Shown here piece after piece: positions 1-64,000 of a stretch of 64,000 nucleotides of DNA. How positions within the stretch are numbered: position 1 is the stretch's first letter; every line of letters begins with the position of its first letter. Position numbers and translations under genes: made by a program. The notes beneath the pieces were generated by a model. It was not told the DNA's origin, made no database searches, and was given only the letters and a program-made list of their open reading frames with translations. Source of the DNA: Anaerorhabdus furcosa (GTDB taxonomy: Bacteria; Bacillota_I; Bacilli_A; Erysipelotrichales; Erysipelotrichaceae); contig NZ_FUWY01000001.1 of NCBI RefSeq assembly GCF_900167375.1, forward strand, positions 496,001-560,000, written 5' to 3'.

Positions 1-12
1 CTACACAAAACC

Positions 13-37
13 AAATTAAAACTCCACTTAAGGAGTT
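13..37 (-). terminator. Rho-independent terminator of the acetyltransferase gene
   Basis: On the minus strand a 6-bp stem (AACTCC/GGAGTT) directly follows the stop codon and is followed by TTTTAATTTGG. The stem is short but placed exactly at the gene end. Confidence 0.6.
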
Positions 38-952
38 CTAATAAAATTCATTCATAAATAAAGGTTTACCACTTGATGCAAATACTTCCTCAATCGTTGT
101 TGCATTGATTTGAAATAAGCGATTAAATAAATCATAATCATTAATCTTTGCCATTGTAAATCCATAGTCTTTTACTTCAACTCCTGGATAGATAATTCTT
201 AAATCTTCTACCTCACTTGTATGCACCTTTACAACAGATCTTATTTGTAATCCCAAATTAATTAACTTTGTCAACGCAAGACTATTCAAGTAAATGCATT
301 CTTCCATAATCACTTCTTTGTTTGTGAACAAGCAAGTTGCATACGCTTGAAGATGACCTTTTTCATTATAATACGCTAAGATTTTTCCACCTTGACTCGC
401 ATTTTCTTTTTTCATTTGATTAAAGTTTTCAACATCACGAATGTAGTATCCATTAAATCTTTTCACAAATGTTGCATAAAGTTGTAACATATCTTCACTA
501 CTTACATTATAGCTACATCCTTCATTACTTAGTTTTTGAACATGGTTTCGTGTAAATGTTGTTTCTTTATGATTGTATATCATTTTGTAACCATAAGGTT
601 CATACAATGCCGGGTTATATGCTTGGATTAAACTAATTAATTCTTGATGTTCACTTTCATCTAATGCGACTTGCATTAGTTTTTTCATATTTCCTTGTTT
701 TTGAAATTGTGGTAATGTTGCTACACCAACAATCATCGAAGTGCGAATGACTCGATTATTGAACATCATTTCATGAGGGATTCTTTGAAGGGATGATTGG
801 ACAATACCGTTTTCCAAAAGAATGATTGTATTCTCAGGTTTATAAATCTCTTCGAAATAGTAATCAATATAACTTTCCTCTTCTTGTGGAAAACATTGAA
901 GCCACATTTTTTTAATTGTATTTGTTTGTCCTACTTCTACTCTTTTAATCAC
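38..952 (-). CDS. GNAT family N-acetyltransferase, Eis-like
   Basis: The protein (about 304 residues) looks like a two-domain Eis-type acetyltransferase. It has an N-terminal GNAT core with the acetyl-CoA loop region around VGVATLPQFQKQGNMKKLM (roughly residues 75-95) and the typical NPALYEPYGYK segment that follows in Eis-like proteins. The C-terminal half would be the second GNAT-like or sterol-carrier-like lobe. The substrate cannot be read from sequence. An ATG-like start at 988 exists, but the GTG at 952 has a GAGAGG 9 bases upstream and overlaps the preceding stop by 8 bases, so I prefer it. The gene is last in a three-gene minus-strand run with 945-1868 and 1855-2160, all overlapping, so translation is probably coupled. 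Confidence 0.75.
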   Translation of the reverse strand: MIKRVEVGQTNTIKKMWLQCFPQEEESYIDYYFEEIYKPENTIILLENGIVQSSLQRIPHEMMFNNRVIRTSMIVGVATLPQFQKQGNMKKLMQVALDESEHQELISLIQAYNPALYEPYGYKMIYNHKETTFTRNHVQKLSNEGCSYNVSSEDMLQLYATFVKRFNGYYIRDVENFNQMKKENASQGGKILAYYNEKGHLQAYATCLFTNKEVIMEECIYLNSLALTKLINLGLQIRSVVKVHTSEVEDLRIIYPGVEVKDYGFTMAKINDYDLFNRLFQINATTIEEVFASSGKPLFMNEFY

Positions 953-1868
953 GATTTTCACCCTCTCTGCATAATCGATATTTCTCAATCATAAATTCTG
1001 GATAATATGCCATCTTTGCTTGTCTTAGGTTATCATACCCCATATCATCTTCTCGATTTACATATTCAAACTCACTAAACTCATGACTCAGAAATTCTTT
1101 AATTAATGCTTGATACAACCCACGAATAGTTGGGTCTGCCTTTTCTATATTTTCTTGACACATTCTTTTTGACAAGATCGATCCAATTGCGAATGCCTTG
1201 ATTTCTCCATCAATGCGTATACAACCACCACGATATTCAATCTCACCAAACAAATCCAATATTCTCATTGTACCTTTTCGATCTGATTGTAGGAATGCAT
1301 CTTCATCTTCTGCTTTCCATTTTTCTAAAAATGCTTTGCATTCAACAACATTTTCCTTGTTCATTGCTTCATATACAAATCGGTTTTCATAATCCTTGTA
1401 GAATGCATTTAAATGATTTCTCTTCTTTTGTAACTTCTTTCCTGAAAAACTCATCAACTTTTCTACTCTATAAACATAGTCATAACTTTCTCTTGCAGGA
1501 CAAGCACAATATTCAGGATAAATCATCAACACTTTATCCATCGCTTCCTTCGTAAAACAACTCAAGACAAATTTCACACCATAATGATCAAAAATCGATT
1601 TTGCCTTAACAATTGCTTCATTAAAGTATTCATCTTTGCAAAGAGGCATATAAAGAAATAATTCACCTTCGTGAATACCTAGCAACAATAGATAATGTTC
1701 ATGTTCAACACAAAATAAGGGATACCACTCCAACCATAAAATCATATTAACTAAATTATGATTGCTCTCCTCGTAATGATTAATACTTAAATATTCTTTG
1801 ATTTTCTCCCACTGCTCTTTTGAGACAGGAAGAAAATCATGATACATTTCTATTTCAATTTCTGTCAT
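945..1868 (-). CDS. DUF2156-type acyl/aminoacyl transferase-like protein
   Basis: A soluble protein of about 307 residues resembling the DUF2156 family, which has the double-GNAT fold seen in the aminoacyl-transfer domain of MprF-like phosphatidylglycerol lysyltransferases. Supporting segments are the basic KKLQKKRNHLNAF stretch, GGCIRIDGEIKAFAIGS, and the C-terminal FEYVNREDDMGYDNLRQAKMA, which is close to the family's NREQDLG..GLR.aK signature. There is no membrane domain, so the acceptor is likely soluble and unknown. The ATG at 1868 overlaps the upstream stop by 14 bases; an upstream ATG at 1907 is possible but lies deep inside the previous gene. Confidence 0.75.
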   Translation of the reverse strand: MTEIEIEMYHDFLPVSKEQWEKIKEYLSINHYEESNHNLVNMILWLEWYPLFCVEHEHYLLLLGIHEGELFLYMPLCKDEYFNEAIVKAKSIFDHYGVKFVLSCFTKEAMDKVLMIYPEYCACPARESYDYVYRVEKLMSFSGKKLQKKRNHLNAFYKDYENRFVYEAMNKENVVECKAFLEKWKAEDEDAFLQSDRKGTMRILDLFGEIEYRGGCIRIDGEIKAFAIGSILSKRMCQENIEKADPTIRGLYQALIKEFLSHEFSEFEYVNREDDMGYDNLRQAKMAYYPEFMIEKYRLCREGENRD

Positions 1869-2160
1869 CGTTCTGACTTCTTTCCGTATATTCTGCATCA
1901 ATAACATTTCCAGTATTCACTGGTTTTTCAATGTTTGAATCATCTTCTTGTTGATATGGGTTTTGGAATGTTGGTTGTTCATTCGATTGTGATTCATAAT
2001 AGCCTGTTTGATCACTATTTTTAAATGCTTGTTTAGCTTTATAATTGAGGTATGCAAAAATACCCACAATGAATAATCCAAACACTAAGATAAGTGGCCA
2101 GAATATTTGAAATAGTACAATGAATGTAAATACTGTTAGTAAGAAATATATTAGTCTCAT
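1855..2160 (-). CDS. Small membrane protein, unknown function
   Basis: A 101-residue protein I do not recognise. Residues 1-42 form a strongly hydrophobic hairpin (two likely membrane segments), followed by a lysine-containing turn (NYKAKQAFKN) and a polar, Gln/Asn/Glu-rich tail of about 55 residues that is probably cytoplasmic and disordered. It sits 34 bases downstream of whiA in the same direction and overlaps the next gene, so it may belong to the rapZ-yvcK-whiA transcript. It is real by reading-frame overlap and a GGAGGAAAAATA ribosome site. Confidence 0.6.
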   Translation of the reverse strand: MRLIYFLLTVFTFIVLFQIFWPLILVFGLFIVGIFAYLNYKAKQAFKNSDQTGYYESQSNEQPTFQNPYQQEDDSNIEKPVNTGNVIDAEYTERSQNDDRN

Positions 2161-2194
2161 ATTATTTTTCCTCCATTACATTATAATGTACAAA

Positions 2195-3148
2195 TTAGGA
2201 ATGTACACTAGTTTGCATCTTAATTTTGTCAGCTAATTCTTGGATTTTTGTAAATCTGTGCTTCATTCCAGATTTACTCATCACAACTCCTTTTTGTCTT
2301 TCATATTCTTTACTCAGTTCATTTAAACTAAGTTCAGGATTTTCTTTTCTTAGCACAACAATTTCAAGTAATCGCTCATCGAGTTGGTCCAATTTACCAG
2401 CATCCTCAATAATTTGAATATCATCCAATTGTTTTTTTGCAGCATTTTGACTTTTCATTTCATTTGCTACTTCACAATTATCTAAGCGCGTTAAACTGTT
2501 TTTAAAATCACGATGAATACGAATATCCTCAAATTTCATGAGTGATTCAAATGCACCAATAAGTCGTAAAAAGTCTGCAATCTTATCTGCAGCCTTGATA
2601 TAAACTACAATTTGATTTCTTCTTAAAATTGATTTAGCGGGTAATTCAAAGCGATTCATTACTTTAATAATGAATTCTGCATGTTCTTCACTAATTGTAC
2701 CTATTTCCAAATGATAACTTGTTCTTTGTGGTGCATTGACGCTACCCATCGCCATAAAAGCACCTGCAAGATAGGCTCTTGCACAGCACTCTTTTGTAAC
2801 AATACTTTGTAGTGGCCTTGATAGTAATCCTCTTGTTGAATACAATCCCAAATCTTCTAAGATTTCTTTTGCTTTGTTTAATACACGAATGTAATAGATA
2901 TTATTCTTCTTTAAATTCATCTTTTTCATTACCGATAAATCTGTCTCAACACCATAACATTCTTTTAACATTTTCCATGTTCTCTTCGCTGTTGTAGCAT
3001 TTTCAGTTTTAATGAGTAAAGTTAACCCTTTGTTTGATATTGATAAAGTTGAACACAATTGAATTAGCGCTGATAGCTCCGCCTTCTTGCAACAATCTTT
3101 CAATTCATTAAATGCTATTTCTTGTTTTACTTCTGTTGTGAATGACAT
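2195..3148 (-). CDS. whiA: DNA-binding protein WhiA
   Basis: WhiA (317 residues, normal length) has an N-terminal LAGLIDADG-homing-endonuclease-like fold, starting from the characteristic MSFTTEVKQEIA, and a C-terminal helix-turn-helix ending in SKSGMKHRFTKIQELADKI. In Gram-positive bacteria it affects cell division and chromosome segregation; in actinomycetes it is a sporulation regulator. The start at 3148 is preceded by GGAAAA and lies 22 bases inside the yvcK reading frame, so translation is likely coupled. The order rapZ, yvcK, whiA is the conserved Firmicute arrangement and supports the identification. Confidence 0.95.
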   Translation of the reverse strand: MSFTTEVKQEIAFNELKDCCKKAELSALIQLCSTLSISNKGLTLLIKTENATTAKRTWKMLKECYGVETDLSVMKKMNLKKNNIYYIRVLNKAKEILEDLGLYSTRGLLSRPLQSIVTKECCARAYLAGAFMAMGSVNAPQRTSYHLEIGTISEEHAEFIIKVMNRFELPAKSILRRNQIVVYIKAADKIADFLRLIGAFESLMKFEDIRIHRDFKNSLTRLDNCEVANEMKSQNAAKKQLDDIQIIEDAGKLDQLDERLLEIVVLRKENPELSLNELSKEYERQKGVVMSKSGMKHRFTKIQELADKIKMQTSVHS

Positions 3149-4116
3149 GTATTTTCCACATCCTTTAATAAGCTTTCAACCACTGATTTTATTTTCATAC
3201 TATCATGGCGAACCAAATTGTTTGAAAAGTCTAGTAAACTAGCTTCTACAATTTCATAGCTATGTCGTTCTCTTACAATTTTTACTGGTGTACTATCTTC
3301 ATCTTTATATCGTTGTATGATGTAGTCAGGAATAACATCATTGTTCACAACGACTTTATCGACATATGCCCCATGATCAATCAACGCATCAACATGATCC
3401 TCAACTTCATAATTAGTTGTTTCTCCAGGTTGTGTCATCGCATTACAAATATATATTTTTTCACCTTTTGCTTTTTGTAAAGCATCTTTAATTTCTGGAA
3501 TAATAATGTTTGGAAGAATACTTGTATAGACTGAACCAATTCCATAAATAATTAAATCAGCTTCTTTAATTGCATCAATCGCTTTTTCACTTGCACGTAC
3601 TTCATCTTGATAAAAAACACGTTTAATTCGATTGTGAATTCTTGGAATATTATCTTCTCCACGTACAATTGTTCCATCTTCCATAATGGCAAATAGTGTG
3701 ATTACTTGTGAAGTAGAGGGAATAATATTTCCTCTTACATTTAAAACTTTAGATAATATTTCGATACTTTCCACAAAGCTTCCACTTGATTGTGTAAGTG
3801 CTACTAAGATTAAATTACCTAAATTGTGACCAATAATATCTTGTTGTCCTACTACATTATCATCATTTGAAACAAAACGATAATCCATTAATGTACTTAA
3901 TAATGTTTCACTTTCAGCTAATGCTATTAATACCCCACGAATGTCTCCCATTGCAGGCATATTGAAAAATTGTCGAAGTCTTCCTGTTGACCCTCCATCA
4001 TCAGCCACTGTTACAATAGCTGTGATATCAATATCTTCAATGTGTTTTATCCCCCTAAGTATTGTCGATTGTCCATGTCCCCCACCAATCACAACTACTT
4101 TTTTATTTTTCATCAT
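3127..4116 (-). CDS. yvcK: Gluconeogenesis factor YvcK (CofD-like, UDP-sugar binding)
   Basis: A 329-residue CofD/YvcK family protein. The N-terminal VVVIGGGHGQSTILRG nucleotide-binding loop and the TVADDGGSTGRLR motif (about residues 36-50) are family signatures, as is the later GIGSVYTSILPN segment. In Bacillus and Listeria the protein binds UDP-sugars and is needed for growth on gluconeogenic carbon and for cell-wall homeostasis. It overlaps rapZ by 14 bases, with AAGGG placed before the ATG pair, and overlaps whiA by 22 bases. Confidence 0.95.
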   Translation of the reverse strand: MMKNKKVVVIGGGHGQSTILRGIKHIEDIDITAIVTVADDGGSTGRLRQFFNMPAMGDIRGVLIALAESETLLSTLMDYRFVSNDDNVVGQQDIIGHNLGNLILVALTQSSGSFVESIEILSKVLNVRGNIIPSTSQVITLFAIMEDGTIVRGEDNIPRIHNRIKRVFYQDEVRASEKAIDAIKEADLIIYGIGSVYTSILPNIIIPEIKDALQKAKGEKIYICNAMTQPGETTNYEVEDHVDALIDHGAYVDKVVVNNDVIPDYIIQRYKDEDSTPVKIVRERHSYEIVEASLLDFSNNLVRHDSMKIKSVVESLLKDVENTCHSQQK

Positions 4117-4969
4117 TTAAGCCCTTTTTGTCTCTATGTTCTTTGTAACAATTATATTTTTTATGATAAAGTTCATAAAGATAATTTGTAACCGCTACTG
4201 AACGATGTTGTCCCCCTGTACAACCAATCGCTACTGTAAAGTGATTCTTTCCTTCTTTTACATATTCATCAAAGGCATAGTCTAAGAAAGACACAAGTCT
4301 TTTAATGAATTCTTTGGTCTGTTGATTCTCCATGACATAGTCATAGACAACCTTATCATCACCTGAATAAGGTCTTAATTCTTGTACCCAATATGGGTTT
4401 GGTAAAAACCGTACATCCAGCATTAAATCCGCATCCATTGGTACACCATTTTTATATCCAAAAGAAACAAAGCTTATTGAGAATGTAGGTGCTTCTCTTA
4501 ATTTGAAATAATTCTCAATTTTACCTTTTAAACCTTTAAAATCTGTAAAGGTTGTATCAATTGTTACAAATGTATTATCTTTTGAATTCATAAACATTTG
4601 ACGTTCAACATTAATTGCTTCTTCTAATGTATTCACTGTGTTACTTATTAAAAGCGGGTGTGTTCTTCGTGTTGATTTGTAGCGATGCAATAACACATCA
4701 TCTGATGCATCGAGAAACAACACTCTTACATCCATATCGGCACCCTTAAAAGCTCTTAAAAACTCTGGGAAATCAATCGCAGATGTTGCGAGTGCTGTAT
4801 AATCAAAACGCGGATCTGTGCTTGATTCAATCACATCCACAAGGTTAGCAAGAATTTGTACTGGGAATTGGTCGATGCAATGATATCCCATATCTTCAAG
4901 AATATTGGTTGCACTAGTTTTACCAGCTCCTGACATTCCACTAACTAAAATTACTCTTTTTTTATTCAT
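4103..4969 (-). CDS. rapZ: RNase adapter protein RapZ / YvcJ nucleotide-binding protein
   Basis: A 288-residue RapZ/YvcJ family protein. The Walker A motif GMSGAGKT lies at about residues 10-17. The C-terminal domain holds the conserved DVRFLPNPYW, GDDKVVYDYV and IGCTGGQHRSVA segments. In E. coli RapZ delivers the sRNA GlmZ to RNase E; in Bacillus YvcJ is a GTPase linked to competence. Its role here is therefore inferred only at family level. The ATG at 4969 is chosen over the GTG at 4978 because GAGG is 8 bases upstream. It is the first gene of the conserved rapZ-yvcK-whiA operon. Confidence 0.95.
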   Translation of the reverse strand: MNKKRVILVSGMSGAGKTSATNILEDMGYHCIDQFPVQILANLVDVIESSTDPRFDYTALATSAIDFPEFLRAFKGADMDVRVLFLDASDDVLLHRYKSTRRTHPLLISNTVNTLEEAINVERQMFMNSKDNTFVTIDTTFTDFKGLKGKIENYFKLREAPTFSISFVSFGYKNGVPMDADLMLDVRFLPNPYWVQELRPYSGDDKVVYDYVMENQQTKEFIKRLVSFLDYAFDEYVKEGKNHFTVAIGCTGGQHRSVAVTNYLYELYHKKYNCYKEHRDKKGLNDEK

Positions 4970-5096
4970 GGTTTTCACCTCATTTTTATTCTACCACGTA
5001 CCCTGGTGTTTCTCAACGAATACCATAATGTTCACATAATCATTTGATACAATATCTTCTCAAACCTATGATAGACTTAACAAGGAGGATATGTTT

Positions 5097-5807
5097 ATGT
5101 TTTTCTATATTGATTGGTATTATATTTTATTAGTTACCCCCGCAGTTATTTTCTCAATTTGGGCAAGTTCTAGGGTAAATAGCACTTACAAGCGTTACTC
5201 ATCTCAATATTCAAGACGTGGTATTACAGCGGAAGCTGCTTGTCGAAAAGTATTAGATGAAAATGGTTGTGGTAGTGTACAAATTGTACGTGTACAAGGT
5301 CACTTAACTGATCATTATGATCCACGCCAAAATATTATTCGCTTATCCGACGCTGTGTACGGTAGCACTTCTACTGCAGCGATAGGGGTTGCTTGTCATG
5401 AAGCTGGGCATGCAATACAATACGCACAAAATTATGGTCCCATTAAATTTCGTGCTGCCATTGTAAATATAACAAACATTGGTTCTCAATTATCAATCCC
5501 ATTAATTCTATTAGGAATTCTCTTCTCTGCAAGTGGACAAATTTGGGTTAATATTGCTTACATTGGGGTTGCATTGTTTGGACTTTGTGTAGTTTTCCAA
5601 CTCGTTACTCTTCCTACAGAGTACAATGCAAGCCATCGTGCCATAGCCGCTCTTGAAAGCAGTGCTATTTTGGATGCCGATGAAATTGAAGGTTCTAGAA
5701 AAGTATTGAATGCTGCTGCATTAACCTATGTTGCTGCACTATCTGTAACAGTTATGCAATTCTTAAGACTACTTTTATTAGTAGGAAGAAGAGGCAATCG
5801 AGATTAA
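5097..5807 (+). CDS. YugP-type membrane zinc metallopeptidase
   Basis: A 236-residue membrane protein of the neutral zinc metallopeptidase (YugP) family. The catalytic HEAGH motif is at residues 101-105, and the N-terminal membrane segment (residues 3-24) and two to three C-terminal membrane helices match the family layout. It would act at the inner face or within the membrane; its substrates are not known. AAGGAGG ends 2 bases before the ATG at 5091 but 8 bases before the ATG at 5097, so the latter is the start. It is a single gene, closed by a shared terminator. Confidence 0.85.
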   Translation: MFFYIDWYYILLVTPAVIFSIWASSRVNSTYKRYSSQYSRRGITAEAACRKVLDENGCGSVQIVRVQGHLTDHYDPRQNIIRLSDAVYGSTSTAAIGVACHEAGHAIQYAQNYGPIKFRAAIVNITNIGSQLSIPLILLGILFSASGQIWVNIAYIGVALFGLCVVFQLVTLPTEYNASHRAIAALESSAILDADEIEGSRKVLNAAALTYVAALSVTVMQFLRLLLLVGRRGNRD

Positions 5808-5810
5808 AAA

Positions 5811-5838
5811 AATGTGTCAAGCACTTGCTTGGCACATT
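5811..5838. terminator. Bidirectional terminator between convergent genes
   Basis: A 12-bp stem with one G-T pair (AATGTGTCAAGC / GCTTGGCACATT) and a 4-base loop, flanked by A-run on the left and T-run on the right, sits between the stops of 5097-5807 (+) and 5841-7163 (-). Confidence 0.85.
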
Positions 5839-5840
5839 TA

Positions 5841-7163
5841 TTATTTTTCATGTTCAATTTCAACACTGTGATGATAAGTTTGTTTCGATATGACAATCGA
5901 ATTTTTTAAACGATATTGTTCATTGAGGTAATCATAATATGATCCAGGTGACATAATACCATTTGGATTTGCAGCAGCAATTCCAGTAGCACGAATTACA
6001 TAGTCTGATAGTTTTACACAATTTGTGGTTAGAACGAAATATGTTTTGAAACTTGTGTCCTTAAATTTATACATTGATGCATGAGTTGCTTTATATAATT
6101 CACTTGCATAGTCATTTGGAACTGTTTCACTTTGATATTTACCTTCTTCATATTTTTGATACAAACTTTCCCATGGATACACATGTGTAAATAACTCACT
6201 CAAGCGATCTCTAATTGCTTGTTTTTGTTTGTCCGTTAAACTTAAACCAAATGCAAAAATTGAATCTCCTGTAGCCTTAGCACAGAACTTGATATATTCA
6301 TCACGATTGTTGGCTGTAAATAAGACACCATCTCCAATAGAACCAAAGAGTTTTGTTGATTGAAAATCATAATTTCCATAACAATATACTTTACCCTCAA
6401 AATATAAATCTGCATGGCCTATTGTTCCAAATCCTTTTTCTGTAACGTGCACAAAAATTTCAATGTCAGGTATTTTATCTACTTTAAAGCTATCTTCTTC
6501 AATTACTCCATCATCATCAACCGCAACGAGGTTGTTGATGTAACTAATTGCTTTTTTTGGCATCAACATTGTCATGAAGACTGGCAAATTAACACGAATT
6601 CTTTTTTTGAAACGATTTGTTTGTTTAATTGGTGCTACCTCTACTATAAAATCTCCTAACAAAGAGAACCCATAAAATATACAGAAGATTCCTGTAATTA
6701 AAAATGCTCTTCTTTGATTTATTCCTGGTGCAAATAACAAAGGTAATGCAAATAAGTAAATCACAATTGCACTAAGCAAAACCATGCTTCTTCCAGGAGT
6801 TTTATTCGATCTTTGGATTACATAGTCAATCGTTTTTACAATCGCAATAATTAAAATATAAATTCCTAAAAACAAAGCGTAGAGCGTTGAGAATTGATTA
6901 ATAAAGGCAAGGATTGTAATCCCAAAGACAATCGGCATCACACCACGGATAACTTTTGAAAAACTAAAGTTATTTAAACATCCCAAAAGCCCTGTAATCC
7001 CCATAACCATTGAATATCCAAAGATAATAAGTCGTACAATTTTAGGTATTTCTGTTTTCCAAATCAAAAATGAAATACCCGATATAATATAGAGCAAAGC
7101 TGTAAACCCCAAAGAGCCTACTCCAATATATTGACGCACCAATTTTCCTTCTATTTTTTCCAT
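5841..7163 (-). CDS. Membrane protein with possible permuted papain-like C-terminal domain
   Basis: A 440-residue protein in two parts. Residues 1-190 contain about six membrane helices arranged like DUF308/HdeD-type proteins. The C-terminal part (about 215-440) is soluble. It contains a His in GTIGHADLYFEGKVYCYGN and, roughly 140 residues later, a Cys in LTTNCVKLSDYVIRA. His before Cys in this spacing, with GHADLYF like the GHvgiy strand, resembles circularly permuted NlpC/P60 (YiiX-like) amidases. That assignment is inference from motif shape. The ATG at 7163 is preferred (GAGGAG upstream, 10 bases away) over the longer frame starting at 7226. Confidence 0.55.
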   Translation of the reverse strand: MEKIEGKLVRQYIGVGSLGFTALLYIISGISFLIWKTEIPKIVRLIIFGYSMVMGITGLLGCLNNFSFSKVIRGVMPIVFGITILAFINQFSTLYALFLGIYILIIAIVKTIDYVIQRSNKTPGRSMVLLSAIVIYLFALPLLFAPGINQRRAFLITGIFCIFYGFSLLGDFIVEVAPIKQTNRFKKRIRVNLPVFMTMLMPKKAISYINNLVAVDDDGVIEEDSFKVDKIPDIEIFVHVTEKGFGTIGHADLYFEGKVYCYGNYDFQSTKLFGSIGDGVLFTANNRDEYIKFCAKATGDSIFAFGLSLTDKQKQAIRDRLSELFTHVYPWESLYQKYEEGKYQSETVPNDYASELYKATHASMYKFKDTSFKTYFVLTTNCVKLSDYVIRATGIAAANPNGIMSPGSYYDYLNEQYRLKNSIVISKQTYHHSVEIEHEK

Positions 7164-7301
7164 AATTTTAATACTCCTCTTTATTTTTAGTATAACTCGA
7201 AATCCGAAAAAATTGTGATAGGACACTCTTCATATTTTATTTCTGTTAATACTATAATAAATTTGATACGTTGTCATTATAAAAAAGGAGCTTAACATCA
7301 T

Positions 7302-7787
7302 CTATAATTGAGTTGAGTCAATCAATTTACATCCCTTGCTCTCATAATAACGAAGCATTTCACTTATTTTCTTTTTATCATAGCTAGTTATACAATCTGC
7401 TACTACATGTACGATATAATTTGCTTTTGCTAAATTATATGTACTTGATTTAATACAAGCCACTGCATCTGCTCCTGCTATATAAAACTCGCCTATTTCA
7501 TTTTTATTTATGAAGTCGACAAATCCCTCACTGGTTAATACATTGCCTTTTGTCTTTGTAAAAATATTGTTGGACACTACATTTAAATCAGGAACTAATT
7601 CTGATCCCTTTGTATCTGGTTTAAATGTTCTCGTTCCTTCTGATAGATTGAAATGTTTTATGTAAATCACATAAATATCATTTTGGACCGCCCAATTAAT
7701 AGAATTATTTATCTTCTCAATAATGTCCTTATAATTCTTTGTCATATCATTTTGAATGTCAATTACAACTAAAGCTTTCTTTTGCAT
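7302..7787 (-). CDS. Isochorismatase-family cysteine hydrolase
   Basis: A 161-residue isochorismatase-like hydrolase, typical of the nicotinamidase/YcaC group. The expected triad is visible: Asp10 in VVIDIQND, a Lys in NIFTKTKGN (Lys78 or Lys80), and Cys111 in GADAVACIKSS. The cis-peptide-type GADAV before the cysteine also fits. The substrate cannot be assigned; nicotinamide, N-carbamoyl compounds or small amides are all possible. AAAAGGAGATTTAAA before the ATG at 7787 fixes the start. It is divergent from a WYL repressor, with a perfect inverted repeat in the shared intergenic region, and is therefore probably the repressor's target. Confidence 0.8.
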   Translation of the reverse strand: MQKKALVVIDIQNDMTKNYKDIIEKINNSINWAVQNDIYVIYIKHFNLSEGTRTFKPDTKGSELVPDLNVVSNNIFTKTKGNVLTSEGFVDFINKNEIGEFYIAGADAVACIKSSTYNLAKANYIVHVVADCITSYDKKKISEMLRYYESKGCKLIDSTQL

Positions 7788-7825
7788 TTTAAATCTCCTT
7801 TTCATATTTTGAGTATATCAGACGA

Positions 7826-7849
7826 TTGTTGACATCATTATGTCAACAA
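7826..7849. promoter_or_regulatory. Perfect inverted repeat, probable WYL-repressor operator
   Basis: Two 10-base arms, TTGTTGACAT and ATGTCAACAA, are separated by CATT. The site lies in the 97-base divergent region between the cysteine hydrolase (start 7787) and the WYL regulator (start 7885). The TGACA/TGTCA half-sites recur at 36640-36654 and 37573-37587 around the second WYL regulator. Confidence 0.7.
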
Positions 7850-7884
7850 TATATAATTAGTTAAATTTGGAAGGTGGTCATCTA

Positions 7885-8817
7885 ATGAAAATCGATCGAC
7901 TCATGAGTATTGTCTTCGTTCTCCTTGATAAAAAACGTATTAGTGCAAAAGAGTTGGCGGATATGTTTGAAGTTTCACTCCGTACAATATACCGTGATAT
8001 CGATGCCATTGATTTAGCTGGTGTTCCTATTTATTCAACTCCGGGTGTTGGTGGTGGCTTTGAAATTATGCCAAATTACAAAATAGATAAAAACGTTTTT
8101 TCACCCTCTGACCTTACTGCAATTCTTACTGGACTTTCTAGTCTTACCAACATGATAAAAGGCGATGAGTTAATGAACGCCCTTGCTAAAATTAAAAGCT
8201 TTATCCCCCCTGAAAGAGCAAAAGAAATTGAACTAAAAGTAAATCAAATTTATGTTGATTTAAACTCATGGAATGTTAATTCAAATATTCAACCCTACTT
8301 AGAAGATATCAAAACAGCTTTGCAGTCAAACAATCTAACTTCATTTGAATACATAGCTCATCATGGAAATATAACAAATCGTATTGTTGAACCCTATCAA
8401 TTAGTTTTGAAGAACAGTCATTGGTATCTCTATGGATACTGCTATCAAAGAAACGACTTTCGCATGTTCAAATTATCCCGCATGCTAAATCTACAAATTA
8501 AGAATGAATGCTTTATACGACGCGATTACCAAAAACCTCAATTAGAATTCTCTGAAGTTTTACAAACAATGCAAACAAAAATAAAAATTCGTATTCACAA
8601 ATGCATCTTAGATAGAGTTCTTGATTATTGTAGTTATGACAATTTCTCCCCAGATGGAGATGACTACTTTATTGTTGATTTTCCTTTTGTAGAAAATGAT
8701 TATCACTACGATATACTTTTAAGTTTTGCTGATAAATGCGAATGTTTGGAACCACCACATTTCCGTACAAATTTGAAGAGTAAACTATACGATACACTTT
8801 CTCTTTATAAAGATTAA
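7885..8817 (+). CDS. YafY-type HTH/WYL-domain transcriptional regulator
   Basis: A 310-residue regulator: an N-terminal winged helix-turn-helix (residues 1-60) with LADMFEVSLRTIYRDIDAID as the recognition region, the family's GVGGGF wing, and a C-terminal WYL domain (about 135-310) with the HWYLYGYCYQRNDFRMFKLSRM signature split across residues 175-200. WYL domains bind nucleotides or small ligands. The ATG at 7885 has GGAAGGTGG upstream. It probably controls the divergent hydrolase and itself through the repeat at 7826-7849. Confidence 0.9.
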   Translation: MKIDRLMSIVFVLLDKKRISAKELADMFEVSLRTIYRDIDAIDLAGVPIYSTPGVGGGFEIMPNYKIDKNVFSPSDLTAILTGLSSLTNMIKGDELMNALAKIKSFIPPERAKEIELKVNQIYVDLNSWNVNSNIQPYLEDIKTALQSNNLTSFEYIAHHGNITNRIVEPYQLVLKNSHWYLYGYCYQRNDFRMFKLSRMLNLQIKNECFIRRDYQKPQLEFSEVLQTMQTKIKIRIHKCILDRVLDYCSYDNFSPDGDDYFIVDFPFVENDYHYDILLSFADKCECLEPPHFRTNLKSKLYDTLSLYKD

Positions 8818-8850
8818 TATGAGTTTGCTCCTTTACATTTTTTTACAAAG

Positions 8851-8890
8851 AAAGACTTACAAATGAAGTACACTTCACCTGTAAGTCTTT
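8851..8890. terminator. Bidirectional terminator with extended stem
   Basis: Perfect 11-bp arms AAAGACTTACA and TGTAAGTCTTT enclose a second stem TGAAGT/ACTTCA. It separates the convergent WYL regulator and HAD phosphatase genes. Confidence 0.9.
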
Positions 8891-8897
8891 TTACATA

Positions 8898-9740
8898 TTA
8901 TTCTAAATTACTATCTTTAAATTCTTCAAAGTGTTTGAAACAATACTTCGCTACCCCCGATTCTTCATTTGAGGTAGTGATTGTATCCGCAATTAATTTT
9001 AATTCAATGCATGCATTTTCCATTGCTACTTTGATTCCCGCATTTTGAAGTAAGGTAACATCATTATTCGCATCTCCAAACGCAACTACATCTTTACAAT
9101 TCACATCAAGACGTTCACATAACCACTTTAGCGCATTGCCCTTTGATGCTTTTTTGTTCATAACTTCTATATTAGTTTTAAGTGATGACGATGTTGTTAG
9201 TTCAGAGAATTGCTTTATAATCTCAATTACTTTACGTTTGGTATCTTCATCTTTATAAAAAATATTCAAACGATCTATTTGTGGGCATGATCGTATAAAT
9301 TGAATCATGTCACTCTCTACAACTTTTCTACTTGATACTACATAATGATAAATTCCTTGATCTAAATTAAACTCATGAAGTCGATCCATTACACTTTTTT
9401 GTGTATATACTTCATTATCTGAAAAAATATCAAAAGTAATATCAAAATGGTTTAACTTGTTGTATAAGTCAATAACCAAGTTGTTCGAAAGTCCACAAAA
9501 GAATAATTCTTTTTTATCTTTAACACTATAGATAGATGAACCATTTCCACAGATTGCATACAAAACACTTGGGTGGTTAATAATTTCATGACTCATCCCA
9601 GACAAAAGTCTTCCTGATGCAGGTATAAATAAAATATTATTTTGATGACACTTTTCTAATAACTCATGATTTTCTTGAGATATTTTTTTATCTTCTGTAA
9701 GAAAAGTTCCATCTAAATCTGATACAATCATTTTCAACAT
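8898..9740 (-). CDS. Cof-type HAD-IIB phosphatase
   Basis: A 280-residue Cof/YidA-like HAD hydrolase. Motif I is VSDLDGTFL (nucleophile Asp8), the sugar-phosphatase cap spans the middle, and motif IV is VAFGDANNDVTLLQ near residues 213-225. These enzymes dephosphorylate sugar phosphates or nucleotides. The gene follows the IlvD/Edd-type dehydratase by a single base, so it is almost certainly the last gene of the PTS/KDPG operon. It could relieve build-up of a phosphorylated intermediate of that pathway; this is inference from position. Confidence 0.88.
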   Translation of the reverse strand: MLKMIVSDLDGTFLTEDKKISQENHELLEKCHQNNILFIPASGRLLSGMSHEIINHPSVLYAICGNGSSIYSVKDKKELFFCGLSNNLVIDLYNKLNHFDITFDIFSDNEVYTQKSVMDRLHEFNLDQGIYHYVVSSRKVVESDMIQFIRSCPQIDRLNIFYKDEDTKRKVIEIIKQFSELTTSSSLKTNIEVMNKKASKGNALKWLCERLDVNCKDVVAFGDANNDVTLLQNAGIKVAMENACIELKLIADTITTSNEESGVAKYCFKHFEEFKDSNLE

Positions 9741-9741
9741 A

Positions 9742-11376
9742 CTATTTAAGTATTGCTCCTTCTTTTGCAGAATTTACCAATTTTGCATAACGTCCAAGTA
9801 AACCTTTTTCTTGTTGATGGCTAAATGTTTTTTTCATCCTTATTCTATTTTGTATCTCTTCGTCTGTTAAATCAACAGAAATTTTATTTTGCGCCAAATC
9901 AACCTGTATTTTATCGCCATCTTCAATGATTGATATTGGACCATCTTCGGCAGCTTCAGGGCATAGATAGCCTATACTCAAACCACCAGAGGCACCTGAA
10001 AATCTACCATCGGTGATAATAGCTGTATTGGGAATAGCTTTCATAACTTCTGTAATACGATGAAGTTCTTTCATACCAGGACCACCTTTTGGCCCCTCAT
10101 ATCGAACGATTAATGCATCTCCTGATTGTATTAACTTCTTATTGAATGCTTCAAAACATTCTTCCTCAGAATTAAATACTTTTGCAACACCCTCAAATTG
10201 ATGCAATTCAGTAGGTACTGCACTTGTTTTTACCAATGCTCCCTCTGGTGCTAAGTTACCATATAAAACTTGGATTCCATTAGCAACTGATTTTTCATCA
10301 TCAACCGTCCTTATTATATTTCGATCCACATCTATTTTTTTACTCAATTCTTCTTTTATTGTCTTCCCTGTTACAGTTAGACAATCTGTATCTAAGAACT
10401 GTTCAACTGATTTCATAATTGCAGGTACTCCTCCTGCTTTGTACAAATCAACACAAGTTAAATTTCCATTTGGAACAATATTGCAAATAACTGGAACTCG
10501 ACTTGTTGTATCTGCAAAGTCTTTCCATTCAAGTTTTAAATTCAATTCATGTGCTAACGCTGGCAAATGAATCAGTGCATTCAAAGAGCCTCCAATTGCG
10601 CTCAAAACAGTTACTGCATTGTTTAGTGCATCTTGTGTCATGATTTGGGAAGGGGTAATGCCATTTCTTACAAGATTCATCAATGCAATCCCACTATCTC
10701 TAGCGCTAAAACGTCTCATACTTGTTGAACTTGGAATGAGTGATCCATAAGGTAGCATCATTCCTAACGCCTCACATAAGCAGCCCATTGTATTGGCAGT
10801 GCCTAAGAAAGGACAAATACCAGGCCCTGTATAATATTTTAATGTTCCTTCAATAACTTCTCGTTCGCTTATTTCACCTCGAAGAAATTTTTGTCTTAAT
10901 TCTTTTGATTCATTCGGTTTGATTTCTGCATAGCATGGACCTGATGTTACAAGTATACTTGGAAGATTTATTCGAGCTGCTGCATTGAGCATTGCAGGAA
11001 CAATCTTATCGCATGCTGCTAAATAGACAACACCATCAAACACACCTTCTCCAACAATCATTGCTTCACAAGAATCAGTAATAATTTCACGATGAGGAAG
11101 ACAATATCGCATTCCTGAATGTCCTTGAGCTATACCATCACACATTGCAATTGTATTGAACTCAACTGGTTCGCCACCTGCTTCTAAGATTCCTTTTTTT
11201 ACTTCTTCTGCTAATTTTCTTAGAGGTTCGTGTCCTGGACAAATTTCATTCCAACTATTCGCAATTGCTATTAATGGTTTCTCATTAAGAGCATCAATTG
11301 ATACTCCTGCAGCTGCTAGATGTGCTTTTGATATTGCTTTTTGAAATGGTTCTAATTTATCAATTGCTCTTTTCAT
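9742..11376 (-). CDS. IlvD/Edd-family dehydratase, probably sugar-acid specific
   Basis: A 544-residue iron-sulfur dehydratase. The three cluster cysteines are visible at Cys46 (NEICPGHE), Cys122 (AACDKIVPAM, with the carbamylated-lysine position Lys124) and Cys188 (GPGICPFLGTANTM); Asp80 (MCDGIAQGH) is a metal ligand. Sequence length fits dihydroxyacid dehydratase, but the third-cysteine motif contains GTAN as in sugar-acid dehydratases. There are no branched-chain biosynthesis genes nearby, and a KDPG aldolase and PTS lie in the same operon. I infer that it converts a phosphorylated or free aldonate into a 2-keto-3-deoxy acid. True IlvD activity cannot be excluded. Confidence 0.85.
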   Translation of the reverse strand: MKRAIDKLEPFQKAISKAHLAAAGVSIDALNEKPLIAIANSWNEICPGHEPLRKLAEEVKKGILEAGGEPVEFNTIAMCDGIAQGHSGMRYCLPHREIITDSCEAMIVGEGVFDGVVYLAACDKIVPAMLNAAARINLPSILVTSGPCYAEIKPNESKELRQKFLRGEISEREVIEGTLKYYTGPGICPFLGTANTMGCLCEALGMMLPYGSLIPSSTSMRRFSARDSGIALMNLVRNGITPSQIMTQDALNNAVTVLSAIGGSLNALIHLPALAHELNLKLEWKDFADTTSRVPVICNIVPNGNLTCVDLYKAGGVPAIMKSVEQFLDTDCLTVTGKTIKEELSKKIDVDRNIIRTVDDEKSVANGIQVLYGNLAPEGALVKTSAVPTELHQFEGVAKVFNSEEECFEAFNKKLIQSGDALIVRYEGPKGGPGMKELHRITEVMKAIPNTAIITDGRFSGASGGLSIGYLCPEAAEDGPISIIEDGDKIQVDLAQNKISVDLTDEEIQNRIRMKKTFSHQQEKGLLGRYAKLVNSAKEGAILK

Positions 11377-11400
11377 ATGTTCTCCTTTTTCAAATAGATA

Positions 11401-11420
11401 AAGAGGATTTTCACCCTCTT
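11401..11420 (-). terminator. Weak intra-operon hairpin before the dehydratase
   Basis: A 6-bp stem AAGAGG/CCTCTT with an 8-base loop and a T-rich tail lies between the EIIC stop and the dehydratase start. It may attenuate or trim the downstream part of the operon. Confidence 0.35.
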
Positions 11421-11424
11421 TTAA

Positions 11425-12777
11425 TTATTCTTCAGTTTGTGCTACTTTCTTCTTTTTACTCATAAAGAACCATACGATTCCAAAGACAAGTAGAAGTACT
11501 GGTATAGATATCATTGGGTTCTTTGTAAATGCTTCAAACACTAAGAAACTTTCAGTCAGTGCTGTTGCTGCAAACGAAGCGATACCACCATCAAATTGTA
11601 ATCCTACTGATGTAGCAAGAGCTGTAAGAACTGGTGATGTAATTGTTCCTGCTAATAAAACTGCTGCCATTGTAACTAATCCTATAATAATACTTCTAAA
11701 TAAATTACCTTTACAAATTGCAACAACAAGAGCAACACGGAATGTTAATACTGCAAGATCTGCAAATGGTAACACACGGTTTCCTGGAAGAATAACTGCT
11801 AATGCAATAACAAGTGGAGTTAAAATTAGAGAAGTTGTAATAACATTTTCATTACCAACAACAACTGCTGCATCTAAACCAATAAATAATTTTCTTCCTT
11901 TGAATCTTGATTGAGTGAATTTTTTTGCTGCTTCAGAAATCGGCATTAACCCTTCCATAAATAATGAAGTCATCTTTGGAATCAATACCATGACTGCTGC
12001 CATGTTAACACCTAAATTAAATGATTGAGCAAGATCATATTTTGCTAATAAACCAATCCCAACACCTAAGATAATACCTAGCATCATTGGTTCTCCAAAG
12101 AATCCTAAATATTTTTTAGCACTTGAAATAGAGAAATCAATTTTATTGATTACTGGAATTCTATCAATTAACCAGTTCATTGGTGCTGCAATAATAACTG
12201 ATGATACTGCTGATACTGTTGGCAAGGATACATCCGGTATCCCAAAATATTTTTCAACGAGTGGTTGTGTCCAGTCAGATAATTTAAATGTTACAACTGC
12301 CATTACTGCAGATGCTCCCATTGCTAAGAACACACTGTTCGTTGAGAAGTACACCATAATCCCAACAATTGCCATGTGGTGGTAATTCCAAATATCCACA
12401 TCCATTGTATCTGTTAACTTAAAAGTAAGCATAACAATGTTAATAAATAAAATTTCAAATACTAGAATAGCGATAATTGGTGATGCCCAAGTTACTGATG
12501 CAATTGCACCCCACCCAACATCAATAATATCTAGATTAATTCCAAAGTTTTGAACCATTGCTTGTGCCGCTGGTCCAATATTACTTTTTAATAAATTTAC
12601 AACTAAGTTAATACCTGCAAAACCAATTGCAATTGTTACCCCAGACTTAAATGCTTTTGAAAATTTTACACCAAATATTAATCCAATTAATGTGATGATT
12701 ATTGGTAGCATAACTAGTGATCCTGCATTTAAGATTGTTTGGAACCCTGCATAGATTATATCTAAAATTGCTTCCAT
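11425..12777 (-). CDS. PTS galactitol-type EIIC permease
   Basis: A 450-residue polytopic protein of the galactitol (GatC) PTS permease family, with about ten or more membrane segments. The cytoplasmic segment KFTQSRFKGRKLFIGLDAAVVVGNENVI is the part most like GatC proteins. It carries the sugar across the membrane and presents it to EIIB for phosphorylation. The gene is 22 bases downstream of EIIB in the order EIIA-EIIB-EIIC. The family includes galactitol, arabitol and sugar-acid transporters; the aldolase and dehydratase in the operon suggest a sugar acid rather than a polyol. Confidence 0.9.
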   Translation of the reverse strand: MEAILDIIYAGFQTILNAGSLVMLPIIITLIGLIFGVKFSKAFKSGVTIAIGFAGINLVVNLLKSNIGPAAQAMVQNFGINLDIIDVGWGAIASVTWASPIIAILVFEILFINIVMLTFKLTDTMDVDIWNYHHMAIVGIMVYFSTNSVFLAMGASAVMAVVTFKLSDWTQPLVEKYFGIPDVSLPTVSAVSSVIIAAPMNWLIDRIPVINKIDFSISSAKKYLGFFGEPMMLGIILGVGIGLLAKYDLAQSFNLGVNMAAVMVLIPKMTSLFMEGLMPISEAAKKFTQSRFKGRKLFIGLDAAVVVGNENVITTSLILTPLVIALAVILPGNRVLPFADLAVLTFRVALVVAICKGNLFRSIIIGLVTMAAVLLAGTITSPVLTALATSVGLQFDGGIASFAATALTESFLVFEAFTKNPMISIPVLLLVFGIVWFFMSKKKKVAQTEE

Positions 12778-12799
12778 TTTTGTCTATCTCCCTTTTTCC

Positions 12800-13078
12800 T
12801 TATTTCAAATGACTTACAATATTTTCTAATGTTTCTTCTTCATTAATTCCTGTTAGTAATGCAATAGCACCCACAACTGGAATATTAATATCATCATTAG
12901 AATATTTACCTGTAGTGACTAGTAAATCAAAATCTGATGCTTTTGATTCAACTTCTAAAAGTTTACATTGTACTACATTTACAGCAATACCTTCAGCTTC
13001 ACATTTATCTTTGATTTTGCTAGCGACTACTGTTGATGTTGCAACACCATTTCCACATGCGATTAAAATTCTTTTCAT
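12800..13078 (-). CDS. PTS galactitol-type EIIB component
   Basis: A 92-residue EIIB of the lactose/galactitol-like fold. The phosphocysteine is Cys8 in ILIACGNGVATSTVV, the P-loop-like signature of GatB proteins. It accepts phosphate from the neighbouring EIIA and passes it to the imported substrate. The ATG has a GGAGAGAG ribosome site and the gene is 18 bases downstream of EIIA. Confidence 0.93.
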   Translation of the reverse strand: MKRILIACGNGVATSTVVASKIKDKCEAEGIAVNVVQCKLLEVESKASDFDLLVTTGKYSNDDINIPVVGAIALLTGINEEETLENIVSHLK

Positions 13079-13096
13079 TTTCTCTCTCCTTTTCCG

Positions 13097-13552
13097 TTAA
13101 ATTAACTTATCTTTAGTCAAGTCAAAGACTATTTTCGGATCATTTGTCATTGTGATCTTCGATAATATATCCTGATCTTGAATCAAAGCAATAATTTTTT
13201 GTAACATTTCAATATGTCCATGTGGCTCAGTAAGGGCCATCATAATCACCATAGATACTTTAATATTTGTATCGGGATCATCCATTTTCGCAAATTCTAC
13301 TGGATGTTTTAAAACCCCAACGCACAAAGCTGCTTCATTCACATTTGCAATATCACAATGAGGGATTGCTACATTGATTCCTTCTGTATCAATACCTGTA
13401 GGATATGTTTTTTCTCTTTCCAAAATTGCATTTAAATAGGTATCCTTAACCAATTTCTTACTTTCTAGAAGTTTTGCCATTTTTTGAAGAACTTCTTCTT
13501 TAGGTAATTCTTCTTCAATTACTATGATTTGTGATTCATTATAGTTTGTCAT
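13097..13552 (-). CDS. PTS fructose/galactitol-type EIIA component
   Basis: A 151-residue PTS EIIA of the fructose/mannitol/Ntr class. The phosphohistidine is His65 in NVAIPHCDIANVNE. It takes phosphate from HPr and phosphorylates EIIB. The gene lies 4 bases after the KDPG aldolase stop, in a tight operon. Confidence 0.92.
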   Translation of the reverse strand: MTNYNESQIIVIEEELPKEEVLQKMAKLLESKKLVKDTYLNAILEREKTYPTGIDTEGINVAIPHCDIANVNEAALCVGVLKHPVEFAKMDDPDTNIKVSMVIMMALTEPHGHIEMLQKIIALIQDQDILSKITMTNDPKIVFDLTKDKLI

Positions 13553-13556
13553 TCAT

Positions 13557-14186
13557 CTACTCTCCCCAATTCATTTTTGATTCGAAATATTCAATTTGTT
13601 TCTTTAATTCTTCTTCATTGCATTCAATAATATCTTGTTTATTGAATATCCCTGATCCAATACCTGCATAGCTTGCACCTGCTTGTAAAAATTCACTAAC
13701 ATTCTCACAATTAATTCCACCTACTACCATGATGGGCATAACCCCAAGTGGCGCAAATATATCTTGGATATATTTTGAACCTAAACGAGCTGCTGGAAAT
13801 ATTTTTACAATGTCTGCACCGTCTTCAAATGATTGTTTAATTTCAGTAGGTGAAAATGCGCCTGGTACTGTAACCACATGATGGGCTTTACAATAATCTA
13901 ATATTTCTTTACTTAACATGGTTGGTGATAGGATGAATTTTACTTTTGCATCAATGCATTGCTTAACTTGCTCTAGTGTTAAAACTGTTCCTGCACCAAC
14001 TAAGATTTGACCACCAAATTCATCAACAATCTTCCGAATCATATCAATTGCACCTTCAGAATTCATCGTAATTTCAACAGAACGTAATCTTGTTCCAACC
14101 ATCGACTTAACAACAGCACGAACACTTTCATAGTTATATCCTCTTAAAATTACAGTAACTTTAGGGAAATCTAAAATCTCTGTCAT
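13557..14186 (-). CDS. eda: KDPG / KHG aldolase (Eda-type)
   Basis: A 209-residue class I aldolase. Glu38 in RSVEITMNS and the Schiff-base Lys128 in DGADIVKIFPAARLG match the active site of 2-keto-3-deoxy-6-phosphogluconate aldolase, and the phosphate site is GAGT plus VGGIN. It cleaves KDPG (or an epimer such as KDPGal) to pyruvate and glyceraldehyde 3-phosphate. The frame is open upstream to 14258, but AAGGGGG lies 9 bases before the ATG at 14186. That Shine-Dalgarno is inside a long hairpin (14190-14234), which suggests translational control. Confidence 0.92.
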   Translation of the reverse strand: MTEILDFPKVTVILRGYNYESVRAVVKSMVGTRLRSVEITMNSEGAIDMIRKIVDEFGGQILVGAGTVLTLEQVKQCIDAKVKFILSPTMLSKEILDYCKAHHVVTVPGAFSPTEIKQSFEDGADIVKIFPAARLGSKYIQDIFAPLGVMPIMVVGGINCENVSEFLQAGASYAGIGSGIFNKQDIIECNEEELKKQIEYFESKMNWGE

Positions 14187-14189
14187 ATA

Positions 14190-14234
14190 AAAGTCCCCCT
14201 TCGCTATTAGTATATGTGCGAAGAGGGACCTTTC
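14190..14234 (-). promoter_or_regulatory. Intercistronic hairpin that covers the aldolase ribosome site
   Basis: Plus-strand arms AAAAGTCCCCCTTCGC (14190-14205) and GCGAAGAGGGACCTTT (14219-14234) pair over 16 positions with two mismatches and a 13-base loop. In the transcript the AAGGGGG Shine-Dalgarno of eda is within the 3' arm, only a few bases from the ATG. It could be an RNA-processing stabiliser, a translational switch or an attenuator. Confidence 0.65.
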
Positions 14235-14250
14235 ATTGTCCAATACTGTA

Positions 14251-17064
14251 TTATCCAAAGAATTTTTTAAATATTTCTTTTTCTGATTTACACGCTTTTA
14301 ATAACTCCATAAATTCAGGCTCTTTAATGTGTTGATATAACTCTTCAAAGGCTGTTCTATGGCTTTCATCTATCGCAATCGTGAAGATAAAGTCGACCAT
14401 ATTATCTCCATCCCAACAGATTGGTTTGTCTAATTTTGTGATATGAATGACTGATTTTGTAACAAATTTTGTTTCTCCATGAGGAATTGCCATGTTTCCT
14501 TTTAAATATGTTGGCAAAAATGCTTCTCTTTTATAAACACTTAGTAAAAAAGATTCTGTTACATAACCATCCATCGATAATTTTTTAACAATTTTATCCA
14601 ATATTTCCTCTTTACTAACTTTGCTGTGTTCAATTAGAATACAATCTTCATGCAATACATCTTCCAGTGGATTATAGAAATTTGTATTATTAATAACCAA
14701 ATTCTTTAATCGCTCCAATCCTTCTCTTTGATGAATCTCTTCTGCTGAGAAGAATGGTAAATCAATTACATTGGGATTGATTGTTCCAACACACGCAACA
14801 AGATCATATTCTTTTGATAGCATATTAATCTTGTCTTGAATCTTCGACTCATCAACATACCCAATATGCAACCACTCCAACTTCTTAAATACTGTTTCGA
14901 ATTGATGACGAATGTAATTCTCTAAGTGAATCGCTGCTCCTTCTCCTGTTATGCAACATGTAAGTATAGCTGGCTTTTTTGATTTTGGTGAATTTTGATT
15001 TTCATAAATGTTCATTGTTTCTTTGGAATCAATGGATGTTAAAATCTCATCCAATGAGTCTTGAGTCCACAATGTTTTTCGCATGCATTCAATTACCAAA
15101 AGTGTGTCTGTTCTTCCCAACACGCCTACATGAATATCCAAAGTTTCTTCAATCTTCGCTCTTACCTGAAGCAAAGAACCCATATCCGCTAAGATAATCG
15201 TTCCTTTCCCTTCATCAATTTGTTTTACTTTAGCAATGACTTTATCACACATAATCTTTGGTGTATCTTCATATTCTAAATCTAATCCATGAGCGTGATT
15301 TTCACCTAAAATAACATTAGCTGCTTCTGCCATTGCTGTTGCAACATGACCATGCGATACCACTAACACCGCAATTCGTTTTGAGTCTACATTGTAGTTG
15401 CTTTGAAACTTTTGAAAGTAAATTGCCAAATAACCTGCTTCTTCATTCAAATGAGGAATTTTTACTTTTGTGGACAAATTCTCTAAGATATTTCTTGCGA
15501 CAAAAAATTCTTTTGGACAGTTATCTTTAATTTGTTTCAATTCACTTGATACATGTTGTTTTGTTGATTGTCGATCTTTCAACATTTTCAAATGAACTGC
15601 GAGTGGGAAAACAATTGCTTCATTTAAAAATGGTAATTCCAATTTCGCTCTTTCATAAATTGATTGTGATAAGTTCAATATTTCCTCGCCTGCTATTATT
15701 GATATTTCTTCTCTAGAAAGTTTATTTTTTTGAACATCACGGATTTGTTGTAGAAGACTAATTTCAATTTCCTCTGATAATTGTTTTTCAACTTCCAAAC
15801 TAGGAAGCCCTGCTTGTTTTAATTCTGAGAATCTCTTTTCTAGTTTGCTGTAATTATCCCAACTATCATTTATTTTTGTACGTGAAAAAACTTTCTCTTC
15901 TTTTGAAATGAAGACCAAATCTCCTCTTATCCATGTGTTAACATCTTTTTCAACTTGTACTCTTTGATTTATAAAGGTTTCGCTTAAAAATCTTGATTCT
16001 ATGATTAACTCTTTTTTCTCAGTAACTTTACTTTCAACAAACGCTTTTGCACAAGCTATCTTAACCTCCGCAAATAACTGTCGCATATTCTCGGCATAAT
16101 CTTGGCTTGCTAAAGCAATCAATACATCTCTTTTAACAGTGATATCCAATTTCATTTGTTGACTTTCAAGCATAAAAGCTTGTTTTATGAATTCTATTCT
16201 TTCTAGAAGAGATCGCTCAATAAATCTCGGCATTTCTATTTTCATCGCAAAATGACGCAATACTTCTTTACTGACTGTTGATGATGCCTTTGCATGAATA
16301 CTTGCAATAATAAGCGCTTTACTCGTTCGTATTGTTAAATTATCATTTAGTCTAGTCAACTGTCTTTTATCAAGATATCGATACAATGACTCTAATCCCT
16401 GTGGTGGAAAGAATTCAATGTTCTTGATATACACAAAATTCAATTCTTCTTGTTCTATACAACCTTTTTGAGATTCTTTACCAAATAAAAACTCTAGCAA
16501 ATCAAGAGGTCTTTCTAAGTAATCAATGCAATCAACTTCATAAACATAAACTGTTTTATCTTGATTAAGTGACTTCGCATACTCCGCCATCGCATAGACA
16601 ATAATACTTCTTCCACTACCAAACCCACCTGATAAACAACAATGCAATCCAAAGGGAGGATAACTAACTGCTGCCACAACTTGTTGAATTACATTTTTAA
16701 GCGATCCTTTTTCTCCTAATATATGACTAAAAGAATTTCCCGAATCATTTGATTTTGGTTCTTTTATTTTTAATTCCGATCTTATTTTGGCTACTACATA
16801 TTTACCAACAACAAATTGGGAATCATTTAAACATTTAGTTAATGCGCGATCTGATAAGGTTGCATCTTTAGCTAGATATTCTTGTATTACTCTAACCAAT
16901 TCATTTTTTCTTCTTTCTCTTGAATCAGGTATTTTTAATTCTTTTCTAATTCTTGTTACAACCTCACGGGAAAGATCTAATTTATCTGCAATATTTTCAT
17001 CAGTAAACGGATTTTTTTTATCTTCAATTTCAATACAATGATTAATTTCGTTTTTAATATTCAC
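14251..17064 (-). CDS. LevR-like PTS regulator with RpoN-box-like N-terminus and degenerate AAA+ domain
   Basis: A 937-residue regulator. Residues 5-55 and 57-102 are two helix-turn-helix units of the form sD.-IA..L...R.VV..iR.eLkI, resembling the C-terminal DNA-binding domain and RpoN box of sigma-54. Residues 117-345 align by eye with the AAA+ domain of LevR-type activators (GEKGSLK, YPPFGLH, FPPQGLESLYRYLDK). However, Walker A reads GGFGSGRS (Lys to Arg152), Walker B reads VYIKN (no Asp-Glu), and the GAFTGA loop is absent. Next come a PRD (His491, His538), an EIIA-Man-like domain (VVSHGHVATAMA, His571/573), an EIIB-Gat-like segment (Cys703/704) and an EIIA-Fru-like domain (IPHGET, His862). 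It likely senses PTS phosphorylation and controls the operon it heads. The start is a GTG with GGGGTG upstream. A TATAAT at 17095-17100 suggests a vegetative promoter. Confidence 0.85.
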   Translation of the reverse strand: MNIKNEINHCIEIEDKKNPFTDENIADKLDLSREVVTRIRKELKIPDSRERRKNELVRVIQEYLAKDATLSDRALTKCLNDSQFVVGKYVVAKIRSELKIKEPKSNDSGNSFSHILGEKGSLKNVIQQVVAAVSYPPFGLHCCLSGGFGSGRSIIVYAMAEYAKSLNQDKTVYVYEVDCIDYLERPLDLLEFLFGKESQKGCIEQEELNFVYIKNIEFFPPQGLESLYRYLDKRQLTRLNDNLTIRTSKALIIASIHAKASSTVSKEVLRHFAMKIEMPRFIERSLLERIEFIKQAFMLESQQMKLDITVKRDVLIALASQDYAENMRQLFAEVKIACAKAFVESKVTEKKELIIESRFLSETFINQRVQVEKDVNTWIRGDLVFISKEEKVFSRTKINDSWDNYSKLEKRFSELKQAGLPSLEVEKQLSEEIEISLLQQIRDVQKNKLSREEISIIAGEEILNLSQSIYERAKLELPFLNEAIVFPLAVHLKMLKDRQSTKQHVSSELKQIKDNCPKEFFVARNILENLSTKVKIPHLNEEAGYLAIYFQKFQSNYNVDSKRIAVLVVSHGHVATAMAEAANVILGENHAHGLDLEYEDTPKIMCDKVIAKVKQIDEGKGTIILADMGSLLQVRAKIEETLDIHVGVLGRTDTLLVIECMRKTLWTQDSLDEILTSIDSKETMNIYENQNSPKSKKPAILTCCITGEGAAIHLENYIRHQFETVFKKLEWLHIGYVDESKIQDKINMLSKEYDLVACVGTINPNVIDLPFFSAEEIHQREGLERLKNLVINNTNFYNPLEDVLHEDCILIEHSKVSKEEILDKIVKKLSMDGYVTESFLLSVYKREAFLPTYLKGNMAIPHGETKFVTKSVIHITKLDKPICWDGDNMVDFIFTIAIDESHRTAFEELYQHIKEPEFMELLKACKSEKEIFKKFFG

Positions 17065-17107
17065 TTTAGTTCACCCCAATACTCAGTCCACACTATTATA
17101 GCTCAAG

Positions 17108-17140
17108 AATAAAAGAAAACCACTTCTAATTTTGAAGTGG
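17108..17140 (-). terminator. Terminator of the pfl operon
   Basis: The arms CCACTTC and GAAGTGG overlap the pflA stop codon and are followed on the minus strand by TTTTCTTTTATT. It separates pflA from the PTS operon promoter. Confidence 0.8.
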
Positions 17141-17842
17141 TTCATTATTATACCATTGTTCGATTCTTACTATATCTTCATTTGTTGCATCCGGTATATC
17201 AATGTATGGATAAGCAATATTTAATTCTTCATACTTAGAATCACACAGGGATCGATAAGGCAGGAAGTCTACCTTTTCTATGCATGTATATCCTTGAAGT
17301 AAGTCTTTCAGTTGCCTTGTTTCTTCTTGCGTATCATTGATTGTCGGTATAACAACATGACGAATCCATGTCTTGCATTGAATCTTTTCAAGATATTGTA
17401 AAAATTCCAGAGTTTGTTTTAAGGAACCTTTTGCAAAAGCATCATACTTTTCTTCTGTGGTCATTTTAACATCCAATAAAACTAAATCCGTGTACTTAAT
17501 TAGTTCTTTGACATCATCATTTAATACACATCCACTAGTATCAAGTGCAGTGTGTAAATTTAGTTTATGACATTCTTTAAATAATTCTGTAACGAATTGT
17601 GATTGAAGTAATGCTTCTCCACCACTACAAGTTACACCTCCATTTTTATAGAAGGTAATTCCTTTTTTAATTTTATCAATAACTTCTTCAATACTTATTT
17701 CAATGCCATTTTCAAATTCCCATGTTTCCGGGTTATGACAACATTTGCATCGAAGCGGGCATCCTTGCATAAAAATAACTGCACGGATGCCAGGTCCATC
17801 ACTCGTTGAGAAGGAATGAAATGAATTTATTCTACCCATCAT
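17126..17842 (-). CDS. pflA: Pyruvate formate-lyase activating enzyme (radical SAM)
   Basis: A 238-residue radical SAM enzyme. The cluster-binding CX3CX2C is in [15 protein letters not shown], preceded by the PflA-typical [15 protein letters not shown]. It abstracts a hydrogen from the glycine of PflB to create the glycyl radical, using S-adenosylmethionine and reduced flavodoxin or ferredoxin. Its ATG overlaps the pflB stop (ATGA), and there is no clear Shine-Dalgarno, so translation probably depends on termination-reinitiation after pflB. Confidence 0.96.
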
Positions 17843-20070
17843 AATGTTGTATGGAATGTACGTTGAATTACTTCTTTTTGTTGTTCACGAGATAAGCGAT
17901 GAAAATTTACAGCATAACCGGATACACGTATTGTAAGATTAGGATATTTATCTGGATTCTCATAAGCATCCATAAGTTGTTCCTTGTTTAATACATTCAC
18001 ATTTAAGTGATGTGCATTTTGGATAAAGTATCCATCCATTAAGTTCACCAAGTTAACTATTCTCTCTTCTTCCTTAGATCCCAATGAGTTTGGAACAATT
18101 GAGAACGTGTTTGATATTCCATCACGACATGCATCATATGGAATCTTTGCCACACTGTTTAATGCAGCAATTGCTCCATTTGTTTCTCTATTGTGCATTG
18201 GATTTGCACCAGGTGCAAAAGCTTCTCCTGCTTTTCTACCATCAGGTGTAGCACCTGTTTTCTTACCATAAACTACATTCGATGTAATTGTAAGAACTGA
18301 TAATGTATGAATTGATTTACGATATGTTTTATGTTTTCTTAACTCTGTAATAAATTTTTCTACTAATTCTTTAGCGATAAAATCGACACGGTCATCATCA
18401 TTACCATATTTAGGGAAATCACCTTCAATTGTAAAATCTTCAATGATTCCATTTTCACCTAAAACTGGTGTTACCTTAGCATATTTAATTGCACTTAATG
18501 AATCCGCAATTACAGAAATTCCTGCAACACCAAATGCCATGAAGCGTTCTACTTCAGTATCATGCAATGCCATTTGTGTTTTTTCATATGCATATTTATC
18601 ATGCATATAGTGGATGATATTCATTGTATTTACATACAAACCAGCAAGCCAAGACATGTATGAATCTAAACGGCTAACTACTTCTTCATAACGAAGTGGT
18701 TGCCCATTCGCAAGTGAATCCATTTTAGGTCCTAGTTCAACACCTTTTTTCTCTTCGATTCCACCATTGAGCGCAAGTAGTAATAATTTAGGCAAATTAC
18801 ATCTAGCACCAAAAAATTGCATTTGCTTACCTATCTTCATAGCCGATACACAACATGCGATTGCATAATCATCACCATAAATTGGACGCATCACATCATC
18901 ATTTTCATATTGAATAGAATCTGTAAGAATTGATATTTTACTACAGAAGTTTTTAAATCCTACTGGTAATTTCTGAGACCATAAAATTGTTAAATTTGGT
19001 TCAGGAGCTGAGCCTAGATTAATGAGTGTATGCAACATTCGAAAACTAGACTTTGTTACTAAACTCTTACCCTCAAGTGAAATACCACCTAATACCTCGG
19101 TAATCCACATTGGATCTCCACCAAATAGTTCATTATAATCAGGTGTTCTTAAATGACGAGCTAATCGCAATTTAATAACAAATTGATCCATTAACTCTTG
19201 TGCTTCTTCTTCAGTAAGTGTCCCCTCTTCGATATCTCTTTCAAAATAAATATCAAAGAATGTACTAACTCTACCTAATGACATTGCAGCACCATTTTGT
19301 TCTTTTATTGCACCAAGATAACCAAAATATGTCCATTGGATAGCTTCTTTTGCATTTTGTGCTGGTTTAGAAATATCATATCCATGCATTTGAGCCATCT
19401 CTTTAAGTTTACCTAAGAATGTAATTTGTTGATATAACTCTTCCAATTGACGAATTTCATCTTGCCCTAGACTTACTTGTCCTAAAGCATTTTTGTCTTT
19501 TTTCTTCTCTTCAATTAATTTATCAATACCATATAACGCTACTCTACGATAGTCTCCAATGATTCTTCCTCTACCATAAGCATCAGGTAATCCTGTAATA
19601 AGACCTACTTTACGAGCAGCTCTCATTTCATCTGTATATGCTCTAAAAACTCCATCATTGTGAGTTGTTTTATATTTGAATTGTTCTTCTATTGTATCGG
19701 ATAACTTATAACCATATGCTTCAACTGCACTTCTAGCCATACGAATACCACCAAATGGATTAACGCCACGCTTTAGTGGTTCATCTGTTTGTAACCCAAC
19801 AATAAGTTCTAATTCTTTATCAATATAACCTGGTTCATAATTTGTTAATGAAGTAATTACTTCTGTATCTACACTTAAAACCCCATTGTTTTCGTGTTCT
19901 TTTTTTAACAATGAGTTAACTTCTTCCATTAATTTATTTGTGCGTGCTGTTGCATCTTTTAAGAATTGATCATCTCCAGTATATTCTTTGTAATTGGAAA
20001 TTATAAAATCTCTTACATCAATGCTTTCTTGCCATTTATTTCCTTTAAACTCACGGTATGCATTTGTCAT
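17839..20070 (-). CDS. pflB: Formate acetyltransferase (pyruvate formate-lyase)
   Basis: A glycyl-radical enzyme of 743 residues, converting pyruvate and CoA to acetyl-CoA and formate under anaerobic conditions. The catalytic cysteine pair is in [11 protein letters not shown] and the radical glycine in [19 protein letters not shown] near the C-terminus. The ATG at 20070 has AGGAGGG 8 bases upstream. The longer frame to 20115 runs into the leader's terminator hairpin and is rejected. The gene is followed directly by pflA and preceded by a riboswitch-like leader. Confidence 0.97.
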
Positions 20071-20097
20071 AAACTTTACCCTCCTATGCACTAGTAT

Positions 20098-20131
20098 AAA
20101 CAAAAGGCAATTCAAAAGAAATTGAATTGCC
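20098..20131 (-). terminator. Leader terminator of pflB (expression platform)
   Basis: A perfect 10-bp stem GGCAATTCAA/TTGAATTGCC followed by TTTTGTTT on the minus strand. Its 5' arm overlaps the conserved CTGGGCA of the upstream riboswitch candidate, so ligand binding would compete with terminator formation. Confidence 0.85.
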
Positions 20132-20218
20132 CAGATGGTCGACTTTGCTTGTTTACCCTATTGCATTGTGTGCTCACATTCCATCAGCAATAGGCAAGTA
20201 TTCGCTTTTACTACCCTA
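20128..20218 (-). ncRNA. ZTP (pfl-motif) riboswitch candidate upstream of pflB
   Basis: The leader begins with GGGTAGTAAAAGCGAA, close to the GGGTCGTGA...GCGAA 5' block of the ZTP/pfl motif as I remember it. It then has an 8-bp stem CCTATTGC/GCAATAGG and ends with CCATCTGGGCA, the conserved 3' element, fused to an intrinsic terminator. ZTP riboswitches often precede folate/one-carbon genes, and pfl was the founding association. A covariance-model search was not possible here, so the 5' half remains approximate. Confidence 0.72.
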
Positions 20219-20258
20219 GTTTATCATTTCAGAAACTAAAGTCAAGTTTGTTAAATAA

Positions 20259-21353
20259 TTAATATGCAGATTTAATGGATTTTACTAATTGTACCACTAC
20301 ATCTAACTGTTCTTGTGGCATTGTTTCTGAACCATCAGTAAAGACATAAGCCAAGTATCCATCAACATTAACCACATAGCCATCACGCTTAATACCACTA
20401 TCCACGATTGTACATCTAGCAGTAGCAATACCATCAAGTGTAATGTCTGAAGCCGTCACTGTAAATGCACCACTTTCATCATCTGCAAGTAAACTTTTTA
20501 CAGTGTCTAGTAATTCTTCATTTGTTAATGTGACTTTCACTTCTGATAGAATCATCACAGATACATTGTTTTCAACATCATAAGAATCACCATCTAAACC
20601 ATAAGCATAGTAATCATCGGAAATATCAGTTTCAGCATAATCCAAATCAAATTCTCTTGGAATATCATATTTTAACCCACCTTCAGAAACTGTTTTAGTT
20701 GCTGGTGGATTAGCATTAAATTCATCGACTGCTTTCTGTAATTCTTCTTGATTGAACCCTAATTTAATTCCATAGTATTCTTCTAACTCAGTAATAACTT
20801 GAGCAGTATTTTTATTACATTCATCTAATTCTATTTCAATTCGAAGAACAAATCGTTGATCTTTTGATAATTCTTTCGCATAGACAAATTTATAAACTCC
20901 ACTTGCTTCATAGTTATAATTTTCAACGAGTTGAGATGCTTCAAAATAAGCTTCTTCTCTTTTATCATCTACTGTGACTTCTGATACTGAAACTGTTTCA
21001 ATTAAATCATATGTTTCTTCAATATACTCTAATTCTTCTTTTACTACATCATCAGCATAATCACCATCTTCATAATAGTAGCCATTAAATGATACATTTA
21101 CCATAACGCCATTTAAATAAGAATAAGCATTATCTCCATAGTTACTACTATTTGAAGTTTCAGGAATATATGCAATCATTTTAATTGTTTCTTCACCATC
21201 TTTAGTTTCAGTTTCTGATAACAATTTGGCTTCCATTAATGTTTGGTATGCATCCTCATTTGATTTTTGATTTACAAGCGTTGGTTTTCCACCACCAGTT
21301 GAACAACCTGTAATCAAAAGTAATGCCAGTAAAGCCAAACAAATTTTTTTCAT
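20259..21353 (-). CDS. Secreted lipoprotein, unknown function
   Basis: A 364-residue lipoprotein. The signal peptide MKKICLALLALLLITGC ends in a lipobox (LITGC, Cys at 17). The mature part is acidic and rich in Tyr, Asp and Glu, with repeated YYEDGDYADD-like stretches and a C-terminal half beginning at GGLKYDIPREFDL. I recognise no family. The signal peptide is nearly identical to that of the adjacent lipoprotein (21374-22027), consistent with common origin or co-secretion. Ribosome site AAAGGGCACGGG precedes the ATG at 21353. Confidence 0.7.
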   Translation of the reverse strand: MKKICLALLALLLITGCSTGGGKPTLVNQKSNEDAYQTLMEAKLLSETETKDGEETIKMIAYIPETSNSSNYGDNAYSYLNGVMVNVSFNGYYYEDGDYADDVVKEELEYIEETYDLIETVSVSEVTVDDKREEAYFEASQLVENYNYEASGVYKFVYAKELSKDQRFVLRIEIELDECNKNTAQVITELEEYYGIKLGFNQEELQKAVDEFNANPPATKTVSEGGLKYDIPREFDLDYAETDISDDYYAYGLDGDSYDVENNVSVMILSEVKVTLTNEELLDTVKSLLADDESGAFTVTASDITLDGIATARCTIVDSGIKRDGYVVNVDGYLAYVFTDGSETMPQEQLDVVVQLVKSIKSAY

Positions 21354-21373
21354 TTTTCCCGTGCCCTTTATCA

Positions 21374-22027
21374 CTAATATGCTGCAATACTACTAATAAA
21401 TGCATCAGCATCTGCGATATTTGCTTCATCTGCACTTACAGTAATATTGAACAAGTATTCTCCTACAACTCTAAAATAAACTTTTTGGTGTAGATCATAG
21501 TTTGTTTCATGTAGATAGATAAATCCATATTCTTCTCCACCAAGATTAACTGTTCCTTCTTCAACAACTTCATAGTTAAATTCTTCAACTGCAGTTAATT
21601 GAGCTTTCATAGTCTCTGACAATAATGTAAGAGAAAATGATTTAGCCATAGGTCCAACATATGAAGACATAGCTTGAACATTAGCTTTTCCATTTGCTGA
21701 TGTTAATAAGAACTCTAAGTAAAGATCTTCTTGAGTTTCTCCTTCAGTTCCCATTACTTCTGAACCAGCATCTAAAATAGCTTGTTGGTATTCATCACTT
21801 TGTATAGCCCAACCTTCTGGTAATGTAAAACGAATGTTTAATGTTTTACTTTCATACGCTGTATCTGTCCATGTTCCTTTTTCATAATTACCTGTCTCTG
21901 TGTTAGCAGTAGGTGTTGGTTCCACTGTTGGTTCAACTGTAGGTTCTGGTGTTGCTACTGGTTTTGGTGCTGCTGTACATCCTGTAATTAAAAGTAATGC
22001 CAATAAACTTAAGATTATTTTCTTCAT
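21374..22027 (-). CDS. Secreted lipoprotein with Pro/Thr linker, unknown function
   Basis: A 217-residue lipoprotein. The lipobox is LITGC after MKKIILSLLALL. It has a short Thr-Pro-Glu-Val linker (three PTVEPT-type units, about residues 25-45) and then a compact domain with TLPEGWAIQSDEYQQAIL. That region loosely resembles the PsbP-like/DUF folds of Gram-positive lipoproteins, but I would not assign a family. GAGAGAGGGAAG precedes the ATG at 22027. It is in a run with the BI-1 gene upstream and a second lipoprotein downstream. Confidence 0.7.
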   Translation of the reverse strand: MKKIILSLLALLLITGCTAAPKPVATPEPTVEPTVEPTPTANTETGNYEKGTWTDTAYESKTLNIRFTLPEGWAIQSDEYQQAILDAGSEVMGTEGETQEDLYLEFLLTSANGKANVQAMSSYVGPMAKSFSLTLLSETMKAQLTAVEEFNYEVVEEGTVNLGGEEYGFIYLHETNYDLHQKVYFRVVGEYLFNITVSADEANIADADAFISSIAAY

Positions 22028-22054
22028 TTTCTTCCCTCTCTCTACAAATTGCAA

Positions 22055-22759
22055 TTAGTTGCTTTTTCTTCCTAGAATTCGAAGTACATATAAGAAGATA
22101 TTAATAAAATCTAAATATAATTCGAACGCTCCATAAATAGCTAACTTATCCAACATGGTTTCATCCTGTTGTGCAATTTCATAATTTTTCTTCATCTTTT
22201 GTACATCGTATGCAGTAATCACCAAGAACAAGAAGATCCCTCCATAACAGATGAACATATCAAAAGCTGCAATTCTCATAAACATACCAATTACTGATGC
22301 GATAACTAATGTGATTAGCCCACCCAGTAATAGACTTGAATATTTTGTTAAATCAAATTTTAATGTCATCCCAATGAATACCAAGGATACAAACAAAATC
22401 GATGTCAATGCGAAAGCTGTAAATATTTGTGACATACCATAGATAACTGGTAGTGTTGAAAACGTTACACCCGTGATTACTGAATAAACAATAAATAATA
22501 CTTTTGAAGTTATTGGAGCCATTTTATATAATCTTGATGATAAGAAGATGGCTACCCCTAATTGAATAAATAATGGTAATAAAAATAGAATACTTAGTCC
22601 TGATTGAGCTAAACTATACATAATTTGGAAGTAAGCACCTGTGTCATACATAACAAACGCTACCCCTGCTGTAATAATTAGTCCCAATGCCATCCAAATA
22701 AAACTTTTAACCATGTGCTTTTGTAAAGAATAAGCATCTAAATATAAACTATCTTTCAT
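22055..22759 (-). CDS. Bax inhibitor-1/YccA family membrane protein
   Basis: A 234-residue protein with about seven membrane helices, typical of bacterial BI-1/YetJ proteins. Visible signatures are the second-half YGMSQIFTAFALTSILFVS region, the TAYDVQKMKKNYE segment that follows the sixth helix, and the C-terminal LDFINIFLYVLRILGR motif. Bacterial homologues such as YetJ are pH-sensitive calcium leak channels. The ATG at 22759 has GAGGAGG 6 bases upstream and overlaps the previous gene by 11 bases. Confidence 0.9.
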   Translation of the reverse strand: MKDSLYLDAYSLQKHMVKSFIWMALGLIITAGVAFVMYDTGAYFQIMYSLAQSGLSILFLLPLFIQLGVAIFLSSRLYKMAPITSKVLFIVYSVITGVTFSTLPVIYGMSQIFTAFALTSILFVSLVFIGMTLKFDLTKYSSLLLGGLITLVIASVIGMFMRIAAFDMFICYGGIFLFLVITAYDVQKMKKNYEIAQQDETMLDKLAIYGAFELYLDFINIFLYVLRILGRKSN

Positions 22760-24098
22760 TGTAAGCCTCCTCATAATTGAATCTTTCAATCTCTTGTTGA
22801 TTATCTTGTGTCGCTTCATAGATAACCGCTTCTTTTGTTCCTGTATTAATTTCGACAATATATCGAAGTGTACTTAAGTCTTCAGGTGGTGACTCTTGCA
22901 GAAAAGTTGCTACATCCATATCATGGAACAGTAGTTTAAGACTTGCCACTTCTTCCAAATTCGAATACATTCCTTGATCAATTGCAATTTCTTTAATTGA
23001 ATCTAATGACATGCTTTCATCTACAACTACATCGAATGCATAACCATCCACTAGTGTAGAGAAATAAATATAATAATCCACTGTACTTGGTTTCACCAAT
23101 TCACGATATAGCTCAACATTAATGTTGTATTGCTCTGGTGTACCTTTGTTTTTCAATGGTACATAATCATATCCTTGTGGTCTTATCCAATAAGTTTCAA
23201 TGTTTTCCATGGCACTATCTGTTGTAACCATGAGTTTACCCTTAAATGCATATTCTGAATTGTTATAGAAATATAGTACTGTCTCATTATCGATGATTTC
23301 ATATGTTACTTCTATTTCACCATTTTCACTAAAATCAACATTTCTAAACGGACTATCATTATTTGATTCATCTTTTATGGTAGGACTTTGCTTACTCATA
23401 AAATTTTCACTGACATAGTAGTAACCAAAGCCAAAGATGACAAATAAAATTACTGATAACAACGCAAATGTAATTAGATTCAATCCACCTTGTTTCTCTG
23501 TAAGGTTAACACTTGTCTTTTGATTTGGTTGTACATTTTCCTCGGTTGATTTTTGAACAATCGCAAGTGGATTTACCATTGATTGCAATTTATTCATTGC
23601 AAGTTCACGATTCGATTTCTTTTTCATGCTATATTGAATCATGTACTTTTTATTTTTCGCCATTATTTCTATAACTGGTAAAAATGTATTCCCTTTAAAT
23701 ATTTCTTTGTCTTCTATTCGATCAATCCAAGTTTTATGTAAGACAAATGATCCCCCTAATAAGTTATAAAGAATATAATTTTTAGAAACATAAAGACGTT
23801 TATGAACTAATTCAAATTCTTCTTCATCAATTTCAATACCTTCTTCTTTTATTCTTTTCTTAAAAAGGTTCATTGTTGTTAAATATCGAATTAATCCAAT
23901 GATTACTAAAATTAAGAAAATCAATGCAGCGTATATTACTAATACCAACGCTATTATAAATACAAACTCCAGCGATTCATTTGACTGCCCTATTGTTGAG
24001 CCTAGCACTGGAACAATTACTAATAAAACCAATGATACCACTAAAGAAATCAAAAGTTTTTTAGAACTGTTAAATAACAGTGACTTTATTTTTTTCAT
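22749..24098 (-). CDS. Membrane protein with PH-like cytoplasmic region, unknown function
   Basis: A 449-residue protein. Two N-terminal membrane helices (about residues 12-35 and 45-70) are followed by a cytoplasmic region (about 75-180). That region contains LVHKRLYVSKNYILYNLLGGSFVLHK and may be a small PH-like fold. A third helix (about 207-228) leads to an extracellular, acidic domain of roughly 220 residues (from about residue 229 to the end) rich in Asn, Asp and Tyr. I do not recognise the outer domain. It heads the run that includes the BI-1 gene and two lipoproteins. Confidence 0.6.
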   Translation of the reverse strand: MKKIKSLLFNSSKKLLISLVVSLVLLVIVPVLGSTIGQSNESLEFVFIIALVLVIYAALIFLILVIIGLIRYLTTMNLFKKRIKEEGIEIDEEEFELVHKRLYVSKNYILYNLLGGSFVLHKTWIDRIEDKEIFKGNTFLPVIEIMAKNKKYMIQYSMKKKSNRELAMNKLQSMVNPLAIVQKSTEENVQPNQKTSVNLTEKQGGLNLITFALLSVILFVIFGFGYYYVSENFMSKQSPTIKDESNNDSPFRNVDFSENGEIEVTYEIIDNETVLYFYNNSEYAFKGKLMVTTDSAMENIETYWIRPQGYDYVPLKNKGTPEQYNINVELYRELVKPSTVDYYIYFSTLVDGYAFDVVVDESMSLDSIKEIAIDQGMYSNLEEVASLKLLFHDMDVATFLQESPPEDLSTLRYIVEINTGTKEAVIYEATQDNQQEIERFNYEEAYNER

Positions 24099-24354
24099 TA
24101 CTTATTCTCCCCTACAAATTAATTTGACCTTCAATGTATTTTTTTAGAAAACATCGCTATCTATTGTTAAGAAGCTATTTTTAGTTTAACTTCTTCAAAT
24201 ATCATCAAAAGTATACTTACCGATTTCTTAAAATCCGCAGTATGTTCTTAATTAGTTTACTTTTTTCTGGTTATATTATGGTTAGATTAGGTTAATTTGC
24301 TCGTTTTACTGGTTAATTACATGTTTTTAATTATAAATTCACTCATCCAATTGC
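24099..24354. other. Intergenic region with phased GGTTA repeats
   Basis: About 255 AT-rich bases upstream of the membrane-protein gene, with no gene that I can support. It holds four GGTTA pentamers (see separate entry) and T-rich tracts. The promoter for 22749-24098 probably lies here. Confidence 0.5.
24267..24320. repeat. Helically phased GGTTA direct repeats
   Basis: GGTTA occurs at 24269, 24280, 24290 and 24311, spacings of 11, 10 and 21 bases, i.e. one, one and two helical turns. The context around three copies is tGGTTAnATTA-like. Such phasing is what a dimeric or tandem response regulator would need. Confidence 0.45.
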
Positions 24355-24394
24355 ACAAAAAAACCAGCTGACTATTTTTAAGTCAACAGGCTTT
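24355..24394 (-). terminator. Terminator of the secreted protein gene
   Basis: On the minus strand CCTGTTGACT pairs imperfectly with AGTCAGCTGG, followed by TTTTTTT. It lies just past the stop at 24406. Confidence 0.75.
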
Positions 24395-24405
24395 ATTTTA
24401 ACTCT

Positions 24406-25077
24406 TTATTGTGTTATTCCGCCAACAAGTTGAAGTTCTGTATCAGCTTCACCGATAAGATTTTTTTCACTTTCTTGAGTATCTACTGATTTTTCGTAGT
24501 AAACACCTTCTTCAATTTTTTCGCCCAATACTTTTTCAATCTTTGTAATGCTTCCTTTGAATCGAGAATCATTGTTGAAGTTACCTTGTTTTACTAATCC
24601 TGTAGGACCAGCTCCAAAGTATTCTGTTGCGATAGCTGAATCAATAACAAACTCGATTACACTTGCGTCAGCTGCGTGTGAGCATCCATTAGGAGCATCT
24701 TGCGAAGCTTTTGCATCAACTTTAACGATAGGTAAGATAATGCCTGAATCAAGTGTAAAGTAATATCTTGATCCAATATCACCAAAACTGTATCCAAGTG
24801 CCGCACCTATAAATCCATCCTCATCATATAACATACCTGTAGTTGGATCCACAGTCATGTGATTTTGAATGTATTTATATTGCTTTGACCCTTTTGCAGT
24901 AATCGCAGTATAAGGCATATATGTTTTTGTTGAAGATGTAGAACAAACTTCAATTTCTTCTGTTTTAAACTCTTTGTTGTATTGATCTAGATTTTCTATT
25001 GTAAATTCCTCAGACTTAAATCCACTTAAACCCAAGAAACAGACCAACAAACAGAGCATAAAAATGAATTTCTTCAT
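24406..25077 (-). CDS. Secreted protein, unknown function
   Basis: A 223-residue protein with a signal peptide (MKKFIFMLCLLVCFLGLSGF) but no lipobox cysteine after the hydrophobic core. The mature part starts with KSEEFTIENL and includes HMTVDPTTGMLYDEDGFIGAALGYSF, reminiscent of small Gram-positive exported proteins. The VDAKASQDAPNGCSHAADAS stretch suggests a compact fold, but no family is recognised. A promoter (TTGACA, 16 bases, TATAAT) and AAAGGAG precede the ATG, and a terminator follows, so this is a single-gene unit. Confidence 0.65.
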   Translation of the reverse strand: MKKFIFMLCLLVCFLGLSGFKSEEFTIENLDQYNKEFKTEEIEVCSTSSTKTYMPYTAITAKGSKQYKYIQNHMTVDPTTGMLYDEDGFIGAALGYSFGDIGSRYYFTLDSGIILPIVKVDAKASQDAPNGCSHAADASVIEFVIDSAIATEYFGAGPTGLVKQGNFNNDSRFKGSITKIEKVLGEKIEEGVYYEKSVDTQESEKNLIGEADTELQLVGGITQ

Positions 25078-25105
25078 GTTTTATTTCTCCTTTGCGTGCC
25101 TAATC

Positions 25106-25133
25106 ATTATACCATATTGCCTCTTCTTGTCAA
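25106..25133 (-). promoter_or_regulatory. Vegetative promoter of 24406-25077
   Basis: Minus strand TTGACA (25133-25128) and TATAAT (25111-25106) with a 16-base spacer, about 28 bases before the start codon. Confidence 0.8.
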
Positions 25134-25214
25134 AGTTGTGAAAAGTTAGTTTTTAGTTGCCAAATTGATGCAATTTTGATAAAAGTTAAACATTCATATA
25201 ACCATAACCTCTTG

Positions 25215-25244
25215 TTGACTATTTCGAGTCTACTGATGTAAACT
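25215..25244 (+). promoter_or_regulatory. Promoter of the tandem lipoprotein genes
   Basis: TTGACT at 25215-25220 and TAAACT at 25239-25244, with an 18-base spacer, 16 bases before the ATG, with GAGG as ribosome site. Confidence 0.5.
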
Positions 25245-25260
25245 TTATTAGAGGTAATAT

Positions 25261-26685
25261 ATGAAAAATTTAGTTAACTATTTACTTTGTGGATTACTCC
25301 TTTGTGGATGTTCTACTCAAAATAATCTTCTGGTTTCAACAGATTCATCCACTTTTAAGCTTACAACCTATGAAGAAAATGAAATAAAAAAACTTTTTAA
25401 TGAAGATAATTATTTCACACCTTTTGTAAATAGCCTCGATGATATAAACTGGGATATCAATGAACTAGGATTATCCATTAACTTAAATGGGTCAAGAAAG
25501 ATACAGGTTCTTATTAATTATGAAGGTGAAATTGATTTGGTATATAATTTTGATGATATTTCTTTTACATATGATGAAAAGGGCAGTTCTACTTTAGTTA
25601 ATTTGGAATTATCCATTGATAGCGAAGCATACTTTCGAGGCATTTATCTTAAGGTGCAATTAAATCAGGATGAACCTTTTGATATTGTCTATAATAACAA
25701 CAACACGCTGTCTTACAATTTTTACAATACTACGAATCTTGAACTCGATGATCGTCTACAATTGGAAATCATTCATCAAGTGGTTGATGAATATCAAAGT
25801 TTTCATTTATTCTTATTATCATTGCAATCCTTTAAAGATAGTTTTTTATCTTTAATCAATTTTGGTCCTTTGTATTATAATCCTAACATTGAAAAAATCT
25901 CAACCATATATAATGTTGATTCTGATAACGCGAATTATGATACGGCATACACCCCTCATTTTGATAAACTTCTCTTTTTAGTTCCTGATGAATACTTCTC
26001 AGTTTCAAATTGGGATACCGCGAAATTATACAATACTGCATCTATTTTATTTTACTTGGAGAATGAAATTAACGATTCAACTTGTTATCAAAGAGATAGT
26101 TTACTCCAAACACTACTATCTATTAAGCCAAACATATTCTGTATTAAGCAGAAATGCACAACGAATTTCGAAACGAATGAATTCACATTCACGTTAGATA
26201 AAAATTTGAACCTTTATTTCATCCAAGGTTTGGATGTAACAACATTAAACCTACAATTATCTGCACTTTTTGCAAATTTTCAAAATTTCAACATTGAACA
26301 AACACTACTTAGAGTTGATGGAATTGTTCAAATCGAAGAAAATAATGCATATTTTATTAATCATAAAAAGAGTTACTTAAACTATGAAGCTTTTGATAAA
26401 TTATATATCGAAGTAATTAGTAATTCCAATAATAAGTTGTTATTACATGTCACACCTTATCGCGTTAATTTTAATTGGTTATTAAATAGTCAAGATTGTT
26501 ATATTGAAACAGGTGAAGGTGAAATACTATATCCTGAACTAATTTTTAATGAAGTCAATATGAATGAGTATATTGTGGATCATTTAGATAAATTTCAATC
26601 CTGGGAACTTACTTTAGAAAATAACGATGCCTTGGATTTCTATCGAATACTTTCAGCAAAAAAAATTAGATTGGAGTCAAAATGA
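25261..26685 (+). CDS. Large secreted lipoprotein, tandem pair member 1
   Basis: A 474-residue lipoprotein. The signal is MKNLVNYLLCGLLLCGC with lipobox LCGC, Cys at 17. The mature protein is Asn-, Asp- and Leu-rich and probably all-beta or mixed. I see no catalytic motif. The segment around TLDKNLNLYFIQGLDVTTL resembles, by eye, the corresponding DKDRLLSYYVSQSLDLDAY segment of the next gene, so the two are likely old paralogues. Its stop overlaps the next start by 4 bases (ATGA), so they are co-translated. Confidence 0.7.
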   Translation: MKNLVNYLLCGLLLCGCSTQNNLLVSTDSSTFKLTTYEENEIKKLFNEDNYFTPFVNSLDDINWDINELGLSINLNGSRKIQVLINYEGEIDLVYNFDDISFTYDEKGSSTLVNLELSIDSEAYFRGIYLKVQLNQDEPFDIVYNNNNTLSYNFYNTTNLELDDRLQLEIIHQVVDEYQSFHLFLLSLQSFKDSFLSLINFGPLYYNPNIEKISTIYNVDSDNANYDTAYTPHFDKLLFLVPDEYFSVSNWDTAKLYNTASILFYLENEINDSTCYQRDSLLQTLLSIKPNIFCIKQKCTTNFETNEFTFTLDKNLNLYFIQGLDVTTLNLQLSALFANFQNFNIEQTLLRVDGIVQIEENNAYFINHKKSYLNYEAFDKLYIEVISNSNNKLLLHVTPYRVNFNWLLNSQDCYIETGEGEILYPELIFNEVNMNEYIVDHLDKFQSWELTLENNDALDFYRILSAKKIRLESK

Positions 26686-28076
26686 AAAAAATAATTTTGT
26701 TACTATGTACTTTATTACTTTTAGGTGGATGTACCTCAAACAATACAAATGTCATTTTAAAAGATAAAGAAAAAAAGATAATTATCCAATCGATTGTACA
26801 AAATGAGGACTTTCATCATCACAATGATTTTCTAAGTTACAAAATAGGAAATAAATCCTTAATATTAAGTTCAGATAATCTTTATATTTCTTTGAATTAT
26901 TCCAAAGGATTTGATTTTAAACAAAAGATAAAAGATAAATTAATCATTGATGGAAAAATACATACTCTTATTTATTCATATGAATTTACGGAAAAAGGAT
27001 TAACTGATAAGCTTATCCATTCAGTATTAAGACAAAACAATCAACCAGATTTATTTCTCTCATATGATCCTACGTCGGATATCATATTGAATACAAAAAC
27101 AAATACTCCTGCACTTTTAGACGAATCCTATCAACTAAACCTGCTACCCTACTTCAAAAATCAATACATTGAATATAACTCCCTCTTCAATTCCACCGCT
27201 TCTGCCAACTCGTTAGCTTCCTCTATCATTCATGATGAAATCGTTTTGTATAAATATAAAACATTTCCCATAATAGATGAAACTTCTGAATTTTTCCGAT
27301 TCTTGCCTAGTTCAGCATATTCTCATATCACATTAAGAATTAATGATGATGAACCTACAAAAATACTTAACTTAGATAAAGAGATGCAATTGGTGGCGTT
27401 TGCATCATTTATTGATAGCCCCATAACTTCTTTTGATGATATTTCATTTGAAACTTATTTTTCTTATATTAATCAACTGTATCCCGGTGAATATACCTGT
27501 TATAAACCGGAAAATACATCCGATCCATATTATTCTCAATTAGAATCACTTCGCATTAAAAGTAAAAATACTTCATGCTATTTTTCCAACACAAGTGAAC
27601 TATTTCCTCTTACATCGATAGATATCCCAGACAATCAACGTTACACCTTTTATTCTACTAATTATCTGAATCAATTATTTACAGAACGCTTCTCATCAAA
27701 TATACATTTCCAAATTGATAAGGATCGTCTGCTTTCTTACTATGTAAGCCAAAGTTTGGATTTAGACGCTTATATTACGTTACTTCATTACGCAAGTGAC
27801 TACAAAATGACACTGAATGGCATCTACATTGAATCAATAAAAACTAATGGAACATCACATATTTACACTGTGCTACCTTATTTTGTAAGAGAAGACTATG
27901 CAGGTGTTAGAAATAACGATTATATACTCAATAACTTAGGAAATTTTTTCCTTATTCATAAAAAAAGTTCATTACCTGAAGTAATTAATTCTCTTAAAAA
28001 TCAATTTGATTCTCTTGAGATTATAATTGATACAGCGGGTGACACACCTAAAATTGTATCGATAAAATCCTTATAA
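26682..28076 (+). CDS. Large secreted lipoprotein, tandem pair member 2
   Basis: A 464-residue lipoprotein with signal MKKIILLLCTLLLLGGC and lipobox LGGC. No family is recognised. Like its partner it is rich in Asn, Ser and Tyr, has few charged clusters, and may share a fold with it (see the previous gene). The ATG overlaps the upstream stop, implying one protein per translation pass of a shared transcript. A strong terminator follows the stop by 8 bases. Confidence 0.7.
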   Translation: MKKIILLLCTLLLLGGCTSNNTNVILKDKEKKIIIQSIVQNEDFHHHNDFLSYKIGNKSLILSSDNLYISLNYSKGFDFKQKIKDKLIIDGKIHTLIYSYEFTEKGLTDKLIHSVLRQNNQPDLFLSYDPTSDIILNTKTNTPALLDESYQLNLLPYFKNQYIEYNSLFNSTASANSLASSIIHDEIVLYKYKTFPIIDETSEFFRFLPSSAYSHITLRINDDEPTKILNLDKEMQLVAFASFIDSPITSFDDISFETYFSYINQLYPGEYTCYKPENTSDPYYSQLESLRIKSKNTSCYFSNTSELFPLTSIDIPDNQRYTFYSTNYLNQLFTERFSSNIHFQIDKDRLLSYYVSQSLDLDAYITLLHYASDYKMTLNGIYIESIKTNGTSHIYTVLPYFVREDYAGVRNNDYILNNLGNFFLIHKKSSLPEVINSLKNQFDSLEIIIDTAGDTPKIVSIKSL

Positions 28077-28083
28077 ATTATAA

Positions 28084-28122
28084 AACCCCATAAAAGTCAC
28101 AGCGAGTGAGCTTTATGGGGTT
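28084..28122. terminator. Bidirectional terminator between convergent units
   Basis: Eleven-base arms AACCCCATAAA and TTTATGGGGTT enclose a 17-base loop, flanked by A/T runs on both sides, between the lipoprotein pair (+) and the PH-domain gene (-). Confidence 0.9.
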
Positions 28123-28128
28123 CTTTAT

Positions 28129-29154
28129 TTAGATTTTCTTTTCTTGTGCTTTTTTTAAGCGGTGAATTTCTTCAATAAAGCGGTGAATTCTAGCTGCAAT
28201 TTTTCTACAACTATCATTATCCATTCCTACAGCTATTGTCGTATTACCTGACTTAACTGTCATAACACTATCAATTACTCCTTTTCTAAGAGTAACACTT
28301 TCCATTTTACTAAGTGGCATTGCTTGAATACTTTGTCCATTACTTCCTTTTTTCGCAAAGATTAATCTACGGTTTGTAAGGGCATATGCATAAGCACCTA
28401 AATGATTAAATTCAGATACATATTGATGGTTGCCCATAAATGTGAATAAGATTTTCTCTTTTGGTGATAGTACATGTAGAATTAACGCCGTGTTTTCAAG
28501 AATTACACTTTCGTCAAAGCCTTGACCATACCCGTGGTTCATAATATATTCATAACACTTCTCTGGTGTATCAATCAACTCAATCTTGGCAGGTTTTTGA
28601 ACAGGTTCTTCTTCCTCAAAGATTGTGAATTTCTCTAATAGTGATTTTTCAGGTTGTTTAGGTTTTTCTGGTAATGGTGTTTTTATCTCATTTTGAAATT
28701 GTGGTTCTGGACTATATCCATAATTTTCAATTGGCATTTGATAAGGTGAAACCACTTCTTCTCTAGATTCCTCTTTGTGTATACGCTCTTTTTTAGCTTT
28801 ATTCGGCTTTTTGATATTGGATAAAATTCCAAACGAAATTATCAAAACTAGTGATACACCTAAATTAATCCATAACCAATATTGACTTTTAGATGACACA
28901 ATATCCACTACTACAATGATAATTACCGCGAGTGCTTTAAATGACGTGTCATAGTGCAAATTCATCTTATTTAATACCCAATCAACAAGTGGGCACAACA
29001 TAATAGCACACATAAAAGCCATTGTTGCTCCAACCATAGAATTTGTATTACCCAAACTTATAAAAATACCAACACCAATACAAACTAAAGTGCCTATGTA
29101 TCTTAATATTGTAATAACGATTGGTAATATCCCTTGTTTTTCATTCATAGACAT
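28129..29154 (-). CDS. Membrane protein with C-terminal bacterial PH domain (YokE-like)
   Basis: A 341-residue protein. Residues 1-110 contain about four membrane helices. A polar linker (about 112-180) follows, then a helical segment DTPEKCYEYIMNHGYGQGF and a C-terminal PH-like domain with AYALTNRRLIFAKKGSNGQS and the strand-rich LSKMESVTLRKGVIDSVMTV. YokE-type PH domains are found in many Firmicute proteins of unknown function. The start has GGAAGG upstream; a second ATG is two codons in. Confidence 0.75.
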   Translation of the reverse strand: MSMNEKQGILPIVITILRYIGTLVCIGVGIFISLGNTNSMVGATMAFMCAIMLCPLVDWVLNKMNLHYDTSFKALAVIIIVVVDIVSSKSQYWLWINLGVSLVLIISFGILSNIKKPNKAKKERIHKEESREEVVSPYQMPIENYGYSPEPQFQNEIKTPLPEKPKQPEKSLLEKFTIFEEEEPVQKPAKIELIDTPEKCYEYIMNHGYGQGFDESVILENTALILHVLSPKEKILFTFMGNHQYVSEFNHLGAYAYALTNRRLIFAKKGSNGQSIQAMPLSKMESVTLRKGVIDSVMTVKSGNTTIAVGMDNDSCRKIAARIHRFIEEIHRLKKAQEKKI

Positions 29155-29213
29155 TCAACCTTCCTATGCATTTAAATAGTTTACATTGTACATCGATTTT
29201 ATGCAACCTTTGA

Positions 29214-29239
29214 AAAAAACCATCATTTCTGATGGTTTA
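29214..29239 (-). terminator. Terminator of the EIIC gene
   Basis: AACCATCA, GAAA loop, TGATGGTT, then TTTTTT on the minus strand; the stem overlaps the stop codon of 29237-30784. Confidence 0.9.
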
Positions 29240-30784
29240 TGTGTTTTTTTGAACAGCTCTTAATTGCTTTTCAATTCCTCGCTTAATCATGGTTGAACCT
29301 GCTCCATAATCAATAGAATATCCTGCCCTAGTTTCTACTATTCGTGTTGCACCTAAATCAGCTAGAATTGATAAATTTAATATGGATGGATCAAAAACTT
29401 GAATTGTTAAACGATTAATTGAAGCTTGAAGCATTTTGATATTGCTTGTGCCACCCATCGCCTCAATTGTCTTGTCAACAACATGACGACTTGACCCACT
29501 GTTGAATAAATCAACCGCTAGATATTTAAAGTATACTTTCGTAGCTAAGAAATATACTATCAAACTAATGACACCTACAATTGCAATCGTAATAACAACA
29601 TTACTATAATTTGGATTACGAACAAAATTCATAAATTCCAAGATATTTCCCGGGAGTCCTATAACGACATTGCCACTATAACTAAATCCCAATGCGATTT
29701 TCAAGGCTTGGAATAATCCAAACAACATCCCTGTATAGGTGATATGGAACAAGAACAGTAATGGACAAAGCAAGATTAATAAGATTTCTAAAGGTAATAG
29801 TGTTCCTGAAAACAACGAAACAATTGTTGCTAAAACAAAGAATAACCTAATTCTTCTTTTCTCAATTTTATCTGTATAAACCGTATAGAAAGCCCAAATC
29901 ATTCCAGGAATAGCAAATAAATTCAATACATAATATGGAGTAATAAATCGGCCAGCTGTTGCAGGTACAAGGTTTTGTGAAACCATTGTTGTCCAAATTC
30001 CAACATCGCCCGCAATACTTTCTCCCACTAAATTAATCCAAGTACCACCTAGACTACCATACCAAAATGGTGAACGAATAAATGATCCTAAGCCAAATAC
30101 CGAGAACAAACGATCCGATACCCCATAAACGAAAATATTAATTGGGTTTGATATATCACTCGCAATAAATTTAGACATTTGATCAATGCTTTGAAATAGA
30201 TATTGCCAAATAAAACAAACCACAAACGCAACAATTATTGAGTAAATAAAATTTAAAATCATTGCCCACATATCACGATCCACAAACGCAAATAAACCAT
30301 AAGAAGATTTATTTCTTGATTGTTTGTAAGCAATACGTGTTGTAATTGTAATTAAAATAACTCCAACCATTCCTGTTTGAACAGGATATTGTATCTTCCC
30401 TGCAAATGCAGCTAATTGTGATGTTGGTAGTGAAATACCAAACAACGATGAGAATGCAGTTGAAGGTAAAGTTGAACTTGCAAAGAAAATTGTAAAAATA
30501 ATAAATGTAAAATACCCCATCAATCCAATAAGAATTGTAGTAATCCCATTACTTTTTCTTGATACTAACCGTAAGAAGAAAAGGAAAGGAAAATATATTA
30601 CAAGGAAATTGCCTATTCTTGTGATTGCTTCCGCAAATAATATTACATATTGATTATCTATGCTCCAATAAGGACTAAATACAGGATTTGTAATTAAGTT
30701 CCCTATTCCTAGGAATAGAATCGCAAGAAAAAGCATTTTCAATGGTAATTGTAATACTTCATAAAATGTATGCCATCTCTTCAT
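29237..30784 (-). CDS. PTS EIIC-type permease with an EIIB-like domain lacking the active cysteine
   Basis: A 515-residue protein of the glucose/maltose PTS superfamily. Residues 1-430 give about ten membrane segments of EIIC type, with the glycine-rich GSLGGTWINLVGESIAGDVG substrate-loop region. The last about 75 residues look like an EIIB (AMGGTSNIKMLQASINRL). In active EIIB the motif is D-A-C-x-x-R-L; here Cys is Ser455 (codon TCA at 29422-29420). So the domain cannot carry phosphate in the usual way. No EIIA is adjacent. It may be a PTS-derived facilitator, a sensor, or depend on a separate EIIB. Confidence 0.8.
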   Translation of the reverse strand: MKRWHTFYEVLQLPLKMLFLAILFLGIGNLITNPVFSPYWSIDNQYVILFAEAITRIGNFLVIYFPFLFFLRLVSRKSNGITTILIGLMGYFTFIIFTIFFASSTLPSTAFSSLFGISLPTSQLAAFAGKIQYPVQTGMVGVILITITTRIAYKQSRNKSSYGLFAFVDRDMWAMILNFIYSIIVAFVVCFIWQYLFQSIDQMSKFIASDISNPINIFVYGVSDRLFSVFGLGSFIRSPFWYGSLGGTWINLVGESIAGDVGIWTTMVSQNLVPATAGRFITPYYVLNLFAIPGMIWAFYTVYTDKIEKRRIRLFFVLATIVSLFSGTLLPLEILLILLCPLLFLFHITYTGMLFGLFQALKIALGFSYSGNVVIGLPGNILEFMNFVRNPNYSNVVITIAIVGVISLIVYFLATKVYFKYLAVDLFNSGSSRHVVDKTIEAMGGTSNIKMLQASINRLTIQVFDPSILNLSILADLGATRIVETRAGYSIDYGAGSTMIKRGIEKQLRAVQKNT

Positions 30785-30826
30785 ACGCCACCTCGCAGTC
30801 TATCATATCATTTTTGCCTTTTTGAT

Positions 30827-31396
30827 TCAACGTAAGGAATGTGAAAGGTTTTTCACTCTTTCAATGATTTTTTTGTATACGACAATCATTTCTTTTTCAC
30901 TTACCCACTTTTCAATCTCATCAAATGGAATCCACTTTAATGCACTATTTTCATCTTCTTTAATGCATAGAGCTGCCTCTTCATCTGCCTCGAAGACATA
31001 AGTTACATTAAAGTGACGATGTGCTATCACTGGTTTGCCACGTTTAATGTGAGCTTCAACTGGTAAGTCATCCAATGAAATAATCGATGATATTTGTTTT
31101 ACTTCTTCTAATCCTGTTTCCTCTAGTACCTCTTTTTCAGCTACGTAAGCCCAGTTTTCATCGCCATCGTTGTGCCCACCTGTCCAAGAATAGGATTGAT
31201 AAATATTGTGAAATGCCATGAGGACTTTGTTATGTTCTTGATTTACCACAAACCCTGTACTTGTCATATGACCTTCTAAACAATCTCGTGTAAAGATATT
31301 GCTATGAGTTTCAGCCATTTCTAAAATATATTTCTTATCCTCTTCTTCTTGTTTATCTTGAGGTATATAGTTTTTGATTGCTTCAATTCCTATCAT
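30827..31396 (-). CDS. Nudix hydrolase
   Basis: A 189-residue Nudix hydrolase. The Nudix box is GHNDGDENWAYVAEKEVLEE followed by TGL, with Lys in place of the usual Arg (KEVLEE). It would hydrolyse a nucleoside diphosphate linked to some moiety; the substrate is unknown. The ATG at 31396 overlaps the nadK stop as TAATG, so translation is coupled. Being paired with NAD kinase, a dinucleotide substrate is a reasonable guess. Confidence 0.85.
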   Translation of the reverse strand: MIGIEAIKNYIPQDKQEEEDKKYILEMAETHSNIFTRDCLEGHMTSTGFVVNQEHNKVLMAFHNIYQSYSWTGGHNDGDENWAYVAEKEVLEETGLEEVKQISSIISLDDLPVEAHIKRGKPVIAHRHFNVTYVFEADEEAALCIKEDENSALKWIPFDEIEKWVSEKEMIVVYKKIIERVKNLSHSLR

Positions 31397-32166
31397 TAGA
31401 ATAATGTCTTCAATCTTTCTAAATAAGATACATGGCGATAGCGCATCATGCGAACACTTCGATTGCTTAATTGACACACAACTTCACTTTTACCATCAAG
31501 TTTTTGACTATTTGAGTCAGTACATAAAAGTGCCCCTTCAAAATTATCAGATACAAGTCGGACTACACTATCTTCTTTTAAAACAATGGGTGAACCAAGT
31601 GATTGAAATTCTCGATGATGTATTCCTGCAATCTCAGCTACCTGAATCACAGGTAATCCCTCTTGAATAATTGCGCCTTGAACAGAACGGTTATACGCCG
31701 TTGAACCTAGTTGTGTACAAACACAAATTCCGGTACCTCTATAGGTTTCAAGTTTCTCATCATTAATATAAATATCCAATATCTGTGTGCGAATACTATT
31801 CTCTACACGCATTTCATTGATTGCGTATACTTTTTCTTTTTGATCTATTGTTACTTCTAAAAGTTGTGATTCCACAATCTTTCCATCTTTGTTTAATACA
31901 TCTTGAATTAACTCATCAATTTCTGAATTAAGATAGTCTGTGAAAAAACCCAAAGTCCCGCTATGGATTCCTACAAAGCTTACTGTGTTTAACTTCTCAC
32001 AATATTTTTTTACTGCATATATAAATGTGCCATCTCCCCCAATTGTAAAACAAATCTCGGGATTTTCCTCATCCCACGCAAGAGAACAACTTAGTTTTTC
32101 TTTTAAATAAATCGCTAATTGTTCTGATTGTGGATCTGGGCGGTGTACAACAACGAATGACTTCAT
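31396..32166 (-). CDS. nadK: NAD kinase
   Basis: A 256-residue NAD kinase (PpnK family). It has the conserved CFTIGGDGTFIYAV (GGDGT) and YRGTGICVCTQLGSTAYNRS segments, which bind NAD and the phosphoryl donor. It makes NADP from NAD. Its length is normal. It is divergent from the CYTH gene by 50 bases, and the Nudix gene follows on the same transcript. Confidence 0.94.
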   Translation of the reverse strand: MKSFVVVHRPDPQSEQLAIYLKEKLSCSLAWDEENPEICFTIGGDGTFIYAVKKYCEKLNTVSFVGIHSGTLGFFTDYLNSEIDELIQDVLNKDGKIVESQLLEVTIDQKEKVYAINEMRVENSIRTQILDIYINDEKLETYRGTGICVCTQLGSTAYNRSVQGAIIQEGLPVIQVAEIAGIHHREFQSLGSPIVLKEDSVVRLVSDNFEGALLCTDSNSQKLDGKSEVVCQLSNRSVRMMRYRHVSYLERLKTLF

Positions 32167-32215
32167 AAACTCACTTCCTTATATGTGTTATTATATCATA
32201 GAAGGAAGTGATAAA

Positions 32216-32758
32216 ATGCACTCAAAATTGGAGATTGAATACAAAGTATCTTTGACTCTAGAACAGTTTAATCGATTACTTGAACATTATCCAAATCATA
32301 ACGTAATATTTCAAAATAATACTTACTACGATACAACACCTTCCCTTAAAGAACGAGGCATGGCTTGTAGAATACGCGAGATTAATGATCAATATTATTT
32401 TACATTAAAGATTAAACAAGAAAAGGGAAACACTGAAATTGAATTCCCTATTGAATCAAACGATTTAAGTTTGCCTTCTGTACAAGAAGTTTTAAATCAA
32501 TACCACATTAATGGTCTTGAAGAAAAAGGTTCCCTTTTTACAATTCGGCATTTAGTTGAATTTGAACATGCAGAATTGTGTATTGATAAAAATGAATACA
32601 ATGATCTTGTGGATTATGAAGTAGAATACGAATTAAAAGACTCCACTGTTGATACGTTCAATGAATTTATGACTATCTTAAACGAAACACAAATTCCCTA
32701 TATACCCAACAAAAGAACCAAAATACAACGCTGCTTAGAAACAAGGAGGACTTCATGA
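32216..32758 (+). CDS. CYTH domain phosphatase-like protein
   Basis: A 180-residue CYTH (triphosphate tunnel metalloenzyme) protein. The ExExK motif is LEIEYK at the N-terminus, and basic/acidic alternation (RIREINDQYYFTLKIKQEK, EIEF) forms the tunnel strands. These enzymes act on inorganic triphosphate, thiamine triphosphate or similar. The ATG at 32216 is preceded by GAAGGAAGTG; the earlier ATG at 32183 lacks one. Its stop overlaps the next start (ATGA). Confidence 0.85.
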   Translation: MHSKLEIEYKVSLTLEQFNRLLEHYPNHNVIFQNNTYYDTTPSLKERGMACRIREINDQYYFTLKIKQEKGNTEIEFPIESNDLSLPSVQEVLNQYHINGLEEKGSLFTIRHLVEFEHAELCIDKNEYNDLVDYEVEYELKDSTVDTFNEFMTILNETQIPYIPNKRTKIQRCLETRRTS

Positions 32759-33300
32759 TGAAATGTGCTATTTTTTGTGCCAATGGATTTGAAGAATGTG
32801 AAGCATTGCTTGTTACAGATTTGTTGCGTAGAGCAAACATTCAAATCGATATTGTTTCAATGAATCAAGAATTAGAGGTAATTAGTTCACACAACGTAAA
32901 AATAATTGCGGATGAATGTTTTATGGATATTAATTTTAATGAATATGATGTCCTTGTCTTACCTGGTGGCCAACCCGGTACTACCCATCTACAAGAAAAC
33001 GAAAAACTTCAAAAAGTAATTTTAAATCATCATGCAATGGGAAAACTACTTTGTGCTATTTGTGCAGCACCTAGTATCCTTGGCTTTTTAGGTTTACTAC
33101 AAAATAAAAAAGCAACTTGTTTCCCTACTTTTAGAGATAAATGCACTGGTGCATTACTAAGCGATGAGAAAGTTGTGCAAGATGGAAATATAATTACAGG
33201 TAAAGGATTAGGTGCTGCAATCGAGTTTGCTGCATGCATTATTAACAATATTCAAGATAAAGAAACAGCTGAAACAGTATTAAAACAAATCCAATATTAA
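32755..33300 (+). CDS. DJ-1/PfpI family protein
   Basis: A 181-residue DJ-1/PfpI protein. The nucleophile cysteine is in LLCAICAAPSILGFLG, the glutamate in ANGFEECEALLVTDLLRR, and the LPGGQPGTTHLQ loop is present. Homologues act as glyoxalases, deglycases or chaperones; the exact role is unknown. GGAGG lies 5 bases before the ATG. It overlaps the CYTH gene by 4 bases, and an intrinsic terminator follows. Confidence 0.9.
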   Translation: MMKCAIFCANGFEECEALLVTDLLRRANIQIDIVSMNQELEVISSHNVKIIADECFMDINFNEYDVLVLPGGQPGTTHLQENEKLQKVILNHHAMGKLLCAICAAPSILGFLGLLQNKKATCFPTFRDKCTGALLSDEKVVQDGNIITGKGLGAAIEFAACIINNIQDKETAETVLKQIQY

Positions 33301-33333
33301 AAGAATGCATATCATATCATTAGCATTCTTTTT
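33299..33333 (+). terminator. Terminator of the CYTH/DJ-1 operon
   Basis: Arms AAGAATGC and GCATTCTT with a T-run follow the stop of 32755-33300. Confidence 0.8.
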
Positions 33334-33387
33334 CATCTTGTTTTACTATGAAATTATGAGATAACCTCATTAGAAACGAGCACCTAT

Positions 33388-33798
33388 ATGTATCCAAATA
33401 AAATTATTCCATTTATTACCTTTTGTGGTCAAACTAAAGAAGCAATTGACTTCTATGTAAGTATTTTCCCTAACTCAAATATCGAATCCATTATCTATGT
33501 TACAAACGAAGATCGTGGTGTAGAAGGCGATGTACTTAATGCAAGTTTTACGCTTTATGATACTCCGTTTATGGCCATGGATATGGAAAGAGAGTATTGT
33601 CCTACTACATCTTGGGCAACATCTTTCTATATGGAACTTGAAGAGGAGAAAGAGTTTGATGATTTATTCAATAAGTTATCTAAGGATGGAACTGTTATGA
33701 TGGGCCCAGAGTCTATAATTACAGATACCATTAACATTACAAAATGTGCATGGGTTACTGATAAATATCAAGTAACATGGCAATTGGTATTTCAATGA
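33388..33798 (+). CDS. VOC family protein (PhnB-like)
   Basis: A 136-residue vicinal-oxygen-chelate protein of the PhnB/3-demethylubiquinone-methyltransferase-like type, starting MYPNKIIPFITFCGQTKEAIDFY as in this family, with the TSWATSFYMELE and MMGPESI segments. The function is not assignable: some members bind drugs, others have no known activity. The ribosome site is weak. It overlaps the DsrE gene by 4 bases. Confidence 0.85.
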   Translation: MYPNKIIPFITFCGQTKEAIDFYVSIFPNSNIESIIYVTNEDRGVEGDVLNASFTLYDTPFMAMDMEREYCPTTSWATSFYMELEEEKEFDDLFNKLSKDGTVMMGPESIITDTINITKCAWVTDKYQVTWQLVFQ

Positions 33799-34139
33799 GA
33801 AAAGTAGTTTTTCATATTGACCATCCAGATTCATGGGGTCTATTAATTAGTAATGTACACAACATGATCGAATATTATTCAAAACATCAGTTAAGTTATG
33901 AAATTGATATTCTTGCGAATAGTATTGCTGTTGCAGATTTAGTCAATCCATCCTTTGTCTATAAAAAAGAACTCTTGAATTGTATTTCTCTCCATGTTCA
34001 AGTAGTAGCCTGTGAGCATTCATTGAAAGGCCTAGGTATCAATCCAAAAGAATTGTTTGAAAATATTCACACGATTCCCTCTGGTGTTGTTTATTTAGCT
34101 GAAAAACAATTCAACGGCTATTCATACATTAAACCATAA
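33795..34139 (+). CDS. DsrE/DsrF-like family protein
   Basis: A 114-residue DsrE-like protein: MRKVVFHIDHPDSWGLLISNVHNMIEYY is the usual N-terminal strand and helix, and a cysteine lies in VVACEHSLKGLGI, near the position where such proteins carry a sulfur-handling cysteine. Its start is within the upstream gene (ATGA), so the pair is co-translated. Sulfur transfer is plausible but unproven. It is terminated by a hairpin at 34144-34178. Confidence 0.75.
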   Translation: MRKVVFHIDHPDSWGLLISNVHNMIEYYSKHQLSYEIDILANSIAVADLVNPSFVYKKELLNCISLHVQVVACEHSLKGLGINPKELFENIHTIPSGVVYLAEKQFNGYSYIKP

Positions 34140-34143
34140 CAAC

Positions 34144-34178
34144 GATTCTGTTTGATTAATTTCAAACAGAATTTTTAT
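34144..34178 (+). terminator. Terminator of the VOC/DsrE operon
   Basis: Eleven-base arms ATTCTGTTTGA and TCAAACAGAAT, then TTTTATTTT. Confidence 0.9.
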
Positions 34179-34191
34179 TTTGAAATAACCA

Positions 34192-34222
34192 TTGACTCTA
34201 CCATGATGATATACTTTACACT
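34192..34222 (+). promoter_or_regulatory. MerR-style promoter with 19-base spacer
   Basis: TTGACT at 34192-34197 and TACACT at 34217-34222 are 19 bases apart, the longer spacing typical of promoters activated by MerR proteins. It precedes the MerR gene, suggesting autoregulation. The ribosome site GGAGG is part of a small inverted repeat with CCTCC. Confidence 0.65.
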
Positions 34223-34251
34223 ATAGTTGAGCTCAGAGGGAGGACCTCCAA

Positions 34252-35067
34252 ATGTTAAAGATATCAGACTTTTCAAAACTATCCAGAATTAGTATAAGAA
34301 TGTTGCGTTTTTATGATGAACAAGATTTATTAAAACCAATCTTAGTAAAGGATAATGGCTATCGCTATTACGAACCAACACAACTCAAAACTGCAATGCA
34401 TATTCATTACTTAAGTTATCTTGGTTTTTCTACAGTAAAAATAAAACGTATTCTATCTACTTTTCAAAACGGGAAAGATATTATCCAATATCTTGAAGTA
34501 CAGCTAGATGAGATGAAAGATGAAAAACTATCCTTGAATGAGAAAATTGATTCTTTAACAAAAACAATTAACAAAATCAAACAGGAGGAAACGTTGATGA
34601 GTTATAAAGTTGAAGTAAAAGAATTACCTGCTATGAAAGTCATGGCAAAACGAGGAATCATTCCAACTTACCAAGATGAAGGTTTGTTATGGAAAGGATT
34701 AACCAGTGAATTAAGTGCACTTGATATGAAAATTAATTATCCAAATGATTCAAAGACAATGACTGTTTTTTACGATGATGGTTATAAAGAAAAAGATGTT
34801 GATGCCGAAATTAGAATTCAAGTTTCTGGAAACTATCAAGATACAGAAAATATAAAGTTCAAAACAATTGATCCAATGAAAGTAGCATCAGTTACCTTTA
34901 CTGGTGGATATGAACATATTACAGAAGTATGTATCCATATCGCTACTTGGATCTCAGAACACAACTACGAAATTATTGGACCTGATTTTTCAATCTATCA
35001 TGTGGGTTATGGACAAACTCAAAACCCAAATGAATTTGTCACAGAGATTTGTTACCCTATTAATTAA
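34252..35067 (+). CDS. MerR-family regulator with GyrI-like ligand-binding domain
   Basis: A 271-residue regulator. The MerR helix-turn-helix occupies residues 1-70 (MLRFYDEQDLLKPILVKDNGYRYYEP), then a coiled-coil (about 80-115), then a GyrI/AraC-type effector-binding domain (about 118-271) starting at KVEVKELPAMKVMAKRG. This is the BmrR/TipA-like class, which senses drugs or other small molecules. No target gene is adjacent in the same direction; the nearby GyrI-like protein (35929-36645) shares its C-terminal fold. Confidence 0.9.
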   Translation: MLKISDFSKLSRISIRMLRFYDEQDLLKPILVKDNGYRYYEPTQLKTAMHIHYLSYLGFSTVKIKRILSTFQNGKDIIQYLEVQLDEMKDEKLSLNEKIDSLTKTINKIKQEETLMSYKVEVKELPAMKVMAKRGIIPTYQDEGLLWKGLTSELSALDMKINYPNDSKTMTVFYDDGYKEKDVDAEIRIQVSGNYQDTENIKFKTIDPMKVASVTFTGGYEHITEVCIHIATWISEHNYEIIGPDFSIYHVGYGQTQNPNEFVTEICYPIN

Positions 35068-35090
35068 ATAAACTGATGCGGAAATAGGCA

Positions 35091-35504
35091 TCAGTTTTCA
35101 TTTCTTATTTTTATACATTGTTTAACATCAGCAAGAATGGATTCATCCTCAACTTCTATCATGAGCCATTTTTGACCCATTCCTTCATTTGTTGAACGAG
35201 CTAATTCTTGCATGTATGGCGAGAATGAATTTAGCGTTGATTCAAATCGCTCTTTTTCTTTTTTCCCTATCACAACAAGAACAATGAAGTATCCATCTAG
35301 TGGATAACATCTACACAATGCTCTGCTTGATTTTTTAAAGCTTATATTCCAACCATAGGGGCAACATTTACTAAATTCAAATTTAGGTTTTATATGATAT
35401 TCATCCATCATATATTCAATGAATTTATCCCAATTCCTATTCCTAACATGCTCACTATAATCGATAAGGGAAGGTTCTTGTTTACTATCTTCTTTATTCC
35501 ACAT
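35091..35504 (-). CDS. DUF3788-like protein, copy 1
   Basis: A 137-residue protein of a family of unknown function that I judge to be DUF3788. The features are CCPYGWNISFKKSSRALCRCYP, then DGYFIVLVVIGKKEKERFES and KWLMIEVEDESILADVKQCI. The gene next to it (35514-35927) has the same layout and is a likely paralogue. AGGAG precedes the ATG. Both lie downstream of the GyrI-like gene, in the WYL-controlled cluster. Confidence 0.65.
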   Translation of the reverse strand: MWNKEDSKQEPSLIDYSEHVRNRNWDKFIEYMMDEYHIKPKFEFSKCCPYGWNISFKKSSRALCRCYPLDGYFIVLVVIGKKEKERFESTLNSFSPYMQELARSTNEGMGQKWLMIEVEDESILADVKQCIKIRNEN

Positions 35505-35513
35505 ATGAATCTC

Positions 35514-35927
35514 CTATTTCACATTTGGTTTTCTTTTTATTTCTAAGAGTTTTAAAAATTGATCATTTAGATTATCACTATTTATTTCAAACAAAACCCA
35601 TTTGCCATCATGGAATGTCGAAGCATTGTCATATTTTTCTAAAATTTCTTTTGAAAATTGAAGACGTTTTTCTTCTACACTAACTCTTTCATCTTTACCA
35701 AATATTATCATAAATCCAAGAACGTTTTCTTTAAATAAAAACGAACAAAAAGACTTGCTTTTACTTTTTATCTTGTACTCATAGTCCCAATTTTTACCCC
35801 CAGTACACCAAAGTTCATCCAGTTGATAAAACCTATGAATTTGACTATTTAATTTTTTAAAAAGCTTGGTTTTCTTTTTACCAATAATCGACTCTAATTC
35901 TTCTTGATTAAGTTCATTTACCATCAT
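35514..35927 (-). CDS. DUF3788-like protein, copy 2
   Basis: A 137-residue protein with the same arrangement as the neighbour: GGKNWDYEYKIKSKSKSFCS, then NVLGFMIIFGKDERVSVEEK and DGKWVLFEINSDNLNDQF. Small proteins of this type often sit beside GyrI-like proteins and HTH regulators, but no activity is known. It follows the GyrI-like gene with 1 base between them. Confidence 0.65.
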   Translation of the reverse strand: MMVNELNQEELESIIGKKKTKLFKKLNSQIHRFYQLDELWCTGGKNWDYEYKIKSKSKSFCSFLFKENVLGFMIIFGKDERVSVEEKRLQFSKEILEKYDNASTFHDGKWVLFEINSDNLNDQFLKLLEIKRKPNVK

Positions 35928-35928
35928 A

Positions 35929-36645
35929 TTATTTTGCCCTCTTAATTGGATGTCTTATTACTGTCCTCAAATTCTCAGGTTTTGTTTTTCTTGGATCTCC
36001 TAGATAGATTTCATGATGATGTCTTTCTTCCATATCTTCAATATATCCTTCTTCTTTAATAAATTCTACTAGTTGAAGTACCGTTTCAGGCTCATCATCA
36101 TATGACCCTTTATGCATGATTTGAGCACACAATCCTTCTTCAATTTCTTCAAATTTTGTCTTACTAAAATCGATGTTTGGTTTTTTCTTTAATACTTGTT
36201 GTTTCGCAAACTCAAATACCTCTTCTGTTACAAAATCTGGTTGACGAATCATTGATCGCCAAACAAAATCATCTTTATCAAAGACACCGATTCCATTAAA
36301 GACATTATCTTTTAACCACCAATATCCTTCAAGTGGTGGTACAACATAATCAAAGTATCCCTTTGGTTGATTTCCTGCCATTTTACTCATTTTAATTGCA
36401 TAAGATAATCCATAAAGTATTTCAAGTGCATCCTTATATTCTTTTGACGTATTTGGGTTTCCTTTACCATCAACTACAATAAACTTCATCTTTGGAATTG
36501 ATATAATACTTGGTTTTGTAGATGGAATGTAATACTCCTTTTCTAATTTCTTATAATCTATACTGTTTACCATATACTGTTTATAGTAAGAATTTCTTCT
36601 TACTTTCTCCTTTACTACTTCATCTTCACATATTAAATATGACAT
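35929..36645 (-). CDS. GyrI-like small-molecule-binding protein
   Basis: A GyrI-like domain protein of 238 residues: KPSIISIPKMKFIVVDGKGNPN is a typical GyrI strand pair and GYWWLKDNVFNGIG its middle. The family is usually about 210 residues, beginning near residue 25 here (MVNSIDYKKLEKEYY), but no ribosome site precedes that ATG at 36573. The ATG at 36645 lies inside a TGACA-type operator (36640-36654). It follows the WYL regulator by 6 bases and is probably its main target. Confidence 0.75.
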   Translation of the reverse strand: MSYLICEDEVVKEKVRRNSYYKQYMVNSIDYKKLEKEYYIPSTKPSIISIPKMKFIVVDGKGNPNTSKEYKDALEILYGLSYAIKMSKMAGNQPKGYFDYVVPPLEGYWWLKDNVFNGIGVFDKDDFVWRSMIRQPDFVTEEVFEFAKQQVLKKKPNIDFSKTKFEEIEEGLCAQIMHKGSYDDEPETVLQLVEFIKEEGYIEDMEERHHHEIYLGDPRKTKPENLRTVIRHPIKRAK

Positions 36646-36654
36646 CTTTTGTCA
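36640..36654. promoter_or_regulatory. WYL operator copy inside the cluster (TGACA-N5-TGTCA)
   Basis: TGACATCTTTTGTCA overlaps the stop of the WYL regulator and the start of the GyrI-like gene. It is identical over 15 bases and in the same orientation as the copy at 37573-37587 upstream of the regulator. Confidence 0.7.
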
Positions 36655-37536
36655 GTGACTAATATTTTCTATCATTTTCTTTATTTCTTCTTCAACTTCT
36701 TGTCTTAAATGTGTAGGCTCGATTACTTGCACATGTGATCCAAATGATAGAACGTATCCTTTAATCCAAGTATCAATGGGTACCTCCATCACTACTTCTA
36801 TCCAGTTATCTAAAAATTGAATTTGTGACTCCATGAATTCTTCTAATATACGCATTTTGTATTGATAATCAAAATGTAAAATTACTTTCTCATAATTCGA
36901 ATCATCTTCTGATATTATTTTGGGTGGATTAAGAATATCTGTAAATCTCTCTTCTGTAATTTGAGCTTTCTCTATTCTTACAAGTTTAAAAGTACGATAA
37001 TCTTTTCTATTTAAACAATACCCTTGTAAATACCAAGCTTTACCTTTAAATACCAGTCGTGCTGGTTTTACTTTTCTTATCGTGTTTTTTCCACTTAATC
37101 CCCAATAAGATAATTCAACTACATACTTTTCTAATATCGCTTCTCTTAGGATTTCAAATACATTATTGGTCATACCCCAATCATCTAAGTCTACTTCAAT
37201 CCAGTTCGTTGTATCCTTACGAAATAAATTTTTTAACTTCAAAACAAGTTCTGATGAACTGGCAGAAGTGTTTTGAATACTTTGCAATGCCATAATGATT
37301 TGTTCCTGCTCAACTGATGTTAGGAAGGTTTTATTGATGATGTGATTGTCTAGTAATGTAATCCCTCCACCTTTTCCCTGTGTTGTAATAACTGGAATAC
37401 CAGAAAGTGTTAGTGTATCAATATCACGATAAATTGTACGTATCGATACTTCTAATTCTTCTGCAAGTTCTTGTGCTGTACATGTGTTTTTATCGATTAA
37501 TCGATTTAATATTTTAAATAATCTTTCAGCTGACAT
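36652..37536 (-). CDS. YafY-type HTH/WYL-domain transcriptional regulator
   Basis: A 294-residue regulator: N-terminal HTH (LAEELEVSIRTIYRDIDTLT) with GKGGGI wing, and C-terminal WYL domain with KAWYLQGYCLNRKDYRTFKLVRI. It is a paralogue of the regulator at 7885-8817. The ATG at 37536 has GAGG 7 bases upstream; the longer frame from 37566 lacks one. Two identical TGACATCTTTTGTCA sites flank it, so self-repression and control of the GyrI/DUF3788 genes are likely. Confidence 0.9.
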   Translation of the reverse strand: MSAERLFKILNRLIDKNTCTAQELAEELEVSIRTIYRDIDTLTLSGIPVITTQGKGGGITLLDNHIINKTFLTSVEQEQIIMALQSIQNTSASSSELVLKLKNLFRKDTTNWIEVDLDDWGMTNNVFEILREAILEKYVVELSYWGLSGKNTIRKVKPARLVFKGKAWYLQGYCLNRKDYRTFKLVRIEKAQITEERFTDILNPPKIISEDDSNYEKVILHFDYQYKMRILEEFMESQIQFLDNWIEVVMEVPIDTWIKGYVLSFGSHVQVIEPTHLRQEVEEEIKKMIENISH

Positions 37537-37572
37537 ATGATTACCTCTGTAATTATTATTATACATTTAACT

Positions 37573-37587
37573 TGACATCTTTTGTCA
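37573..37587. promoter_or_regulatory. WYL operator copy upstream of the regulator
   Basis: TGACATCTTTTGTCA lies 37 bases before the start codon of the WYL regulator at 37536. It has TGACA/TGTCA arms and a 5-base centre. Confidence 0.7.
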
Positions 37588-37615
37588 TATTTAAAAAAGA
37601 ACCACATTCGTGGCT

Positions 37616-38320
37616 CTACAAATTCGCTTTTCTTGCTTGGGAATGTTGAAATTTTCGTGGAACAAGATACATTTTTCCATCTTTCACAAATCGATATCCT
37701 GTTTGTTTAAACCAAAAATTGACATTTGCTTTCTCACATTGCATTTTCAAATCCAATATCCAATCAAAATGGCATGGTCTTGCCTTACTTCCTGATTCTC
37801 CTCCACAGACAAGTTGATAAATATCATCATCCAAATATTTACTGAAATCAACTTTTTCTAGCATCGGTTCGCAAATAATATTTTTCTTTTTAATTGGTAG
37901 AGCTTTAAAAATGGGTAGTCTTTCATCTGCACGTTTTTGTGTTTCACAAGTTACCCCTATCCATACATTGTCATAACCATCTAACCAATCTGCAGGAAGA
38001 TTTTTTTCAATTCTCTCTGGTCTTTTCGTGATAAAGAAAAATTGGCAATCACTTCTCTCTTTTATCATCTGCCATGCTTCTTCACGCCACTGGTCAGCTT
38101 CTTCTATAAAAAAGTCTGACGTAAAACATGTCCAAATCATGGATCCTTTTTTTATTTTGTATTCCCCTTTTTTATTCTTTGCAACGGGTGCATAAAATGA
38201 GTTTGTTTTGTGGATATCTTCAGGATTGTTTCCTCGTTTAAAATCACCACGAAACATGTAACAATTCAAACATCCTTCACTTTTTTTGTGACATCCATGC
38301 CACAAGTTCCACATCGCCAT
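37616..38320 (-). CDS. DUF5131 (phage Gp37/Gp68) family protein
   Basis: A 234-residue DUF5131 protein. The N-terminal NLWHGCHKKSEGCLNCYMFRG carries a cysteine cluster; WTCFTSDFFIEEADQWREEA, FFFITKRPERI, NVWIGVTCE and LVCGGESGSKARPCHFDW are family landmarks. Members occur in phages and bacterial islands; the cysteine-rich N-terminus suggests a metal or Fe-S site, but the reaction is unknown. AAGGAG lies 6 bases before the ATG, and the gene is 3 bases after the GNAT/phosphorylase fusion, so they are one operon. Confidence 0.8.
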   Translation of the reverse strand: MAMWNLWHGCHKKSEGCLNCYMFRGDFKRGNNPEDIHKTNSFYAPVAKNKKGEYKIKKGSMIWTCFTSDFFIEEADQWREEAWQMIKERSDCQFFFITKRPERIEKNLPADWLDGYDNVWIGVTCETQKRADERLPIFKALPIKKKNIICEPMLEKVDFSKYLDDDIYQLVCGGESGSKARPCHFDWILDLKMQCEKANVNFWFKQTGYRFVKDGKMYLVPRKFQHSQARKANL

Positions 38321-38323
38321 ACT

Positions 38324-39640
38324 TTACTCCTTATAATGTTTATCTATATCAAGAACTATATCCTTACACAGAAACAATAAATCTCTTCTAACATCACTAC
38401 GGTTTTTCCATCCGCGTTGATCCCACTTATCACTAGTTAAATCATCGCCACCATAAATTAGTGCGGCATAATTAACATTTCTAAAATTGGTTACTGCAAA
38501 TAATCCTGCTTGTTCCATTTCAACCATTAGACAATTTTCATTATTGCGTAATGCAATCTTATCTTTTGTTTCTCTATAAAATGCATCCGTAGTCCATACT
38601 TTTCCCTTTATATATGACACTTCTCTCTCTTTAAGCTGATTTTCTACAAAAGATAATACTCGATCATTGCATCGAACTTCTCTTGATGGTGCCATGTAAT
38701 GATAAGATAACCCCTCATCTCTTATTGCGGAATCAACCAACACAATTTTGCCCACTGTAATATCTTTGTGCAATGAACCTGCTCCACCACAAAACATGAT
38801 GTTTCTAGCACCTAGTTGAATGGTTTCTTCTAAATCACCACCACACGCTGCTCCACCTACTGCACCTTGCATAATCATACAGTCATAATCTTTAAAGCGA
38901 TACACTGGACAAGGATTCTCACCTGAAATCATTTCATATAATTCAATAATTCCTTCAGCTAGTAGTGCTCTTAAAACATCTTGAAAGAAACACACAACTA
39001 GATTTTTTGACAGTGGTTTGCTGTCTTCTTCCACAATTGAAGGATTGATAAATGCATTGGGATTGGAATCAAATTCCAAAATAGGAAATTCTTTTCTTAA
39101 ACCATTTTTTTTCAGATAATCCTCTTTGAACATAACATATCGTTTGCATTCAATTTTTTTATCAAGTTGCACTGCATCAAATATAGCATCTTCTTCATAG
39201 TGATACCCAGTTTTTATGATTACTCGACTTGATCTATCATTTCCTTTAAAATGCTCAATCCACAACAAATCGACACCTACATCATCAAATAAATATTGAT
39301 GAATACGATTAACAGCTTCAGTCATTATTCCTTGACCCCAATAATCTTTACTTAAACAATATCCAATGGCTCTTTGATCAAGGTCTTTATATTTTTCGAG
39401 TATTTCATTTTTAATTCCAATTGATCCGATTGTTTTATTTATATCTTTTAATACAATTGCATATTCACTATGACTTTGGATAAAACATTGCAATATTTGT
39501 TGACTGACTTCAATGGAATCATGTTTTAGCCAACCTGCATGTATTCCCACATCCTCCATTGATGCATACTCATATAAGTCATCTAAATCTTTTAAATTCC
39601 ATGGTCGAAGTATTAATCGACTAGTTTCTAATGTTTTCAC
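38324..39640 (-). CDS. GNAT acetyltransferase / nucleoside phosphorylase fusion
   Basis: A two-domain protein of about 438 residues. Residues 1-175 are a RimJ/RimL-type GNAT (LETSRLILRPWNLKD, RAIGYCLSKDYWGQGIMTEA). Residues 190-438 are a uridine/purine nucleoside phosphorylase-like domain: QGAVGGAACGGDLEETIQLG, CGGAGSLHKDITVGKIVLVD, DEGLSYHYMAPSREV and LMVEMEQAGLFAVTNF match the family order. Each domain is complete in landmarks, so this is a real fusion rather than a frameshift. Starts at ATG 39646 or GTG 39640 are possible; AAGGTGAT is best placed for 39640. The likely function is nucleoside-type modification; unproven. Confidence 0.8.
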   Translation of the reverse strand: MKTLETSRLILRPWNLKDLDDLYEYASMEDVGIHAGWLKHDSIEVSQQILQCFIQSHSEYAIVLKDINKTIGSIGIKNEILEKYKDLDQRAIGYCLSKDYWGQGIMTEAVNRIHQYLFDDVGVDLLWIEHFKGNDRSSRVIIKTGYHYEEDAIFDAVQLDKKIECKRYVMFKEDYLKKNGLRKEFPILEFDSNPNAFINPSIVEEDSKPLSKNLVVCFFQDVLRALLAEGIIELYEMISGENPCPVYRFKDYDCMIMQGAVGGAACGGDLEETIQLGARNIMFCGGAGSLHKDITVGKIVLVDSAIRDEGLSYHYMAPSREVRCNDRVLSFVENQLKEREVSYIKGKVWTTDAFYRETKDKIALRNNENCLMVEMEQAGLFAVTNFRNVNYAALIYGGDDLTSDKWDQRGWKNRSDVRRDLLFLCKDIVLDIDKHYKE

Positions 39641-39746
39641 ATACATCACCTTCACTATTCTATAACAAGAAAAAACATGTTTATATTATAATAAACCATT
39701 TACTTCAAACCTAAAAGAAAAGATGAGAATTCTAATAATAATTTAC

Positions 39747-39796
39747 AAATAAAAAAAATGAATGTTTCTTGTTAAATCTACAAGTTTCATTCATTT
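39747..39796 (-). terminator. Terminator of the pilin-like gene
   Basis: Nested stems AAATGAATG/CATTCATTT and CTTGT/ACAAG with symmetric TTT internal loops, followed on the minus strand by TTTTTTTTATTTG. Confidence 0.9.
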
Positions 39797-39827
39797 TATT
39801 GTTTTATTCATTATTAATAACTAGATC

Positions 39828-40541
39828 TTACTTTGATTTTCGTGGTTTCGGCTGAATATAAATCCAGTTATATCGGTCATCCACATTTGATTCATTTGGA
39901 TAATATACAAAATAATGATCTCCAGAAATATCAGTATTTTTCCTAATATCCCCAATTTTTGGTTTTTCTCCTGAACTTTCATCATAGTACTTATCAAAAT
40001 TGACCTTTACGCAATATTCACTTAAATACTGTTCTGGACTCATTTTTTTAATTCTTTCAATTTCCGCCTTATCAGCAGGAGTAATTGAATTAGGTTTACC
40101 CTTTACATTTATATAGTAAGTACCATTCCAAAATATAACATCACCATTACCTATGTTTAAATCACCAATTGTAGATAAATCTTCCAGATCGTGGTTTATA
40201 TCAAAAATATCGACACCAATTGTCATACCAGTATGTATTGTGCAATATACTTTTCCCTTATTGATAGCAATTTTACCTTTATCTGGACAAACTTCTCCAC
40301 CAGCATATAATCCGCCATCTACATTTTGAATTGCATCAACTGTTGTAAGTGTTCTTGAATCAACTCCCTTACTTTCAGCCACAAGAATAGCTCGTTCTAT
40401 TAGTTTTCTATTATTAGCACATGTTGTACTCTTTCCAGCCTCAATATATCCAAATACCTTTGGTACAATAAGCAAGCCCAAAACAGCGAGTATCGCAATC
40501 ACTACGATTAACTCGATAAGTGTAAATCCTTTCTTTTTCAT
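39828..40541 (-). CDS. Type IV pilin-like (ComGC/GspG-type) protein, orphan
   Basis: A 237-residue prepilin-like protein. The N-terminus KKKGFTLIELIVVIAILAVL is the prepilin peptidase site (cut after Gly, then Phe-Thr-Leu-Ile-Glu) and the hydrophobic assembly helix. The rest is a long globular domain with two Cys in CANNRKLIERAILV and EVCPDKGKIA that could form a disulphide. No pilus assembly ATPase, peptidase or other pilin is in the window, so it is an orphan here. GGGAGAAAATATC precedes the ATG at 40541. Confidence 0.85.
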   Translation of the reverse strand: MKKKGFTLIELIVVIAILAVLGLLIVPKVFGYIEAGKSTTCANNRKLIERAILVAESKGVDSRTLTTVDAIQNVDGGLYAGGEVCPDKGKIAINKGKVYCTIHTGMTIGVDIFDINHDLEDLSTIGDLNIGNGDVIFWNGTYYINVKGKPNSITPADKAEIERIKKMSPEQYLSEYCVKVNFDKYYDESSGEKPKIGDIRKNTDISGDHYFVYYPNESNVDDRYNWIYIQPKPRKSK

Positions 40542-40640
40542 GATATTTTCTCCCAACTAACATCATTTCAATGAATTTCATAAATTTTACACCCTAATTT
40601 TAACTTTATTTACTGTTTATGTCAAAAAATGGTTATTTGC

Positions 40641-41876
40641 TTACTTTCCTATATACTCTTTAATGTTTATCGTTTCCCCAGATTTTCTTGACTTTTCTGA
40701 TGCAAATGCTAAAACATGTGAATGAACAGATCCGCTTATTGGATTAGAGTTCGTCATTTCTTCATTTAATATGCCAATAAAATTATGCATAATGCCATAA
40801 TCTCCGCCACCATGTCCCTTATCTTGTTTTTCTATTGTCACTATCGTCTTATTTCCACCTAAGAATTCTGTTATTTCAATTACTCCAGAATTCATAGCTG
40901 CTTTTATTTCTCCATGTGTCCCCATTATTCTTAATGTACGATCACATTCTTCAGTAAAGGCTGTCATTGTGAATGTCATGATAACACCATTCTTATATTT
41001 AATGTTTATTGTTTGGTGATCTACTACATCATTATCACAATGAAATACACAATGACCATACATCGTTTCTTTAAGGCTCTTTACTCTTCCATCCAAACTC
41101 ATATCTGTACCTATCGCATTCGTTGGCCATCCAATATGTTCTGTTAGATATGTTTTATATACATCATACCGACAGTTATCTCTGTTTGGGCAATGATCTA
41201 AACAACAAATCGGTGCATCTTTTGGTGCATTTTCTTTTTTAAAGTAAGCTAAATCACCATAGCTAGATAATGACTCTGCCTCGCTACCAATTAGCCAAGT
41301 ATAAATATCTAAATCATGACAACACTTTTGTAAAATCATTGGAGAAGATGTTTCTTCTTTTCTCCAGTTACCTCTTACAAATGAATGGGCTTGATGCCAA
41401 TGCCCTACATTTTCCATTGCTTCTACGTTAATAATTTGACCTATTGTTTTCTCATCCAATAGTTCTTTTATCTTCTTATAGAAAGGTGTATAGCGCAATA
41501 CATGACAAACAATAATTTTTGTATTGTATTCTTTTGCAAGTTTTTCAATTTCTAAGCACTCTTTTAGATTTGGTGAAATTGGTTTCTCAAGTAAAATATC
41601 ATAACCTAATTTAATGGCTTCAATTGTTTGAGCATAGTGATCTTGATCCATCGTTGCGATGATAACTGCATCCGCAAGTTTCCCTTGTTTTAGCAATTCT
41701 TCACCACTTTCAAAACACATTTTATCTGGAATATGATATTCCTTCTTGAATGACTCAACTCTTCCTGGAATTAAGTCAGCAACCGCAACAAATTTTAGTC
41801 CGCCATTTTCTTTGACATAAGGTGGGTATGCGTATTGACCTCTAAGTCCCGCTCCAATTACTGCGCATGTTTTCAT
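40641..41876 (-). CDS. Gfo/Idh/MocA family oxidoreductase
   Basis: A 411-residue NAD(P)-dependent sugar/polyol dehydrogenase. The N-terminal CAVIGAGLRGQYAYPPY is a Rossmann GxGxxG; the conserved DILLEKPISPNLKECLEIEKLA contains the family's EKP motif, and CHDLDIYTWLIGSEAESLSSYG is the catalytic domain. A cysteine cluster (CCLDHCPNRDNC) in the insert is unusual for such enzymes. The substrate is unknown. GGAG precedes the ATG; it is a separate unit from metG, whose terminator lies between them. Confidence 0.9.
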   Translation of the reverse strand: MKTCAVIGAGLRGQYAYPPYVKENGGLKFVAVADLIPGRVESFKKEYHIPDKMCFESGEELLKQGKLADAVIIATMDQDHYAQTIEAIKLGYDILLEKPISPNLKECLEIEKLAKEYNTKIIVCHVLRYTPFYKKIKELLDEKTIGQIINVEAMENVGHWHQAHSFVRGNWRKEETSSPMILQKCCHDLDIYTWLIGSEAESLSSYGDLAYFKKENAPKDAPICCLDHCPNRDNCRYDVYKTYLTEHIGWPTNAIGTDMSLDGRVKSLKETMYGHCVFHCDNDVVDHQTINIKYKNGVIMTFTMTAFTEECDRTLRIMGTHGEIKAAMNSGVIEITEFLGGNKTIVTIEKQDKGHGGGDYGIMHNFIGILNEEMTNSNPISGSVHSHVLAFASEKSRKSGETINIKEYIGK

Positions 41877-41892
41877 TGTCTTTTCTCCTTAT

Positions 41893-41918
41893 TATAAAAG
41901 CTCGAATAATCGAGCTTT
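41893..41918 (-). terminator. Terminator of metG
   Basis: AAAGCTCGA, TTAT loop, TCGAGCTTT, then TATAATAA on the minus strand, overlapping the metG stop. Confidence 0.85.
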
Positions 41919-43839
41919 ATCGTACTTGTGTTCCCAGAGGTAAATCTTGGATATTTAACACTTCAATTTTCTTATCTGTTGCTCCTGCAAGTATCATCCC
42001 TTGAGATTCAACACCACGAAGATTTGCTGGTTTAAGATTAATAATCACAACTACTTTCTTACCCACCATGTCTTCTGGTTTGTAACTTTGAGCAATTCCA
42101 GAAACGATTTGTCTCATCTCTCCACCAATATCAATTTGAGACACAAGTAGCTTATCTGCTTTTGGATGTTTTTGGCATGAAATAACTTGTCCAACAACCA
42201 TTTCAACCTTCGCAAAATCATCAATAGTGATTTCAGGTAATTTTGATACCTTAACTTGTGGTTTTACAGTTTCTGCTTCAATTGTTTCAAGTATTTCTTT
42301 TTCATCTAAACGTGCAAATAATATTTCTGGTTTATCTGTTACATGAATTCCAGATTCAAGTTGTCCAAAATTTTGAATTGATTCATAATCACGTTTGTTT
42401 GTATTTATTTGATTAAGAATTTTTTCAGATGTTTCAGGTAAGAATGGTTTCATTAATATTGCTGCAATTCTTATACTTTCAAGTAGATTGTATAAAACTG
42501 TTTTTAAGCGATCATGTTGGGCTTCATCTTTTCCTAAAGACCAAGGAGTTGTTTCATCAATATATTTATTACTTCTTCTTAATAAAGTAATAATTTCATC
42601 AATTGCATCGGCAACTTTTAATTCATCCATTTTTTTATCTACATGAATTACTGTATCATTTGCAACTTGTATTAATTCCTCATCAAACTCACCAACACAT
42701 TTTGTATTCTCAACTAATCCATTAAAATATTTATTGGTCATTGAGATTGTACGATTAACTAAATTACCAAAAATATTAGCTAAGTCTGAATTGATTCTTT
42801 CAATCATTAATTCATAAGTTACTGTTCCATCTTGAGCAAATGGCATTTCATGTAGCATGATATAACGAACCGCATCAACACCAAAGTAGCGACTTAAGTC
42901 ATCTGCATAAATCACATTTCCTTTTGATTTACTCATCTTGCCCTCACCTACAAGTAACCAAGGATGACCAAATACTTGTTTTGGTAGTTCAATATCTAAA
43001 GCCATTAACATAATTGGCCAGTAAATCGTATGAAATCTTAAGATATCCTTACCAATTAAATGAACATCTGCAGGCCAGTAATGTTTAAATAGCTCATCAT
43101 GATTACCATCAAGATCAAATCCTAGACCTGTTATGTAATTTGTAAGTGCATCAATCCAAACATAAACAACGTGTTTTGGATCAAAATCAACTGGTATTCC
43201 CCACTTAAATGATGTACGAGAAACACACAAGTCTTGTAGTCCAGGTTTAATAAAATTATTAACCATTTCATTCTTACGTGATTCTGGTTGAATAAAATGA
43301 GGATTTTCTTCAATGTGTTTCATTAAACGATCTGCATATTTACTCATCTTAAAGAAATAAGCTTCTTCTTTAGCTGGTTCAACAGCTCTACCACAATCTG
43401 GACATTTACCATCTATTAATTGAGACTCTGTAAAAAATGATTCACAATCTTTACAATATAAACCCTCATATTCTGATTTATAAATATCACCTTGTTCATA
43501 CAATTTCTTAAAAATCTTTTGAACTTGTTTTTCATGATAAGGATCTGTTGTGCGCATAAATTTATCATAGGATACATTCATACCATCAAATTGTTGCTTT
43601 ATGATTTCAGCCACACCATCCACATACTCTTGTGGCGTTTTATTTGCTTCTTTTGCTTTATCTTCTATTTTTTGTCCATGTTCATCTGTTCCTGTTTGAA
43701 AGCGAACATCATATCCAACTAATCTTTTATAGCGTGCAATTGCATCTGCTAAAACAATTTCATATACATTCCCAATGTGGGGTTTTCCTGATGTATATGC
43801 AATTGCCGTTGTAATATAATACTTTCCTTTGTTTTCCAT
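41917..43839 (-). CDS. metG: Methionyl-tRNA synthetase
   Basis: A 640-residue class I synthetase. Signature SGKPHIGNVYEIVLADAIARYKR (HIGH), the zinc-binding CKDCESFFTESQLIDGKCPDC (CX2C...CX2C), and KMSKS at LVGEGKMSKSKGNVIYADD. The C-terminal about 105 residues form the tRNA-binding domain (FAKVEMVVGQVISCQKHP, KVVVIINLKPANLRGVESQGM). It charges tRNA-Met. A T-box leader precedes it, so expression should respond to uncharged tRNA-Met. Confidence 0.97.
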   Translation of the reverse strand: MENKGKYYITTAIAYTSGKPHIGNVYEIVLADAIARYKRLVGYDVRFQTGTDEHGQKIEDKAKEANKTPQEYVDGVAEIIKQQFDGMNVSYDKFMRTTDPYHEKQVQKIFKKLYEQGDIYKSEYEGLYCKDCESFFTESQLIDGKCPDCGRAVEPAKEEAYFFKMSKYADRLMKHIEENPHFIQPESRKNEMVNNFIKPGLQDLCVSRTSFKWGIPVDFDPKHVVYVWIDALTNYITGLGFDLDGNHDELFKHYWPADVHLIGKDILRFHTIYWPIMLMALDIELPKQVFGHPWLLVGEGKMSKSKGNVIYADDLSRYFGVDAVRYIMLHEMPFAQDGTVTYELMIERINSDLANIFGNLVNRTISMTNKYFNGLVENTKCVGEFDEELIQVANDTVIHVDKKMDELKVADAIDEIITLLRRSNKYIDETTPWSLGKDEAQHDRLKTVLYNLLESIRIAAILMKPFLPETSEKILNQINTNKRDYESIQNFGQLESGIHVTDKPEILFARLDEKEILETIEAETVKPQVKVSKLPEITIDDFAKVEMVVGQVISCQKHPKADKLLVSQIDIGGEMRQIVSGIAQSYKPEDMVGKKVVVIINLKPANLRGVESQGMILAGATDKKIEVLNIQDLPLGTQVR

Positions 43840-43857
43840 TTTGCTTTCCTCCTAATA

Positions 43858-43887
43858 AAATAAAAACGCCCTTAAACCTAAGGACGT
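43858..43887 (-). terminator. Terminator of the T-box leader
   Basis: Minus strand ACGTCCTTA/TAAGGGCGT stem followed by TTTTTATTTT, 20 bases before the metG start. It competes with the T-box antiterminator. Confidence 0.85.
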
Positions 43888-44084
43888 GATTTACGCGGTA
43901 CCACCTTAATTTATACTTTACAGTATACACTCAACTTCTTAACGCGAAGGCACGTCTCATTTTACTTATCAAATGATCGGCTCCTAGACCATGTTCTCTT
44001 GTTATTTCATGTATGTTTACACCAACCACATACTCTCTTTGCTTTATAATCAAGATACTCTTCTATTCTTAGCCTGTACCGATA
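43888..44084 (-). ncRNA. T-box riboswitch, Met specifier
   Basis: The leader shows the T-box core GGTGGTACCGCG (43905-43894), a Stem I with AGAGAG and GGTTGGTGTAAAC, and a specifier region GAACATGGTCTAGGAGC whose ATG (43992-43990) fits methionine. It ends in the terminator at 43858-43887 and controls metG. This is the expected class I, transcriptional T-box. Confidence 0.92.
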
Positions 44085-44286
44085 TTATATATAGTAAGTG
44101 ATATTAAGTAAAGAATAACTTCTTTTTTCAATTGTTCTTATATAATTTGTATAATTCTATTTTTACTTATCTAAATAGATTGATAATAAACTCTCTTATT
44201 CTTACAATAATGATTCATCTTTGTACTATATTCATCAAATTAACCACCACATCTTCAAAAAAGCCCTTATTTATGCACATTATCGT

Positions 44287-44315
44287 TTGACACGATGACT
44301 TTACCATGCTATGAT
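44287..44315 (+). promoter_or_regulatory. Consensus promoter of the cold-shock gene
   Basis: TTGACA (44287-44292), 17-base spacer, TATGAT (44310-44315). The resulting 5' untranslated region of about 90-95 bases (44322-44415) is typical of csp mRNAs. Confidence 0.85.
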
Positions 44316-44415
44316 GAAAACGTATTCAAGCAATATCGGGGATTTCACATCGAGGTCAGTGTTGATTGAGATGTATTTTTTTTAAGATTTGCTATACAGG
44401 TTATGGAGGTACAAA

Positions 44416-44616
44416 ATGAGTACAGGTAAAGTAAAATGGTTCAACGCTGAGAAGGGTTACGGATTCATCACAGGTGATGATGGTCAAGACATCTTCGTAC
44501 ATTTCTCTGCAATTCAAACTGAAGGATTCAAAGCATTAGATGAAGGTCAAACAGTAAGTTTCGACGTTACAACTAGCGATCGCGGTCCTCAAGCAACAAA
44601 CGTAGTGAAACTTTAA
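44416..44616 (+). CDS. Cold-shock protein (CspA family)
   Basis: A 66-residue cold-shock domain protein: [19 protein letters not shown] carries RNP1 (KGYGFIT) and [10 protein letters not shown] is RNP2. It binds single-stranded nucleic acid and acts as an RNA chaperone. GGAGG lies 7 bases before the ATG at 44416. The long leader and single-gene terminator are normal for csp genes. Confidence 0.96.
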
Positions 44617-44640
44617 TTTATATTATTAAGTAGCTAACTG

Positions 44641-44668
44641 AAAAGATATCGATGATATCTTTTCTTTT
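44641..44668 (+). terminator. Terminator of the cold-shock gene
   Basis: Perfect 10-base arms AAAAGATATC and GATATCTTTT around a GAT loop, then CTTTTTG. Confidence 0.9.
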
Positions 44669-44719
44669 TGACTTATCATTTTAACTCCATTACAATTTTA
44701 TATATGGAGGTAGATATTT

Positions 44720-45040
44720 ATGATAGTAACTACTACAAATGCAATTGAAGGTAAGAAAGTTATCACTTATCATGGCATCGTATTCGGCGAAGTCATCACT
44801 GGTGTAAACTTTATACGTGATATTGGCGCAGGTTTTAGAAATTTCTTTGGTGGAAGATCAGAGGGTTATGAATCTGAATTAATCGAAGCACGTCAACAAG
44901 CACTAGAGGAATTAAAGCAAAATGCTACCAAATATGGTGCAAACGCTGTGATTGGCATTGATTTTGATTATGAAGTTTTAGGTGCAGATAATGCTATGTT
45001 AATGGTAACTGCTTCTGGAACTGCAGTAACTGTAGAATAA
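44720..45040 (+). CDS. YbjQ/UPF0145 family protein
   Basis: A 106-residue protein of the YbjQ (UPF0145) family: [26 protein letters not shown], then [27 protein letters not shown] and [16 protein letters not shown]. It forms a small oligomer; a heavy-metal or general ligand role has been proposed for the family but not shown. GGAGG precedes the ATG. Confidence 0.9.
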
Positions 45041-45042
45041 GA

Positions 45043-45070
45043 AAGAATTGCATGACTGCAATTCTTTTTT
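45043..45070 (+). terminator. Terminator of the YbjQ gene
   Basis: Arms AAGAATTGCA and TGCAATTCTT around TGAC, then TTTTT. Confidence 0.9.
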
Positions 45071-45102
45071 ATATATAAAAGTGCACCCCAAATGGGGTGC
45101 AC
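45070..45102 (-). terminator. Orphan minus-strand terminator
   Basis: A 9-base perfect stem (GTGCACCCC/GGGGTGCAC) with an AAAT loop; on the minus strand it is followed by TTTTATATATAAAAAAG. No minus-strand gene ends here, since the next upstream gene (rubrerythrin) has its own terminator at 45530-45561. Confidence 0.65.
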
Positions 45103-45529
45103 CATGTTATCAACCTTTAAGATTCATCTGTTTTTAGTTTTCTGATAATCATCTTCCAATTACTGAAGTTAAGATGAGAAGAATTTAAAGATTACCATTC
45201 AACTATAATTTAGCTTAGAATATCAACAGGGAGAGTTGGGACATTCTAGAATTTAGAGATAATTCAGGTATTGGTATGATAACTAGTGTTTGGATAATGC
45301 TGGGTTTGGATATAATTCTGGTATATTTATCTTAACTTCAAGGAACAAGATTTGCCTTTGCTCCATTCACACATTGGGTACCAATTTGTGTCAATGCAAC
45401 AAATAAATCAGTCAATACTCTTTATAATCTCCATGTAGAAACTTTTCCTAATTTCTACATTAATAGAATAACTATATTTCATGAAAATTACAATAAAAAT
45501 AATCTCATAATCGTACTTTTTTTCAAAAT
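45103..45529. other. Non-coding stretch of about 430 bases, possibly a lost gene or RNA
   Basis: No convincing open reading frame on either strand. It contains a 9-bp hairpin (ATGTAGAAA/TTTCTACAT, 45433-45460), a near-palindrome around TTGGGTACCAA (45373-45383) and a minus-strand terminator at one end, so a minus-strand transcript could end at 45070. Confidence 0.4.
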
Positions 45530-45561
45530 AAAAGCTGATGTAGTTCAATACATCAACTTTT
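45530..45561 (-). terminator. Terminator of the rubrerythrin gene
   Basis: Stem TGATGTA/TACATCA extended by AAAAG/CTTTT, with T-rich tail on the minus strand, 7 bases after the stop. Confidence 0.85.
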
Positions 45562-45567
45562 TAATTT

Positions 45568-46107
45568 TTAGTAATTTGTTTTTCTAACTTCAAAGAATGA
45601 TTTTGGATATCCACATAGAGGACAAGCTCCAGGAGCATTTTTTCCTACCATTGTAAATCCACAGATTTCACATTGCCAAGCAACGTCTTCAGATTTAGAG
45701 AATACTGTACCTTCTTCAACATTTTTAAGAAGAGCTAAATATCTTTCTTCATGTTCTTTTTCAACTTTAGCAACCATGTCCATTTGTGCTGCAATCTTAG
45801 TAAATCCTTCTTCACGAGCTGTAGCTGCAAAGCCTGCATACATATCAGTCCATTCATAGTGTTCACCTTCAGCAGCAATTTTTAAGCCTTCCATTGTGTT
45901 AGGCATTTTATCTCCATGAAGAGCTTGGAACCATAGGCGTGCATGTTCTTGTTCATTACGTGCAGTTTCTTCAAATATAGCTGCGATTTGTTCCATACCT
46001 TCTTGACGAGCCATGTTTGCGAAATAAGTATATTTATTTCTAGCTTGGCTTTCTCCTGAAAAAGCAGTTTGTAAATTTTGTTCTGTCTTTGATCCTTTTA
46101 ATTCCAT
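45568..46107 (-). CDS. Rubrerythrin
   Basis: A 179-residue rubrerythrin. Residues 1-135 form the ferritin-like diiron domain ([44 protein letters not shown]) and the C-terminal rubredoxin-like domain has CEICGF and CPLCGYP (two CX2C pairs). It reduces hydrogen peroxide in anaerobes using a rubredoxin or NADH reductase. AGGAGG is 9 bases before the ATG at 46107. It follows the Fur-type gene, which suggests peroxide-responsive control. Confidence 0.95.
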
Positions 46108-46120
46108 TTTTGTTTTCCTC

Positions 46121-46513
46121 CTAGTTTTTTTCAATTTTTTTGCTGCATTCATCACAAATGCACTCAAAGGTAACACTATGTCCTAATATTGATATACCCA
46201 ACTTACTCTCTATGTCTAGATCAAGTGTTTCATTGTACATCATTGGAGCATCATGAAATTTTCCACATTGAACACAATGAATATGATAATGAGGTTTATT
46301 GTTCCCATCATAATAAGAAATATCCTTATCAATGATGCGAGTAATAACATTCATTTCCACTAAACGATTTAGATTACGATAAACTGTCGCAATTCCTATA
46401 TTTGGATTTATCTTCGCAATTTCTTGATAAACTTCTTCTGCTGTCATGTGTTTATCAACACCTTGCACAACTTGAAGAACTTCCTCTCGTTGTTTAGTTT
46501 GTCTATAGGTCAT
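46121..46513 (-). CDS. Fur family repressor (PerR-like)
   Basis: A 130-residue Fur family protein. [28 protein letters not shown]. Metal sites include [14 protein letters not shown] (first CXXC) and CICDEC (second). The compact length and its pairing with rubrerythrin fit PerR. It likely represses its own transcription and the peroxidase gene through the TGATAAC-T-GTTATCA box just upstream. GGAGGTGA precedes the ATG. Confidence 0.88.
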
Positions 46514-46529
46514 ATTGTCACCTCCTTAT

Positions 46530-46544
46530 TGATAACTGTTATCA
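46530..46544. promoter_or_regulatory. Fur/PerR box (7-1-7 inverted repeat)
   Basis: TGATAAC-T-GTTATCA, a perfect 7-1-7 repeat with the NNATAATNATTATNN-like core, 17 bases upstream of the fur-like start. Confidence 0.8.
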
Positions 46545-46584
46545 TTATAGCACTTTTGTTTAAGATTACAATACTCTAAAATAA

Positions 46585-46597
46585 GAAATCAATTTTC
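46585..46597. repeat. Left direct repeat of the IS30-family element
   Basis: GAAATCAATTTTC, repeated identically at 48147-48159 on the other side of the transposase element; a probable target-site duplication of 13 bases. Confidence 0.7.
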
Positions 46598-46708
46598 ATT
46601 TAAATTTCAAGATAAACGCAACAGAGTGTTGCAGTTAGGTGAAACAGTTATAATAAATGTACCTATGCTTGGTGATAACTGACTATATAAGAAAGTGAGG
46701 ACATTGTT

Positions 46709-47908
46709 ATGTCTAAATCAAGTAAACATCTATCATTAAATGATCGTATTTCTATTCTTCAATTTGTTACCGAAAATAAATCCATGCGTAAAATAGGTAG
46801 AACCCTTGGTTATAGTGCTTCCACTATTTCTAGAGAACTATCCCATCATCGCTATCTTTCAGAAGCCAAAAGTTTTAATCGTAAACGAGATTCTAATTCT
46901 TGTCATAGTTCTCGTCTAGCTTCTGCTCCTTGGGTTTGCCATGGCTGTAACCGATATGGCCATTGCCAAAAAGATAAATATCTCTATACTCCTAAGTTTG
47001 CTGATCAAGATTATCGTTCTACTCTCATTGTTTCTCGTCATAAAGTAGGTTGTGGTTCTGATGCCTTTGATTATCTAAACGATTTATTACTCCCTTTAAT
47101 CAAAGATAAGGGGCAATCTTTTAATCATGTTTTCGCTTCCATTTCAAATCAACTTGGTATTAGTAAAAGTACCCTTTATCGTTACATTGACAAAGGTTAT
47201 CTGAATGATATCAAAAATATTGATTTACCTCGTCGTGTTCGTTATAAACCTCATCGTTCTTCTAAATCAACTGTAACAAAAGATACAACGATACGCATTC
47301 ATAGGACTTATCTAGACTTCCTCACCTTTATCAAAAATAATAAATGTAAATACATCTGTGAAATTGATTCTGTCATTGGGTCTAAAGGTGAAGATGAAAA
47401 AGTATTGCTTACTCTGCTTTTCCGTAATTCTAATTTTATGTTAGCTTTCCTTCGCAATCATAATGATGCCCAAAGTGTTGTCGATATCTTTGATCGCTTG
47501 GAATCACTTTTAGGTTTTGCTAAATTCGCTTCTCTCTTCCACGTTGTTCTTGGTGATAACGGCTCTGAATTTGCTTACGTGGATGCTTTAGAAGCTAATC
47601 ACAGAAAACTGCAACGTTGTAACTTCTTTTATTGTGACGCTCGTGCCTCCCAACAAAAAGGTAAGTTAGAAAAAAATCACGAATTCATTCGTTACTATCT
47701 TCCTCAAGGCACATCTTTCAATCATTTAAGTCAGTGTGATGTAGATATCATGATGAATCACATTAATTCCACAAAACGCTCTAGTTTAAATGATAAATCA
47801 CCTTTTGAATGTCTTACTAAATCTCAAATTACTGCAATAAAAAAACTTGGCTATACCGAAATTGCCCCTCAACAAGTAATTTCAAATCCAAGTTTATTTA
47901 GAAAATAG
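46709..47908 (+). CDS. IS30-family transposase
   Basis: A 399-residue DDE transposase. The N-terminal HTH (SLNDRISILQFV, RKIGRTLGYSASTISRELS) binds the ends; the catalytic core has CEIDSVIGSKGEDEKVLLTL (first Asp), VVLGDNGSEFAYVDAL (second Asp) and ASQQKGKLEKNHEFIRYYLP (the catalytic Glu in KLEKNHE), as in IS30. It appears intact. A short zinc-finger-like CHGCNRYGHCQ segment occurs at about residues 72-84. Confidence 0.95.
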   Translation: MSKSSKHLSLNDRISILQFVTENKSMRKIGRTLGYSASTISRELSHHRYLSEAKSFNRKRDSNSCHSSRLASAPWVCHGCNRYGHCQKDKYLYTPKFADQDYRSTLIVSRHKVGCGSDAFDYLNDLLLPLIKDKGQSFNHVFASISNQLGISKSTLYRYIDKGYLNDIKNIDLPRRVRYKPHRSSKSTVTKDTTIRIHRTYLDFLTFIKNNKCKYICEIDSVIGSKGEDEKVLLTLLFRNSNFMLAFLRNHNDAQSVVDIFDRLESLLGFAKFASLFHVVLGDNGSEFAYVDALEANHRKLQRCNFFYCDARASQQKGKLEKNHEFIRYYLPQGTSFNHLSQCDVDIMMNHINSTKRSSLNDKSPFECLTKSQITAIKKLGYTEIAPQQVISNPSLFRK

Positions 47909-47949
47909 GCTATCCTATTTTATCATCAAACATAGGTAATCCACTAATA

Positions 47950-47995
47950 CGAAAGTGATGCATTTTCTTGAAACGTTTATTCCACTTTCGTTTTT
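47950..47995 (+). terminator. Terminator at the end of the transposase unit
   Basis: CGAAAGTG pairs with CACTTTCG (25-base loop), followed by TTTTTG. It lies inside the element's right part. Confidence 0.7.
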
Positions 47996-48146
47996 GTCAT
48001 ACCTTCATTCCTTGATTTATATCTTCATTGTACTACTTTTACTCTTTTTTCATAGAAAAAAATCTGTTTCTTCTTTTGATTTCTTCAGTTCTTCCCTTTC
48101 TCTTGTTGCGTTTTCTTGGGTGTTTCTTTTACCTTGATATTTAAGC

Positions 48147-48159
48147 GAAATCAATTTTC
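48147..48159. repeat. Right direct repeat of the IS30-family element
   Basis: GAAATCAATTTTC, partner of 46585-46597. Confidence 0.7.
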
Positions 48160-48227
48160 TTTGATAAGAAAGCACAAATCCATGCAAAATAACTATTTGC
48201 TTTGAAGTTTCAAACTTGTTCTATTAT

Positions 48228-48276
48228 AAATAAAACCCATGTGCATTTACCATCTGTATGGTTCTTGCACTATGGG
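48228..48276 (-). terminator. Terminator of the flavodoxin gene
   Basis: On the minus strand CCCATAGTGCA pairs with TGCACATGGG, with an inner ACCAT/ATGGT stem, and is followed by TTTTATTTATAA. Confidence 0.8.
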
Positions 48277-48283
48277 CAATTAT

Positions 48284-48829
48284 TTACTTCTTTTCCATTT
48301 GTTCATTAATTTGTTGTACCATATCTTCGACATCATTTACTTGAATGAAATCAATGCTTTTTTCAGTTAATTCAATCACACCACGATTATCATCCGTTCT
48401 TTCATTTTCTGGTATCTTCTTTGTCATCTTTATCATCATTTTCATCATATTTCGATGTATAAATCCTAATTTATTTAAATCCATATTTCCACGGTAATAA
48501 TAAATTCTTGAATCATCTGCTTTTTCAACAGGAACAACTTTTCGTATTGCTTCTCTAATCGCTTTTAAGTTTTCTTCTGTTCTACTTGATAGCCCAACCG
48601 AATAAATATAAACCAACGTTTTATTTGTATCTACTTTTTCTATTGTGTTTTTCAGTCCAGTAATACCACCTGCATAATGACCACCACCAATAACAACCAC
48701 TTCATAATCATTTAGTTTTGATACTTCTTTATAGTTCTTACAATCAAAATCTAATCTCTTAGCTATTTCTCTTGCATACGCTTCTGTTGCTCCATAATGT
48801 GAGCCAAAAACTACAATTCCTTTTTTCAT
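48284..48829 (-). CDS. Flavodoxin domain protein (HemG-like)
   Basis: A 181-residue flavodoxin-fold protein: VVFGSHYGATEAYAREIAK is the FMN phosphate loop and VVVIGGGHYAGGITGLKN the second flavin loop. It resembles the flavodoxin-domain HemG-like group. It ends the MarR/FMN/flavodoxin operon, so it likely forms an electron-transfer pair with the FMN-binding protein. Its stop is followed by a strong terminator. Confidence 0.82.
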   Translation of the reverse strand: MKKGIVVFGSHYGATEAYAREIAKRLDFDCKNYKEVSKLNDYEVVVIGGGHYAGGITGLKNTIEKVDTNKTLVYIYSVGLSSRTEENLKAIREAIRKVVPVEKADDSRIYYYRGNMDLNKLGFIHRNMMKMMIKMTKKIPENERTDDNRGVIELTEKSIDFIQVNDVEDMVQQINEQMEKK

Positions 48830-48830
48830 C

Positions 48831-49223
48831 TTAATTTCCTCCTATGGCATTTTCAATTGCCTTCTTAATGCACACACTACTTGTAGTAGCCCCAGATATT
48901 GAATCAACATCAATCGATTGCTTGAGAATGACTTCTTCCACAATTGTTTCTGCTTTCTTTCCAAGAGCGTTGATATGTTCTGTGATTAGAATTTGATCTA
49001 TCTTTTTTTCTTTCATTACTACTGTTAATTTAACATGTACTGGCCCAACTGTTGCTACACCTTCATATTCCCCATCCTCAAGATTTGAATGGTCAATACT
49101 ATCAATTGTAACTTTACCAATTACATCTTTTGCAAATAAATCAAAACCAATAAATACCGCAATAACAAAACCCAAGATACAACAAACCACAACAATTAAA
49201 CGCCTAAGTATTTTATTTTTCAT
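48831..49223 (-). CDS. FMN-binding domain protein (RnfG/NqrC-like)
   Basis: A 130-residue protein. One N-terminal membrane helix (about residues 8-28) is followed by an FMN-binding domain with DSISGATTSSVCIKKAIENA. SGATxSS is the motif whose Thr carries covalent FMN in NqrC/RnfG-type proteins. It would sit on the outer face of the membrane. It overlaps the MarR gene by 11 bases. Confidence 0.85.
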   Translation of the reverse strand: MKNKILRRLIVVVCCILGFVIAVFIGFDLFAKDVIGKVTIDSIDHSNLEDGEYEGVATVGPVHVKLTVVMKEKKIDQILITEHINALGKKAETIVEEVILKQSIDVDSISGATTSSVCIKKAIENAIGGN

Positions 49224-49695
49224 TTATCAATTCAATTCCTTCATGTAATTTATCAAGTAACTTATACAACATGCCTAATTCTTTATCATTGTAAATCGAA
49301 AATAACTTAAGCAATATTTCATTGTTTTCTTGATTAACTTCTTTAAAGTATTTATGTAGCTCTTTTCTTGATTCGATTGCTAATGCTCTTGGATCATGTT
49401 TACTTTGCTTAACCGTTACAAAATTTTTAGTTTCTAATTGAATCGCTAGTTTCTTAATATTTTGTCTTGAGCAGCCTAACAATCTACCATAGTCAGTCAA
49501 AGTAAGTTCTTCATTAAATTCTGTACTTTGTTTCACCATAATCATCAACATAAATTGTTTCAGCGTTACTACTCCATACGTTTTATCAAACGTTGTTTGC
49601 AACAAATTTTGTATAATATTCAATTGTGCAAAAATACCTTTCGCTTGATTAAGTCTTGAATCTTCATATTTCTTTGCAAGTTGTTTAATTTCCAT
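49213..49695 (-). CDS. MarR family transcriptional regulator
   Basis: A 160-residue MarR-type winged-helix regulator: LTLTDYGRLLGCSRQNIKKLAIQLETKNFVTV is the DNA-binding helix region, DPRALAIES the wing. The longer frame (to 49785) is rejected because the ATG at 49695 has GAGG 6 bases upstream. A perfect 16-base palindrome (49730-49745) sits just upstream, the likely operator. Confidence 0.88.
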   Translation of the reverse strand: MEIKQLAKKYEDSRLNQAKGIFAQLNIIQNLLQTTFDKTYGVVTLKQFMLMIMVKQSTEFNEELTLTDYGRLLGCSRQNIKKLAIQLETKNFVTVKQSKHDPRALAIESRKELHKYFKEVNQENNEILLKLFSIYNDKELGMLYKLLDKLHEGIELINEK

Positions 49696-49729
49696 ATCGC
49701 ACCTCATACGTAACTTATTACCATTATTA

Positions 49730-49745
49730 TAGTAACTAGTTACTA
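49730..49745. promoter_or_regulatory. Perfect palindrome, probable MarR operator
   Basis: TAGTAACTAGTTACTA, 16 bases, 35 bases upstream of the MarR start, between cutC and marR. It also includes repeated GTAAC/GTTAC half-sites; another GTAAC occurs in the untranslated region nearer the start. Confidence 0.7.
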
Positions 49746-49781
49746 GTATGTCAAATAAAAAATGAAATCTATTTCTAGACT

Positions 49782-50519
49782 TCATTCTTTTATAAGTTCT
49801 ATTATTTTTTTTACTTTATCAAGACTAACTACTTCATAATCATTTTCATTATGATATGCATAACTCACGCCATTCATTGTCGTTGTTGGATCAATCTTCC
49901 AGTCTTTACAAGATGAATGAACTTGCTGAATATTCGTTTCTTTAATAAATTCAATTACATTGGTATCATTGATTCCACTTCCTGCAAGGATTTCTATCCT
50001 GTTACCATATTTAGAAACCAGTTCCTTGATCATTGCTTTCCCTTGAATTGCTTTTTCTTTAAGACCACTTGTTAAAATTCGATTTACACCTAATTCAATT
50101 AGCTGTTCAATTGCAACATATGGATCTTTTACACAATCATAAGCTCTATGAAAAACCGCTTCTTTTCCATTATATGATTTAATAAGATTCACCATTTTCT
50201 TTGTATTTTCAATATCAATTGTTCCATCTAGGTTTAAAAACCCAAACGCAATTCCATCAGCGCCATTTTCAAGTAGTATCTTCGCATCCATAAACATCAC
50301 TTCTATATCTTCTTTACTATAGTTAAACCCCGCTGCTCGTGGTCTTACCATTGCGATTATTTTTAATTCTGTATCTTGCTTTGATTTGACTAAGCTTGCA
50401 ACACTTGGAGTTAATCCGCCTAAATGTAGAGCACTATTTAATTCAACACGTTTAGCTCCTCCATGATATGCAGCTAAACAATCTTCATAACTTCCACAAC
50501 AGATTTCAACAATTTTCAT
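49782..50519 (-). CDS. cutC: Copper homeostasis protein CutC
   Basis: A 245-residue TIM-barrel protein: MKIVEICCGSYEDCLAAYHGGAKRVELNSALHLGGLTPS, MVRPRAAGFNYSKEDIEVM, ILAGSGINDTNV are CutC signatures. Family members have been linked to copper handling, though the mechanism is disputed. It lies directly downstream of the asparaginase-family gene on the minus strand, a common neighbourhood. Confidence 0.93.
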   Translation of the reverse strand: MKIVEICCGSYEDCLAAYHGGAKRVELNSALHLGGLTPSVASLVKSKQDTELKIIAMVRPRAAGFNYSKEDIEVMFMDAKILLENGADGIAFGFLNLDGTIDIENTKKMVNLIKSYNGKEAVFHRAYDCVKDPYVAIEQLIELGVNRILTSGLKEKAIQGKAMIKELVSKYGNRIEILAGSGINDTNVIEFIKETNIQQVHSSCKDWKIDPTTTMNGVSYAYHNENDYEVVSLDKVKKIIELIKE

Positions 50520-50531
50520 CTTACTTCCTCT

Positions 50532-51485
50532 TTATTCTTCTATTGGTGCCATTCTAACAGTTAAATAATTATCTAGCCATTCTTGTGATGCAACTTCACA
50601 AATACATTTTCCATCTGTGTTTTTAACTAGATATACTGTTGGTTTTTCATTCTCGGTCGCAACTGCAAATGAGAATCCATCAATATTAGTTGCCACTCCC
50701 CATTCACCTTTATTATTCATTGCGATAACCGATAAATCGCCTGCTTTTTGTCTTCTTTCTTTTAATTCTTTATCCAACTGATTCACCGCTATTTCACATG
50801 CTGCTTGAGGATGATGTCCATCTTTCATTAACCGCACAATTTCATAGGATATACACCCCTTCATTAGATCTTCGCCTAGTCCAGTCGCTGTTGCTCCTCC
50901 AACCTTTGAATCTGCATAGAAACCAGAACCAACGATTGGTGAATCACCTACACGACCTTTTCTTTTCATAAACAATCCACTCGTGCTTGTTGCTGCCGTT
51001 AATTTCCCTTGTCTATCCAAACAAACCATTCCTACAGTATCATGCCCACTATATGGTTTTAATTCTTGTTCCTTAATTTCTTTTATACGCTTACGATAAA
51101 ATATTTTTGCACGATCAGTAAGCATGTTCTTTCTTTCAAAGCCTTCTTTATGTGCAAACTTTTCAGCACCTTCTGCTACAAGCACGCAATTTACTTTTTC
51201 TTTACTTAAGCGTTTAGCAATACTAATTGGATTAGCATAATCTTTTATTGCAGCAACTGCACCAATATCCAATGTATCTCCATCCATATAAGCTGCATCT
51301 AATTCTACTTCCATCTCCTCATTTGGAAGTCCACCATACCCAACAGATTTAAAATACGGAAAATTTTCTACTTCCATAATCGCTTGTTCAATAGCATCAC
51401 AAGAAGTACCACCTTGCTCTAAACTAATTGCGCTTTTTTCAAGCCCTTCTTTTGCCATTCTCCATGTTGCTATGATACCCCACAT
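50532..51485 (-). CDS. Glycosylasparaginase/isoaspartyl peptidase (Ntn hydrolase)
   Basis: A 317-residue N-terminal-nucleophile hydrolase. The autocleavage site is in PYSGHDTVGMVCLDRQG, where Thr of HDTVGM becomes the new N-terminus. TSTSGLFMKRKGRVGDSPIVGSG and GGATATGLGEDLMKGC are substrate-binding motifs. It hydrolyses N4-(beta-N-acetylglucosaminyl)-asparagine or isoaspartyl bonds. It is in the same transcript as cutC. Confidence 0.92.
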   Translation of the reverse strand: MWGIIATWRMAKEGLEKSAISLEQGGTSCDAIEQAIMEVENFPYFKSVGYGGLPNEEMEVELDAAYMDGDTLDIGAVAAIKDYANPISIAKRLSKEKVNCVLVAEGAEKFAHKEGFERKNMLTDRAKIFYRKRIKEIKEQELKPYSGHDTVGMVCLDRQGKLTAATSTSGLFMKRKGRVGDSPIVGSGFYADSKVGGATATGLGEDLMKGCISYEIVRLMKDGHHPQAACEIAVNQLDKELKERRQKAGDLSVIAMNNKGEWGVATNIDGFSFAVATENEKPTVYLVKNTDGKCICEVASQEWLDNYLTVRMAPIEE

Positions 51486-51580
51486 AATTTATTCTCCTTT
51501 TACTAGATGTTTACTATATATCTGTTTATTAAGTTAAGCATAATAATTTTTAAAATTTTAATCAACATATTTCCCCGATT

Positions 51581-51673
51581 TTATATAATATAGTTTGGAT
51601 TAAACCAAATACTGATAAGAAATATTAAAATTAAAACAATAAGTAATAGTATATTAGTTTTCTTAGTATTCAT
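51581..51673 (-). CDS. Small single-pass transmembrane peptide, 30 residues
   Basis: An open frame, not previously called, reads MNTKKTNILLLIVLILIFLI followed by SIWFNPNYII and a TAA stop. It has a basic N-terminus, one hydrophobic helix and an aromatic tail. The start lies inside the last codons of 51663-52421 (different frame). The ribosome site is weak. It could be real because a similar peptide (53638-53766) starts the same cluster; chance is possible in AT-rich DNA. Confidence 0.45.
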   Translation of the reverse strand: MNTKKTNILLLIVLILIFLISIWFNPNYII

Positions 51674-52421
51674 TGAAGGTATCTCTAATTTCTTTCTTTT
51701 CCAGTTTTAGTGATATTGGGCTAAAATCAAACTTAAAGTCAAACCGTATACTATCGCGAAAGTGTTCTCCAAATACAAATGTGATATTCTTATCTGGACT
51801 TAAATAGTTCACAGAATTTAGATTCACTTCTTCACCATCTATATAAGCTTCTATTTCCCTTATAGAACATCTTGCATCATTGTTATAATTTAAACCAAAA
51901 ACATCTTCTGTATACCAGTTTAAATTTAGACATTGTCTTACATTTACTGGTTGTTCTAAAACAACTATTAACAAATTTCTAACTCCATTACTTTGCAATA
52001 GAAAAACATAACTAATAATAATTACATAACTCAACATTTCACTACTTAATATTTCTTCAAATATTGATACTTTTTCAACCTTGCCTTTTATCATAAATGT
52101 CGCTGCAAGAAAGATCATAATACATTGAATTGGAAATACATATATTAGTAATGCATCGAAAACATTTTTGAGAAATGAAAAATACATTGCTAAATGAAGT
52201 ATACTTAATGAAATTAGTATTAACTTCTGATGTCCATATACTTTATTCTTTATTACTAAATAGATAACAAAAATCAAAGTCATTACGATTAATAGTGCTT
52301 TGAATAATCCCCATATCTCAATATATGTTGTATCGATAAAATAAAAAGTATAAATTAGCAAACTAGAATATAACAAGCACGGAATACTAATACACAGTAA
52401 AATTTTGCTGAATTTATTCAT
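51663..52421 (-). CDS. Multi-pass membrane protein, unknown function
   Basis: A 252-residue protein. Residues 1-155 hold about five membrane helices. A C-terminal outside domain of about 95 residues follows, with cysteines in RQCLNLNWYTEDVFGLNYNNDARCSIRE and the segment VNLNSVNYLSPDKNITFVF. The NYLSPDK part resembles NYLNPRDEVIV in the neighbouring 52461-53633, so the two may share an extracellular domain. I recognise no family. Confidence 0.6.
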   Translation of the reverse strand: MNKFSKILLCISIPCLLYSSLLIYTFYFIDTTYIEIWGLFKALLIVMTLIFVIYLVIKNKVYGHQKLILISLSILHLAMYFSFLKNVFDALLIYVFPIQCIMIFLAATFMIKGKVEKVSIFEEILSSEMLSYVIIISYVFLLQSNGVRNLLIVVLEQPVNVRQCLNLNWYTEDVFGLNYNNDARCSIREIEAYIDGEEVNLNSVNYLSPDKNITFVFGEHFRDSIRFDFKFDFSPISLKLEKKEIRDTFNEY

Positions 52422-52460
52422 AATATAGCCCCGTATTTTCTAAAAATATATAAAACCATT

Positions 52461-53633
52461 TTAATGTCTTTCTTCATCAAGAATACTATTTTCATAGGAT
52501 TCATTACGATAAGAATCGATTCCTTTTGCATTATTTTCTTCAAGGACACTTTCAACCATTTTGTTGACACCATAGTTAGATACAAAACTATTTGTATATT
52601 CAATTTTACCTTCATTACTAATATATGGATTAAGGATGGTTATTTCAAGTATCCTATCTTCCATCTTGTAAAACAATGACAAATAAACATCCTCATCCTT
52701 TTCATGTTTATGATAAAATACTGCGTCAATCATGTTTTTGTCACCATAATCTTTTTTATATTGCAATGAATTATTGTTAAGAAAAGAGTGTACCTGCTCA
52801 ATATTTTCTTCGTTAATTTCATCTATTATCACATCAAATTGGTTTTCTATTTCTACAAAACTGGATAAACCTTTTGGTCGATCATCAATTATAATTCTCA
52901 TTATATTCTCATTAATTGTCCAGCCAAAATGTTCTATTATTTCTTGATTTGTACTCATCTTAACAATAACTTCATCTCTTGGGTTCAAATAATTTATGGT
53001 ATATGGTGATTGCCATTTTTCAAGAGGTTCTCCATTAACCAATACAATTGGTGAACCACATGCATAATTAAGCAATTCATCATTGCTTGTTTCTAATTTT
53101 AAATTTGTATACCCCAAAGGTCCTACAATTTTATAACTGCTTATGCAATCATATATATCAATTTTTTTAATACTCTGTACTTTCAAATAGTTTTTGAATT
53201 CCGAACCATCAAGAAAATAAATTACAAATAACAACAAAAAAATAAGCAGTGAATTACTCGTAAGTATTTTTATGAAAATATTTTCATCTATTACTTCCTC
53301 ATCATGTTTACCAAATATTTCTATTAAATAAATTAAGATAATAAACACAATTAAAATCATTCTTGGAATCAATCCTAATTGGTCTCTTATGATATAAATT
53401 GTAGTAATGAAAATTAAAAACAGAGTAAAAAAATATGCTTGTAAACCTTGATATCTTTTGCGAAAAATAGTAACAAACCCAATAAAGAATAAACTTATCA
53501 AATAAATTGTAAACTGTATATAATTTCTGGCATCTGCATAATTTCTATAATCATAATAATCGCCTAGTGAATTTATAAATAACAAGAAATATAGAATTAA
53601 TAAAATAATGCGTCGTATAAGTATTTTATTCAT
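52461..53633 (-). CDS. Membrane protein with large extracellular domain, unknown function
   Basis: A 390-residue protein. About five membrane helices (1-145) are followed by a secreted domain of about 240 residues with cysteines in YDCISSYKIVG and YACGSPIVLVNG. The motif INYLNPRDEVIVKMSTN is shared in outline with the neighbour 51663-52421. No enzyme signature is seen. It begins 4 bases after a small transmembrane-peptide gene. Confidence 0.6.
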   Translation of the reverse strand: MNKILIRRIILLILYFLLFINSLGDYYDYRNYADARNYIQFTIYLISLFFIGFVTIFRKRYQGLQAYFFTLFLIFITTIYIIRDQLGLIPRMILIVFIILIYLIEIFGKHDEEVIDENIFIKILTSNSLLIFLLLFVIYFLDGSEFKNYLKVQSIKKIDIYDCISSYKIVGPLGYTNLKLETSNDELLNYACGSPIVLVNGEPLEKWQSPYTINYLNPRDEVIVKMSTNQEIIEHFGWTINENIMRIIIDDRPKGLSSFVEIENQFDVIIDEINEENIEQVHSFLNNNSLQYKKDYGDKNMIDAVFYHKHEKDEDVYLSLFYKMEDRILEITILNPYISNEGKIEYTNSFVSNYGVNKMVESVLEENNAKGIDSYRNESYENSILDEERH

Positions 53634-53637
53634 AGCT

Positions 53638-53766
53638 TTACCAATATCTACTCATCAATGAATAATAGTTATAATTGATGTATATCAATAACAAAATAGA
53701 AAGAATTATAAATAGTAATATATTCATTATCAATTTAATTTTCTTTGCGCTACTCAAATTGTTCAT
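53638..53766 (-). CDS. Small single-pass transmembrane peptide, 42 residues
   Basis: An open frame reading MNNLSSAKKIKLIMNILLFI, then ILSILLLIYINYNYYSLMSR, Tyr-Trp and TAA. It has a basic N-terminus, one helix and a Tyr/Asn-rich tail. It ends 4 bases before the start of 52461-53633, as expected for an operon leader gene. The ribosome site is only AAGAGATG. It looks like the 30-residue peptide at the other end of the cluster. Confidence 0.5.
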   Translation of the reverse strand: MNNLSSAKKIKLIMNILLFIILSILLLIYINYNYYSLMSRYW

Positions 53767-53861
53767 ATCATCTCTTACTTTTATATTATAAAAGTAACTC
53801 CCTCTACCACTCTACATCAGTAGACTTTTCGTGTCAATATTTTATTATTGAAATATTCATA

Positions 53862-53885
53862 TAAAAAAGAGGTTAGCTAACCTCT
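53862..53885 (-). terminator. Terminator of the tmk-holB-ricT-rsmI operon
   Basis: The 18-base palindrome AGAGGTTAGCTAACCTCT (53868-53885) forms a 7-bp stem with AGCT loop, followed by TTTTTT on the minus strand. Confidence 0.9.
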
Positions 53886-53956
53886 CTTCAACTTCTTATA
53901 AGTTATAAAAACAATGTATCTTTGAATTGAGCTTGTAAATTTTGATATCACGAAAT

Positions 53957-54775
53957 TTAATTTTGATGTATGTAATTATATATTTCGTTTTTCGACATTC
54001 CTGTTTGTTTAGCTACTGCTTTAATTGCATCTGATTTACTTAAACCTTGGCTAATAGCTTCTTCAACAAGAAGTGTAATTTCTCCCATATCAATTGCTGG
54101 TTTTAATTCTTCATTAAATCCTTCAACTACGACAACCATTTCTCCTTTAGCACCTTTTATTTCTTCAAGAACTTCACTACAGCAACCACGAATAAATTCT
54201 TCATGTTTCTTTGTTAGTTCTCGTGCCACACATACTTGACGATCACCCAGTGCTTCTAGAACACTTGCAAGCATTTTTTCAATTCGATGTGGTGCTTCAT
54301 AAAAAATCAATGTCATTGGATAGTGTTTATATAAATTTAAAGTTTTCACACTTTCTTTTTGGTTTGCTGGTAAAAATCCAATGAATGTAAATGGTTGTGT
54401 AATGAGCCCTGAAGCAACCAAGGCATTTAGCATTGCATTGCATCCTGAAAGTGGCACAACATTGTATCCAAGAGCAATTGCTTTGTTGACGATGACTTGT
54501 CCTGGATCACTAATCAATGGATACCCCGCATCAGAAATAACTGCAACATTTTTTCCTTGTTCTAATAATTGAAGTAATCCTTTTGATGATTCTTGTTCAT
54601 TAAAATTATGATATTGTACAAAGCGTGTATGGATATCAAAGTATTGCAATAACTTCATTGAATTTCTTGTATCTTCACATGCAATGACATCAACATTTTT
54701 TAAGACTTCAATGGCACGTGGTGTCATTTCATCAAGGTTACCAATTGGAGTGGGTACAATATATAGAGTTGGCAT
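53957..54775 (-). CDS. rsmI: 16S rRNA 2'-O-methyltransferase RsmI
   Basis: A 272-residue SAM-dependent methyltransferase of the RsmI family: LYIVPTPIGNLDEMTPRAIEVL and SGCNAMLNALVASGL are typical, with AGYPLISDPGQVIV at the cofactor site. It methylates the ribose of C1402 in 16S rRNA. The ATG at 54775 (GGGAA upstream) is preferred; a start at 54808 is possible. It is last in the tmk-holB-ricT-rsmI run, the conserved Firmicute order. Confidence 0.93.
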   Translation of the reverse strand: MPTLYIVPTPIGNLDEMTPRAIEVLKNVDVIACEDTRNSMKLLQYFDIHTRFVQYHNFNEQESSKGLLQLLEQGKNVAVISDAGYPLISDPGQVIVNKAIALGYNVVPLSGCNAMLNALVASGLITQPFTFIGFLPANQKESVKTLNLYKHYPMTLIFYEAPHRIEKMLASVLEALGDRQVCVARELTKKHEEFIRGCCSEVLEEIKGAKGEMVVVVEGFNEELKPAIDMGEITLLVEEAISQGLSKSDAIKAVAKQTGMSKNEIYNYIHQN

Positions 54776-54810
54776 TTCATTCCCAAAACTTTTTTGACGA
54801 TGAACCAAGG

Positions 54811-55692
54811 CTATTCAGCCTCCTTTTTAGGTTGAGGTGGTTCAACTTTTTTGACTTTTGCTTTATTCTTTAAATCATCTAAAGAAATAAATTGAACCGT
54901 TTCACGATTTTCAAGTTTAGCTTGTTGAGCTATAACATTCATCGAAGTAACTCGATATGTTTGCCCTTCATACTCCACTTGTGCATTTAGTTTTGGTAAT
55001 CCTTGTCTTAACTCTTTATATGCATCATCTTCAAATTTTAAACAACACATTAATTTCCCACATTGCCCTGATAACTTTTGAATATTTAGAGCTAGTAGTT
55101 GATTCTTTGCCATATTAATCGAAACAACATCAAATTCATCCATAAATCTTGAACAACATGTTTCCATGCCACATGGTCCAATGCCTCCAATAATTTTTGC
55201 TTTATCACGTGATCCTATTTGTCTAAGTTCAATACGACAATGTAATCCACTTGCAAGTTGTTTTAATAATTCTCTAAAGTCTACTCTTTCATCTGCAACA
55301 TAAACAAATAAAACCTTGCTTCTATCTAAAGTATATTCTGCACTTATTAAATTCATATCCAATTGAAGTCTTTCAATTTCTTTTTGACAATAAGTGTATG
55401 CTTCTTTTGCAAGTTCAATGTTTTCTGCATAACGTTGACGATCTTCAGCTGTTGCTTTATTTAATACTGGTTTTAGCGGTGTGCGTACTTCAACATCTTT
55501 AAGTTCGCGAAGTGGACTTACAACCTCTCCTAATTCAACACCCCTTGCAGTTTCAACCACAACATAATCACCATATTCAATTTCTTCATTGTTTGTTCCA
55601 AAAGAATAGCATTTGTTTGTATTTCTAAAGCGAATAGAAATAACATATTTATAACTCTCTTGTGTTGGAACTTGATTTATAGTTTCTTCCAT
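54811..55692 (-). CDS. ricT: RicT (YaaT), PSP1-domain protein
   Basis: A 293-residue PSP1-domain protein. The conserved GIGPCGMETCCSRFM and KLSGQCGKLMCCLKFEDDAYKEL cysteine motifs mark YaaT/RicT, which in Bacillus subtilis forms the Y-complex that steers RNase Y and carries Fe-S clusters. Start is at 55692, overlapping the holB stop by 1 base. Its usual partners RicA (YmcA) and RicF (YlbF) are not in the window. Confidence 0.93.
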   Translation of the reverse strand: MEETINQVPTQESYKYVISIRFRNTNKCYSFGTNNEEIEYGDYVVVETARGVELGEVVSPLRELKDVEVRTPLKPVLNKATAEDRQRYAENIELAKEAYTYCQKEIERLQLDMNLISAEYTLDRSKVLFVYVADERVDFRELLKQLASGLHCRIELRQIGSRDKAKIIGGIGPCGMETCCSRFMDEFDVVSINMAKNQLLALNIQKLSGQCGKLMCCLKFEDDAYKELRQGLPKLNAQVEYEGQTYRVTSMNVIAQQAKLENRETVQFISLDDLKNKAKVKKVEPPQPKKEAE

Positions 55693-56669
55693 TACATAAC
55701 CTCCTTTATCTCGTAAATCATTTGTTCGATAACTAATTGTAAATTATAACTACGATTGCATTTGTCTTTGCTCTCTAACAGAATTAACAAGATTTTTTCT
55801 ATTGCAATGTTTTTATTTGCAACTCGATTTACTTCTCTTTCAAACCATCCTGTTTGACTCTCTTTATTTGAAACAACATCTCTAAAGAATATAAGTAAAA
55901 TTTCTAAAAACATTTTTACAATATCTTTATCTTTGTCTTTATTTCCTAACACTTCTGTTTCAAACCAAACTAAGAAACGATGGATATCTACATCAAATAA
56001 GGAAACAAATCTCTCTGCAACAACCATGCCTGTTTGATATTCTTCTGTTTCACTCATTTCTTTCATATAATCAACATCTTTAACAATATGACTTAACACA
56101 TAACTATCCAAAGAGCTCAATCCTGAATCTAAACCACTTTCATAATAATGTTCTACATTCAAAGGCTTAAATGGAATTATTTGACATCTAGAAATAATCG
56201 TTGGCAATAATCGATCAATACTATCTACAATTAAAATTGCTTGGGTGTCTTGACCATTAGGTTCTTCTAAGAATTTCAATAAACTATTTAAAGCTTCTGT
56301 TGTTGCATTTTCAGCCATATCTAGAATATAGAATTTTTTTCCACTTTTCTCTAAGGCTGTTTTAGAAAATTGTTCTTGAAGGTGAAGTATACTATCTTTC
56401 TTAATCGTAGCATCGTTTCCATCAAGGTAGATTAAGTCTGCATATGTATTTTCAGTTATTCTTCTACACTCATCACACAGTTCACACGCAAAGCCATCTT
56501 CAGTATGTTCACAAATTAAGTTTTGAGCAAACCACAGTGCTGCTTCTTTTTTTGGTGTGCCTTTTACACCAGTAAATAAATAAGCATGGGCAAATTTTCT
56601 ATTTTTAATTGCATTGCTTAATGTTTGATATACAATGGGTTGCGTTTCTTGAAGTTTATCCCTGATCAT
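55692..56669 (-). CDS. holB: DNA polymerase III subunit delta'
   Basis: A 325-residue clamp-loader subunit. Conserved segments are [18 protein letters not shown] (loop without a normal Walker lysine), the zinc-finger [10 protein letters not shown] plus [29 protein letters not shown] and the SRC motif ([12 protein letters not shown]). It holds the clamp loader's architecture but is usually not an ATPase. The ATG at 56669 has GGAG 7 bases upstream and overlaps the tmk stop by 14 bases. Confidence 0.94.
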
Positions 56670-57288
56670 GGATAATCTCCAGAACACGGTTATATGCAGT
56701 ATCTACAACGGTTTCAACATCTTTTGATGCATCCACAATTAACATGCGCTCTTTAAATCTTTCAACTATTTGTTTATACCCTTCTTGCACATCATGATGA
56801 AATTGAATTGTTTCTTGATCCAAACGATCTTTAAATTCTCTATTTTCAATTCGTTTTAATCCATCTTCAGCACTTAAATCTAAGTAAATTGTTTTTACTG
56901 GCATGAACCCTTCAATTGCGAAGTTATTAATTGACCATATTTCATCGATTCCTAGATGTCTTCCGCACCCTTGATATGCAAGCGAGCTGTCCACAAAACG
57001 ATCACAAATAACTACTTTACCTTGCTCCAATGCTGGTTTTACTTTTTCCACAAGATGCTGTCTTCTACTTGCAGCATAAAGTAATGCTTCTGTTTTCGCA
57101 TCCATTGTTGTGTGCTTTGGATCCAAGATAATATCTCGAATTTTTTCTGCAATTTCAATACCACCAGGTTCCCTGGTATATATTGCATCAATCCCGTTCG
57201 CTATTAATTTATCATAAACACCTTTTGAAACAGTTGTTTTACCGCTTCCATCGGGTCCTTCAAATGTTATAAATATTCCTTTTTTCAT
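56656..57288 (-). CDS. tmk: Thymidylate kinase
   Basis: A 210-residue kinase: [16 protein letters not shown] is the P-loop, and the [12 protein letters not shown]-like [12 protein letters not shown] and [13 protein letters not shown] are substrate sites. It phosphorylates dTMP to dTDP. The ATG at 57288 follows GGTGAATTT; the alternative at 57312 lacks a ribosome site. It heads the operon. Confidence 0.95.
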
Positions 57289-57530
57289 AAATTCACCATC
57301 ATTTCTTATCAATTATATCATGGTTTTAATCTATCATAAAGAAGGCGATTTCACTGCATTATTTTATAATATGTGCACTTTTCATTGCTCATTTGGTCAA
57401 TATGTCATTAAAAACACATCCTCTGCCCCAAATACCGAGAAAAATAGTGTAAGATGTATATATATCTATTTTTTCACAAATACCTCGATTCCATTAGATG
57501 CGTTTTTATTTAGGGAGAAACTAATTTTAT

Positions 57531-59735
57531 ATGCATAAGTACAAAATTGTAAAAAATATACCTTTATTGTTACTAGTTTTAGTTAATTCGCTTTTAGTAT
57601 TAACTATTTTTTCCTTGATGGGATATGCACAAAATTTATTAAATTCTGATATTCAAACTAATTTAAATGAAATTGTTATACAAAATAAGGATGTCATAAA
57701 CAACAGTCTTAGTAACGAAGTTAACAAATTAAACCTTATTTCAAGTCAATTGTCTGAAAGATACTCACAAAAACAAATTCCTTTAGAACAGATATTTACG
57801 GAATTCGCGAATGATAAAAATGAATCTCAATTATTTATTGCATTACCAAATGGTATTGCCTACTTGCCGGATGGAGGATCGCTCGATATTAATGGAAGGA
57901 AGTATTTTCGTTTAGCTTTAGAGGGTCAAAGTAACATCTCTGATCGTTTGATATCTAGAGCAAACGGTTCAACTCTCTTTGTTATGAGTGCTCCAATTAC
58001 TAGCAACAATGAAATCATTGGTACAATTCAACGTCAATTTACTCTTGAGCAAATGTATGATCTATGTTCATCTTCCCTCTATACTGATAAGGGATATACT
58101 TACATTATAAATAGTGATGGGTATATCATTATAGGTTCACAAGATGAAGAATACACTCCTGAATCTGATAATTTATTTAGATTATTATTTATAGACAATC
58201 CTAATGAAACACGTATTTTACAAGAGCATATAAATACGAACACCACTGGATTTATGAAGGTTTCATATCGTGGCACAAAAATATATGCTTCTTACACACC
58301 GTTAGACAAAGTATATGATTGGTATCTTGTGTCTAGTGTAAAAACAAACGCTGTACTGCCCAATGTACAAACTGTGGTTAAAATATTCTACGTTGTACTC
58401 TTTGTTTTATTTATTGGATTCCTTTTGTCTTCATCTTATTTTTTCTATTCAAGATTAGAGCAAGAAAAGAAACTAAGAAAATTAGCTTTTATTGATCCTG
58501 TTACTGGACTTGATACATATACAAAATTCCAATTTGATTTACAAAGCATTCTCCAATCAAATCCAACTAAAAAATTCTTTATATTTACTTTTGATGTAGA
58601 TAACTTTAAGTATATAAATAATTATTATGGATACAACATTGGTGATAGTATTCTTACAATTATCCACAAACTATACTCTGAAACACTATTGTCAAATGAA
58701 CTATGTGCTCGTCTTTATAGTGATCACTTTGTCATGTTATTAGAAGACGCAAGTACACAACGATTAAATTCATTATTTAGTTCAGAGATTACAATTGATA
58801 ATATCATCGTTTATTTGTCTGCAGGTATTTACGAAATAACTGATTCAAATGAAAATGTAAACTTGATGGTAGACAAAGCAAACTTAGCTTCCAAAAATTC
58901 AAAAGGTACCCACCACAAGAAAGTGGAATTTTATAATGTTGAACTAGATAAGAAACTTATTCAAAATGAGCAAGCAAAACGTGCCATAGAAAAAGCAATT
59001 CAAGATGATGAAATTGTTCCTTTCTTCCAACCTAAAATAAATATTAATACAAATAAGATTGAAGGTGCTGAGGCTCTTGCGCGTTGGATTACCAAAGCAG
59101 GAATCATTATTCCGCCAAGTGATTTCATTCCTTTATCAGAAAAAACTGGTCTTATTCATGAAATTGATTTTATTATTTTAGAGAAAACGTTAAGGTTCTT
59201 AAGGAAGTGTCTTGATGATGGAATTAATTGCACTCCTATTTCTATCAACTTTTCTAGAATGCATCTTATGAGTCATGACTTCATTGTTCGATTAATAAGT
59301 AAAATCAATGAATACCAAATTCCTCCAAAACTAATTGAAATAGAATTAACAGAAACTGTAATATTTGATAATTATCAAATCATTGAAGATTTCATTAACC
59401 ATTTACATGAACATGGTTTACAGATTTCTATGGATGATTTTGGTAGTGGGTACTCTTCACTAAATATGTTGAAGGATATTGAAATAGATGTTATTAAATT
59501 TGATAGAGGTTTCTTGCAAGATACTCAGAAGAGTGAAAGACAAAAAGTAATTCTTTCAGCAATTACCAACATGGCTGTTGGTTTAGGTATCAAAGTTGTT
59601 GTTGAAGGTGTAGAAACTCAAGAAAATGTTAACTTAATGAAAGAATATGGTTGCACAATAGCTCAAGGTTATTATTATGCAAAGCCAATGCCAATCGATC
59701 AATTTGAAATCATATTTAAAGAAGGTAAACTATGA
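57531..59735 (+). CDS. Membrane sensor GGDEF/EAL protein, c-di-GMP phosphodiesterase
   Basis: A 734-residue protein. Residues 1-35 hold the first membrane helix, 36-285 an extracellular dCache-like sensor (LDINGRKYFRLALEG, YTYIINSDGYIIIGS), and about 288-310 the second helix. Residues 320-460 are a GGDEF domain in which the site reads YSDHF instead of GGDEF, so it is probably inactive. Residues 480-725 are an EAL domain: GAEALARW (EAL), SINFSRM, IELTETVI, DDFGSGYSS, VIKFDRGF and VEGVET keep the catalytic residues. So it should degrade c-di-GMP. Its stop overlaps the next start. Confidence 0.92.
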   Translation: MHKYKIVKNIPLLLLVLVNSLLVLTIFSLMGYAQNLLNSDIQTNLNEIVIQNKDVINNSLSNEVNKLNLISSQLSERYSQKQIPLEQIFTEFANDKNESQLFIALPNGIAYLPDGGSLDINGRKYFRLALEGQSNISDRLISRANGSTLFVMSAPITSNNEIIGTIQRQFTLEQMYDLCSSSLYTDKGYTYIINSDGYIIIGSQDEEYTPESDNLFRLLFIDNPNETRILQEHINTNTTGFMKVSYRGTKIYASYTPLDKVYDWYLVSSVKTNAVLPNVQTVVKIFYVVLFVLFIGFLLSSSYFFYSRLEQEKKLRKLAFIDPVTGLDTYTKFQFDLQSILQSNPTKKFFIFTFDVDNFKYINNYYGYNIGDSILTIIHKLYSETLLSNELCARLYSDHFVMLLEDASTQRLNSLFSSEITIDNIIVYLSAGIYEITDSNENVNLMVDKANLASKNSKGTHHKKVEFYNVELDKKLIQNEQAKRAIEKAIQDDEIVPFFQPKININTNKIEGAEALARWITKAGIIIPPSDFIPLSEKTGLIHEIDFIILEKTLRFLRKCLDDGINCTPISINFSRMHLMSHDFIVRLISKINEYQIPPKLIEIELTETVIFDNYQIIEDFINHLHEHGLQISMDDFGSGYSSLNMLKDIEIDVIKFDRGFLQDTQKSERQKVILSAITNMAVGLGIKVVVEGVETQENVNLMKEYGCTIAQGYYYAKPMPIDQFEIIFKEGKL

Positions 59736-60739
59736 AAATAAAATTTTTAAAATTAGTAATTGCCTTCGTATTTATCATTCCTTTATCAAGTTGTTCCACT
59801 AAACAAAAAGAGGTTTATATCGGTGTATCCTTTGGAGTTGGTGAAGCTATCCGTTGGGAAAAAGAAAAAGGATATATGGAAGAAGCAGCAAACAAGTTAG
59901 GCATTAAAATTGAAACTCGGCTAAATAAAACAGATACGCCATTAACTCAAACAGAAGATTGTATAGAAATGATTGATAGCGGAATTGATGTATTAATTCT
60001 TATACCAAGAGATGCGTTTAATGTTGATGAAATACTTGATTACGCAAAGAAGAAGAATGTTCCTGTTATTAGTTATGCTAGAACAATTATGAATAATCCA
60101 ATTGATTTGATTGTTGGCTATGATAGTAATCGTATTGGTCAATCAATGGGACAATATTTATCAGAAACAGCTTATCAAGGTGATTATATTTTATTAAGTG
60201 GTGATCCTAATGATAACAATGCACTTGATCTTTATAATGGTGCAATGCGATATCTTGAACCCATTAAAGATAATATAAACATTATCTTGGATACATCTGT
60301 TCCTAACTGGTCTGCAGATGAAGCAAAGACACTCGTTAGAGATGCAATTATAAGTAATCATGGTAATGTGGATGCAATCTTAGCACCAAATGATAAAATT
60401 GCTGGTGCCTGTGCAGAGGTAATTAAAGAGTTCAATATGGATCATCCTGTTATTATAACAGGTATGGATGCTGACCTTGATGCTATTAAAAGAATTGTAA
60501 ATGGTGAACAAAATATGACACTTAGTTTAGATTTAAAGGAACTTGCTAATGTGGCAATTCAGGAAGCCTATAATATAGCTACAGGAAATCCTACTACCGT
60601 TAATTCTGAAGTCGATACAGGTTATACAAAAGTAATTAATGCTCATCTAATTGCAGGAAAAGTAATTGTTAAAGAAAATATTGATAAGGAAATCATTGAA
60701 GCAGGAATTTATACACACGCTGAAGTTTATGGCAATTAA
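59732..60739 (+). CDS. XylF/RbsB-like sugar-binding lipoprotein, coupled to EAL sensor
   Basis: A 335-residue periplasmic-binding-type lipoprotein. Lipobox SSCS in VFIIPLSSCSTKQKE, then two Rossmann-like lobes with VLILIPRDAFNVDEI, YILLSGDPNDNNALDLYNGA, DAILAPNDKIAGACAEVIKE and ITGMDADLDAIKRIVNGEQNMTL, as in D-xylose/ribose/methyl-galactoside receptors. The usual ABC permease and ATPase are not next to it. The start overlaps the stop of the EAL sensor (ATGA), implying that it is a sensory partner of that protein. A terminator follows. Confidence 0.9.
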   Translation: MKIKFLKLVIAFVFIIPLSSCSTKQKEVYIGVSFGVGEAIRWEKEKGYMEEAANKLGIKIETRLNKTDTPLTQTEDCIEMIDSGIDVLILIPRDAFNVDEILDYAKKKNVPVISYARTIMNNPIDLIVGYDSNRIGQSMGQYLSETAYQGDYILLSGDPNDNNALDLYNGAMRYLEPIKDNINIILDTSVPNWSADEAKTLVRDAIISNHGNVDAILAPNDKIAGACAEVIKEFNMDHPVIITGMDADLDAIKRIVNGEQNMTLSLDLKELANVAIQEAYNIATGNPTTVNSEVDTGYTKVINAHLIAGKVIVKENIDKEIIEAGIYTHAEVYGN

Positions 60740-60742
60740 AAC

Positions 60743-60770
60743 AAAAGGCACCTAAAATTAGGCGCCTTTT
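60743..60770. terminator. Bidirectional terminator
   Basis: AAAAGGC-A-CCTAA pairs with TTAGG-C-GCCTTTT; it separates the convergent sugar-binding lipoprotein (+) and queT (-). Confidence 0.9.
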
Positions 60771-60776
60771 CTTATA

Positions 60777-61295
60777 TCAAATTTCTTTGAATATTTTAGT
60801 TTTTGCTAAGACTTTAATCAATGGAATACCAATCACAAAACAGGATACCAATTCACCAAACCCAACTTCTAAAGCACTAATAATAAATCCTGAAGTTATT
60901 GTCGCTGGGAAGAAAACCACAGCTAATTCCAATCCAATAATAATTGCATTGAATAGCACTGGCATAAACGCAGCCAATAATGGTAATCCTTTGAATTCTA
61001 TGTTTCTCAATCGGTATGTACATACTGCCGCTAAGAAAGTTGCAAATGTACCCACAAAGACATCCATGAATCCTAGGATATTCATCCCCGTCATTGCTCC
61101 TACTAAATTAGTAAGTGCACAACCAAGAGTTACTCCCCATATTGCGGGTGGATAAATAATTGGTAATAATGTTAAAGCTTCAGCAATCCTTACCTGTATA
61201 TTGCCATAAGTAATTGGTGCAAGTGCTACAGATACAACCGTGTATACTGCTGCAATCATTGCAATGATTGTAAATCTTTTTAATCGAGCGTTCAC
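60777..61295 (-). CDS. queT: QueT family transporter, queuosine-precursor uptake
   Basis: A 172-residue membrane protein with about five to six helices, typical of ECF transporter S-components of the QueT family: VALAPITYGNIQVRIAEALTLLP and GCALTNLVGAMTGMNILGFMDVF are characteristic. It imports a queuosine precursor (preQ1/preQ0 or queuine). It needs a shared ECF module, not in the window. The start is a GTG with AAGGAGG 7 bases upstream, and that ribosome site lies in a preQ1 riboswitch. Confidence 0.93.
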   Translation of the reverse strand: MNARLKRFTIIAMIAAVYTVVSVALAPITYGNIQVRIAEALTLLPIIYPPAIWGVTLGCALTNLVGAMTGMNILGFMDVFVGTFATFLAAVCTYRLRNIEFKGLPLLAAFMPVLFNAIIIGLELAVVFFPATITSGFIISALEVGFGELVSCFVIGIPLIKVLAKTKIFKEI

Positions 61296-61302
61296 AAAAA
61301 AT

Positions 61303-61343
61303 CCTCCTTGTTTTATTTTAAGTCAGGGAATCGCGACTGACTG
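61303..61343 (-). ncRNA. preQ1-I riboswitch upstream of queT
   Basis: The leader has stem AGTCAG/CTGACT, loop TCGCGATTCC and an A-rich tail TAAAATAAAACAAGGAGG. Loop and tail follow the pattern I recall for the small type of preQ1-I riboswitch from Thermoanaerobacter (TCGC..., TTAACAAAACAAGG). The tail contains the Shine-Dalgarno of queT, so the pseudoknot would block translation when preQ1 is bound. Confidence 0.88.
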
Positions 61344-61364
61344 TTTACTAGTTTAGCACTTTTT

Positions 61365-61904
61365 TTATTCTCTTTCCATCATTTCTTTAATCATGAATGT
61401 CATTGCAATTGTCTTTGCATCTTCAATTTCTTTGTTCATTATCATTTCTACTAAATTATGAATTGATTTCTTTGTCACATTCATAAATTCATCTACATCT
61501 AAGTTTTGACCTTTAAATTCATCGACCTTTGCATAATACATTTCTATTTTTTCTTCCAAGTAAGCACCTGTTGGAATCATTCGTCCTAAATAAAGATAAT
61601 CTTTTCCACTATATCCCGTTTCTTCAATTACTTCTCTTTTTGCGGTTTCTAATGGATCTTCACCTTTTTCCATCTTTCCAGCTGGAAATTCCATTAATAC
61701 TTTTTGTTGAGCATAGCGAAACTGACTAACAACAAAGAAATCTCCATCAATATCTTGTAAAGCTATTGCCACACCTCCTGGATGCTCTACTACTTCTCGT
61801 AAACCCTTATCTCCATTGGGCAACTCAACCTCATCATGTCTAACATTAATTAATCTACCTTTAAATTTAATTTCTTTACTTAATGTAATTTCTTTAAGCT
61901 TCAT
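61365..61904 (-). CDS. nudF: ADP-ribose pyrophosphatase (NudF-type Nudix)
   Basis: A 179-residue Nudix enzyme. Nudix box: GKMEKGEDPLETAKREVIEE followed by TGY, with REVVEHPGGVAIAL and QFRYAQQKVLMEFPAGK, the usual ADP-ribose hydrolase features. It hydrolyses ADP-ribose to AMP and ribose 5-phosphate. It overlaps the end of the upstream small gene by 11 bases. Confidence 0.9.
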   Translation of the reverse strand: MKLKEITLSKEIKFKGRLINVRHDEVELPNGDKGLREVVEHPGGVAIALQDIDGDFFVVSQFRYAQQKVLMEFPAGKMEKGEDPLETAKREVIEETGYSGKDYLYLGRMIPTGAYLEEKIEMYYAKVDEFKGQNLDVDEFMNVTKKSIHNLVEMIMNKEIEDAKTIAMTFMIKEMMERE

Positions 61905-62184
61905 CTTCTACCTCTATACCCTGATATTTTAACGCTAATAATATACCTTTATTCGTTAGTTTTTTACCCATTAATTCTTTCACCCTCCAATGAACTTTAC
62001 TCGAAGAGGGATCTTTCAAATTGTCAATTTGCTTTGTATATTCAGTTTGTTCTTGTTGGATTTTCTCAACCATATTTTCAAAAATAGCTAATCTCTCGAT
62101 TGCTTCACCATAAAATTTTCCATTTTCTTCATTTAAATTTTCTACTGCATATTTACCATTTATTTTCTTTGTTAAGCGCTCCAT
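61894..62184 (-). CDS. Small conserved protein, phage-like, unknown function
   Basis: A 96-residue soluble protein: MERLTKKINGKYAVENLNEENGKFYGEAIERLAIFENM, a coiled-coil-like central part (EKIQQEQTEYTKQIDNLK) and KVHWRVKELMGKKLTNKGILLALKYQG. Similar short proteins with the MERLTKK...AIERLA start are common in phage and chromosomal loci of Firmicutes. No function is known. It overlaps nudF. Confidence 0.6.
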   Translation of the reverse strand: MERLTKKINGKYAVENLNEENGKFYGEAIERLAIFENMVEKIQQEQTEYTKQIDNLKDPSSSKVHWRVKELMGKKLTNKGILLALKYQGIEVEDEA

Positions 62185-62241
62185 GGATTACCTCTTTTCT
62201 TCATTTACTATACACCTTTTCTATTATTTTCCCAACTGGGT

Positions 62242-62271
62242 TTGACTATAATTCAAGTTGTTTTATATAAT
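62242..62271 (+). promoter_or_regulatory. Promoter of the DUF1836 gene
   Basis: TTGACT at 62242-62247 and TATAAT at 62266-62271, with an 18-base spacer, before the AAAGGAG ribosome site and ATG at 62295. Confidence 0.75.
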
Positions 62272-62294
62272 AGTTAGTAAAGGAGAACAAAACC

Positions 62295-62819
62295 ATGTAC
62301 TTAAATGAACAAGAAATCAAAGATTTGCATTTACCTCGTTGGAATGAATTGCCAAGTTTAAACTTATATATGGATCAAGTAGTTGATTATCTTCAACAAG
62401 TACTTGGTGTATTGATGATTTCAGGACAAGAAAGTTTTATTACAAAAACAATGATAAATAATTATGTTAATCAAGGAATTATTCATGCACCTGAAAATAA
62501 AAGATATTCAAATAAACATTTAGCTTATCTCGTTGTTGTTTGTATTATGAAACAAGTCTTCAGTCTTCAAGAGATTTCATCTTTATTTAAATATCAAATT
62601 TCAATGTATCCAGATGAGCAAGCTTATAATTATTTCATTACCGAGTTTGAATCATGTTTTAAAAACTTATGTTTAAGACAACCTATTAAACATACACCAA
62701 GTCTTGATGAAGGAAGAGATGCGGTTTATATTATTCGCAATTTAGTTATGAGTATTTGCACAAAATTAAGTGTTCAAAATGATTTGCAAAATCCTGAACT
62801 TAGACAAAAAAAGAGTTAA
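62295..62819 (+). CDS. DUF1836 family protein
   Basis: A 174-residue DUF1836 protein. It has the family-typical LHLPRWNELPSLNLYMDQVVDYLQ start, TKTMINNYVNQGIIHAPENKRYSNKHLAYL middle (a MerR-like HTH in shape) and CIMKQVFSLQEISSLFKYQI. It is probably a DNA-binding or regulatory protein of low-GC Gram-positives. The target is unknown. A shared terminator follows. Confidence 0.85.
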   Translation: MYLNEQEIKDLHLPRWNELPSLNLYMDQVVDYLQQVLGVLMISGQESFITKTMINNYVNQGIIHAPENKRYSNKHLAYLVVVCIMKQVFSLQEISSLFKYQISMYPDEQAYNYFITEFESCFKNLCLRQPIKHTPSLDEGRDAVYIIRNLVMSICTKLSVQNDLQNPELRQKKS

Positions 62820-62824
62820 TGATG

Positions 62825-62890
62825 AAAAAGCTGTATTGACTTAGAATGTAATTATCATTTTGATAACGATTCTACTTTATACAGTTTTTT
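62825..62890. terminator. Long imperfect bidirectional terminator
   Basis: CTGTAT/ATACAG, AGAAT/ATTCT and TTATCA/TGATAA stems are nested, with A-run on the left and T-run on the right, between the convergent DUF1836 gene and the surface protein. Confidence 0.7.
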
Positions 62891-62897
62891 TTATGAG

Positions 62898-64000
62898 TTA
62901 CTTTAAATTATGACTTGTTTCTTTTATTGCTTCTTTATTTATTTTTTCATCCTCGTACCATCTTCTTCCTAAATAGAAAATTACAATATTAAATAGCATG
63001 AATACAATCATGATGAGTGTGTACTTATCAACATATACCATTGGTAAGAATATATTTTCAGTAAGTACAAATAGAATACATGCAAATAATGTAATAAGTA
63101 TGCCCAGAACTTTATAGATGCGTTTTCTATACCATTCTTTTCTTTCCTCTAATTGCTCTCCGTTTTCATCAACTTCATCCACATCTTTCTTCTTTGAGAA
63201 GATTAAAAGTAGTGTGAACAAAAGTCCAATCAGTGTTACTATTAAATTAACTAATGCCCAACTGCGCCCATTACCAAGAATACCCATTGTCGGCATACCA
63301 TTTTCACCAATAATCATTAAGTTATTATTACCACCACTTGTAGGTGGGTTTTGTGGTTTAACAATAACCGCTACTTCATCTTTAGTTTCAGGTGATGCCA
63401 CAACCTCTAAAGATGGTGTTTTCTCTACTGGTGGATTTTTAGGATTTGTTGTTGCATTAGGTGTTGGTGTCTTTGTTGGAATTGGTGTTGCCGTTGGATT
63501 GGGTGTTGGATCATCTGGTTGTGTTGTCGGTGTTGGTACTATTGTTGAATTTTTTATATAAAACAATTTGATAACTTTATTGTTATTAATTAAGTCACCT
63601 GCTTTTAATGCTGGTTCCATATTTGAATAGGAATATCCCGTAAATTTCTTTGGTAAAATAGAATCACTTGTAATTAACAATTGATCTTGATCATTGATCC
63701 AAACATTAATTTCAACTACATCCGTTGAACTCGCTACTGAGTTTCCTTCTAACCAATGCTCTACGACATATTTAATTGGTTTTGTTATTGCATCATCTTT
63801 AACATACTTTGCAATTAAACTAGTTCCTGATGTAATTTCATCTCCTAAATTAACTGGGTTAACTCCATCATAAAATCCTTCTAGTTTATATCCGATTTTC
63901 GCTTTGTCTTCAAGCCTTCCAATTGAAATCACTTGTTGATTAATCCAAGCATTATTGGTATAAATTTCTTCTAAATTAGAATCTATATTTCCTTCATAGG
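62898..64000 (-). CDS. Surface/membrane protein with Pro-Thr linker, partial at right edge
   Basis: The reading frame stays open to the window end, so the true start lies beyond it; only the C-terminal 366 residues are visible. There is an extracellular part (SSTDVVEINVWINDQDQLLI, GYSYSNMEPALKAGDLINNN) like MucBP/InlB-type repeat domains of Gram-positive surface proteins. Then comes a Thr/Pro-rich linker (PTPTTQPDDPTPNPTATPIP) and about three C-terminal membrane helices with a charged KKKDVDEVDENGEQLEERKEW between them. There is no LPxTG seen. It could be a sensor or anchor protein. Confidence 0.7.
   Translation of the reverse strand, partial: YEGNIDSNLEEIYTNNAWINQQVISIGRLEDKAKIGYKLEGFYDGVNPVNLGDEITSGTSLIAKYVKDDAITKPIKYVVEHWLEGNSVASSTDVVEINVWINDQDQLLITSDSILPKKFTGYSYSNMEPALKAGDLINNNKVIKLFYIKNSTIVPTPTTQPDDPTPNPTATPIPTKTPTPNATTNPKNPPVEKTPSLEVVASPETKDEVAVIVKPQNPPTSGGNNNLMIIGENGMPTMGILGNGRSWALVNLIVTLIGLLFTLLLIFSKKKDVDEVDENGEQLEERKEWYRKRIYKVLGILITLFACILFVLTENIFLPMVYVDKYTLIMIVFMLFNIVIFYLGRRWYEDEKINKEAIKETSHNLK

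Follow-up and report, generated by a model that had tools for sequence, protein, structure and literature searches.

The stretch of Anaerorhabdus furcosa DNA analyzed here (the window, 64,000 nucleotides) carries, between positions 8898 and 17064 of its minus strand, a run of seven genes with short gaps, their families confirmed by Pfam and NCBIfam searches: a LevR-like regulator, a KDPG/KDPGal-fold aldolase, the EIIA, EIIB and EIIC of a phosphotransferase system (PTS), an IlvD/Edd-fold dehydratase and a HAD phosphatase. A sequence-only reading had described this seven-gene minus-strand run, and each of its genes was recovered; the range it gave, 9742-17064, holds six of them and leaves the HAD gene outside. 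The genes, and the element at the upstream end of the unit, are:

8898-9740, minus strand: Cof-type HAD-IIB phosphatase, final gene of the run (PF08282, 186 bits; TIGR00099, 164 bits against a cut-off of 137)
9742-11376, minus strand: dehydratase with IlvD/Edd fold, in a clade of its own (DHT), proposed to act on 6-phospho-D-galactonate (PF00920 and PF24877)
11425-12777, minus strand: EIIC of the galactitol family (PF03611, 279 bits; TIGR00827, 403 bits, below the cut-off of 542)
12800-13078, minus strand: EIIB of galactitol type, with its Cys in MKRILIACGNG (PF02302; NF007643, 65.8 bits against a cut-off of 95)
13097-13552, minus strand: EIIA of fructose/galactitol type, with its His in AIPHCD (PF00359, 110 bits, and sequence)
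13557-14186, minus strand: KDPG/KDPGal-fold aldolase with DgoA-type residues (PF01081 and residue table)
14251-17064, minus strand: LevR-like regulator (Pfam, alignment with 15 homologues, match to PDB 2o8k, model of residues 1-400)
17117-17143, minus strand: terminator-like hairpin 3′ of pflA, upstream end of the unit (10-pair stem and T tail)

The HAD gene starts 1 base past the dehydratase stop. Translation of the aldolase most likely begins with the ATG at 14186; this codon comes with a Shine-Dalgarno sequence and replaces the TTG at 14258 given by the ORF caller. Directly upstream of the run lie genes for pyruvate formate-lyase and its activating enzyme (17126-20115), from which the terminator-like hairpin after pflA separates it; they were rejected as members of the module, a PFL or PflA homologue being found near the dehydratase in 0 of the 46 loci described below. 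A stem-loop at 11400-11421 lies within the 48-nt gap between the EIIC and dehydratase genes. Elsewhere in the window, a T-box leader (43877-44079, minus strand) stands immediately before a methionine--tRNA ligase gene (41917-43839). The PTS belongs to the galactitol family, with an EIIC-GAT family protein (PF03611), an EIIB (PF02302) and an EIIA (PF00359), but is not a galactitol PTS proper, as both its EIIC and its EIIB score below the respective cut-offs of TIGR00827 and NF007643.

A contig scan found 46 loci with a dehydratase 65-77% identical to that of the window, in Clostridia/Lachnospiraceae, Atopobiaceae/Coriobacteriaceae and Longibaculum muris. By tblastn, 42 of these loci encode both EIIC and EIIB, 42 the aldolase and 41 EIIA, and in 39/46 the aldolase, EIIA and EIIC genes share the strand of the dehydratase. 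As a control, 28 ilvD loci of relatives (1.5 kb flanks) gave no match to any other protein of the operon. The gene order, whose conservation had been suggested as a check of the sequence-only reading, is conserved beyond chance. Two loci (L053 and L058) are on short contigs that end before the aldolase, a third (L050) has the PTS and aldolase on the strand opposite the dehydratase, and four (L064, L066, L068 and L070) have no PTS, showing that the dehydratase can occur apart from the module. L068 and L070 are basal members of the DHT clade with ABC transporter genes nearby, and in L070 a class II aldolase-family gene is close to the dehydratase. A HAD homologue lies near the dehydratase on the same strand in 24/46 loci, and an HTH-type gene on the opposite strand in 13. 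The LevR-like regulator is present in the clostridial loci and in L. muris. In Olsenella, a 336-aa upstream gene resembled a repressor by its length and proved to be a 2-hydroxyacid dehydrogenase.

The aldolase keeps the equivalents of E45 and K133 (the Glu and the Schiff-base Lys), which places it among class I KDPG/KDPGal aldolases. At the sites of Eda R49 and T161 it has Asn and Val, as does Escherichia coli DgoA, and the same pair is found in 39/41 readable aldolases of the related loci. The two exceptions (L064 and L066) have Arg and Thr as in Eda and come from loci without a PTS. The V154/T161 site is reported to affect the stereoselectivity between KDPG and KDPGal (PMC4915726). The Asn/Val pair is a minority state without being unique to the operon: it occurs in 8/66 other PF01081 rows of relatives, from a sample enlarged by 36 stretches, or 7/62 distinct places once four places counted twice are merged, and in these aldolases Asn and Val always occurred together. 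No Asn/Val aldolase outside the operon was present in a best-scoring sample (27/30 rows readable), a biased selection. One of the non-operon Asn/Val aldolases lies in the window genome itself, adjoining a different PTS. This second PTS-aldolase operon (C9:123900-136300; L179, about 2128-6572) has as neighbors of the aldolase a regulator that appears by eye to be of PRD type, an EIIA and an EIIC that by eye is of another type.

The neighborhoods of these aldolases were searched for DgoD. A homologue stands beside the Asn/Val aldolase in 2/7 non-operon neighborhoods (L181 and L185) and is missing from the other five, as it is from the three neighborhoods of the window genome's Thr/Ser aldolases. 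L181 (genome G037) reads aldolase, EIIA, EIIB, EIIC, DgoD (51% identical to E. coli DgoD) and a lactonase-like protein, with no IlvD-type dehydratase. Among the 46 dehydratase loci, six with operons of Olsenella type also encode a DgoD homologue (L044-L047, L076 and L062), that of L044 scoring 621 bits (cut-off 311); five of the six (L044-L047 and L076) have the gene set of L181 plus the DHT dehydratase. The pairing with DgoD and the composition of L181 support D-galactonate as the substrate, with an IlvD-fold enzyme that would stand in for DgoD.

We consider it probable that the run encodes a kinase-free, PTS-fed route for an aldonate of galacto configuration, with D-galactonate the likeliest, combined with a rewired regulation. 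From gene content, gene order, the dehydratase clade, the aldolase residues and the association with DgoD, all of them seen in the sequences, we infer what each enzyme does, which acid is used and what induces the operon. EIIA, EIIB and EIIC would bring the acid into the cell as its 6-phosphate, the dehydratase would take water from C2-C3 to give 2-keto-3-deoxy-6-phosphogalactonate (KDPGal), and the aldolase would split this into pyruvate and glyceraldehyde-3-phosphate. The favored, predicted route is 6-phospho-D-galactonate to KDPGal to pyruvate and glyceraldehyde-3-phosphate. The sequence-only reading, an aldonate taken up as its phosphate, dehydrated directly and cleaved by a KDPG-type aldolase without a kinase, fits everything tested; the regulator's loss of the sigma-54 motif and the hairpin, both described below, go beyond what it had noticed. 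Of the substrates it named, galactonate is favored over gluconate, given the DgoA-type aldolase residues and the pairing with DgoD in related loci; its 'Entner-Doudoroff route' is kept as a phosphorylated route and would be better called a phosphorylated De Ley-Doudoroff route. Against this explanation we count the Asn/Val pair not being unique and having DgoD nearby in just 2/7 non-operon neighborhoods, the loci where DgoD and the dehydratase coexist, the loci without a PTS and an EIIC far below the galactitol cut-off, as well as the presence of sigma-54 in the window genome and a hairpin (see below) known from two species only.

The loci with both enzymes leave room for a second acid or a lactone, since DgoD and the dehydratase occurring together in six of them may mean that the two act on different acids. 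Another hexonate or lactone (talonate, gulonate, idonate or galactono-1,4-lactone) yielding the same or a similar 2-keto-3-deoxy product, or a pentonate, would also agree with the phosphotriesterase-family protein, related to phospho-furanose lactonases, of 5/46 loci (102 bits, below the cut-off of 630), and with the 2-hydroxyacid dehydrogenase genes carried on the dehydratase strand in 24/46 loci, in Coriobacteriia, which hint at 2-keto-acids. The window operon has no such gene by Pfam. Moreover, the IlvD/Edd family is known for a C2/C3 configuration of its substrates that gluconate and galactonate share, and we regard this alternative as unlikely.

A little less likely still is D-gluconate, for which the PTS would deliver 6-phosphogluconate to a non-orthologous Edd and a KDPG aldolase in a true phosphorylated Entner-Doudoroff route. 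The dehydratase scored 300 bits against TIGR01196 (edd), whose cut-off is 708. In a tree of 55 rows, taking in 22/47 dehydratases of the DHT clade, this clade was well supported (99/99) and apart from IlvD (100/95), from Edd and from a third group, X. At 76 positions that distinguish Edd from IlvD (80% conservation), the window enzyme is IlvD-like at 32, Edd-like at 19 and has a residue of its own at 25; the Edd side of this count comprises six rows, including E. coli, three of eight plasmid Edd rows (L125, L126 and L128) having been dropped. The 19 Edd-diagnostic residues speak for gluconate, and terms for a gluconate PTS do occur in 13 papers listed by a literature search, several of these papers being on Enterococcus. 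Set against these are the aldolase residues, which are of DgoA and not of Eda type, and the DgoD homologues that go with the module in related loci.

The second part of the explanation that we consider probable, the rewired regulation, concerns the regulator and the DNA around its 3′ end, where the following elements were found:

14189-14233, minus strand: hairpin with a 16-bp stem and a 13-nt loop, its 3′ arm containing the Shine-Dalgarno sequence of the aldolase gene (MFE -26.2 kcal/mol, z -6.98)
14235-14249, minus strand: a third enhancer-like element, degenerate (4 mismatches to the consensus, read by eye)
14425-14439, minus strand: enhancer-like element ACAAAATTAGACAAA, in the regulator 3′ end (1 mismatch to the family consensus; rare codon GAC kept)
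14446-14460, minus strand: enhancer-like element ACAAAATCAGTCATT, 21 bp upstream of the ACAAAATTAGACAAA element (2 mismatches; rare codon GTC kept)

The regulator is composed of RpoN-box-like DNA-binding repeats, a degenerate AAA+ domain without GAFTGA, a PRD, an EIIA-Man and an EIIA-Fru domain; the PRD and EIIA domains following AAA+ (Pfam) make it a LevR-like PRD/PTS regulator. Its N-terminus resembles the sigma-54 DNA-binding domain (PF04552, E 3e-10; PDB 2o8k, E 4.9e-4), a second RpoN-box-like repeat follows by eye, and residues 1-100 are modeled as helices (pLDDT 79-94 per block). The model of residues 1-400 matches the AAA+ folds of sigma-54 activators. In 14/14 clostridial regulator rows, Walker A, Walker B and GAFTGA/GSFTGA are all intact. 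The regulators of the window and of L. muris (L034) have neither the GAFTGA loop nor Walker B and, judged by the loop, do not qualify as sigma-54 activators; the window protein additionally lacks the Walker A lysine.

A -24/-12 promoter (TGGCAY-N5-TTGCT, at most 1 mismatch) precedes the aldolase in 15/15 clostridial loci that have one, 59-70 nt before a conserved FPKVT peptide; the search was anchored on this peptide, the aldolase starts of the ORF caller being wrong in L037 and L074. These clostridial versions look like sigma-54 operons under a LevR-like activator. Before the window aldolase, the best match within 180 nt has 4 mismatches, and we rejected a sigma-54 promoter in the gap between regulator and aldolase; the best match in L034 has 5, and the 10 coriobacterial loci where the FPKVT peptide was found have 3-4. 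Scanning the whole window with up to 2 mismatches allowed yielded 29 matches where 23.2 were expected, which is uninformative.

In place of the clostridial promoter, the window has the hairpin at 14189-14233, which 0/200 shuffles equaled. Its counterpart in L034 has a 14-bp stem, a 13-nt loop and a z of -5.73; 14/14 inner pairs hold in both sequences, 5 of them changed on both sides. The pairing score was reached by 16/500 shuffles and slid versions had at most 1, making a shared hairpin, from two sequences, suggestive only. The motif TANNNT is at the same position in both loops, so that transcripts starting there would have a leader lacking the 5′ arm. We propose that the hairpin prevents read-through transcripts coming from the regulator gene from being translated.

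The regulator 3′ end has two elements resembling ACAAAATCAGWCAAA, spaced by 21 bp. Searching with up to 3 mismatches and considering the best four matches per locus, we found at least one copy in 14/16 regulators and, among the matches listed, both in 10. In the nine of 15 regulators matched by the peptide pattern used for the codon comparison, GTC and GAC are kept in 9/9, although these codons make up 11% and 12% of their synonyms in the window gene, and TTA is kept in 8/9 despite its rarity in the GC-rich genes among them; further peaks of codon conservation exist elsewhere in the regulator gene. Rare codons kept within the elements point to selection on the DNA, and the window retains both putative sites.

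Taken with these elements, the loss of the sigma-54 loop, Walker B and the Walker A lysine from a regulator that keeps its PTS-sensing and DNA-binding domains suggests that this protein has come to activate or repress a sigma-A promoter. It could instead still be a sigma-54 activator working at a distant promoter, the hairpin being merely a terminator or an mRNA-stability element; the window genome does have rpoN, and a short T-rich stretch follows the hairpin stem. We hold this to be improbable, given the absence of GAFTGA and the loss of Walker B, and two further observations argue against it. First, another, intact LevR-like activator with GAYTGA adjoins rpoN in the window genome, where a perfect -24/-12 promoter precedes a mannose-type EIIB gene (named by eye). 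Second, no rpoN was found in L. muris (G098), where PF04552 matched only the regulator itself. The region with rpoN, the intact activator and the perfect promoter (C3, 235630-239693) is possibly the only remaining sigma-54 operon of the window genome; the genome-wide -24/-12 pattern gave 5 sites against 2 for a reversed control, so some of the sites may be due to chance.

Compared with IlvD, the dehydratase scored 548.8 bits against TIGR00110 (ilvD), below the cut-off of 618.15. Curated ilvD families are nevertheless its best NCBIfam matches, and IlvD-type structures came first in a fold search. The model of the dehydratase (mean pLDDT 70) is too low in confidence for a reading of the active site. 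Among the 145 genomes searched, 67 hold an IlvD-family protein at E ≤ 1e-80, but the window's type was found in just one other, that of L. muris (77% identical), the remaining matches being at most 45% identical. In the window genome the dehydratase is the sole IlvD/Edd protein, and no credible IlvC was found, the single KARI_N match having 20.9 bits (cut-off 20.6); with no second IlvD/Edd protein and so low a match, a role in branched-chain synthesis is very unlikely. That the enzyme serves branched-chain amino acids and lies beside a galactitol PTS by chance, as its best family and fold matches might suggest, is extremely improbable and was rejected in view of the missed ilvD cut-off, the separate clade, the lack of a credible ilvC, the ordinary IlvD that L. 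muris has in addition (44% identical) and the gene order kept in 39/46 loci. The sequence-only reading had likewise assigned it another role, a claim supported by the same score, clade, lone IlvD/Edd protein and missing ilvC.

Among known systems, the proposed route resembles E. coli dgo (DgoT, DgoD, DgoK and DgoA; De Ley-Doudoroff), with which it shares the galactonate-type steps, the DgoA residue pair and, in related loci, DgoD. There, the free acid is imported, dehydrated and then phosphorylated by DgoK, whereas here the PTS would phosphorylate first, with no kinase, and the IlvD-fold dehydratase would take the place that DgoD has in L181. The Edd-Eda Entner-Doudoroff pathway likewise runs from a 6-phospho-aldonate over a 2-keto-3-deoxy-6-phosphate to pyruvate and glyceraldehyde-3-phosphate, and its dehydratase shares some residues with ours; unlike Edd and Eda, the window dehydratase does not reach the edd cut-off and does not fall in the Edd clade, and the aldolase is not of Eda type. 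GatABC has EIIC, EIIB and EIIA of the same families, but the run is without genes of the tagatose-phosphate pathway and scores below the galactitol cut-offs. In the dga system of Salmonella, a PTS makes the phosphorylated acid, one lyase converts it to a 2-keto-3-deoxy phosphate and an aldolase cleaves this, under a LevR-type regulator, much as proposed here. That system combines a mannose-family PTS with a PLP ammonia-lyase, whereas the window has a galactitol-family PTS and an Fe-S-type dehydratase. The glucosaminate-6-phosphate ammonia-lyase of the Salmonella D-glucosaminate PTS system is treated in PMC9529869.

The order AAA+, PRD and EIIA is also that of LevR-type sigma-54 activators, and the relatives without GAFTGA described in PMC3162934 (TyrR, DhaR and HupR) are precedents for its loss with a change of sigma factor; in comparison, the DNA-binding part here consists of RpoN-box-like repeats and the loss affects a PTS-sensing, LevR-like protein. 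A literature search by title or abstract start, with subscription papers and supplements outside its scope, found no description of this operon, and the main text of the sigma-54 regulon reconstruction for Clostridiales (PMC6615313) does not contain galactitol, aldolase or gluconate.

Our broadest proposal is tentative, and we put it at slightly below even: a new IlvD-fold family of 6-phospho-D-galactonate dehydratases would, in Bacillota and Coriobacteriia of the gut, feed a De Ley-Doudoroff route driven by a PTS, and in the order of the window organism the sigma-54 activator would have been rewired, keeping PTS sensors, RpoN-box-like domain and enhancer sites while sigma-54 became dispensable, with a hairpin in the place of the promoter at the aldolase start. 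If annotated by their best matches, these genes would be named 'ilvD' and 'galactitol PTS'. If the proposal is true, a sugar-acid pathway of Lachnospiraceae, Atopobiaceae and their relatives is hidden behind 'dihydroxy-acid dehydratase' and 'galactitol PTS', and metabolic models that rely on these names would include reactions the bacteria do not have and overlook a carbon source that they do use. Phosphorylation during uptake would also do without the extra kinase step that E. coli needs for galactonate. The regulators, again if this is true, would form a natural experiment on an activator that outlives its sigma factor, in a series from an intact activator and promoter, through one decoupled with sigma-54 still in the genome, to one decoupled without it.

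Follow-up and report, generated by a model that had tools for sequence, protein, structure and literature searches.

Binding proteins are known to activate receptors of many types (PMC9602780, PMC11113362), and in the NspS-MbaA system, described in Vibrio cholerae and Sinorhizobium meliloti, the ligand-dependent docking of the binding protein sets the turnover of c-di-GMP (PMC8079147, PMC9993111), with the ligand-loaded form suppressing the phosphodiesterase activity (PMC8079147). In the ArtI-STM1987 system of Salmonella, the response of the dCache_1 c-di-GMP enzyme STM1987 needs its binding protein (PMC8846402), and in LuxP-LuxQ a protein of the ribose-binding type docks on a Cache-superfamily ectodomain, the periplasmic part of LuxQ having been placed with Cache (PMC4822843). 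A XylF-type protein is used for sensing in a Gram-positive, Clostridium beijerinckii, as a part of XylFII-LytS. In a 2022 review of c-di-GMP sensing, only SBP_bac_3 was given as studied within the binding-protein clan, and the sugar-type periplasmic domains were listed as possible sensors (PMC8846402). Such sensory inputs are little studied in gut Gram-positives.

The gene pair considered here lies in a stretch of 64,000 nucleotides from Anaerorhabdus furcosa (the window; G000:C2:496001-560000, GC 31.8%), a part of a low-GC genome of 2.4 Mb that is 95.7% complete. It probably resembles NspS-MbaA in its working, and is an orthologue neither of NspS-MbaA nor of XylFII-LytS, nor is its binding protein a transport XylF. 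As in NspS-MbaA, the binding-protein gene adjoins a membrane GGDEF-EAL gene; however, NspS is a periplasmic protein of the polyamine type encoded upstream of mbaA, whereas the window encodes a XylF-type lipoprotein downstream of the enzyme gene, in cells of the Gram-positive type, and the GGDEF signature is SGDEF in MbaA against YSDHF in the window protein. The dCache_1 c-di-GMP enzyme is shared with ArtI-STM1987, which differs in its ligand (arginine), its output (a diguanylate cyclase) and the family of its binding protein, while LuxP-LuxQ, alike in pairing a protein of this broad sugar-binding type with a Cache-superfamily ectodomain, differs in the histidine-kinase output and the AI-2 ligand. 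The partner of the lipoprotein is a dCache-GGDEF-EAL protein, unlike the LytS-type kinase of XylFII, and its sensor domain is a different one. With a probability of roughly 0.7, we regard the two genes of the window as one two-part receptor, in which the ligand-dependent docking of the lipoprotein on the dCache domain would set the activity of the EAL phosphodiesterase.

The first gene (57531..59735, forward strand) encodes a membrane receptor-phosphodiesterase of 734 aa, whose arrangement TM1-dCache-TM2-degenerate GGDEF-EAL follows from the open reading frame, the Pfam matches and hydropathy. The helices predicted by hydropathy at residues 12-30 (57564..57620) and 281-299 (58371..58427) flank the dCache_1 domain (residues 40-268; 57648..58334), supported by Pfam, an AlphaFold model and a structural match, so that the extracellular Cache-type sensor between two helices, proposed in the earlier note, was recovered as an extracytoplasmic domain; a third over-threshold hydrophobic segment, at 673-691, falls within the EAL domain. 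The degenerate GGDEF domain (residues 319-461; 58485..58913) was assigned by Pfam and by comparison of its signature with the orthologues, and the EAL phosphodiesterase domain (residues 484-719; 58980..59687) by Pfam and alignment to the EAL domain of MorA. The second gene (59732..60739, forward strand; open reading frame, Pfam and model) encodes a XylF-like binding lipoprotein of 335 aa with a Peripla_BP_4 match and, in its sequence, the lipobox LSSC at residues 18-21 (59783..59794), where Cys21 is aligned with a cysteine of the transporter homologues too.

The two genes meet in the overlap ATGA (59732..59735), and the junction reads ...GGTAAACT-ATGA-AAATAAAA, with the ATG at 59732 and the TGA at 59733-59735; the orthologous junctions are identical. 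Both the coordinates of the frames and the overlap of the EAL stop with the lipoprotein start had been given correctly before, while the description of the proteins as translationally fused was wrong, as the two genes are read in different frames, with a 4-nt overlap. A Shine-Dalgarno-like AGAAGG (59720..59725) lies within the last codons of the EAL gene, six bases 5' of the lipoprotein ATG, and comparable AAGGA stretches precede the overlap in both orthologues. Because bacterial operons often contain four-base overlaps of the ATGA kind, the overlap alone is weak evidence; translational coupling of the two genes is only likely. The opposite-strand cluster 5' of the pair (53957-57312) consists of tmk/holB/ricT/rsmI-type genes and presumably represents rsmI-ricT-holB-tmk, an order that is a Bacillota arrangement, while the genes for QueT, a NUDIX protein and DUF1836 follow on the 3' side. 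A terminator-like inverted repeat, near-symmetric and scored on the reverse strand, separates the pair from the convergent queT (60743..60770), and it is a weak one because two such repeats were found against 1.2 expected in shuffles. Elsewhere in the window a T-box leader (RF00230, 134.6 bits) occupies 43877-44079 of the reverse strand. For c-di-GMP riboswitches, the gathering score was reached neither in the window nor in the two orthologous loci (L026, L082) nor in the locus of a second pair of the same genome (L089).

The EAL domain matches Pfam with 229 bits (E 4.7e-68), and the E-A-L, N, ELTE, DDFG, K, EGVE and Q positions are in register with the EAL domain of MorA; hydrolysis of c-di-GMP is therefore expected, as in the known EAL enzymes. 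The GG[DE]EF signature is absent, being replaced by YSDHF in the window and by SGDHF and SSDHF in the orthologues, which bears out the degeneracy of this half pointed out earlier and makes the synthesis of c-di-GMP by this domain unlikely. An output of hydrolysis only, as the earlier note had it, is thus plausible by sequence, but not assured, since the SGDEF variant has been shown to be functional in MbaA, and predictions of activity from the signature can fail (PMC8079147); judged by the residues, the change of E to H in the window protein is harsher than the SGDEF of MbaA. It is also known from FimX that a degenerate GGDEF domain can sense GTP (PMC8846402). Of the 21 GGDEF-domain matches in the 2.4-Mb genome, six or more belong to full-length GGDEF-EAL proteins (726-773 aa).

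The ectodomain gave a dCache_1 (PF02743) match of 61.9 bits, with a cut-off of 45, and its AlphaFold model (pLDDT 86.7) is structurally closest to the ligand-binding domain of PctA (Z 20.6, 3.0 A over 230 residues); LuxQ was absent among the 50 structural matches listed, with which a kinship is still compatible. It is known that dCache domains can bind ligands directly, with no binding protein, which counts against a two-part receptor. Thus, the domain might sense a ligand of its own, with the lipoprotein concentrating, delivering or buffering the ligand or being an accessory that makes no contact with the receptor, and this agrees with the resemblance to the PctA-type dCache domains, which bind amino acids directly, and with the binding of AI-2 by dCache domains (PMC7584622). 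However, the five-residue PctA motif (R126, W128, Y144, D146, D173) is not evident in the three orthologues, where the corresponding segment is GR[KGS]YF, with the R aligned and the W replaced by Y, the other columns being uncertain by alignment. A binding-protein partner of their own accompanies several such proteins, a second one in the same genome among them, which points to contact, and direct sensing is thus considered rather unlikely. For the two-part receptor, the candidate interface residues, though not proof of it, are the group-specific invariant residues of the ectodomain, which are commonest in its first helix (Q34, L36, S39, N44, V49, K53, D54, V55, E63, N65), with others in 135-183. 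Also in favour of this receptor, the dCache domains of the three orthologues are 44-53% identical vs 55-63% for EAL, and in the paralogue comparisons the values are 15-28% vs 36-48%, although this contrast is not controlled against solitary orthologues that have diverged as far.

In the lipoprotein, the family assignment behind the earlier term "sugar-binding" (Peripla_BP_4, XylF-like) stands, while the ligand class follows from the family, and the scores against the xylF models, 174.8 bits for TIGR02634 (cut-off 389.55) and 184.8 bits for NF007680 (cut-off 504), are both below the thresholds. The model (pLDDT 88) has its best structural matches in 4ywh and E. coli XylF (3m9w, TM 0.86 by query), and by sequence XylF and ChvE, with E-values of 6e-46 to 8e-23, are far closer than 5xsd (7e-6) and 5xss (6e-5), which we take to be XylFII, so that XylFII-LytS, the precedent cited in the earlier note, is not the nearest relative. 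The fold and the nearest sequence family are those of the transport proteins E. coli XylF and ChvE; unlike these, the lipoprotein has no permease or ATPase partner, falls below the curated cut-offs and has three pocket-aligned residues replaced. Of the XylF positions compared, which are assumed to be the xylose contacts in the E. coli structure, R16, W17, R91, N137, W169, N196 and D222 are kept as R41, W42, R117, N163, W193, N220 and D246, while D90, Q221 and K242 are replaced by A116, M245 and L266 (the orthologues having Met for this Leu). These D, Q and K are invariant in the nine transporter homologues examined and in E. coli XylF, and the changes are thus specific to the group. If the positions are indeed xylose contacts, the ligand would therefore be carbohydrate-like but less polar than xylose, or different from it. 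Xylose as the ligand was considered and rejected for the low model scores, the changed pocket positions and the failure of Raoultibacter timonensis, a carrier of the pair, to use D-xylose; judging mainly from the residues, it is probably not the ligand. The xylose, ribose or galactose suggested in the earlier note are likewise disfavoured by the differing pocket positions and by the absence of D-xylose use in this species (PMC6562231).

The ORFs and Pfam matches of the flanking genes include no ABC permease or ATPase adjoining the pair, as had been claimed, whereas the homologues of about 30% identity in the order of the window that were checked for context (L002, L003, L072-L078) adjoin CUT2-type ATPase or permease genes. 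A lipoprotein placed behind the EAL gene for co-expression only could in principle be a spare binding protein for a CUT2-type importer, since two such ABC sets exist elsewhere in the genome, on C10 (with a MglB-like binding protein) and on C7. A complete, co-regulated ABC permease/ATPase pair elsewhere had been named in the earlier note as an argument against sensing; CUT2-type sets are there, but each has its own binding protein, and no copy of the lipoprotein stands beside a transporter in the scan of the window's order. Moreover, Raoultibacter has the pair but no PF02653 (CUT2-type) permease at all among 20 candidates scored, with the control genomes positive, and its genome contains no Peripla_BP_4 match other than the lipoprotein, which makes a transport role improbable. 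Since one carrier is free of the matching sugar transporter, the lipoprotein is most likely a detachable sensor of the enzyme and not a part of a sugar pump. Raoultibacter timonensis has been described as motile and D-xylose-negative (PMC6562231). Two genes with one overlap and a natural carrier that has no CUT2-type transporter offer a compact system for testing whether a sugar-type receptor governs a c-di-GMP phosphodiesterase, and the annotation of XylF-like lipoproteins as parts of a xylose importer is not always justified.

In a scan of GTDB contigs, one close relative of the lipoprotein was found, in R. timonensis (Actinomycetota, Eggerthellales; L026), with 54-56% identity, where a dCache-GGDEF-EAL gene stands directly upstream, its product being 45% identical to that of the window, and again with an ATGA overlap. 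One further carrier, also with the ATGA overlap, was found among the 395 genomes of the Raoultibacter order (G910, L082); a fused lipoprotein-EAL open frame of 1107 aa, seen in this genome, was rejected as an artefact of a GC-rich frame 5' of the lipoprotein start, with the EAL in another frame. EAL proteins of more than 50% identity together with the lipoprotein occur only in these two of the 395 genomes, and the next tier of EAL relatives in that order reaches at most 35% identity over full length. No other close copy of the lipoprotein was detected in the order of the window (315 genomes) or in a 392-genome sample of the phylum, and none in viral contigs, while its plasmid matches are all under 60% identity. 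The order EAL to lipoprotein is the same in all three pairs, while their gene neighbourhoods are unrelated, and the three lipoproteins and the three EAL proteins each form one clade in the trees (support 1.000 in both cases). Codon usage is fully adapted to the hosts, with GC3 of 17-21% in the window and 79-93% in the two other carriers, and, as the flanks differ, we infer that the pair was transferred, or else retained, as one unit in the distant past.

Four-base overlaps are frequent and the pair is rare, as would be expected of functionally unrelated genes that share an operon by chance, but the retention of the order, the overlap and both proteins between two phyla, despite such differences in GC3 and in the flanks, makes this highly improbable. 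The conservation of ATGA in three genomes of two phyla exceeds chance, and this conservation, which the earlier note had proposed to check, together with the co-inheritance of both proteins and the carrier that has no CUT2-type permease, favours the sensing pair over a transporter piece, as had been suggested. The evidence for the two-part receptor is limited by the number of genomes carrying the XylF-like pair, only three.

In the two-part receptor, the lipoprotein, tethered at the outer face of the membrane, would capture a small, probably carbohydrate-like molecule, and its opening or closing around the ligand would alter its docking on the dCache ectodomain. By way of the second transmembrane helix and the inactive GGDEF domain, the signal would then reach the EAL domain and set the hydrolysis of c-di-GMP and, through it, surface or motility behaviour. 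For each of these steps there is a precedent in the systems named above. By analogy with NspS-MbaA, we lean slightly towards a ligand-loaded lipoprotein that suppresses the phosphodiesterase activity.

A second pair was found in the same genome (L089, on C4; 7876-12065), in which a dCache-GGDEF-EAL gene (9753-12065, reverse strand) overlaps a lipoprotein gene (7876-9756, reverse strand) by ATGA; the dCache match is there below the Pfam cut-off, and the lipoprotein, SBP_bac_1/8 with a 5_nucleotid_C domain, is of a different binding-protein family. In two genomes of the Coriobacteriia (L165, L166) the relatives of this lipoprotein stand next to dCache-GGDEF-EAL proteins. Such relatives occur in many genomes of the order of the window, where all ten of their neighbours scanned (L150, L152-L156, L159, L160, L162, L163) are hybrid histidine kinases, five of the ten with a sub-cut-off dCache_1 match. 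The EAL770 matches beside the SBP_bac_1/5NT lipoproteins first resembled c-di-GMP enzymes, and by Pfam they are these hybrid kinases in the window's order. The Cache-type ectodomain is the receptor element shared across the pairs and hence the likely place of docking. Several GGDEF-EAL paralogues (L088, L090, L092 and L089 2945-5164) have no binding-protein partner, and pairing is therefore a property of some members only.

The pair may be one instance of a general and largely undescribed module of gut Gram-positives, in which a surface lipoprotein of any of several binding-protein families would serve a dCache membrane receptor whose output, a c-di-GMP phosphodiesterase or a hybrid kinase, could be exchanged. 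The XylF-like receptor would then have left transport, with its pocket changed for a less polar molecule other than xylose, which may be a signal within the community rather than a nutrient; this broader proposal is tentative and somewhat doubtful.

A few other observations concern the same protein families. A plain SBP_bac_1 gene stands immediately upstream of a GGDEF-EAL gene in two Coriobacteriia loci, L167 (2111-5748, with a 4-nt overlap) and L133. In the genome of the window, a SBP_bac_3-like region and GGDEF-EAL are joined in a single chain (L091, 15550-17769). Finally, a protein of 840 aa (L101, 1746-4268) matches EAL in its C-terminal part by tblastn, and its N-terminus appears FIST-like by eye only.
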